Positions 1 to 29,460 are shown, counted from the first letter of the stretch. The stretch: 29,460 nt of DNA from a virus (IMGVR_UViG_3300028559_001723:1-29460), one strand, 5' to 3'. Made by a program: numbers and translations. Notes: a model not told the origin generated them from the letters alone.

Positions 1-695
1 GTAAATGTAACTTTATAGTAATCTGAATCATAGTTATAACTATTAAATCCAAATCTATTACATACCAATTCAAATAACTCTTCAATAGACGCGGAAACTT
101 TACCATTATAACTATTTGAGTCAAATTCAATAGTGACCTCAATTGGTCCATCGTGAAGGTGTGGTAAATGTTTAGAAGGTCGGTAATAATCAAAATATAG
201 ATTAATTAATTCATATTTTTCAAAAATTTCTTTCAAATCTTTTTCATCGGGCCATTCAAATTCATTATCTAACTTCTGATCTGGTTTTGAAAAATAGAAA
301 GATAAGAATGTAAATTTAGCATCACCTTGATTATTTGCTGAGGGCCAGGTTCCAAGTTTCATATCATACATTGTCCAATCTTCATCTTTCAATCTACCAA
401 AAACTGATTGCATTTGATTAGTAACTGATAATAAATCCGAATAATCTTTTATATCTTGAAATACAATGATAAACTGACCTCTAATCAAACTTCCGGTATT
501 TATAATTGGTTTAAATCCTAAATAGTTTGAATTCTTATCAATATAATCATGGTATCTCATATCATCAATTGTTGATTTGAATAATATATTTCTATCATCA
601 TCTAAAAAGTCTCGCATAGCATCGATAATAGAATGTATTTCATTTTCTTGAGAATGTGACTCTTTTATTAAATTAAATCTTTTTAAGTGTTTCAT
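1..695 (-). CDS. Tagged phage protein, C-terminus outside window
   Basis: The reading frame is open from the ATG at 695 to the left edge, so the C-terminus is missing. It begins MKHLKRFNLIKE, the same short tag that opens the next six genes of this operon. After the tag comes a helical stretch (IIDAMRDFLDDDRNILF) that resembles the LKDIFxDLKDDG helix of its neighbours, then a mixed alpha/beta sequence rich in aromatic and acidic residues. I see no catalytic motif and do not recognise a family. The 9-base element AATATATAA lies exactly 3 bases before the ATG. The tag is consistent with a T4-type capsid-targeting sequence (I-K-E at residues 10-12), so the protein may be packaged in the head; that is inference. 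Confidence 0.8.
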   Translation of the reverse strand, partial: MKHLKRFNLIKESHSQENEIHSIIDAMRDFLDDDRNILFKSTIDDMRYHDYIDKNSNYLGFKPIINTGSLIRGQFIIVFQDIKDYSDLLSVTNQMQSVFGRLKDEDWTMYDMKLGTWPSANNQGDAKFTFLSFYFSKPDQKLDNEFEWPDEKDLKEIFEKYELINLYFDYYRPSKHLPHLHDGPIEVTIEFDSNSYNGKVSASIEELFELVCNRFGFNSYNYDSDYYKVTF

Positions 696-698
696 AAT

Positions 699-707
699 TT
701 ATATATT
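699..707 (-). promoter_or_regulatory. AATATATAA element, 3 bases before start
   Basis: Minus-strand AATATATAA followed by ATT and the ATG at 695. It has the exact spacing seen at eight other genes of this window. It resembles the T4 late promoter TATAAATA, but an AT-rich translation signal is the alternative. Confidence 0.45.
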
Positions 708-719
708 TTCTAATATACT

Positions 720-1190
720 TCATTTTATAAATTGAATTCTTATTGATTGATTTTCTTGAATATATCCACCTACTTCTAAATCATCTATATCAATTCTACT
801 AACTTCATCTTCGGATGGATCTGAACTATATTCTGTATTAAAAAACAATCTATATTGAAATTCCAAATCCTCCATATAGTTAATAGTTCTTTTTATAGCA
901 TCAATAAAAGATTGACTTATTTCATTTTCATTATATTCTGACTGGAACTCTTCATCATCATCTTCGTCATCATCATCTTCGAAGTCTCTCTTAGTTGGTT
1001 CTTCACTACCAAATGATATATAAACCTCATAATAGTCTCCCTTTTCATATCCTTCTATTTGTTCTCCATCAACCCAAAAATACCAATAATCTTCAGGGTT
1101 AGAATCTTTAATATCTGTTAAAATATCTTCAAGATCAGATTTAATATCATCCATAGATTCAAATATCTTATATGTCTTTAAATGTTTCAT
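720..1190 (-). CDS. Tagged LKDDG-family phage protein with acidic run
   Basis: A 156-residue acidic protein that opens with the tag MKHLKTYKIFE (I-F-E at 9-11). It follows the pattern of its paralogues downstream on the map: a first helix (DLEDILTDIKDSN), a beta region, a second helix of the type AIKRTINYMEDLEFQYR, and a final beta strand. An almost pure Asp/Glu run lies in the middle (about residues 71-83). Its start overlaps the stop of the upstream gene (1187-1666) by 4 bases (ATGA), so the two are likely translationally coupled. I know no function. Family membership is read by eye from the shared helix pattern. Confidence 0.8.
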   Translation of the reverse strand: MKHLKTYKIFESMDDIKSDLEDILTDIKDSNPEDYWYFWVDGEQIEGYEKGDYYEVYISFGSEEPTKRDFEDDDDEDDDEEFQSEYNENEISQSFIDAIKRTINYMEDLEFQYRLFFNTEYSSDPSEDEVSRIDIDDLEVGGYIQENQSIRIQFIK

Positions 1191-1666
1191 ACTTCTAATA
1201 CAAATTGACCTCTGTAAGGCTTGAAATCTTCTTTTCTCATAACTGTAATAACAGTTAATGTAAATTCATTATCACCTGGTTCTAATTGACAAACGATATT
1301 TAAATAAGATTCTTTATTCTTTATTACAAATCTATTTGGTTCACCTGCTTTAACTCCACGAGTTGGATAATCATCTTCATCTTGATAAATATCAAATACA
1401 TCCTGCATTAGTGCAATTGTCAATTCTTCAACTCCTGCCTCGATATTATCTAATATTTCATCTTTTGATATTTCTGCTTCAATTTTACCGCTGGTGTCGG
1501 TAACACCGTGTCTATATTGTCTTGAAAGTGCATGACCAATAGCTTCAACATCAATTCTAATTTCAACTGATTGTTTAATATCACCAATAAATTGTGGTGG
1601 TCTTCTATCCATTAGTTTCGGACTAATATACCCGTTAGCTTCTTTAAATGATTTTAAATATTTCAT
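1187..1666 (-). CDS. Tagged phage protein, different body
   Basis: A 159-residue protein starting MKYLKSFKEANG, so it carries the tag but with F-K-E rather than the usual [LI]-x-E. The body differs from the LKDDG paralogues: a helical region around residues 60-95 is followed by beta-rich sequence ending in LTVITVMRKEDFKPYRG and FVLEV. It overlaps both neighbours by 4 bases (ATGA junctions), which places it firmly inside the operon. I do not recognise the family. That the same tag sits on unrelated bodies argues that the tag is a separate signal rather than part of one fold. Confidence 0.8.
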   Translation of the reverse strand: MKYLKSFKEANGYISPKLMDRRPPQFIGDIKQSVEIRIDVEAIGHALSRQYRHGVTDTSGKIEAEISKDEILDNIEAGVEELTIALMQDVFDIYQDEDDYPTRGVKAGEPNRFVIKNKESYLNIVCQLEPGDNEFTLTVITVMRKEDFKPYRGQFVLEV

Positions 1667-2250
1667 ATGTCCCAGTTTTGTATCTCACCTTTTATATCCA
1701 GTGTGAATCTAATAGAATAGTCATTTCCCTTTTTCCATATATCATCTATATTGATTGGTTTATAAGAGTAGAATGGACAAAAACAAAAATTAATAAGCTG
1801 ACCTTTTTTAGTATCCTCAAATATTTTTAGTTTATCTTCTGTTAGAATATTATTAACATCTTCATCTCGGAGTCTTTCAATTACATAATTGAAAGTATCG
1901 GGCGGCTCATCAATTAAGTTAAGTATTTTTTCTCTATTTAAATCAGTAACCATTATTCCTTTGATCATTGCTACCTCCTTATTACCATCTTCAATTTGAT
2001 TGTTAAAAAAATCAGCATCCCTTTTTTTATAATCGTGTGCATAATATCCATTGAAAAAGAAAACTGAACTTGGAAATATATCATATTTTTCAAGAATCTC
2101 ATCTATATGTGGGAGAATCTCATCATACATATTATTAACTTCTCTTATTGTCTCCATGCTAAAACCATTTGCATTAGTGAATGGAACATCATATGGGTCT
2201 ATTTTTTTAGCTTCATTTAGAAAGCTGTTAATTTTCTTTAAATATTTCAT
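1663..2250 (-). CDS. Tagged phage protein
   Basis: A 195-residue protein starting MKYLKKINSFLNEA; L-N-E at residues 11-13 followed by Ala is a textbook match to the T4 prohead protease cleavage rule. The body (helix METIREVNNMYDEILPHID, then ADFFNNQIEDGNKEVAMIKG, then a beta-rich end) is unlike its neighbours and I do not recognise it. No membrane segment or catalytic motif is visible. It is preceded by AATATATAA with a 3-base gap to the ATG, and its stop overlaps the next start (ATGA). Possible role as a packaged internal protein is inferred from the tag only. Confidence 0.8.
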   Translation of the reverse strand: MKYLKKINSFLNEAKKIDPYDVPFTNANGFSMETIREVNNMYDEILPHIDEILEKYDIFPSSVFFFNGYYAHDYKKRDADFFNNQIEDGNKEVAMIKGIMVTDLNREKILNLIDEPPDTFNYVIERLRDEDVNNILTEDKLKIFEDTKKGQLINFCFCPFYSYKPINIDDIWKKGNDYSIRFTLDIKGEIQNWDI

Positions 2251-2253
2251 AAG

Positions 2254-2262
2254 TTATATATT
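2254..2262 (-). promoter_or_regulatory. AATATATAA element, 3 bases before start
   Basis: Minus-strand AATATATAA, then CTT, then the ATG at 2250. Part of the nine-gene set with identical spacing. Confidence 0.45.
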
Positions 2263-2267
2263 ATTTT

Positions 2268-3191
2268 TTAATAAATTATTATTCCAAGTTCGTGAAATTC
2301 TTCACTACCATATTCTTCTATAAATTCATCTAATGAATAAAATTCATTTTCACTTACTAATTCAATATCAATATTTAAATCATATTCTGATATAAAAGAT
2401 TTAAGTTTAAAAACAGTAGGTAAAATGTGTTCATTAAATATGAAAAAATTATATTTATTATCTTTTAAATCTATATTAATTGAATTTTTTAGTTCCGAAT
2501 CATCTGATTCTTTCCACGATTTTGTAGAATACTTTCTATATCTTCCGACAATAGCATCAACATCTATTTCATGATCATCTTCCAAATCTCTTAAAATATC
2601 TTTTACATCATCAAAAATAGATTCAAGTTCATTGACATCAACAGATTCTTTAACACTTACCGAATCATCAATATCTTCTTCCTCATCTTTAAATGTTAAA
2701 TCTAAATAAGAAACATGTCTTAGAGAACTTTTTTTAGCAAACGGTAATTCATTAATATATCTTTCCATTGTATCTACATTATTAAACCAAACACCATCAA
2801 AGGTTCTTAAATAAATACTAGATAATTGTAGGTTAAATTCAGATTCTACATGTTTAATTGCTGATTCTAATTCACTAAAAAGATTATCTTCTATACTAAA
2901 AGATGACTTGTTTACACTCACCAATCTAATTGAGAAACTCTTATAACTACCCACATATCTTCCATCTGGTCCCAAAATCGTTGAGAATTCGTTATGATCT
3001 GTAACTATATCTCTATCACCCATAGATAAAGCATGTCCTGAATACACATCTTCAACTGCAAGACCACAATCTTTCACATGAATAAATATATCGGAAATTT
3101 CCTCTATTATATTTTGAGCTGCTGCACCATCAATGTTGATGTCAAGTTCTTCATTTAGTTTGAATGAATTATATGTTTTAATGTGTTTCAT
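2268..3191 (-). CDS. Tagged LKDDG-family protein, two domain copies
   Basis: A 307-residue acidic protein starting MKHIKTYNSFKLNEE (L-N-E at 12-14). The body appears to hold two copies of the family domain. The first opens near residue 28 with IIEEISDIFIHVKDCGLAV. The second opens near residue 188 with ELESIFDDVKDILRDLEDD. Each opening helix is followed by beta-rich sequence and a further helix. The two are joined by a very acidic linker (DEEEDIDDSVSVKESVD). Only 3 bases separate it from the stop of the upstream gene. No function is known to me. The duplication suggests expansion by tandem copying and fusion, as also seen in the gene at 3630-4484. Confidence 0.8.
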   Translation of the reverse strand: MKHIKTYNSFKLNEELDINIDGAAAQNIIEEISDIFIHVKDCGLAVEDVYSGHALSMGDRDIVTDHNEFSTILGPDGRYVGSYKSFSIRLVSVNKSSFSIEDNLFSELESAIKHVESEFNLQLSSIYLRTFDGVWFNNVDTMERYINELPFAKKSSLRHVSYLDLTFKDEEEDIDDSVSVKESVDVNELESIFDDVKDILRDLEDDHEIDVDAIVGRYRKYSTKSWKESDDSELKNSINIDLKDNKYNFFIFNEHILPTVFKLKSFISEYDLNIDIELVSENEFYSLDEFIEEYGSEEFHELGIIIY

Positions 3192-3194
3192 AAC

Positions 3195-3203
3195 TTATAT
3201 ATA
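3195..3203 (-). promoter_or_regulatory. TATATATAA element made from upstream stop codon
   Basis: Minus-strand TATATATAA formed by the last codons (Tyr-Ile-stop) of the gene at 3195-3626, followed by GTT and the ATG at 3191. The stop codon is the last three bases of the element. Confidence 0.4.
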
Positions 3204-3626
3204 AAAATCTAAATAAATTGTATGCGGTCTTGTTTTTTCATCTATCTTAAATTCTTTAGTACTAAGTCCATTCCAAATATACTGAGTGAGATCTCTTTCA
3301 TCCAAATAGATATAAAATCTATCTGGACTAAATCCATGTAATGCATATCGTGCTTGATATTTATAGTCGAGTGATTGCATTAAAGAAACCGCTTCTTTAA
3401 GTGAACATACAACATCATAAGAAGTAAAATTAATTATTTGATTTACATCCGTAGGATTTGTAATCTTTACACCTATCGAAGATACAAGAATACCAATATC
3501 ATTAACCACTTTTTTTGGAAAATACTCTACTTTATATCCATCATCTTTTAAATGTATAAATATGTCCTTCAATGATTGAATATCATTTTCTATAACAGAT
3601 TCGTTAAAAGATTTAATATGTTTCAT
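3195..3626 (-). CDS. Tagged LKDDG-family protein, single domain
   Basis: A 143-residue protein, the simplest member of the family. It has the tag MKHIKSFNES (F-N-E at 7-9), then SLKDIFIHLKDDGYKVEYFP, a beta region, a helix LKEAVSLMQSLDYKYQARYA, then DRFYIYLDERDL and a final strand ending in DFYI. Almost every element aligns with the second half of the protein at 3630-4484 (LKDLFLDLKDDNFDV, YMKDLGYTYTSRYI, KFYIYQDERNL, LRFYI), so the two are clear paralogues. I do not know a function for this family. Confidence 0.82.
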   Translation of the reverse strand: MKHIKSFNESVIENDIQSLKDIFIHLKDDGYKVEYFPKKVVNDIGILVSSIGVKITNPTDVNQIINFTSYDVVCSLKEAVSLMQSLDYKYQARYALHGFSPDRFYIYLDERDLTQYIWNGLSTKEFKIDEKTRPHTIYLDFYI

Positions 3627-3629
3627 GAG

Positions 3630-3638
3630 TTATATATA
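3630..3638 (-). promoter_or_regulatory. TATATATAA element made from upstream stop codon
   Basis: Minus-strand TATATATAA built from the Tyr-Ile-stop end of the gene at 3630-4484, then CTC and the ATG at 3626. Confidence 0.4.
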
Positions 3639-4484
3639 AAAACGTAAATCTATTCTGGTGATATCTGGCCAAACTAGATCCATAGTGTGGCCTGAGAATC
3701 GTAAATTTCTTTCGTCTTGATAGATATAAAATTTACAAGAAGTTCCAGATGATGCAATATAACGAGACGTATAAGTGTAACCTAAATCTTTCATATACCA
3801 TGTAGCTCTTTTCAAAGTATCCGAGATATCTTGATTTATATTGAAGTAGGTTGTCAGTTCATTTTTTATTACAACTCTATACTCGTCACGACCAGATTTA
3901 TCTTTAAGTTCATAAAGTCTAACATCAAAGTTATCGTCTTTCAAATCTAAAAATAGATCTTTTAAATATTCAAAATCTGCATCAAAATTATTATTTTCGG
4001 TGATTCTTCTCTTTAATTTGTGTAAATCTTCCCAATATATTTTAGTCGGATCAAACACTACTTCGATTCTTTTAAATCCTTTATGTGGATATTTAGATAA
4101 CTCATCTATCTCAAGATAGTCTTGTACGATATCAGCATCTTTGTTATATCTGTTAACTTTTACACAACCTAATCCTCTTGAATCCCAATTTTTTGAACCT
4201 AATTCATAATCTAATGAGAACATATAATCATTTATTCTATGAATACTTTCTATAATTTCTTCATTTATAATATAATTTTCATTGCTCGAAAATATATACA
4301 CAACTGGAAAGTAAAATCTACCTGGTTGATAATAGAATTTATCGACTTTTATAATATATCCGTCATCTTTTAGTTCGTATAACATATCTTCTAAATCCTG
4401 ACAAATTGATTCTATTTCATCTTTATTAAATGAATCAAGAAGTTCAGAATTTTCAAAAATTGAGTATTTTATTAGATGTTTCAC
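3630..4484 (-). CDS. Tagged LKDDG-family protein, two domain copies, GTG start
   Basis: A 284-residue protein that begins with GTG at 4484; the GTG is supported by the tag MKHLIKYSIFEN (I-F-E at 9-11) and by the AATATATAA element 3 bases upstream. Copy one of the family domain runs from about residue 24 (SICQDLEDMLYELKDDGYII) to 150. Copy two runs from about residue 165 (YLKDLFLDLKDDNFDVRLYE) to the end, and is the closest relative in the window of the protein at 3195-3626. It is the first gene of the tagged operon after the endonuclease gene at 4488. Function unknown. Confidence 0.8.
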   Translation of the reverse strand: MKHLIKYSIFENSELLDSFNKDEIESICQDLEDMLYELKDDGYIIKVDKFYYQPGRFYFPVVYIFSSNENYIINEEIIESIHRINDYMFSLDYELGSKNWDSRGLGCVKVNRYNKDADIVQDYLEIDELSKYPHKGFKRIEVVFDPTKIYWEDLHKLKRRITENNNFDADFEYLKDLFLDLKDDNFDVRLYELKDKSGRDEYRVVIKNELTTYFNINQDISDTLKRATWYMKDLGYTYTSRYIASSGTSCKFYIYQDERNLRFSGHTMDLVWPDITRIDLRFYI

Positions 4485-4487
4485 TTA

Positions 4488-4496
4488 TTATATATT
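4488..4496 (-). promoter_or_regulatory. AATATATAA element made from endonuclease stop codon
   Basis: Minus-strand AATATATAA; its last three bases are the stop codon of the GIY-YIG gene. It is followed by TAA and the GTG start at 4484. Confidence 0.4.
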
Positions 4497-5654
4497 ATTC
4501 TTATACTTCCAAATAAAACCACCAGCTGATTTATATTTACCTTTACAACAAGTCACTATTGAATTTCCACCTATTTTCAATTCTTTTGTAACATCAACAA
4601 TAGAGTTCCATTCTTTTATAAACTCACCTGTATTGGAAAATTGAATGACCTGTTTGATCGTTTTATTTTTATATTTCTGTGGTGGTGAATCTTCAGAGTA
4701 TCTCCAAATATAACCCTTTGATGATTTTAATCTACTCACACAACAATCTTGTATATTTCCCTCATTAAAACCAAACGATGCGGCCTCTTTGATGGATTCA
4801 AATGATCTAATCAAATTACCTTCTAAGTCATATTGTGAGACTTTTCTTTTTTGATAATTCAACCTATCTAAATCTATATCTATAAATTCGTCTTTATATC
4901 TCCAGATAAAACCACCAGTCGTTACCGCCTTATCTCTACAACAAGATGCAATATTAGTATTTTGATAAAAGTCTGATGCCTCTCTAACACTTTTCCATTC
5001 CTTCAATAATTGTCCGCTTAAATCAAACTGTAAAACAGTTTTTGTTGGATTAGAAGCACATTGTTTTTTCCACACTCTCTCATCCTTCAAGATACCTTGT
5101 TCTTTAAGATTTGTGAAAATTGTTTTTTCACTACAATTATAATATTCAGAAAGCTTTGGCATAGATAAATTTTCAACTATATACCTTTGATATAAATCAT
5201 CTTTTTCAAGAATATAAACTTTCGGCTGAAACTTTACATAATCTGAATCGAGTGATTTATCTAAAAGAGATTGACTAATTTTTTGTTTATGGTCATCAGA
5301 TAATTTCAATCCTTTTTTTGACTGACTCATTTTTTTTCTTGACTCTTCGGAGTGCTTCATTCCTTCAGCACCATCACCGCCAATTGTCATATTTAACAGC
5401 TTATGACCATCTTCTCTATACTTAGCAATCCAATAAATCTCTCTCTCCTTCCAAAGTGTCACTGACACCTTTTCAATTATTTCTAAGACTGGTTTTTGTC
5501 CTCTGTTTATTATTGATTTTAACCAATTAAATTTGTGCAAGTTGTGTCTATCTTTTGTGTGTTGATAGAGTCTTCTCCTAGGATTATTGGATTTACCAAT
5601 ATATCTGACGTTACCATTCTCATCAGATATTTTGTATATATATGTCTCTTTCAT
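4488..5654 (-). CDS. GIY-YIG homing endonuclease with NUMOD3 and three IENR1 repeats
   Basis: A free-standing homing endonuclease of 388 residues. The nuclease domain covers about 4-92: YIYKI at 5-9 and RYIG at 17-20 form the GIY-YIG pair, Arg26-28 and the glutamates at 70-72 are the likely catalytic residues, and MTIGGDGAEG closes the domain. A NUMOD3 DNA-contact region follows (SEESRKKMSQSKKG and SDDHKQKISQS). The C-terminal half has three IENR1/NUMOD1 repeats of about 65 residues, each with a hydrophobic start (VLQFDLSG, VSQYDLEG, VIQFSNTG), a CCxxK core and an end of the GGFIWRYK type. It sits between the neck gene and the tagged operon, and its stop codon forms the regulatory element of the next gene. 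Its own start region is a hairpin (5659-5688). Confidence 0.93.
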   Translation of the reverse strand: MKETYIYKISDENGNVRYIGKSNNPRRRLYQHTKDRHNLHKFNWLKSIINRGQKPVLEIIEKVSVTLWKEREIYWIAKYREDGHKLLNMTIGGDGAEGMKHSEESRKKMSQSKKGLKLSDDHKQKISQSLLDKSLDSDYVKFQPKVYILEKDDLYQRYIVENLSMPKLSEYYNCSEKTIFTNLKEQGILKDERVWKKQCASNPTKTVLQFDLSGQLLKEWKSVREASDFYQNTNIASCCRDKAVTTGGFIWRYKDEFIDIDLDRLNYQKRKVSQYDLEGNLIRSFESIKEAASFGFNEGNIQDCCVSRLKSSKGYIWRYSEDSPPQKYKNKTIKQVIQFSNTGEFIKEWNSIVDVTKELKIGGNSIVTCCKGKYKSAGGFIWKYKNNI

Positions 5655-5658
5655 TTAA

Positions 5659-5688
5659 CACTTTTAATTTAATTATATATTAAAAGTG
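5659..5688 (-). promoter_or_regulatory. Hairpin with embedded AATATATAA before endonuclease
   Basis: Perfect 10-base arms (5659-5668 and 5679-5688, CACTTTTAAT against ATTAAAAGTG) with a 10-base loop, ending 4 bases before the ATG at 5654. The minus-strand AATATATAA (5673-5681) overlaps the 5' arm and loop. RNA started from this element would lack the 5' arm, while read-through RNA would fold. It is not followed by a T-run, so a terminator is less likely. Confidence 0.5.
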
Positions 5689-5698
5689 CCCATACACT

Positions 5699-6478
5699 TC
5701 ACTTTTTCACGAGATAAAAGAAACCTGAATTTGACTGTCCTTTGATCTCTTCCTCTGCTTCTTTAATTTCTTCTTTACCTTGTGTGATCATATCTGCACC
5801 GTTGATTTTTATGTTTCCGGGAAGTGTAAAATCATACCTTCCAGTTAAATTACCATATTGAACTTTAGACCATCCAGTAACAAATTTTAAAAATAAGTCA
5901 TCTCTGAATAAATATTCAGGTCTTATATTGGCATAAGCCTCAATAATTACATCATGTTTAACTGCTGTTAAAATATGTAATCTGTGTTGAAGTTGATTAT
6001 AGTGAAATTTAAGTGTATATTTATTTAACTGATTTAACATATCAGACATTGAATCCAACATAGTTTTATAAACTCCTAATTCACCAATTGTTGTAACATA
6101 TGATGATAAATAAGGCTGATTTGTAACTCCAAGATTTACTGAAAGATTTGGTGTGTTTATCCCTAATTGAAATAAACTTGATCCTCTTACTTCGTATAGA
6201 TAAGATACTGATTGTATTTCACAAGGTACATCAACATAGTTATACTTTGTAAATTCTTCGGTGTAGAATGCTTCTTTATCAATTTTATAGTATATTTTCT
6301 GAACAGCGTATTGGTACCATCTATAGAAATATGGAAGAGCTCTAGTTTCAATTATTCTTCTTATTTCTGAATCTGGTAAGACTTTAGGAAGGGCGCAACC
6401 AACTGTTATTTCATTTTGTATGAAATCTATAAATTCTTCGATTGATAATCCATTATCATAAGGTACGTAGTCTGCCAT
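5699..6478 (-). CDS. Neck protein, T4 gp13-like
   Basis: Likely head-completion (neck) protein that joins the filled head to the tail. The best evidence is the C-terminus: LPGNIKINGADMITQGKEE aligns with T4 gp13 LPGGVTIDGQRLIEEA in spacing and charge, and the preceding FVTGWSKVQYGNLTGRY matches the gp13 YATALAKELNGQILARH. The N-terminal part (LPDSEIRRIIETRALPYFY) matches the gp13 region where a short Pro-containing loop leads into a helix. I choose the ATG at 6478 (MADYVPYDNG, 259 residues). The longer frame from 6517 would run through an AATATATAA element (6498-6506). It stands alone here, with an endonuclease on one side and a glycosyltransferase on the other. Assignment rests on remembered T4 sequence. 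Confidence 0.75.
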   Translation of the reverse strand: MADYVPYDNGLSIEEFIDFIQNEITVGCALPKVLPDSEIRRIIETRALPYFYRWYQYAVQKIYYKIDKEAFYTEEFTKYNYVDVPCEIQSVSYLYEVRGSSLFQLGINTPNLSVNLGVTNQPYLSSYVTTIGELGVYKTMLDSMSDMLNQLNKYTLKFHYNQLQHRLHILTAVKHDVIIEAYANIRPEYLFRDDLFLKFVTGWSKVQYGNLTGRYDFTLPGNIKINGADMITQGKEEIKEAEEEIKGQSNSGFFYLVKK

Positions 6479-6497
6479 TTTGTCAATTAGAATTTTC

Positions 6498-6506
6498 TTA
6501 TATATT
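6498..6506 (-). promoter_or_regulatory. AATATATAA element before neck gene
   Basis: Minus-strand AATATATAA, 19 bases before the ATG at 6478. It argues against the alternative start at 6517, which would lie upstream of it. Confidence 0.4.
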
Positions 6507-6534
6507 AAATAAAACAAACCATGTTATTCTACAC

Positions 6535-6542
6535 TATAAATA
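6535..6542 (+). promoter_or_regulatory. TATAAATA, T4 late promoter-like
   Basis: Exact match to the T4 late promoter consensus TATAAATA, 17 bases before the ATG at 6560. Confidence 0.45.
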
Positions 6543-6559
6543 ATAAAATATAATTGGGT

Positions 6560-7669
6560 ATGAAAAAAATAGGTCTTTGTATGATTGTTAAAAATGAGGC
6601 ACACGTTATAACAAGATGTATGGACTCACTAAAAAGACTTATTGATTATGTTTTAATAATTGACACTGGTTCAGATGATAATACAATTGATGTTATAAAT
6701 TCTTGGCTTATTGAGAATAAAATTCTTGGTGAGGTAATTTCGGAACCTTGGAGAGATTTTGCTTATAATAGAACTTTTGCTCTTGAAAAATTGAGAGAAA
6801 AGAGTTTTATTGATTATGCTTTAATGATAGATGCTGATGAGATATTAGTTTTTGAAGATGATTTTGATGTTACTAATTTTAAAAACTCTTTAGAATCTGA
6901 TATCTATGATATAGTAACTAATATGAATGGGTTTATCTATAATAGACCAACTTTAACAATTAATTCAAAAAATAGTAAATATGAGGGGGTTGTTCATGAA
7001 TTTTTGGTTATGGATGGATCTCAATCTAGAGGAGTTGCTAATGGATTCTATAATAGACCTATTCAAGATAGTGATAGAAATAGAGGAGAGAACAAATTTT
7101 TAAAAGATGCTAAGTTAATAGAAGATGCTCTTGAAGGAGAATTATCGGAATGGTTTAGATCTAGATATACATTTTATCTAGCGCAGTGTTATAGAGATGG
7201 TGGTAAGCCCGAATTATCATTGACTAATTATTTATTAAGAGCAGAACAAGGATTCTGGGAAGAAGAAGTCTACATAAGTTTATACACAGCTGCAAATATT
7301 ATGAAAGATTTAGGATATCCAAAGGAGGAAATTTTAGAAACATATCTTAGAGCTAATGATGTAGTACCATATAGAGCTGAGGCTCTATATGGTTATATTA
7401 ATTATTGTAGATTAAATGGTTTAAATCAAAGAGGATATATCATTGGAAAACATGCTATGAATATTACATGTCCAAGTAATTCTTTATTTATCGAGACTTG
7501 GATATATAATTATGGAATTATAGATGAATTCTCAATAGTGGCATTTTGGGCGGGACATTACCAAGAAAGTAAAGAAGCTTGTGAGAGATTATTAAGTGAA
7601 AATAAAATACCCGACTATTATTATGATCGGGTAAAATCTAACTTACAATTTGCAGTTGATCGACTTTAA
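6560..7669 (+). CDS. Family 2 glycosyltransferase with helical repeat tail
   Basis: Predicted to transfer a sugar from a nucleotide-sugar donor. The GT-A fold is visible from the start: LCMIVKNEAHVITRCMDSL (6-24), DTGSDDNT (35-42) for nucleotide binding, and the metal-binding DADE at 91-94. From about residue 190 the sequence is helical with tetratricopeptide-like spacing (FYLAQCYRDGGKPELSLTNY, YISLYTAANIMKDLGYPKEE). I use the ATG at 6560; a TTG two codons earlier is possible. It is transcribed away from the neck gene and converges on dnaJ with a 4-base overlap of the stop codons. In phages such enzymes decorate DNA, virion proteins or host glycans; the substrate cannot be told here. Confidence 0.85.
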   Translation: MKKIGLCMIVKNEAHVITRCMDSLKRLIDYVLIIDTGSDDNTIDVINSWLIENKILGEVISEPWRDFAYNRTFALEKLREKSFIDYALMIDADEILVFEDDFDVTNFKNSLESDIYDIVTNMNGFIYNRPTLTINSKNSKYEGVVHEFLVMDGSQSRGVANGFYNRPIQDSDRNRGENKFLKDAKLIEDALEGELSEWFRSRYTFYLAQCYRDGGKPELSLTNYLLRAEQGFWEEEVYISLYTAANIMKDLGYPKEEILETYLRANDVVPYRAEALYGYINYCRLNGLNQRGYIIGKHAMNITCPSNSLFIETWIYNYGIIDEFSIVAFWAGHYQESKEACERLLSENKIPDYYYDRVKSNLQFAVDRL

Positions 7670-7681
7670 ATAAAGTTTTTA
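7663..7681 (+). terminator. Weak terminator at converging ends
   Basis: Short stem ACTTT/AAAGT around AAAT, followed by a run of T. It overlaps the stop codons of both the glycosyltransferase and dnaJ. The stem is only 5 bases, so the call is weak. Confidence 0.25.
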
Positions 7682-8709
7682 CTTTCTTTTAATGATTCTA
7701 AAATATTACGCTCTTCCATTGTTAGAGACTGTGGCATTTTAATATTTACTCTAATAAAAAGATCTCCTACTCTTCCAATTTGTAAATCTGGAACTCCACG
7801 ACCTTGTACTCTAAGAGTCTCCTTGTGTGAAGTACCAGGTCTTATTGTAAATTTAATATCTCCATTTGGTGTTTTTAGAAGTATTTCTTTACCAAGTATG
7901 GCATCAATTACCGAAATTGATTGGTCATAAATAAGATTGTTATGTTCTCTTTTAAATAAATCATCTGGCATTTCTTCAATTTGAATTATTAAATCACCAA
8001 ATGTATCTACATTCTTGCCCCAATTTCCTTGACTAGACATATTAAATGTCATTCCATTTGCTGCTCCTTTTGGAATTTGTATATCAACTATCTCTTGATT
8101 CGGCACTGTGCCGTTTCCTTTACAATTTGAGCAGGGATTTCTGACTTGTGTTCCCTGACCTTGACAAGAATTACAAACAATTTGCTGCTGAATAGTACCA
8201 AAAGGAGTATTTTGAACAACTCGTCTTTGACCAGATCCATTACATGAGTTACATGTCTGTACATCCTTACCACCAGCACCACCACACGGATTACATTTTG
8301 TCTGTCTAATATATTTTAGTTTTTTATTAGCACCATTTATAACTTCATCTAGATTAATAGAAACGGTCATTCTTAGATCCGAACCTTTTCTGACTCTATT
8401 TTGTCTTCCTCCTTGTCCAAAGAAATCACCGAATCTTGAAAATATATCTTCAAATCCACCAAATCCACCACCAAATGGATTCCCACCGCCTCCACCAACA
8501 GTTCCAAATTGATCATACTGTTGTTTCTTTTGTGGATCGGAAAGCACATCAAATGCTTCAGCACAGTCTTTAAATTTCTCTTCAGCTTGTGGATTATCTG
8601 GATTCTTGTCAGGATGCCACTTCATAGCCATTTTTCTATATGACTTTTTAATTTCATCATCTGATGATCCTCTGTCAACTTCAAGTATTTGATAATAATC
8701 TTTACTCAT
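7666..8709 (-). CDS. dnaJ: DnaJ (Hsp40) co-chaperone, complete type I
   Basis: A complete type I J-protein of 347 residues that stimulates DnaK ATPase and delivers unfolded clients. The J domain has WHPDKN with the HPD at 32-34. A Gly/Phe-rich linker spans about 66-102. The zinc region has four CxxCxGxG repeats with cysteine pairs at 139/142, 153/156, 179/182 and 193/196. The two substrate-binding domains and a short tail follow. Nothing essential is missing, in contrast to T4, which encodes no J-protein and uses the host one. It is the last gene of a grpE-unknown-dnaJ operon. A TATAAATA element lies 23 bases before the ATG. Confidence 0.96.
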   Translation of the reverse strand: MSKDYYQILEVDRGSSDDEIKKSYRKMAMKWHPDKNPDNPQAEEKFKDCAEAFDVLSDPQKKQQYDQFGTVGGGGGNPFGGGFGGFEDIFSRFGDFFGQGGRQNRVRKGSDLRMTVSINLDEVINGANKKLKYIRQTKCNPCGGAGGKDVQTCNSCNGSGQRRVVQNTPFGTIQQQIVCNSCQGQGTQVRNPCSNCKGNGTVPNQEIVDIQIPKGAANGMTFNMSSQGNWGKNVDTFGDLIIQIEEMPDDLFKREHNNLIYDQSISVIDAILGKEILLKTPNGDIKFTIRPGTSHKETLRVQGRGVPDLQIGRVGDLFIRVNIKMPQSLTMEERNILESLKESKNFI

Positions 8710-8732
8710 ATTACTTTAAATTCTTTTTATTT

Positions 8733-8740
8733 TATTTATA
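8733..8740 (-). promoter_or_regulatory. TATAAATA before dnaJ
   Basis: Minus-strand TATAAATA followed by AAATAAAA, 23 bases upstream of the dnaJ ATG. The same longer string, TTATAAATAAAATAAAA, precedes the gene at 22943-23440. Confidence 0.4.
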
Positions 8741-8757
8741 ACAAAAATCATACCACA

Positions 8758-9300
8758 TCAAATATCTAATTGTTTTGATATTTTTACATCTCGTATTTCT
8801 TTTTGGATATTTGAGACATTTAATGATAGGATATAACTAATTTTTGATGCTATATAATCTTCAACAATCAGTGTAAGTATCTCACCATCTGTATCTAAAT
8901 TTTTAAAATCATTTAATATGTTATGATTCTTTTTAAATTTATCAGATATAAAAGTTAAAAATTCAACTAAATTAAATTGTAGTTGAAACAATTCTAATCT
9001 TTTACTTTCAATTGAAGATACTAACATACTCGGTGGATTTATAAAAAATTTGGAATATGCTCTTCTAATAGTTGGAAGAATATATTCTAAAAGATTACTT
9101 CCTTCTGGATTATCTTCTGTTTTATTTCTTTTCTCTATGAAAATTGAATCATCAAATAAGTGATAATGTAAAGTTGTTGTATCCTTATATAATTCTTTTA
9201 GATGTAATATATCATCTGGATGACTTAGACCTTTACATAAAGCATCATAGAGCACATTATTATCAAATTCTTTTAGAGATTTTGAATCCTTAAAATCCAT
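8758..9300 (-). CDS. Unknown protein between grpE and dnaJ
   Basis: A 180-residue, mostly helical protein that I do not recognise. It starts MDFKDSKSLKEFDNNVLYDA and its start codon overlaps the grpE stop by one base (TAATG), so it should be translated together with GrpE. Charged helices alternate with hydrophobic stretches (LLEYILPTIRRAYSKFF, LFQLQFNLVEFLTFISDKF). There is no membrane segment, zinc site or known motif. Its place inside the chaperone operon suggests a role in folding, for example as an adaptor or a client, but this is inference from position only. Confidence 0.75.
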   Translation of the reverse strand: MDFKDSKSLKEFDNNVLYDALCKGLSHPDDILHLKELYKDTTTLHYHLFDDSIFIEKRNKTEDNPEGSNLLEYILPTIRRAYSKFFINPPSMLVSSIESKRLELFQLQFNLVEFLTFISDKFKKNHNILNDFKNLDTDGEILTLIVEDYIASKISYILSLNVSNIQKEIRDVKISKQLDI

Positions 9301-9797
9301 TATTTAGAAAGAATAATTTTAGGATATCTAAAAGGCTTACCATTAATTTTATAACCTTTGGAGACAATATCTATTATTTTAGACTCACCAGTTTCAATTA
9401 TTGAGATAACTTCGTGTAAATCCGAATCATACTCATCAGTTTGAATTTCTTCAATTCCTTGAGACTTTAAAGAAGTGTGAACTTTATTTAAAATTAGATT
9501 TAATCCTTCGGAATCTGGCATATTTTTCTTCGCAATATATAAATCATTGTCTAGATCTAAAATAGTACTCAAAGACTTCGTTTTGGTGTCTAGAATCAAA
9601 TCTTCTTTTTCCTTTTGAGCTCTCCTTTTATAGTTGTCAAAATCTGCATATAATCTCAAATACTGATCTTTATAATCAATATTATTCTCAACTAAAGTTT
9701 CAACGGTTGTTTGAAACGGTGAGTTTTCAGCTGACATAGGATGTTCTTCTTTTACTTTTTCAAAGTCTGTTGGATTGTTAAATCTTTTTGTTTTCAT
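9300..9797 (-). CDS. grpE: GrpE nucleotide exchange factor
   Basis: GrpE releases ADP from DnaK. Signature parts are YKDQYLRLYADFDNYKRR (the long helix leading into the conserved FDNYKRR), a four-helix region, and the C-terminal beta part with GIEEIQTDEYDSDLHEVIS and VSKGYKINGKPFRYPK. At 165 residues it is of normal to slightly short length. The ATG at 9797 overlaps the end of the HNH endonuclease by 20 bases; the second ATG at 9737 (MSAENSPF) would avoid the overlap, and both keep the conserved region. It heads the grpE-unknown-dnaJ operon. Confidence 0.92.
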   Translation of the reverse strand: MKTKRFNNPTDFEKVKEEHPMSAENSPFQTTVETLVENNIDYKDQYLRLYADFDNYKRRAQKEKEDLILDTKTKSLSTILDLDNDLYIAKKNMPDSEGLNLILNKVHTSLKSQGIEEIQTDEYDSDLHEVISIIETGESKIIDIVSKGYKINGKPFRYPKIILSK

Positions 9798-10545
9798 TAA
9801 TTTCTGTTTTTATTTTATAATAATAATTTTTCTTACATCTATCATTACAATATTTTCTATTTATTAGATTTTCATCACAAAATAGACATTTGGTATCGTC
9901 AATTATATCTTTTTTAATATACCTATTTACCTTACTACACAATGGTTGTAAATTATCATAATGATTTAATTTAAATATTTCTTCTTCACTATTTGCAGAT
10001 ATAGTTGGTATTATATGATCTATATCCCATCCATTATTAAATTCACCATTATATAGACCATAATTATCCCAGTTCATCCATGGTTCAAATTTAGATTCTA
10101 AATATAGTTTAAATTCTTCAAATGAACATCCAACAATATTGAAAGTTTTTGATGTCTTTTTATATCCATTTTCTTTAAATGATTTGACTATTAACGTTCT
10201 TATATTTTTACTTAATTTAAATAAATTATCACTTAATAGTCTATTACTCCTATAACTTCTTTGATATTCTTTTATTTTTTCTATATTTTCCTCATAATAT
10301 ACTTCCTTATATTCTTTTATTTTTTCTTTATTTTCTTTCCTGTAATTTTCATTATAGATTTTTTTACATTCTTTATTTTTCTCAGTATATTTTTTTTGGT
10401 ATTCAGATATTTTTTCTTTATTATTATCAGCACGTTCTTTAACTTTTTTTATTTTATGTTCTCTATTATCATCATAATATTTTTTTATTCTGTCTTTATT
10501 TTTTTTATAATACTCTTTAAGGTACTCTTTTCTTTTTAAGTCCAT
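9778..10545 (-). CDS. HNH homing endonuclease with Lys-rich helical arm
   Basis: A 255-residue HNH nuclease. The catalytic core is near residues 170-205: WDIDHIIPTIS (D-H pair), then LNHYDNLQPLCSKVNR with the second Asn and His/Asn positions, then KKDI. The first 95 residues are an extreme Lys/Glu/Tyr helical array built on the repeat KEYxKKNKExIKxY, which reads as a DNA-binding arm. A C-terminal zinc knuckle is CLFCDENLINRKYCNDRC. The stop lies 20 bases inside grpE, as expected for an element that inserted next to it. The start codon is part of an AT-only hairpin that also contains AATATATAA. Confidence 0.85.
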   Translation of the reverse strand: MDLKRKEYLKEYYKKNKDRIKKYYDDNREHKIKKVKERADNNKEKISEYQKKYTEKNKECKKIYNENYRKENKEKIKEYKEVYYEENIEKIKEYQRSYRSNRLLSDNLFKLSKNIRTLIVKSFKENGYKKTSKTFNIVGCSFEEFKLYLESKFEPWMNWDNYGLYNGEFNNGWDIDHIIPTISANSEEEIFKLNHYDNLQPLCSKVNRYIKKDIIDDTKCLFCDENLINRKYCNDRCKKNYYYKIKTEINENKKI

Positions 10546-10574
10546 TTTAATATATTTTATTTTATATATTAAAA
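10545..10574 (-). promoter_or_regulatory. Hairpin with embedded AATATATAA over HNH start
   Basis: Perfect 11-base arms (10545-10555 and 10564-10574) around an 8-base loop. The 3' arm ends on the first base of the ATG. The minus-strand AATATATAA (10562-10570) lies in the 5' arm. The layout matches the hairpin before the GIY-YIG gene at 4488-5654, although here it is made only of A and T. Confidence 0.45.
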
Positions 10575-10584
10575 TTTTCTCCTT

Positions 10585-11070
10585 TCAATAATTGAAAGAA
10601 AGTAATTTTTTTACATTGTTTGAAACAAAAAAATCATAAGTACCCATTTGGTCAGTCACTTTAATTATATCAAGTTTTTCAATGTTTTTCTTAAAGATAT
10701 CAATATAATCTACTAAATCAATTAATGATTTTTTAAAAACTAAATCAGGAGTCCAATAGTCTGGAAACTTATCCAAGAACTTATCAACCGATGTTTCTAG
10801 AGTTCTTTTTCTAAGCAATGTCTGTTGATTGTTATTAATAGATTTATTACTCAATAGGTCGACTATATAAGTGTTAAATTTATGTATTAGATTTTCAGTT
10901 TCAATCGTTTTTAGCAATCCTATCACCAAAGCATCTTTTTCGGTTATTTCAAATTCTTTATTCTCTTTTAATATTTTCTCTCCTTCTTTATCGGATCCCA
11001 ATACATAATAAACATAATGGTCCCAGACACATCTCTTTATTATGTCTTCAGCGCATAAAATGATTCTCAT
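10585..11070 (-). CDS. Unknown phage protein
   Basis: A 161-residue protein that starts MRIILCAEDIIKRCVWDHYVY and is helical throughout (ITEKDALVIGLLKTIET, ENLIHKFNTYIVDLLSN). I see no motif, signal peptide or membrane segment. It lacks the N-terminal tag. It sits upstream of the HNH gene and the chaperone operon on the same strand and is divergent from the Vsr-like endonuclease, with about 47 bases between the two starts. A small palindrome (CTTTCAAT/ATTGAAAG, 10582-10598) covers its stop codon. Confidence 0.7.
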   Translation of the reverse strand: MRIILCAEDIIKRCVWDHYVYYVLGSDKEGEKILKENKEFEITEKDALVIGLLKTIETENLIHKFNTYIVDLLSNKSINNNQQTLLRKRTLETSVDKFLDKFPDYWTPDLVFKKSLIDLVDYIDIFKKNIEKLDIIKVTDQMGTYDFFVSNNVKKLLSFNY

Positions 11071-11104
11071 TTTTAATATATAGTTTATTGGTTATAATAA
11101 AAAA

Positions 11105-11112
11105 TATAAATA
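11105..11112 (+). promoter_or_regulatory. TATAAATA before Vsr-like endonuclease
   Basis: TATAAATA only 5 bases before the ATG at 11118. A second element, AATATATAG, lies further up at 11075-11083 between the divergent starts. Which one is used cannot be told. Confidence 0.35.
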
Positions 11113-11117
11113 AGTTT

Positions 11118-12197
11118 ATGAAATTTAGAATTAGGAAAACTATAAATGATGCCCAAATTGAAATTGACAACTTGAATCTTGAATTTGTCATATTGGAATA
11201 TAAATCAAATTCTCAAAAGTCAAAATTTAAACATTCTTGTGGTGAGATATTTGAGACGAGGTTATCACATCTATTAGACAGGAAGAGATGTCCAAAATGT
11301 CATGGTAAATTTAGAGATAAAGAAATGTTTCAAAAAAAGTCAAACGAAGTTCACAACTATGAATATGAAATATTAGATTTTACTAATGGAAATTCACCTG
11401 TAAAAATAAAACATAAAAGATGTAGTTCAATTTATACTCAAGTTGGAAATAGACATCTTAGAGGAGATAGATGTTTTAATTGTTACGGAAATAAAAAACT
11501 AACTAGAGAGTGTATAATCGAAAGGTCAACTTCTATTTGGAAAGGTGAATATGAAATATTATCAGACAATGTTAAATACAATGAGAAGTCGAAAATAAGA
11601 CATAAAGTTTGTGGATATGAATTTTATCAAATAATTTCATCACATTTGTTAGGAATTGGATGTTCAAAATGTGCAGGTAATTCTAAACACACTATAAACT
11701 CAGTTCAAGAAAAGTCAGATATAATTCATAATTTCGAATATAAGATATTAACCAATCCTGAAGGCTCAAAATCTAAAATAAAAATATTACATTTATTATG
11801 TGGTAAAGAATTTGAACAGGTTTTATCAGACCATTTATCTGGATGTGGATGTATTATTTGTAACATAAGTAAAGGTGAGAAAAATATTGAAAATATATTA
11901 ACTGGTTTAAATATTAACTTCACTAAACAAAAAACATTTGAAGATTGTAAATTTAAAAATAAATTAAAGTTTGATTTCTATATACCAGAAAAAAATATAT
12001 GTATAGAATTTGATGGAGAACAGCACTTCAAGCCTATAAGATATTTTGGTGGTAATAAATCGTTTGAATTACAAAAAATAAAAGATCAAATAAAAAATGA
12101 ATATTGCAATAAGAATAAAATAAAACTTATAAGGTTCAGATTTGATGAAGATCCTATTAAAATAGAGTTTGAAATAAATAAATTGATAATTTTATAA
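11118..12197 (+). CDS. Vsr-like homing endonuclease with four zinc modules
   Basis: A probable free-standing endonuclease. The first 250 residues hold four copies of a module of about 60-70 residues, each with a His/Cys start (KHSCGEIF, KHKRCSSIY, RHKVCGYEF, LHLLCGKEF), a middle of the SHLL type and a closing C-x-x-C (CPKC, CFNC, CSKC, CIIC); these look like zinc-ribbon DNA-binding units. The C-terminal about 100 residues form a Vsr-like (very-short-patch repair type) nuclease: FDFYIPEKNICIEFDGEQHF carries the Asp and Glu/His positions, and KNKIKLIRFRFDED closes the fold. This resembles the I-Bth0305I class. I prefer the ATG at 11118; the TTG at 11088 would add ten residues. Confidence 0.75.
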   Translation: MKFRIRKTINDAQIEIDNLNLEFVILEYKSNSQKSKFKHSCGEIFETRLSHLLDRKRCPKCHGKFRDKEMFQKKSNEVHNYEYEILDFTNGNSPVKIKHKRCSSIYTQVGNRHLRGDRCFNCYGNKKLTRECIIERSTSIWKGEYEILSDNVKYNEKSKIRHKVCGYEFYQIISSHLLGIGCSKCAGNSKHTINSVQEKSDIIHNFEYKILTNPEGSKSKIKILHLLCGKEFEQVLSDHLSGCGCIICNISKGEKNIENILTGLNINFTKQKTFEDCKFKNKLKFDFYIPEKNICIEFDGEQHFKPIRYFGGNKSFELQKIKDQIKNEYCNKNKIKLIRFRFDEDPIKIEFEINKLIIL

Positions 12198-12276
12198 AAA
12201 TTTTAAAAAATCATTAATTTGTTTCAAAAAAATATATATATGTTATCTTTTATAGAATAAAAAATCAAATTTAACA

Positions 12277-12486
12277 TTGAAGGATCTAATTCAAAATGAA
12301 ATTGAAACACCTGAAGGTAGTGGAACTATCGAACAAATCTATCTAACAGAACTAGGGTATGTTATGATGAGAGTTTATTTAAAAAAGAAGAGAGCTTGGC
12401 AAAATATAAAAATAGGTGATATTAAATCAATGTTAAATGGTACTTCTTATAAAGTAGGTAAAAATTTTAGTATTAAGAGATTTTAA
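12277..12486 (+). CDS. Small basic unknown protein, TTG start
   Basis: A 69-residue protein with a probable TTG start; the frame opens after a stop at 12253 and has no ATG before residue 30. The sequence (EIETPEGSGTIEQIYLTELG, then VMMRVYLKKKRAWQNIKIGD) looks like a small beta barrel with a basic tail. I do not recognise a family. Its stop codon sits directly before and partly inside the AATATATAA element of the next gene. Coding status rests on good spacing and plausible composition. Confidence 0.6.
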   Translation: MKDLIQNEIETPEGSGTIEQIYLTELGYVMMRVYLKKKRAWQNIKIGDIKSMLNGTSYKVGKNFSIKRF

Positions 12487-12493
12487 TATATAA
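12485..12493 (+). promoter_or_regulatory. AATATATAA element before tagged gene
   Basis: AATATATAA whose first bases belong to the stop of the upstream gene; 18 bases before the ATG at 12512. A 7-base inverted repeat (TTAATAT at 12483 and ATATTAA at 12500) surrounds it. Confidence 0.4.
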
Positions 12494-12511
12494 TTAAAAA
12501 TATTAACTTTA

Positions 12512-13753
12512 ATGTATAATTATTCAGAATTTATAACAGAAAAAAGATTAGAAGCTTTACTAGAAAGTAAATTGGTTTTATCTAATGGGTTTTTAAATGT
12601 TTTAAAGTCTATACAATCACCAGTATCTAGTTATCTTATTAGTTTAGGATCAAAAGATGTAAATTTACAACAAAACTTCATTGATTTAGGAACTGACAAT
12701 GATTCTGTTATGTTCACAACAGATAGAAAGGCTCAGGAGATTATTGGTGGTAAAGAGATACTTTACAAGGTTAGTCAAGGTGGTAGAACTCTAAGAAATA
12801 CAGATTCTAATATAAACACATTCAATAAACTTGGATTCCAAAGACCAGAAGGTGATATATACAAGCCAACAGTTGGAACTATTGGTAAGATACTATCAGA
12901 AATAGTAGGAACAAATTCTAAAATATATTGTCATTTTGAATGTACTCAGAGTCCTAATAGTTCCGATATAGGAATGAAAACTGTCATAAATAAAGAAGCT
13001 TTATCCGATCATGATGATACTCTTAGTAAAGTATGGGGCACAGCAAGAAATCCAATAAGAATCGGAAGATTAGTTAGAGCATTATATAGATCTGGAAGTA
13101 CAACTATAAGCGATTCAGAAATTGAAAAATTTGTGAATGATTATAAAGCCACAATTGATATTATTAACGATGCATTTAGTCGATTTGAAGTAGTACAAGG
13201 TTCTACAATTTCAAAATTATATAATCACGATTACTATGAGAGTGATGATGGCACATTAGGTTCATCTTGTATGGCTGATATGCCAGATTCTACATTTGAT
13301 ATTTATGTAGATAATCCAGAGGTTTGTAAGTTAGTTGTTTTATGGTCTAAAAATGGTAGTATTTCTGGTGGAAAATATAATTCAGATAAAATTTGTGGAA
13401 GAGCAATACTTTGGACAACAAGAAGCGGAGATATCTTAATGGATAGAATCTATACAAACAATGACTCTGATGTTGATTTATTTAAGAAATTTTCAAATAA
13501 AAATAACTGGTGGTGTAAGAGAAATCAATCATCTAGTAGTAATTTTACGGCTGAAAGAGGAAATGAATCAAAAATTACAGACTACATAGTAGATTTAAAA
13601 CACTGGGAAGAGCCTTATCCATATCTTGATACTCTATGTTATCTTAATAGCGGAACAGGTGAGTTAAGTAACTCTAAGGAAGATGTAAGTGCTGATCGGT
13701 TATTAAACGATACAGGTGGTGGTTATGACTATCTTGATGATGATGATGATTAA
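12512..13753 (+). CDS. Tagged phage protein with Asp tail
   Basis: A 413-residue protein that opens with MYNYSEFITEK; I-T-E at 8-10 gives the same tag type as the left operon and is close to T4 IPIII. The body has a helical N-terminal half and a C-terminal domain with KLYNHDYYESDDGTLGSSCM, then FDIYVDNPEVCKLVVLW, GRAILWTTRSGD and MDRIYTNNDSDVDLFKK. I have the impression of a domain seen in other phages, but I cannot give it a function. It ends in a run of five Asp. It is followed by a strong bidirectional terminator shared with dnaK. Confidence 0.8.
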   Translation: MYNYSEFITEKRLEALLESKLVLSNGFLNVLKSIQSPVSSYLISLGSKDVNLQQNFIDLGTDNDSVMFTTDRKAQEIIGGKEILYKVSQGGRTLRNTDSNINTFNKLGFQRPEGDIYKPTVGTIGKILSEIVGTNSKIYCHFECTQSPNSSDIGMKTVINKEALSDHDDTLSKVWGTARNPIRIGRLVRALYRSGSTTISDSEIEKFVNDYKATIDIINDAFSRFEVVQGSTISKLYNHDYYESDDGTLGSSCMADMPDSTFDIYVDNPEVCKLVVLWSKNGSISGGKYNSDKICGRAILWTTRSGDILMDRIYTNNDSDVDLFKKFSNKNNWWCKRNQSSSSNFTAERGNESKITDYIVDLKHWEEPYPYLDTLCYLNSGTGELSNSKEDVSADRLLNDTGGGYDYLDDDDD

Positions 13754-13776
13754 TATGTAACGATATTATATAATAA

Positions 13777-13804
13777 AAAAACCCACTCAAATGAGTGGGT
13801 TTTT
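13777..13804. terminator. Bidirectional intrinsic terminator
   Basis: 12-base stem AAAAACCCACTC-type (13777-13788 with 13793-13804) around a 4-base loop, A-run on one side and T-run on the other. It ends both the tagged gene at 12512 (plus) and dnaK (minus). It is the clearest terminator in the window. Confidence 0.85.
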
Positions 13805-13810
13805 ATTTTG

Positions 13811-15691
13811 TTACTTAACTTCTTCAAAGTTAACATCTTGAACATCTGGTTGAGTATCTGGAGTATCTGTACTCTGTTCTGAACTAGCCTGTGAATATAA
13901 ATTCGTACTAATTCTTGACCAAGATTCATTCAATTTATTCATTTCTGAATCGATTTTATCTATATCTTGTTCTTTATGAGCCGAACTCAAATCTGCAAGA
14001 ATAGTATTCAATTCTGTTTTATCATCCTCAGTTAATTTTTCATCAAACTCTTTAATTTGTTTTTCAGTTTGGAAAATCATATTATCAGCTTGATTCAATT
14101 TATCAACTTTTTCTTTTTCAAGTCTATCAGACTCTGCGTTTGCCTCAGCATCTGCTTTCATACGTTCAATTTCTTCTTTAGAAAGTTGAGATCCACCTTC
14201 AATTCGGATTTTATTTTCTTTCCCTGAAGCTTGATCCTTAGCAGTTACAGATAGTATACCATTAGCATCAATATCTATTGTACATTCAATTTTAGGAATA
14301 CCACGAGGTGCTGGCATTATTCCATCTAAATGGAAACGTCCTAGTGATCTATTATCTCTAGCCATAGGTCTTTCTCCTTGAATCACATGAATCTCAACAG
14401 ATGATTGGTTATCAGCTGCGGTTGAGAAATTTTCAGACTTACGAGTTGGGATAGTAGTATTTGACTCAATTAGTTTAGTGAATACTCCACCCATTGTTTC
14501 AATACCTAAAGAAAGTGGTGTTACATCCAATAATAAAACATCAGTAATGTTTCCTGTAAGTACGGCTCCTTGAATGGCTGCTCCAATAGCAACAACTTCA
14601 TCTGGATTAACAGACTTATTTGGTTTCTTATTGAAGTTCTTTTCAATGGCTTCTTGGATAGCTGGGATTCTTGTAGATCCACCAACTAAAATAATTTCAT
14701 CAATATCTGATGCTTTAATACCAGCTTTAGTTAAAGCTGTTTTCGCACAAGCGATAGCTCTATCTACAAGAGAAGAAGTTAATTGGTCAAACTTAGAACG
14801 TGTTAATTTTTTAACAAAGTGAAGAGGTGTTGAATCCTTAGCTGTGATATAAGGTAAATTAATATCACTTTCAGATGCAGAACTTAATTCAATCTTTGCT
14901 TTCTCAGCGGCATCTTTCAATCGTTGAAGAGACATTGGATCTTTTGATAAGTCCATTGAATGTTCAGTTTTAAATTCATCAACCATCCAATTAATGATTG
15001 CGTTATCAAAATCATCACCACCTAAGTGAACATCACCATCAGTAGATTTTACTTCAAACACACCATCACCAATTTCAAGAACTGATACATCATGAGTACC
15101 ACCTCCACAGTCAAATACTAGGATTTTAGATTCTTTATTTTTCTTATCAAGACCATAAGCAAGTGCTGCCGCAGTTGGTTCATTAATAATTCTTTCAACT
15201 ATTAGTCCTGCAATTTCACCAGCCTCAATAGTTGCTGTTCTTTCAGCATCACCGAAATAAGCAGGAACTGTAATTACTGCACGAGTAACTTCATGTCCAA
15301 GATAATCCTCAGCAGTTTTTTTCATTTTTTGAAGAATCATTGCTGATATTTCTTGAGGTGTGTATTTACGATCATCAATATCAACACCTGGAACATTATT
15401 TCCAGTTTTAACTACCTTATAAGGTACTCTTTTGATTTCGTCAGTACATTTTGAAAAATCTTTTCCAATAAATCGTTTAATTGAATAAACTGTTTTGGTA
15501 GGATTTGTTAATGATTGTCTTTTAGCAGGATCTCCTACTTTACGATCTTTATCTGTGAAACCTACAACTGAAGGTGTTGTTCTTTTTCCTTCAGAATTTG
15601 AGATTATGATTGGCTCTCCACCTTCTACTACAGCAACTGCCGAATTTGTGGTCCCAAGATCAATTCCCACTATTACATCTCTTTTGTTCAT
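13811..15691 (-). CDS. dnaK: DnaK (Hsp70), complete
   Basis: A full-length Hsp70 of 626 residues. The ATPase domain has GIDLGTTN (9-16), [11 protein letters not shown] (144-154), [13 protein letters not shown] (168-180), GGGTHD (196-201) and the adenosine-binding [10 protein letters not shown]. The substrate-binding domain has [17 protein letters not shown] and [13 protein letters not shown], followed by a helical lid. The last residues are NFEEVK, close to the EEVK-type end of bacterial DnaK. GGGTHD in place of GGGTFD and the lid string [17 protein letters not shown] are typical of flavobacterial DnaK, which suggests capture from such a host. It is separated from grpE/dnaJ by 3.3 kb. A leader with two palindromes lies upstream. 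Confidence 0.97.
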
Positions 15692-15748
15692 AATTTAATT
15701 TTATTATTTTTTTATTACTATTATATCAATCTTAGTGCCAAAGTTTAA

Positions 15749-15769
15749 TTTATGACATTTTGTTATTAA
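15749..15769. promoter_or_regulatory. Operator-like palindrome, imperfect copy
   Basis: TTTATGACA-TTT-TGTTATTAA, 7 of 9 arm positions matching the perfect copy at 15779. Both lie in the 210-base gap between dnaK and the divergent endonuclease. Confidence 0.4.
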
Positions 15770-15778
15770 CTTTAGTAT

Positions 15779-15799
15779 TTTATGACACATTGTCATAAA
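15779..15799. promoter_or_regulatory. Operator-like palindrome, perfect copy
   Basis: TTTATGACA-CAT-TGTCATAAA with perfect 9-base arms and a 3-base centre. Its centre is 30 bases from that of the copy at 15749, close to three helical turns. Likely a repressor or activator site; the protein is unknown. Confidence 0.5.
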
Positions 15800-15877
15800 T
15801 TCATAAATTAACTAATATATTATTATATATTTTATTTTAAAAAAGTTTGGTATTGATTAAGGAACAATGTAAAATTT

Positions 15878-15886
15878 AATATATAA
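15878..15886 (+). promoter_or_regulatory. AATATATAA element before endonuclease
   Basis: AATATATAA, then a purine-rich 15-base gap (AAGAAAAGAAAAAAT) to the ATG at 15902. Confidence 0.4.
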
Positions 15887-15901
15887 AAGAAAAGAAAAAA
15901 T

Positions 15902-16735
15902 ATGAGATATATTTATACATTATCAGATCCTTCTACAATGGAAATAAGATATGTTGGTCAAACCAATGAACCTAAAAGAAGATTCAATGACCATATTTCA
16001 TCATCTATAAATGAAAGTTCTGATTCATATAATACCTATAAAGCAAGATGGATAAGAAAGATACTTAATAATAATTTTCTACCCATTATGAATATAATAG
16101 ATAGTTGTAGTTCTTTTGAGGAATCTAATAAATTAGAGAGAATTTATGTTGAGAACTTAACAAAAGATGGATATAGGTTGACCAATTCACATGTCACCGA
16201 TGTTACTGAGTTCTCAATAGAGACGAAAAAGAAAATGTCGTCTGCTAAAAAAGGTAAAACTCTTGAAGAAATTGTAGGTTTAGAAAAATCATTAGAGTTG
16301 AGAGAATATTATTCGGAAAGAATGAAATTAAATAATCCTAATAAGAGTAATGATACATTAGTTAAAGAAAAAATAAGTAACACACTTAAAGAATATTTCT
16401 CAACACCTGAAAACCACTGGGCTTATGGATTAAAAATGGATGATGATCACAATGAGAAATTGAGACAATCTAAACTAAATAATCCCAAGAATGTAGGGAA
16501 TAGAAAACCTAGAACTGAGGAACAGAAAGAAAAAATAAGAAACTCTATAAGGGGTATTAAAATAAAAAGAAGTGAGATATTACAATATGATTTAGACATG
16601 AATTTAATAAATGAGTGGAAAAGTCTAAGAGAGATTGAAAGGAATGATAGTTCATTGAGTAGAAGTCAAATATCAAAATGTTGTAAAGGCGATAAGAATA
16701 CTTATGCCGGATATATCTGGAAATATAAAAAGTAA
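15902..16735 (+). CDS. GIY-YIG homing endonuclease with NUMOD3 and one IENR1
   Basis: A 277-residue free-standing endonuclease. YIYTLSD (3-9) and RYVGQT (16-21) form the GIY-YIG pair, Arg26-27 follows, and ESNKLERIYVENL holds the catalytic Glu. NUMOD3-type basic helices (SIETKKKMSSAKKGKT, TEEQKEKIRNSIRGIK) contact DNA, and one IENR1 repeat ends the protein (ILQYDLDMNLINEWKSLREI to GYIWKYKK). It is shorter than the 388-residue enzyme at 4488-5654, which has three such repeats. It is divergent from dnaK and its stop codon lies inside the AATATATAA element of the next gene. Confidence 0.92.
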   Translation: MRYIYTLSDPSTMEIRYVGQTNEPKRRFNDHISSSINESSDSYNTYKARWIRKILNNNFLPIMNIIDSCSSFEESNKLERIYVENLTKDGYRLTNSHVTDVTEFSIETKKKMSSAKKGKTLEEIVGLEKSLELREYYSERMKLNNPNKSNDTLVKEKISNTLKEYFSTPENHWAYGLKMDDDHNEKLRQSKLNNPKNVGNRKPRTEEQKEKIRNSIRGIKIKRSEILQYDLDMNLINEWKSLREIERNDSSLSRSQISKCCKGDKNTYAGYIWKYKK

Positions 16736-16742
16736 TATATAA
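16734..16742 (+). promoter_or_regulatory. AATATATAA element overlapping endonuclease stop
   Basis: AATATATAA; its first AA is the end of the endonuclease stop codon. Three bases (AAT) separate it from the ATG at 16746. Confidence 0.45.
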
Positions 16743-16745
16743 AAT

Positions 16746-17705
16746 ATGATTGATTTAAATGAGTCCAAAGGCACACCAGATATTATAAAAGATATAATAA
16801 ATGAAAACTCAACAACTATTAACAAGATTATAGAAAATAGTATTGACGATGTTTTTTCTTTAAATATAAACAAAAATATAAATTTAGATGAGAAGACACT
16901 ATCATTAAAATGTGACTTAAATATTTATTTTCACTTTAATAAGGATTATAATGGTAATATTAAATTTGAAAAATGTATTGAAAGTAATTTTAAGAATTGT
17001 GAAATAAATATTTTTATTCCTAAAAATTTTGAAAAAATAAGAGTTTATAAATCAATAGTGCATGAACTAACACATTTATATGAATTGTATCAAATAAAAG
17101 ATATTTTTGATAAAACAAGTTGGATGAAGTCGAAAAATTTAAATACTTATGATATACTATCAAATAGTAAAGGTCTAATAAGATACTTCAGAGATATATT
17201 CTATTCGTCATTATCACATGAGATTAGGAGTAATTTATCATCATTACATATTTTACTAATTGGATTAAAATCAAAAGATGAAAAATATTTAAGGAACATG
17301 TTAGAAAAGACAAGTGAATGGAGTAGATATAGATCTATATCAGAATTTAATCCAGAACAATATTTATTTGACTTACTAAACAATTATGATTTGGACTTTA
17401 TATTAAATTCTTTTAACCTATTTAATAAAGTTTTAGAAATAAAATATAAACCAATACAAAATAAAGAAAATTTAATTAAATACTTTAATAACTGGAAAAG
17501 ATACTTCATAGACATATCAAATAAATATGAATTTAAAATAAATAAAAAAATAAAAGAGGTTATTGAAAGTGAAGATGATGAATATGGAACCGAAATATAT
17601 GAGGATAAAATATTAAAATACTCTGATTACTTAAATGATACTCAACATAATAGAGATTTAAAAATTTCTAAATTATTAAATATTAATTATAAGGATTATT
17701 TTTAA
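16746..17705 (+). CDS. Predicted zinc metallopeptidase (HELTH)
   Basis: A 319-residue soluble protein with the zinc peptidase motif HELTH at 106-110 (IVHELTHLYELYQ), where the two His bind zinc and Glu is the base. The third ligand may be in SLSHEIRSN (about 156-163), which would fit the spacing of many HExxH enzymes. The rest is Lys/Asn-rich and helical. There is no signal peptide, so it would act in the cytoplasm or in the virion. It begins MIDLNES, in which L-N-E then Ser could be a minimal form of the head-targeting tag, but this is too short to rely on. The family is not recognised beyond the motif. Confidence 0.7.
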   Translation: MIDLNESKGTPDIIKDIINENSTTINKIIENSIDDVFSLNINKNINLDEKTLSLKCDLNIYFHFNKDYNGNIKFEKCIESNFKNCEINIFIPKNFEKIRVYKSIVHELTHLYELYQIKDIFDKTSWMKSKNLNTYDILSNSKGLIRYFRDIFYSSLSHEIRSNLSSLHILLIGLKSKDEKYLRNMLEKTSEWSRYRSISEFNPEQYLFDLLNNYDLDFILNSFNLFNKVLEIKYKPIQNKENLIKYFNNWKRYFIDISNKYEFKINKKIKEVIESEDDEYGTEIYEDKILKYSDYLNDTQHNRDLKISKLLNINYKDYF

Positions 17706-17736
17706 TCATTCCAATTCCAATTAAAAAAGTTTATAA

Positions 17737-20391
17737 TTATCTAACTAAAGTTACTCTTCCTCTATAAACGTGTACTTCATCGAATATATCAGTTACAAAA
17801 AACTGGTATACATAAACATCTATCTGACAATCAACATTGTTTAATGTACCATCCCAGACAGGTGGTTCAGCGGAGGTTTTATCAAATATTTTTTCACCCC
17901 ATCTATCAAATATTTGCATTGTTACACTTTTATAGTTGGTTCCTTTTCCAAAAAAAATTTCATTATTCTTATTATTTGTTGGTGTAAAAGCATTTGGTAT
18001 ATAAAATGTAAATATAGGATTCACGATAACATATCCAAAAGTACTATCTAAACAACCAAATTGATTTTGAACTTGAAGACTGATTATATATCTACCAGGT
18101 ATATCATATGAATGATAAGGATCTGATAAAAAACTATACACACCATCTCCGAAATTCCAAACATAATTAGAAGAGCCGGATGAATAATTTGTGAAATTAA
18201 CAATTGGATTATATTCATCAACTTCGGTTGGGAACACACTAAAACCAGCAGTTGGTGTTGGATGAATAACTATCACCGTTGATGTGTTAGAAGTTGATAC
18301 ACAACCATTTACATTAGTTACTTGTAAAGTAACTTGATAGTTACCTGATGATGAATAAGTATGTGTTGGATTTTCTAAACTAGAGACCTGACCATCACCA
18401 AAATCCCAATTCCAAGAATTTATTATACCAGATGATAGATCCGTAAAATCTAAAGTCAATGGAGGACAACCGCTTCCACTATTTGGTGAGAATGATACTG
18501 ATGATAATGGATTTATCAGTATTGAATTTTGAAAAATATCAACACAACCAAAATCTGACGTTGTTGTTAGAGTAATATTAAATGTATTTGTTGATGTATA
18601 ATTATGTGTTGGATTAGGAACATTTGATATTGTATTATCTCCAAAATTCCAAACATAGTTAATAATTTGAGATGGTGGATTTATACTACTTAAATTAGTA
18701 AATATAACATCACTATTCACACAACCATTATTAGGCTGTGTGAAATTTGATACTGGATTTGGATATATTGTTATTGGATTAGTTATACTTGATGAGCAAG
18801 ATAAAGAACCATCAGTTGATAAAACTAAAAGTGTTACGTTATATGTACCATCCGAAGAATATGTGTAGGTCGGATTTTGTATCAATGAAGTTGATCCAAA
18901 TTCACCAAATGTCCATAGATATTGATTTGATATAGACCAAGATGGAACTTGTGAACTATTTAGAAATTGACTTTGTATTCCTTGACAACTATTTTGTGTT
19001 AAGAAGCTAGCAATTGGGTTTTGTCTTATATTAACAACATCCGTTAAAGTATCTCTACAATTTGTTCCTTGTATACCAACAATTAATTCTACATTATACG
19101 TTCCGTAATTTGGATAAGTATATACGGGAGATTGTTCTTGTGATGATATATTATTTCCAAATAACCAAAGATATTCCATAGAATATCCCAATTCTGGAAT
19201 GGTTGTATTTATAAATGATGTTGGATTACCAAAACAATTATCAGATACAATAAAACTACTAGTTGGCATTGGATACACTTGTATTTGTTGAGAATATTGT
19301 GCATCACATCCATTATCAGTTGTTACTACTAGTGTAATAGTGTATTCCCCAGGTGTTTGATAAAAGTGTGTTGGGTTAGTTGATGTTGATGTTGTATTAT
19401 CCCCAAAATTCCACAAATAAGTTCCTTGTCCATTATTAGAGATAGTTGAAGTATTTGTAAAAGTAAATAAACCCTCACATTGACCTACATATGTAAACGA
19501 TGGTGTAGGTATAGTAGGTTGTAAATCCGCAGTTAAAGTTAATTCACACCCAGTTGCAGTTGTTAGAAAACAACTTAAAGTATTATAAAGTGTTGGATTT
19601 ACAGATATTGTTTGAGTTGTTTCACCAGTTTCCCACAGATAAGATGTGAATCCGGGAGGGGCACTCAATATTGCCGTTGTTTGATTAACACAATACTGAA
19701 CATCAATCTCATTTGCGGTACAATAGATAGCATCAATGTAAGCATATCCAAAGTGACCGCCTAGTGAGCAATCGCCAGTTTCAAATTCAAGTGTTACAGT
19801 TTGACCGACATAAGATGTTAAATCCACGGTCACAGTTGACCAATCTCTCCAAGCTATATTAACTGGATCTCCTTGGTTATCAACACCTGGGCAACTTTGA
19901 AATCCTGATAGATTAGAAGCGGCAGTTACCATATAATCAGTACAAGCAATTATACTACCATCAGGTAGTCTAACTCTAGAATTAAATCTTGGTTGCTCAT
20001 CTGGAGTATGTCCTGGGTCTTCAAATACAACCGCATAAGCATATTGTACTAATGTACTTTGTGGGGTTACTGTGAAAGTAAATGTTAATCCTTCGGCCTG
20101 ATTACCAACGTTATCATTACCAAGTCTTGCTGTGAAGTTACCAGAATAAACAGTTGAAAGACCACCACAAGTATGAGGATCTATTCCCGGTGACATTATG
20201 GTTTGACGACCATTTACTATTCCATTATTTGGTAATGTTATAGGACAACAATCTCCTCTTCTTCCTTGCCAACCTGTGAAGTTTCCTAACTCAAAGTCAG
20301 CATTATAACACTGAGCATATGAAGTCAATGTCGTAAAAAATGACAAAATTATTAATATAAATTTCTTAAATCTATTCATCCTTCTTAACAT
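17737..20391 (-). CDS. Secreted PKD-repeat protein with T9SS type B tail
   Basis: A large surface or secreted protein of 884 residues. A signal peptide covers about 1-27 (Arg/Lys start, FILIILSFFTTLTSYAQ). Residues about 28-230 form a Cys-rich domain (DFELGNFTGWQG, DPGHTPDEQPRF, GGHFGYAYIDAIYC) usual in Bacteroidota adhesin-like proteins. Six PKD domains follow, each with a W-x-FG-type core (YLWNFGDN, YLWLFGNN, YLWTFGEF, YVWNFGDN, WNWDFGDG, YVWNFGDG). The last about 95 residues are the gliding motility-associated type B sorting domain (FYIPNAFTPTNNK, IFDRWGEKIF, VTLVR), which directs export by the type 9 secretion system. Start may also be the ATG at 20379, which sits next to AGAAGG. It differs in style from the phage genes around it and looks host-derived. 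Confidence 0.9.
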   Translation of the reverse strand: MLRRMNRFKKFILIILSFFTTLTSYAQCYNADFELGNFTGWQGRRGDCCPITLPNNGIVNGRQTIMSPGIDPHTCGGLSTVYSGNFTARLGNDNVGNQAEGLTFTFTVTPQSTLVQYAYAVVFEDPGHTPDEQPRFNSRVRLPDGSIIACTDYMVTAASNLSGFQSCPGVDNQGDPVNIAWRDWSTVTVDLTSYVGQTVTLEFETGDCSLGGHFGYAYIDAIYCTANEIDVQYCVNQTTAILSAPPGFTSYLWETGETTQTISVNPTLYNTLSCFLTTATGCELTLTADLQPTIPTPSFTYVGQCEGLFTFTNTSTISNNGQGTYLWNFGDNTTSTSTNPTHFYQTPGEYTITLVVTTDNGCDAQYSQQIQVYPMPTSSFIVSDNCFGNPTSFINTTIPELGYSMEYLWLFGNNISSQEQSPVYTYPNYGTYNVELIVGIQGTNCRDTLTDVVNIRQNPIASFLTQNSCQGIQSQFLNSSQVPSWSISNQYLWTFGEFGSTSLIQNPTYTYSSDGTYNVTLLVLSTDGSLSCSSSITNPITIYPNPVSNFTQPNNGCVNSDVIFTNLSSINPPSQIINYVWNFGDNTISNVPNPTHNYTSTNTFNITLTTTSDFGCVDIFQNSILINPLSSVSFSPNSGSGCPPLTLDFTDLSSGIINSWNWDFGDGQVSSLENPTHTYSSSGNYQVTLQVTNVNGCVSTSNTSTVIVIHPTPTAGFSVFPTEVDEYNPIVNFTNYSSGSSNYVWNFGDGVYSFLSDPYHSYDIPGRYIISLQVQNQFGCLDSTFGYVIVNPIFTFYIPNAFTPTNNKNNEIFFGKGTNYKSVTMQIFDRWGEKIFDKTSAEPPVWDGTLNNVDCQIDVYVYQFFVTDIFDEVHVYRGRVTLVR

Positions 20392-20396
20392 TTGGA

Positions 20397-20405
20397 TTAT
20401 ATATT
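20397..20405 (-). promoter_or_regulatory. AATATATAA element before PKD gene
   Basis: Minus-strand AATATATAA, 5 bases before the ATG at 20391. The host-like gene thus carries the same signal as the phage genes. Confidence 0.4.
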
Positions 20406-20466
20406 AAGAGTAAAAATTGTATTAATAAAAAAAACCATGTTATGTGCAATACCACTTTTATATTTT

Positions 20467-20475
20467 AATATATAA
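20467..20475 (+). promoter_or_regulatory. AATATATAA element, 3 bases before start
   Basis: AATATATAA, then ATT and the ATG at 20479; identical over 15 bases to the start region of the first gene of the window (695). Confidence 0.45.
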
Positions 20476-20478
20476 ATT

Positions 20479-21372
20479 ATGAATAAATATTATGTTTATG
20501 TATATTTAAATACATTGAATCCTGGTAAATTTGACTATGAAGACATCTCATTTGAATATGAGCCTTTTTATATTGGTAAAGGAAAAGATGATAGAATGTA
20601 TCACCACTTAAATAAAGTTAAAAATTCCTCTAAGTACAAACCTAATGAGAAGTTTAATATAATTGAAAATTGTATTAAAAGTAAAAATGATCCAATCATA
20701 GTAAAACTGTTTGATAATTTAACAGAAGATCACTCTTTAATTAAGGAAAATGAGATAATTAAAAAAATTGGAAGATTTGATTTGAATAAAGGTCCACTTA
20801 CAAATAGAAATGATGGCGGATTGAAGCCACAAGATAATTATCACCACAACAATGAATCTAAAATGAAAATATCTATCGGTGGTAAAAACAGAGATCCAGA
20901 AAAAAGATATGATATGATATCACCAGATGGTTTATTATATACAAATGTTAAATTAAATTCATTCTGCACTGAACACAAATTAGATTATCAAAAAATTAGA
21001 AAATCTTCAAATAAAGGTAAAATTAAAGCAATAAGAATAACATCAATTAAACAATCTAAACCAGAAACAATAAATTGTGTTGGTTGGGAAGTTATAAATA
21101 AAAAAATTATAAACAAGGTTGATATTGAAAGATATCCAAAATATAAGATAATATCTCCAGATAAAATAGAGTATTTAATATATTCAGATGAATTTATTAA
21201 GTATAAATGTGATGAATTACAATTAGACGTTAGAACATTACGTTATTACAAGAATACTGGAGTTATTTTTATAAAAAATACCACACAAGGTAGTATAAAG
21301 TCAATAAATTGCCAAGGTTGGCAATTTATTGATCTTGAGTCTCTTCATCAGGTTCCTGAAAGAACAAAGTAG
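20479..21372 (+). CDS. GIY-YIG endonuclease with two C-terminal modules
   Basis: A 297-residue predicted homing endonuclease of a GIY-YIG branch different from the other two. YYVYVYLN (4-11) and FYIGKG (30-35) are the paired motifs, with Arg39, His42-43 and a Glu-rich helix (LIKENEIIKKIG) for catalysis. After NDGGLKPQDN the C-terminal half has two copies of a module that begins ISPDGLLY or ISPDKIEY and ends INCVGWEVI or INCQGWQFI; these are probably DNA-recognition units. It converges on RNA ligase 1 and the two coding regions overlap by 47 bases. A 32-base palindrome lies at the end of this overlap. Confidence 0.82.
   Translation: MNKYYVYVYLNTLNPGKFDYEDISFEYEPFYIGKGKDDRMYHHLNKVKNSSKYKPNEKFNIIENCIKSKNDPIIVKLFDNLTEDHSLIKENEIIKKIGRFDLNKGPLTNRNDGGLKPQDNYHHNNESKMKISIGGKNRDPEKRYDMISPDGLLYTNVKLNSFCTEHKLDYQKIRKSSNKGKIKAIRITSIKQSKPETINCVGWEVINKKIINKVDIERYPKYKIISPDKIEYLIYSDEFIKYKCDELQLDVRTLRYYKNTGVIFIKNTTQGSIKSINCQGWQFIDLESLHQVPERTK
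21301..21332. repeat. 32-base palindrome at converging gene ends
   Basis: Arms of 15 bases (TCAATAAATTGCCAA against TTGGCAATTTATTGA) with a 2-base centre. It covers the rnlA stop codon (21326-21328) and codes for INCQGW in the endonuclease. In RNA it would form a strong hairpin on either strand. No clear T-run follows on either side, so it could be an RNA 3' end stabiliser or processing site rather than a standard terminator. Confidence 0.65.
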
Positions 21373-22588
21373 GATCGATTCTCTTAAGCCACTCTCTAGC
21401 AATAAGAAGCCTTTTTGTTTTTTCTCTTATATACTCCTTTGCTAGATCGTATATATCTCTACCTTTATCTAAAGCCATAACATACCCAAAGTTTGTATCC
21501 TTTTTATTATATAAAATTGCATAATCTTTTCTGTTAGATTCCATATCTAAGAATTTCTGATATGACTTTTCTATATCCTTTACCTTGATATCGATTTGTT
21601 CTTTAACAATTTTAATTATTTTTTCAATTCTTTCTCTTGCCTCATGTTGTTCCACTGGTATCTGACCTAATACATCATCTATCTTTTCTTCTAAGATGTA
21701 TCCGATTATAATATGTTCTCTATAAATGTCTTCTGTTAGCAATCCATGAAGAGACATATACCAAGGAGTTTTTAATTTAAAGAAAAAGTCCTTACCCCAC
21801 TTATCCTCAGCTTGAACGATAACACCTTCTTTATCGACTTCTTTAGCTATAACTTCTATTAAAGAATCTAAATCTTTATTATCATCTTCAAATGGTGCAA
21901 TTCTAATAGTACCAATCTTATCAAGATAGTTCTTAATATCAAGATGTTTACCAGTTGTGTTATCTCTCATTCTTAAAAGAATAAGATCTTCATCTAAATA
22001 TCTTAGTACAATACGGTTAGCAGGAGACACATACTCAAAAATAGAAGTTATATCGTTATTTAAGCACCAGTCAACAAATGTTTTAACATCTGTTCTAGTT
22101 CTATAAATTCTATTAATACCATTAGATTGTTCATTATCAAATCCCATTTTAGATTTACCTAAAACTTTACCATTTGGTAGTTTAATAAATGATGCAATAG
22201 ATCCATCCTCTTTATTATTAATAAACTTAATCTTATAGTTTTTAACGATAGAGTACATAGACTCTGGAACTTGGTTAAGATTAAAGAACTTTTCAAGCAA
22301 TAAGAATCTTCTAAACAATGATCCATCTTCATTGAATATGAAAGTTAAACCTCTCATTTCATAAGCTTTAACATCTGGTCTTTTTTCTAAAGGAGTTACA
22401 AAATCTTTATATTGAGCGAGACGATAGTTGAATATAGAAATATTATACCCATCAATAGTAAATTTTGATTCATAAAAAGGAGCATCTTCTTTTGCACACA
22501 TTTCCACACAATCTTCATAATTTGGAAGATAGTGAGATGATAGTTCGTTAGATTCTCTGATAAACTGGGTATAGTTATGAATTTTCAT
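21326..22588 (-). CDS. rnlA: RNA ligase 1 (T4 RnlA-like) with N-terminal tag
   Basis: ATP-dependent RNA ligase that seals broken tRNA anticodon loops; in T4 the same protein also helps attach tail fibres. Motif I is KEDGS with the nucleotidyl-lysine at 126. Other family motifs are YEMRGLTF (77-84), the FFNLN segment (101-105), FEYVSPANRIVL (motif IIIa), EGVIVQAED (motif IV) and FKLKTPWYMSLH (motif V). Compared with T4 RnlA it has about 20 extra residues at the N-terminus, and these begin MKIHNYTQFIRES, the tag shared with the left operon (I-R-E at 10-12). The stop lies inside a 32-base palindrome. No polynucleotide kinase gene is seen in the window. The upstream region has TATATTTG, a Bacteroidota -7-like string, without a clear -33 element. 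Confidence 0.92.
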   Translation of the reverse strand: MKIHNYTQFIRESNELSSHYLPNYEDCVEMCAKEDAPFYESKFTIDGYNISIFNYRLAQYKDFVTPLEKRPDVKAYEMRGLTFIFNEDGSLFRRFLLLEKFFNLNQVPESMYSIVKNYKIKFINNKEDGSIASFIKLPNGKVLGKSKMGFDNEQSNGINRIYRTRTDVKTFVDWCLNNDITSIFEYVSPANRIVLRYLDEDLILLRMRDNTTGKHLDIKNYLDKIGTIRIAPFEDDNKDLDSLIEVIAKEVDKEGVIVQAEDKWGKDFFFKLKTPWYMSLHGLLTEDIYREHIIIGYILEEKIDDVLGQIPVEQHEARERIEKIIKIVKEQIDIKVKDIEKSYQKFLDMESNRKDYAILYNKKDTNFGYVMALDKGRDIYDLAKEYIREKTKRLLIAREWLKRIDPTLFFQEPDEETQDQ

Positions 22589-22690
22589 TTACATTTATTC
22601 AAATTTTTTACAAATATATGATTTTATTAGACATGTATATATAAAATTTAATAAAATTAAACCTTTTGTTTTTACTAGTATTTCAGAAAA

Positions 22691-22699
22691 AATATATAA
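22691..22699 (+). promoter_or_regulatory. AATATATAA element, 3 bases before start
   Basis: AATATATAA, then TAT and the ATG at 22703. Confidence 0.45.
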
Positions 22700-22702
22700 T
22701 AT

Positions 22703-22951
22703 ATGTCAAATATAAAGGATGATATAATTCCAGTTATTAAATGGTTATCAATTGATCTTGATGAGGTTGTAATCGATATAATGATATCGTATGAACTTTT
22801 TTTTCACACAATAGAGTGGAGAAGAAAGGATAATAGGGTTATTCTACACAGAATAGTTAATGACTTCGATTTTGCCTATGATCTAGAGGATTTTGACGTA
22901 GAAACACAGTCTCAAATTTGTAATTATTTAATTAGAAATTTTTTAGGATGA
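22703..22951 (+). CDS. Small acidic unknown protein
   Basis: An 82-residue protein with many Asp, Glu and Ile (KDDIIPVIKWLSIDLDEVV, DFDFAYDLEDFDVETQ). No motif or membrane segment is visible and I do not recognise it. It has a well-formed start with AATATATAA at the standard 3-base distance, which is the best argument that it is real. Its end overlaps the end of the converging gene at 22943 by 9 bases. Confidence 0.65.
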   Translation: MSNIKDDIIPVIKWLSIDLDEVVIDIMISYELFFHTIEWRRKDNRVILHRIVNDFDFAYDLEDFDVETQSQICNYLIRNFLG

Positions 22952-23440
22952 CATCCTATTTTGACTTTTCTGAGCTAAGTATGCTTTTAAATCATCATAA
23001 GTAACATTACCAGGATTTGATAAAACAATATCTGGATTTGCTTCTTTTTTTACTTCTATTTTTTTACCCTCTGCTTCTTTAATTCTTTCCTCATTATCAA
23101 TTTCTAGTTTTTTAAATAAAGAACCAAGATAAAAATCGATTCCTTTTTGCTTCACAACCGTGGGTTCATAATTAAATATGAATTCCTCAGTATTTAAATA
23201 TATAGCAACTAAATCTTCATTTATATAATAATCTATATAGAATGTAATATCACCAATAGTGCCTTGTCTAAGTATGTTTGTATTATATTGATTATTATAG
23301 AAGTGACTAAATGTATCCTTATCATTGAATACTCTAGCACCATTTTTCTCCACAGTGGGCACAAGTCCCAAGCTTTGCTTGTAATATTTAGATTTCTTTA
23401 ATTCTAAAATTATTGATGGTCGAGTTACTACGTTATACAT
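22943..23440 (-). CDS. Unknown phage protein
   Basis: A 165-residue protein that starts MYNVVTRPSIILELKKSKYY. The first 110 residues look like a compact alpha/beta domain (NGARVFNDKDTFSHFYNNQY, RQGTIGDITFYIDYY). A charged helix (NEERIKEAEGKKIEVKKEA) and a C-terminal helix follow. The look is that of a small structural or adaptor protein, but I do not recognise the family. The start region contains TTATAAATAAAATAAAA, shared with dnaJ, 17 bases before the ATG. Confidence 0.72.
   Translation of the reverse strand: MYNVVTRPSIILELKKSKYYKQSLGLVPTVEKNGARVFNDKDTFSHFYNNQYNTNILRQGTIGDITFYIDYYINEDLVAIYLNTEEFIFNYEPTVVKQKGIDFYLGSLFKKLEIDNEERIKEAEGKKIEVKKEANPDIVLSNPGNVTYDDLKAYLAQKSQNRMSS
22944..22958. terminator. 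Weak hairpin at converging ends
   Basis: TAGGAT-GAC-ATCCTA, a 6-base stem that covers both stop codons, with TTTT shortly after on the plus strand. Too short to be sure. Confidence 0.25.
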
Positions 23441-23457
23441 AAAACTAAATTTTATTT

Positions 23458-23465
23458 TATTTATA
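23458..23465 (-). promoter_or_regulatory. TATAAATA, T4 late promoter-like
   Basis: Minus-strand TATAAATA followed by AAATAAAA, 17 bases before the ATG at 23440; same extended form as at dnaJ. Confidence 0.4.
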
Positions 23466-23469
23466 AATT

Positions 23470-24033
23470 TTATTCAGTTTCGATCTCAATTTTTTCAATA
23501 TCTGTGTTAAACTCATCATCAAGTTCAATTTTCAAATCCACTATGAAGTCTTCATCAATAGAGTCAATTTCTGTATTTTTGGAAATATGACCGACTAATG
23601 TAAAGTTTTCTAATTCATACTTTTTAAATTTAACAAAACAACTTTTAATATCTTTATCAGTGAAGTCTTTAGTTTTGTCTTTTGGAATTGCTAAATCTAA
23701 AGGAATTGTTATATATAAATCATATCTCGCTTCAGAATCTGTGAATATAAATTTAATACTATCATTTATTGCTGAATATTTACTAAATTCTGATGATTCT
23801 AGTTTAAGTCCTAACTCAGCTAAAGATAGTTTTGATTTCTTACTTTCTTGTTCTTTACCTCTTTTTAGAGCATCGCTCATTTTAATTAACTCATCTTCAT
23901 CATCTGGTGATTCTACAGATTCAAAATATTTCTCTATCTTTGATTTTAGTTTAGATAGTCTTATCTTAATGTATTCTTCTGGTGAATCATATACATTTTC
24001 GTTTAAGAATTGGTTGAATTTAATAATTTTCAT
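23470..24033 (-). CDS. Tagged phage protein
   Basis: A 187-residue protein that opens MKIIKFNQFLNEN; L-N-E at 10-12 makes it a good member of the tagged set, although it lies 19 kb from the left operon. A long charged helical region follows (YIKIRLSKLKSKIEKYFES, LIKMSDALKRGKEQESKKS). The second half is beta-rich and very acidic (YDLYITIPLDLAIPKD, FIVDLKIELDDEF). I do not know a function. AATATATAC precedes the ATG by exactly 3 bases. Confidence 0.8.
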   Translation of the reverse strand: MKIIKFNQFLNENVYDSPEEYIKIRLSKLKSKIEKYFESVESPDDEDELIKMSDALKRGKEQESKKSKLSLAELGLKLESSEFSKYSAINDSIKFIFTDSEARYDLYITIPLDLAIPKDKTKDFTDKDIKSCFVKFKKYELENFTLVGHISKNTEIDSIDEDFIVDLKIELDDEFNTDIEKIEIETE

Positions 24034-24036
24034 AAA

Positions 24037-24045
24037 GTATATATT
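24037..24045 (-). promoter_or_regulatory. AATATATAC element, 3 bases before start
   Basis: Minus-strand AATATATAC, then TTT and the ATG at 24033; one-base variant of the shared element. Confidence 0.4.
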
Positions 24046-24061
24046 AAATAGTTCAATTGAT

Positions 24062-24334
24062 TTACCACCAACCTTTGTATTTAAAATGTTTTATTTTATC
24101 ATAATAAATACTTTTTATAATATCTTTAACTTCTTTAATAGGATTATTACCTGAGAAGTAAAAATATAATCCAAAAAATAACGCTGCAAGGCAATATAAT
24201 ACCAAGTTCGCATTTAATAAGGAACCTGTTAATTTGATTAAAATCAATTGAATCACGTCGAATCCTAGTGGGTTTAGGTACATCGCGATGATTAGAAATA
24301 CGGTCGCTAGGCGCGGTCTGTTTATCTTCTTCAT
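24062..24334 (-). CDS. Small membrane protein, two helices
   Basis: With the ATG at 24334 the protein has 90 residues. It starts MKKINRPRLATVF and has two predicted membrane helices, about 9-35 (ATVFLIIAMYLNPLGFDVIQ) and about 43-60 (LVLYCLAALFFGLYFYF), followed by a basic tail ending HFKYKGWW. A longer frame to 24388 would add 18 residues encoded through a region with a stem-loop and is less likely. No holin or spanin family is recognised, though size and layout would allow a role in lysis or superinfection control. Its DNA is less AT-rich than its neighbours near the start codon (CTAGGCGCGGTC). Confidence 0.65.
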   Translation of the reverse strand: MKKINRPRLATVFLIIAMYLNPLGFDVIQLILIKLTGSLLNANLVLYCLAALFFGLYFYFSGNNPIKEVKDIIKSIYYDKIKHFKYKGWW

Positions 24335-24376
24335 TACATATATAACTCTCCGAGGCCATAAAAATATTATATTTTG

Positions 24377-24421
24377 AGTTTTAATCACCTAACACACATC
24401 ACTCAACACCTGATTAAAACT
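24377..24421 (-). ncRNA. Stem-loop with C-free loop in untranslated gap
   Basis: Perfect 11-base arms AGTTTTAATCA and TGATTAAAACT with a 23-base loop. On the minus strand the loop is GG, 19 bases of only G, T and A, then GG. It lies between the stop at 24429 and the small membrane protein gene. It could be a transcription end, an RNA switch or a protein-binding hairpin. No T-run follows directly. Confidence 0.35.
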
Positions 24422-24428
24422 TAATATA

Positions 24429-24905
24429 CTATATATTAATAATACTATCTAACTTTTTATCACGCATTTCTTCTTTAGTTAGAATATCAACACATCTAAT
24501 TCTCCAAGATATTGAAAGATTTCTCATATCTAAATATTTACAGATTGAGAACATCGCAAGTGATTTATATTTACAATCTTCTTCAAAGAATTTTTTTAAA
24601 TCTTCATCTGAATTAAATTCCAATGTTTCTACACATTTATTATAAGAGAATAATTGATTATTTTCAATTTTCATTAATTGAAATGTTGGCATCTTTGGAA
24701 CTAATTTCACTGATTTTTGTATATACTCAAAAAGTTCACCAAACCAAAGGCTTGGATGAACAGTAGCTACAGTTATATTTAAGTTATCGGAAGATCCTAC
24801 TCTTAGACAATTATCATATAATATTTTTAATGCAGTGAAATCAATATCATCATTTACATAAACTGATACTTCTTCTTTAGAATCAAATATTTTTACATCT
24901 ATCAT
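24429..24905 (-). CDS. Unknown phage protein
   Basis: A 158-residue protein that starts MIDVKIFDSKEEVSVYVNDD and has an alpha/beta appearance (NLNITVATVHPSLWFGELFE, then helices DEDLKKFFEEDCKYKSLAMF and RNLSISWRIRCVDILTKEEM). It contains six Cys in the mature body but no CxxC pair. I do not recognise it. It ends Asn-Ile-stop, written AATATATAG, the same element seen at other gene ends. Its start lies 23 bases inside the end of the gene at 24883, so it is probably coupled to that gene. Confidence 0.68.
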   Translation of the reverse strand: MIDVKIFDSKEEVSVYVNDDIDFTALKILYDNCLRVGSSDNLNITVATVHPSLWFGELFEYIQKSVKLVPKMPTFQLMKIENNQLFSYNKCVETLEFNSDEDLKKFFEEDCKYKSLAMFSICKYLDMRNLSISWRIRCVDILTKEEMRDKKLDSIINI

Positions 24906-25092
24906 CTTCTTTTATATTTTTCAATATTTTCGAAATTTTCGAAATTTTATCACTATTATTTATTGAAAAAATTGATGCAGCAACAGCTGCCGACGCCACC
25001 ATCCAGCTAGCACCAGCACCTCTTGACTTTAGAGAAATTATATTGGACGCTTTAATTATTTTATCTAAAAGTTCTTTATCAAATTCTCTCAT
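24883..25092 (-). CDS. Small protein with one membrane segment
   Basis: A 69-residue protein: a charged N-terminal helix (MREFDKELLDKIIKASNII), a Gly/Ala-rich hydrophobic stretch at about 25-44 (AGASWMVASAAVAASIF) and a basic helical tail (KISKISKILKNIKEDD). It may be a single-pass membrane protein, but the stretch is short and rich in Ala, so a buried helix is possible. It follows nusG by 5 bases in the same direction and overlaps the next gene by 23 bases. No family recognised. Confidence 0.6.
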   Translation of the reverse strand: MREFDKELLDKIIKASNIISLKSRGAGASWMVASAAVAASIFSINNSDKISKISKILKNIKEDDRCKNI

Positions 25093-25097
25093 TCCAT

Positions 25098-25637
25098 TTA
25101 CATCCTTTCTACTTGAAGGAAATCTAACTCAACTTCAGTTGGTCTTGAGAAAATCAAAATTTCAACTTTTATCTTTTGTTTTTCAGAATCTACTGATGTT
25201 ATCGTGCCTTTAAAAGTTGAGAATGCTCCTTCGGTAACCTTAATTTCCTCACCCTTTGAGAACAAACTTGTAGATGTAGTTATATTATCATTAGTATCTT
25301 GATCTTTAATCATTCTAGTAACCTCGAACTCTTTTAATGGAGTGATATCACCTGATTTACTTTTAACAAACCCAGCGGCACCATTTATACCTTTTAAAAA
25401 GTTATTAATCTCACCAACGGCTGAGGTTTCGAGAAATAAATATCCTGGATAGATAATCTTTTCTTTAGCTATTTTTTTACCATTTTTAACACTAAAAACC
25501 TTTTCAGTTGGGATTATGTGTCTTCCGATAACATCATTTAATCCGGATCTAATAATCTCTAGATTTAATTTCTCAAAAACACTACGTTCTCTGTTATTTT
25601 GAGTTCTAATTGCGTACCAATTCATCGATTCTGCCAT
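25098..25637 (-). CDS. NusG-like transcription elongation factor
   Basis: A 179-residue NusG/Spt5 family protein that should bind RNA polymerase and favour processive elongation or antitermination. The NGN domain covers about 5-110: NWYAIRTQNNRERSVFEKL at the start and YPGYLFLE in the core, both typical. A KOW domain closes the protein (KGEEIKVTEGAFSTFKGTI, then PTEVELDFLQVERM). Both domains are complete. The Bacteroidota have specialised NusG paralogues for long operons; a phage copy may serve its own long transcripts. It lies in a compact minus-strand run with RNase H upstream; only 1 base separates it from the gene at 25639. Confidence 0.92.
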   Translation of the reverse strand: MAESMNWYAIRTQNNRERSVFEKLNLEIIRSGLNDVIGRHIIPTEKVFSVKNGKKIAKEKIIYPGYLFLETSAVGEINNFLKGINGAAGFVKSKSGDITPLKEFEVTRMIKDQDTNDNITTSTSLFSKGEEIKVTEGAFSTFKGTITSVDSEKQKIKVEILIFSRPTEVELDFLQVERM

Positions 25638-25638
25638 A

Positions 25639-26031
25639 TTATTTTATTTTTGTTTTGTAAAATTTTAATTCTTCTTGTATCAAATCTGGATAGTTATCCA
25701 ATAAATATATTAGATCTTGTTCTTTATTAAGTCCTAGTTTTAGGAAAAGTAATTTGAAATCACTATCAGGTATATCAGTTTTTTCAAACTTAGGACTTTT
25801 TGACCAAAACCAATTAGGGTATGGTTTATCCAACATAAAGTAATACCACAAATCTAGTGATGTACTTTTATCCACATTCTTATTATTTAATAATTGTGAT
25901 TTTGTTGTATATTTTTTAGAAAAATACCGATTAAAGATAAAAAAGAATTTCTCTTTATCTAAATCGGTTATATTTTTCCAATCTTTCTTATTTCTAAACA
26001 TCGCATTTGCAACATCTATTAACTCTGCCAT
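25639..26031 (-). CDS. Unknown protein beside RNase H and NusG
   Basis: A 130-residue helical protein, aromatic-rich (EKFFFIFNRYFSKKY, LDLWYYFMLDKPYPNWFWS). It starts MAELIDVANAMFRNKKDW and overlaps the end of the RNase H gene by 13 bases, so it is coupled to it. The position in a replication cluster would suit a small replisome partner such as a clamp-loader subunit, but I see no sequence match to T4 gp62 and leave it unnamed. Confidence 0.72.
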   Translation of the reverse strand: MAELIDVANAMFRNKKDWKNITDLDKEKFFFIFNRYFSKKYTTKSQLLNNKNVDKSTSLDLWYYFMLDKPYPNWFWSKSPKFEKTDIPDSDFKLLFLKLGLNKEQDLIYLLDNYPDLIQEELKFYKTKIK

Positions 26032-27002
26032 ACTATATTTTGGTTATAAACATTATTCATACTATCTACAATTTCCGGTGGAAAGTTATATACTCTTAGA
26101 TCAATAAGTTTCATATTTTCTTGAATTCTTGATACTATTGGTTGTATATTAGTCTTAGATACTTTCTTTTTCTCACAGATAATATCCGCTATGTTTTCAA
26201 ACAAATCGGGATCTTGTAAAGACGGTTCGCCAAATTCTACTAGATATGAATCATATACAGATTGAGCTCCCTTGGCACCAATTCCTCTAACTTTACCAGA
26301 TTTACTTGTTTGATATACTGATTGAATATTATCACTTGTATCACCAGATATAATTTTAATCATTAGTGACTCAATTGAGTCAATTTCATTTAAATTATAT
26401 TTATTTATAAATCTAAACATTAGGTTTAAAAATTCTGTATTATCATTTAAATTGAAAATATCATCATTTGATTTACCTTGGATTTTATTTATAAATATTT
26501 GATAGTTTTTAGGCAAAAATATCTTCTCCTGATTATACATTTCATTACTCATGAAATTTATCCACTCATTTTCAATATCAAATTTTATCAATTGCTTAAT
26601 ATCATAGTCATTAGATACTATGAAATTTGATTGATTATTTTGATTATTTTTATGAACTAGAAATGCAATCCAATCATCACCTTCTATTCTTGGTGACTCT
26701 AAAATTCTAGCACCTTTTATATTTTGTTTAAATTCATCATAAACCTTATAAACAAAAGACCAATCAATATCAGTATCTTTTTTTCTAGTAGCTTTATAAT
26801 TACTATTTAAATTCTTTCTCCAAGATTTTTCTTTTGAATCGGATACTAGATAAATGTTGGTGAATGGATAAAGCTTTTTGTAGCTTACAATTGTATTTTC
26901 TAAAGATTGACTAAGAGCACCATATAAAAGATTATTCTTATGTAATGTAAAAACTAATCTTGAAAGTATGTAATTGCCGTCTATTATTAAGTTTAGTAAC
27001 AT
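26019..27002 (-). CDS. rnh: T4 RNase H-type 5'-3' flap nuclease
   Basis: A 327-residue FEN-1/PIN-like nuclease that removes RNA primers and 5' flaps from lagging strands. Metal-binding acids are in place: IDGNYI (Asp8), SDSKEKSWRK (56-64), IEGDDWIAF, SNDYDIKQL and SGDTSDNI. The arch region has NYKATRKKDTD, as in T4 Rnh (YYKKNRG). The helix-hairpin-helix site is RGIGAKGAQ. Length is close to T4 Rnh (305). It leads the rnh-unknown-nusG run, and its end overlaps the next gene by 13 bases. Confidence 0.9.
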   Translation of the reverse strand: MLLNLIIDGNYILSRLVFTLHKNNLLYGALSQSLENTIVSYKKLYPFTNIYLVSDSKEKSWRKNLNSNYKATRKKDTDIDWSFVYKVYDEFKQNIKGARILESPRIEGDDWIAFLVHKNNQNNQSNFIVSNDYDIKQLIKFDIENEWINFMSNEMYNQEKIFLPKNYQIFINKIQGKSNDDIFNLNDNTEFLNLMFRFINKYNLNEIDSIESLMIKIISGDTSDNIQSVYQTSKSGKVRGIGAKGAQSVYDSYLVEFGEPSLQDPDLFENIADIICEKKKVSKTNIQPIVSRIQENMKLIDLRVYNFPPEIVDSMNNVYNQNIVWQS

Positions 27003-27062
27003 TGAAATTGTTATATTTTACTTTATAGTGAGCAAAATACTTTTAGTTTTCAAATAAAAACT

Positions 27063-27320
27063 TCATTCGTCTTTTGGCCAGAATTTATCTAAGCTATTCG
27101 ATTTATCATCTAAATTTCCTAGAATTTCATCAATTTTATGCTGTCTCTTAACGGCAACTGGTATTTCTTCAGACCAATCTACTAATCCGTTCTCCTTTCT
27201 TTCATATGATACATCATCACTATAGTAATCGTATTCAAAAAAGTAATCATACTCATAGTAGTCCGACCATTCAAAATAATCACCATCTTCTAATATTTCT
27301 CTTTGTTCGTGATTCATCAT
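27063..27320 (-). CDS. Very acidic Tyr-rich small protein
   Basis: An 85-residue protein whose first half is a Tyr/Asp/Glu run (YFEWSDYYEYDYFFEYDYY) and whose second half is more ordinary (VAVKRQHKIDEILGNLDD, ending DKFWPKDE). The highly negative, aromatic composition is like DNA-mimic or intrinsically disordered proteins, but this is a guess from composition. Its start overlaps the end of the gene at 27317 by 4 bases (ATGATG/TGA type), so it is coupled to it. Confidence 0.65.
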   Translation of the reverse strand: MMNHEQREILEDGDYFEWSDYYEYDYFFEYDYYSDDVSYERKENGLVDWSEEIPVAVKRQHKIDEILGNLDDKSNSLDKFWPKDE

Positions 27321-27847
27321 CTTAGTATCTGTTGTAGTTGTATATCTCTATACAATTGATTAAATGTTTCTCTTATATCTTCTCTTTTTGTTTTAAAATA
27401 TTGTTTGTTAGCATAGTGATCCCAAAATTTATTCTGAACCTCTTTATTAACTTCTAAGTATATATCTTTTACTAACTCAATACAATTTTCTTTTTTACAA
27501 TATTCTATCAAATTTCCAATAAAATCAAATTCTATTTTCTCAAACCCATCATAAAATTGTGACTTAGAATAATCTTTAAGATAGTTTGTAATATTTATTA
27601 CATTGAAATCTCCATTAAATCCTGGATCAGCAAAAAGTGGTGATATAAAATAAAACTCAATATCTGTTTTTTGTAAATTCTTAACTACTTTTAAAATATC
27701 CTTAGACATTCTAAGATCTAGAAATATGTATATCAAATTATCATCAACGATATCAAATATAGGAATCCAAGCAATATTTTTCTTAAAGATCCTGTTTTTG
27801 GATACTTTCCAGTCACTATTATTTGGTATAATACTATCTAAGTCCAT
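27317..27847 (-). CDS. Unknown phage protein
   Basis: A 176-residue protein of alpha/beta type that starts MDLDSIIPNNSDWKVSKNRI. It has a hydrophobic beta core (IAWIPIFDIVDDNLIYIFLD), a region FYFISPLFADPGFNGDFNVI, and a helical C-terminus (DIYLEVNKEVQNKFWDHY). No motif is recognised. It overlaps both neighbours by a few bases, consistent with an operon. Confidence 0.7.
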   Translation of the reverse strand: MDLDSIIPNNSDWKVSKNRIFKKNIAWIPIFDIVDDNLIYIFLDLRMSKDILKVVKNLQKTDIEFYFISPLFADPGFNGDFNVINITNYLKDYSKSQFYDGFEKIEFDFIGNLIEYCKKENCIELVKDIYLEVNKEVQNKFWDHYANKQYFKTKREDIRETFNQLYRDIQLQQILR

Positions 27848-28169
27848 TTTCTTTAAGTATTTTTAAGAATTGTCTTTTATCAGCCTCGCGAGTTCCAAGA
27901 GAATCTCCTCTCTTTTTTTTATCTCTATAATATGAATATTTACGATTAGGTGAATATTTATTCTCATATCTACTATCATGTCTTCTTGTCACACCAGTTT
28001 TATAGAAATGAGAATCTTCTGACCCAATTTCATCAGACCAGATAGGATTTTTAATTTTATCGTTATTTGGTGTAATATAGCGCCACCAACTACTCTCAGA
28101 GTTAAACCTTTTAAGTCTTCTCTTGACGATCACCTCTAACTTATATCTTCTCCAAGCGCGAGTTCGCAT
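27834..28169 (-). CDS. Small very basic protein
   Basis: With the ATG at 28169 the protein has 111 residues. It opens MRTRAWRRYKLEVIVKRRLK and is rich in Arg, Lys, Tyr and Trp throughout (SSWWRYITPNNDK, YSPNRKYSYYRDKKKRGD), ending FLKILKENGLR. The composition points to nucleic-acid binding. I have the impression of a family present in other Bacteroidota phages but know no function. A TTG at 28178 would add three residues. A host-type promoter candidate lies directly upstream (28176-28206). Confidence 0.7.
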   Translation of the reverse strand: MRTRAWRRYKLEVIVKRRLKRFNSESSWWRYITPNNDKIKNPIWSDEIGSEDSHFYKTGVTRRHDSRYENKYSPNRKYSYYRDKKKRGDSLGTREADKRQFLKILKENGLR

Positions 28170-28175
28170 AACCCA

Positions 28176-28206
28176 CAAATATAATAAATTATATTAAACT
28201 TTTCAA
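28176..28206 (-). promoter_or_regulatory. Bacteroidota-type promoter candidate
   Basis: Minus-strand TTG (28206-28204), a 20-base spacer, then TATATTTG (28183-28176), fitting the Bacteroidota pattern TTG - 17 to 23 - TAnnTTTG. It lies 6 bases before the ATG at 28169, inside an operon, so it would be an internal promoter. Confidence 0.35.
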
Positions 28207-28638
28207 CTTATAATCCCTTTGAATGGATTTTATGTAAATATCATCAACCGTAACAGTGATTTCCTCACTAGAAATATTATCTAGATCTAATTTAACTTCT
28301 AATATTTTAGAATCATCGTGTGTGAAATTTATTTCTGATTTTATAAATTTAACACCAATTAGGAATTGATTAAGAATATTACCTAGTTTATCATGTGACA
28401 TATGAATAACACATTTAATATCTTTGAGGAAATTATCAAAATTTAAATGTTTAAAATGTGTTGTATCAATTAGAAAACTAATATGAATTTTATTTTCATC
28501 AATAGTATTGACATATGATAGTTCATAAGTTAATTCTTTCATATGATAATTCTCTGTAATTAATACAAACTCAAAAAGGTTTGAATAAATCGGTTCTATT
28601 GCCGCTGATACTGAACTTGGATAATGTGGTAGTGGCAT
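28189..28638 (-). CDS. Beta-rich protein, possible tail-tube-like fold
   Basis: A 149-residue, beta-rich protein that starts MPLPHYPSSVSAAIEPIYSN. The string PIYSNLFEFVLI resembles the NLFQVEI opening of T4 gp19-type tail-tube domains, and the C-terminal part has alternating strands (VKFIKSEINFTHDDSKILEV, LDLDNISSEEITVTVDDIYI) like the same fold. This is a weak similarity; it could be a tail-tube or baseplate-hub relative or something else. It overlaps the topoisomerase stop by one base (TAATG). Confidence 0.55.
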   Translation of the reverse strand: MPLPHYPSSVSAAIEPIYSNLFEFVLITENYHMKELTYELSYVNTIDENKIHISFLIDTTHFKHLNFDNFLKDIKCVIHMSHDKLGNILNQFLIGVKFIKSEINFTHDDSKILEVKLDLDNISSEEITVTVDDIYIKSIQRDYKLKSLI

Positions 28639-29460
28639 TAGTTCAATATTTGATTTTTTCTAAGTTCTGAATTTTTACCAAACCAGATATCTAAATACTC
28701 ATCAGATAATTCATCTTTAGTAATCTTTGTCAATTTTGGATTATTTATAATCTCTTGATACTCATCATCAACAAGTGCCGCAAGACCTTTCTTATATTTA
28801 ATCTCCCAAAGTTTTAAATCTTCTTTTAAAGACCACTCATTATATTCAGTTTGTGTATAGAATAATAACTTCTTCTTTGATTTCTTATTTATAGAAACTA
28901 CAATAGGTGTTTCAACTTTATAAACCATATTTCTATCAAACAAATCTGGCCAGTACTTATTAAAGAAGTTTAAGAGAAGTCCAGCAATAGAATTACCATC
29001 AACATCAGCATCAACATAAAAGAATATTTTACCATATCTTAAATCTCTTAAATCTGGTTTTTGTCCTAGTTTTAAACCTAAAGATGCCATCAAATTAACA
29101 ACTTCATTATTTTGAACTAACTTTTGATTCGTTAATTCAGATACATTTGTGAATTTACCTTTAAGTGCAAACGCTCCCATAAATTGTGGCTCTCTATACT
29201 TTCTAAAAGCAGATATCGCTGAATCACCTTCAAATATACCCATTGAGCATTTCCATCTATCTTTATTTTTAGCATCAATTAGCTTTTCAACTTTAATTTT
29301 AGATAGATTCTTATTCAATTCACGAGCTAATTTACTATCATCAGCGCTTTTCTTTTGTTGAACCCAGTCAAGTATAGAGTCAACTATTTCAGATTTTAAA
29401 ATTGATTTAATTAATTTCTCAGGTACTTGATATGTATATCCGAAATCTTTAATTTCGGTG
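28638..29460 (-). CDS. Type II topoisomerase large subunit, partial (T4 gp39-like)
   Basis: The frame stays open to the right edge, so the N-terminal ATPase part lies outside; about 273 residues are visible. The TOPRIM domain has the catalytic Glu in IFEGDSAISAFRKYR and the metal site DADVDGNSIAG, as in GyrB, ParE and T4 gp39/gp60. FALKGKFTNV and LGLKLGQKPDLRDLRYGKI are phage-topoisomerase features, and NFFNKYWPDLFD with KVETPIVVSI follows. The protein works with a DNA-cleaving partner (T4 gp52-like) that is not in the window. A TTG at 29318 is not a true start, because conserved-looking sequence (VPEKLIKSILKSEI) continues upstream. Confidence 0.92.
   Translation of the reverse strand, partial: TEIKDFGYTYQVPEKLIKSILKSEIVDSILDWVQQKKSADDSKLARELNKNLSKIKVEKLIDAKNKDRWKCSMGIFEGDSAISAFRKYREPQFMGAFALKGKFTNVSELTNQKLVQNNEVVNLMASLGLKLGQKPDLRDLRYGKIFFYVDADVDGNSIAGLLLNFFNKYWPDLFDRNMVYKVETPIVVSINKKSKKKLLFYTQTEYNEWSLKEDLKLWEIKYKKGLAALVDDEYQEIINNPKLTKITKDELSDEYLDIWFGKNSELRKNQILN

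Follow-up and report, generated by a model that had tools for sequence, protein, structure and literature searches.

Candidate T4-type capsid-targeting tags on many proteins of a probable Mahaphage relative and of complete Mahaphage genomes

Described packaging signals and the tagged genes of the window

N-terminal capsid-targeting tags have been known since the 1990s from a few T4 proteins. The T4 internal proteins IPI, IPII, and IPIII begin with a capsid-targeting sequence (CTS) of about 10 residues ending in [LI]xE, with Y4 and F7 as the determinants for targeting and I8 and E10 for processing; the gp21 protease cleaves after L/I-x-E (PMC9026906). A second comparable system, the ejection proteins of phiKZ and SPN3US with their S80 protease, likewise belongs to large phages in which many internal proteins are cut after Glu and cargo is injected, but the motif there is A/S/G-x-E (PMC5694885), while the machinery considered below is of the T4/gp23 kind. 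For injected counter-defence there are precedents in T4 IPI* (PMC3012670) and in phiKZ Tad1, directed against CBASS (PMC13282480). The cultured Chryseobacterium phage MA9V-2 (218 kb) combines head genes of the T4 type with about eight clear tags (among them MKNFFQFINE/S and MKTFTYFINE/A, where the slash, here and below, marks the expected cut); this is far fewer tagged proteins than in the genomes below, and it has no class A array (see below).

The window, i.e., the whole stretch of DNA analyzed here, is the 29,460-base IMG/VR record IMGVR_UViG_3300028559_001723. The record is complete as deposited, so the window is probably a fragment, and it is probably a 29-kb piece of the genome of a Mahaphage relative. 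Neither a TerL nor a capsid gene was seen in it; the Mahaphage link is the identity (71 and 66%) of its RNA ligase to those of two complete Mahaphages, LR745206 (W01; 634,780 bp; 70.6% before rounding) and LR756502 (W02; 642,428 bp). Identity to the ligases of the more distant LR756504 (W03; 636,363 bp) and LR756501 (W04; 735,411 bp) is 39 and 37%. These four, whose full sequences were analyzed, are the largest complete Mahaphage genomes, with hosts predicted to be Bacteroidetes (PMC7162821). ORF calling was simple and used no trained gene finder, which makes the start sites and the counts approximate. Shine-Dalgarno-like motifs are absent ahead of the starts, as is usual for Bacteroidota.

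Seven genes follow one another head to tail on the minus strand between 3 and 4484, at the coordinates that the initial annotation had given and with tags as it had described. Gene 1 (3..695; 231 aa, open at the window end) begins with the tag MKHLKRFNLIKE (660-695), gene 2 (720..1190; 156 aa) with MKHLKTYKIFE (1158-1190), gene 3 (1187..1666; 159 aa) with MKYLKSFKE (1640-1666), gene 4 (1663..2250; 195 aa) with MKYLKKINSFLNE (2212-2250), gene 5 (2268..3191; 307 aa) with MKHIKTYNSFKLNE (3150-3191), gene 6 (3195..3626; 143 aa) with MKHIKSFNE (3600-3626), and gene 7 (3630..4484; 284 aa, GTG start) with MKHLIKYSIFE (4452-4484), in each case with the expected cut directly after the last residue. Five of the endings (IKE, IFE, LNE, LNE, IFE) match [LI]xE; the other two, FKE and FNE, fall outside it.

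The three further tags listed in that annotation are also correct. A 413-aa protein (12512..13753, plus strand), member of a multi-copy family widespread among large phages, has the T4-like tag MYNYSEFITE (12512-12541). The T4 Rnl1-type RNA ligase (21326..22588, minus strand; PF09511, 2.3e-19; phrog_562, 6.2e-57) starts with MKIHNYTQFIRE (22553-22588), and a 187-aa protein (23470..24033, minus strand) with MKIIKFNQFLNE (23998-24033); the latter has tagged counterparts in both of the nearest complete genomes (MKIRKYIEFITE and MKIRKFTEFINE). All 10 tags of the window have their Glu at residues 9-14, and eight have the exact [LI]xE.

None of the seven array proteins gave a convincing match in Pfam or PHROGs, and a model of gene 6 of moderate confidence (pLDDT 68) gave no structural match. 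For the 12512 family, an AlphaFold model (pLDDT 87) found nothing in the PDB below E 1e-3; a GNAT-like identity is not claimed, the matches being weak (best E 0.011). In IMG/VR, one search for relatives of the array genes found none, and another a single near-identical contig.

Resemblance to the T4 signal and the head genes of complete relatives

The initial annotation read these N-termini as T4-like capsid-targeting sequences, and the ranking of T4 internal proteins, the protease of the relatives, and the motif in their scaffold and capsid proteins all support it. It is likely, in our judgment, that the tags are T4-type capsid-targeting propeptides, with packaging, cleavage, and injection as the proposed route.

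Tags were scored with a two-part matrix, covering the head and six residues around the Glu, with a separate matrix for W04. Applied to 207 T4 ORFs, the W04 matrix, which had no T4 sequence in its training, put gp61.1, IPIII, and IPII in ranks 1-3, IPI 7th, and the gp21-cleaved gp24 9th; six matrices from shuffled W04 did not reproduce this ranking. Without any matrix, [FY][IL]xE is 1.8- to 4.4-fold commoner at residues 8-20 than inside proteins (4.4-fold in W04, p=2e-19), and an aromatic residue six positions ahead of the Glu (E-6) accompanies 46/65 N-terminal versus 44/202 internal occurrences in W04, and 24/32 versus 42/211 in W01. The aromatic and [IL]xE pattern of these N-terminal occurrences coincides with the T4 determinants Y4, F7, I8, and E10.

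A gp21-type protease was not found within the 29-kb window. The proposed reading calls for a T4-type prohead protease in the genome, and one is present beside gp23 in all four complete relatives, where the gene order is a portal-like gene, a gene for a ~700-810-aa protein, and a gene for a gp23-type capsid protein. The ~700-810-aa protein has an N-terminal S77 (gp21-like) protease domain (E 1e-4 to 4e-6, which is under the Pfam cut-off, with the catalytic H, S, and D present), followed by a scaffold of about 10-12 repeats of 14 residues with the consensus NIAYSEY[IL]AENLDK. Among 69 parsed IMG/VR homologues, each has 10-12 repeats, and 60 have counterparts of T4 gp21 H85, S140, and D168, the remaining nine failing the Ser pattern only. 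The capsid protein has H[SA]INE/NAY near its N-terminus in 66/66 homologues, and QINE, QIHE, or QMNE in W02, W03, and W04; this site aligns with the FLTE/A cleavage position of T4.

The scaffold and major capsid protein of the relatives therefore share the targeting/cleavage motif with the tags. The Y-x-x-Y-[IL]-A-E of the scaffold repeat is spaced as in class B tags (defined below) and as Y-Q-E-F-I-A-E in T4, so that the tag resembles a duplicated scaffold unit, and this likeness may be the basis of targeting. As in the T4 IP/gp21 system, there are unrelated accessory bodies behind the tags, an S77 protease, a scaffold core, and a gp23 with a cut site at the same motif; unlike in T4, protease and scaffold form a single polypeptide, and its 14-residue repeats resemble the tag.

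By the mechanism we propose, tagged proteins would enter the prohead core through the likeness of their tags to the scaffold unit, and assembly of the gp23-like shell would enclose them. The prohead protease, which here forms the N-terminal part of the scaffold polypeptide, would then cleave after the tag Glu, cut up the scaffold repeats, and trim the capsid protein, and the released proteins would remain in the head until ejection, when they would enter the host together with the DNA. We infer core binding, cleavage, presence in the virion, and injection, as well as most of the cargo functions, from features that can be read directly in the sequences: the tags, their number, spread, and conservation at the protein level, the protease family, the scaffold repeats, and the capsid site.

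Tag numbers, tag classes, and the bodies behind the tags

The head M[KR][HYF][LIV][KRNTSLI] begins 6/37 window ORFs, against 0.09 with shuffled N-termini, and 82/940 and 106/972 ORFs in the two nearest complete genomes, against ~2.4. Tags scoring at least 10 number 118 in W01 (shuffled N-termini, 1.2), 140 in W02 (0.4), 51 in W03 (1.8), and 107 in W04 (2.6). When the full training was redone on shuffled data, it gave 0-2 matches for W01-W03 pooled, versus 316 observed at >9, and ~36 for W04, versus 114 observed; the first W04 count was therefore optimistic, with roughly 80 tags secure and about 80-110 ORFs tagged. The "at least ten proteins" of the initial annotation is too low for a genome, since the relatives carry roughly 50-140. 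In T4 only a handful of proteins are tagged, as against tens to >100 in these phages, which have a class A variant in addition. The expansion is not universal: there is little or no excess of tags in Tenacibaculum phage PTm1 or in the 340 kb examined of Lak-A1.

For clustering, a looser joint set was used (either matrix, ≥9), with 151, 175, 73, and 127 members in W01, W02, W03, and W04; it includes chance matches, such as the HAD-phosphatase motif MKHLLILDLDE. With their tags stripped, these ~530 proteins fall into 415 sequence clusters, indicating that the tag is portable, and an alignment of 147 tagged proteins from W01 reaches 90% identity only at M1 and at the tag Glu. The claim that the bodies behind the tags differ accordingly holds for the tagged set at large. 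It does not hold within the array: a single profile (E 8.5e-5 to 5e-29) picks up genes 2 (a very acidic member), 5, 6, and 7, which belong to the DIF paralogue family, so at least four of the seven are paralogues. In gene 7 the DIF motif appears twice, as judged by eye.

In the window and two complete relatives this family comprises 84 proteins, of which 76 are tagged, and with at least four array genes and 76 tagged proteins of three genomes in a single family it could be asked whether the common N-terminus is mere shared ancestry. The ~460 remaining tagged proteins are spread over hundreds of unrelated clusters, however, and homologues are known both with and without a tag. The RNA ligase tag is kept in most near relatives (MKIFNYTQFIKE, MKIFNYSQFLKE, and MKLKKYLEFIKE, among others), with variable residues after it, while the ligases of the relative L170 and of the distant W03 and W04 have no tag and start directly at the body; PPK2 is tagged in three genomes, and a second PPK2 copy of W04 is untagged. 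Pure paralogy is refuted by the unrelated bodies of the 415 clusters, and we consider it very improbable.

An element acting at the DNA or RNA level, or at translation start, might also leave similar N-termini, and the tags are indeed A+T-rich and positioned at the start codon. Synonymous codons are used inside the tags broadly as in the genome at large, though, placing the signal at the protein level, and tag length varies while the terminal Glu motif stays constant. A nucleotide-level element was rejected on codon usage, and seems to us barely conceivable.

Packaging tags of T4 type thus remain the preferred reading, but the tags are of two classes. Class A, MK[YH][LI]K-x-[FY]...[ILF][NF]E, prevails in W01-W03 and in the window array; the T4-like class B, M..KY..F[IL][NK]E, prevails in W04, and the RNA ligase, 12512, and 23470 tags of the window resemble it. 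Class B, like the T4 CTS, has aromatics at E-6 and E-3 (Y..F in the RNA ligase), the second of which is missing in the class A tags of the array. Class A tags are less secure than class B: many end in FxE, outside the L/I-x-E of T4, and with the class A matrix T4 IPII and IPIII score -2.6. One might thus suppose that class B only is a packaging signal and that class A, with its different head and spacing and frequent FxE ends, is another N-terminal signal, e.g., for a different compartment or partner; class A is plentiful in W01-W03 and almost missing from the 735-kb W04, as would fit this. Against it, both classes finish in [ILF]xE with S, A, N, or E as the usual next residue, and either class can stand in for the other on homologous bodies: members of the 12512 family have a class B tag in W01 and W02 and a class A tag in W03, and the homologues at W01 363366 (MIIKKYIKFINE) and W02 385173 (MKYLRTYEGFDHLSE) differ in tag class. 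These exchanges suggest the same role for both classes, and we think a separate function for class A unlikely.

Predicted cargo and its possible roles

The set of proteins behind both tag classes fits an accessory, fast-changing, soluble payload. Tagged genes occur in runs and are rarer in the core shared with distant genomes (in W01, 5.7 versus 21.8%, p=4e-8), with a like depletion in the other genomes; membrane-like segments are predicted in 8/500 tagged versus 290/2722 other proteins. Behind their tags the proteins are acidic (median -1 to -4.5 per 100 aa), unlike the basic T4 bodies (IPIII, +5.5); we take basicity to be a property of T4 IPs and not a requirement for targeting. In L251, a near relative with proteins 96-98% identical to those of the window, the array gene set is nonetheless different, and another tagged paralogue occupies the position of gene 4.

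The same observations bear on whether the tag might send assembly or scaffold-associated factors to the prohead core, with most then degraded or lost and not injected. Fragments of the T4 scaffold do mostly exit the head (PMC9026906), and several tagged proteins are encoded within the head-gene region. A set that is accessory, fast-changing, and enzyme-containing is nevertheless unlike assembly factors, and near-identical relatives differ in their tagged genes; this explanation is decidedly unlikely.

If the tags instead direct proteins for delivery, the few-protein system of T4 would have grown, in these huge phages of Bacteroidota, into a general payload that changes fast and probably serves immediate counter-defence and takeover. 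The sequence evidence indicates an enlargement of the T4 capsid-targeting system to dozens to >100 proteins, which appears to be new; neither a description of such a tag expansion nor a published observation of packaging, cleavage, or injection in these phages was found in the literature searched, which mostly did not extend to subscription papers and preprints. To the fuller proposal, that the largest phages deliver dozens to >100 proteins per virion by means of a tag mimicking the scaffold repeat, some of them as counter-defence polyproteins split by the protease, we would give an even chance. If the packaging reading is right, phages of >600 kb would use the tag as a main means of acting before phage gene expression, and part of their unexplained gene content would acquire a purpose; a simple sequence rule would mark out hundreds of hypothetical proteins as predicted effectors for injection, and the likeness to the scaffold repeat would hint at how the tag is recognized. 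MA9V-2 offers a practical test system, a single cultured relative making the question testable.

Besides the RNA ligase, tagged proteins of the relatives include PPK2, DHH, NUDIX, and guanylate-cyclase domains, and W01, W02, W03, and the near relative L251 have tagged, Acb1-like 2H phosphoesterase homologues (in the tagged genomes PF23474 matches at 1.4e-6 to 5e-5, and PF13563 at ~1e-8 where scanned; several of the matches fall under the Pfam cut-off). They resemble the phage Acb1 anti-CBASS phosphodiesterases, as predicted from sequence, and differ in standing behind a candidate packaging tag in the three Mahaphages and the near relative of the window. Together the Acb1-like, RNA ligase, DHH, PPK2, and NUDIX cargo would point to counter-defence and RNA repair upon entry.

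A further difference from T4 is at least one predicted cargo polyprotein. A single tagged protein of W01 has both Acb1-like and exonuclease domains, with the junction ...SESINE/NKMWYKTIPEILSW. W02 encodes the exonuclease as a protein of its own, whose N-terminus, MVSIKRFGQLNE/NNMWYKTIPEILSW, has a tag ending in QLNE. The internal site of the W01 protein coincides with the end of this separate W02 tag, and this one clean case suggests that the Acb1-exonuclease fusion is a polyprotein cut by the head protease.

The array in a near relative

Proteins of a near relative of the window (IMGVR_UViG_3300042898_004604) are 96-98% identical to those of the window itself. At the corresponding place in this relative (6001-12508), genes 7, 2, and 1 of the seven-gene tagged array are absent, the position of gene 4 is occupied by a different tagged paralogue, and there is a tagged gene resembling that for Acb1, the phage anti-CBASS phosphodiesterase.

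Tagged proteins beyond the array

The tagged protein at 12512-13753 belongs to a family with invariant SCM, GR, and MDR motifs: each complete Mahaphage genome has 7-13 matches, IMG/VR more than 100 relatives, and Cellulophaga phages (e.g., phi38:1) distant homologues. Its structure is predicted confidently (pLDDT 87), with no clear fold match in the PDB. The largest tagged protein found, of 1,284 aa, is encoded in the complete Mahaphage genome LR745206 (592352-596206, minus strand), its tag being MKYISRFHLNE, with the inferred cut following the Glu. Among 207 T4 ORFs, the tag-scoring matrix trained on the 735-kb Mahaphage genome ranked gp61.1 first (NC_000866, 18966-19130, minus strand); its N-terminus, MKTFKEFIKE, is CTS-like, and the protein is possibly an additional internal protein of T4.

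Other genes of the window

The phage's putative DnaJ (7666-8709), GrpE-like protein (9300-9797), and DnaK (13811-15691), recognized from sequence, all lack the tag. An 884-aa, secreted-looking protein (17737-20391) has apparent PKD-like repeats and a C-terminus resembling Bacteroidota gliding/type IX secretion sorting domains. Judging from sequence, there are three GIY-YIG homing endonuclease look-alikes (4488-5654, 15902-16735, and 20479-21372), one of them directly upstream of the array.
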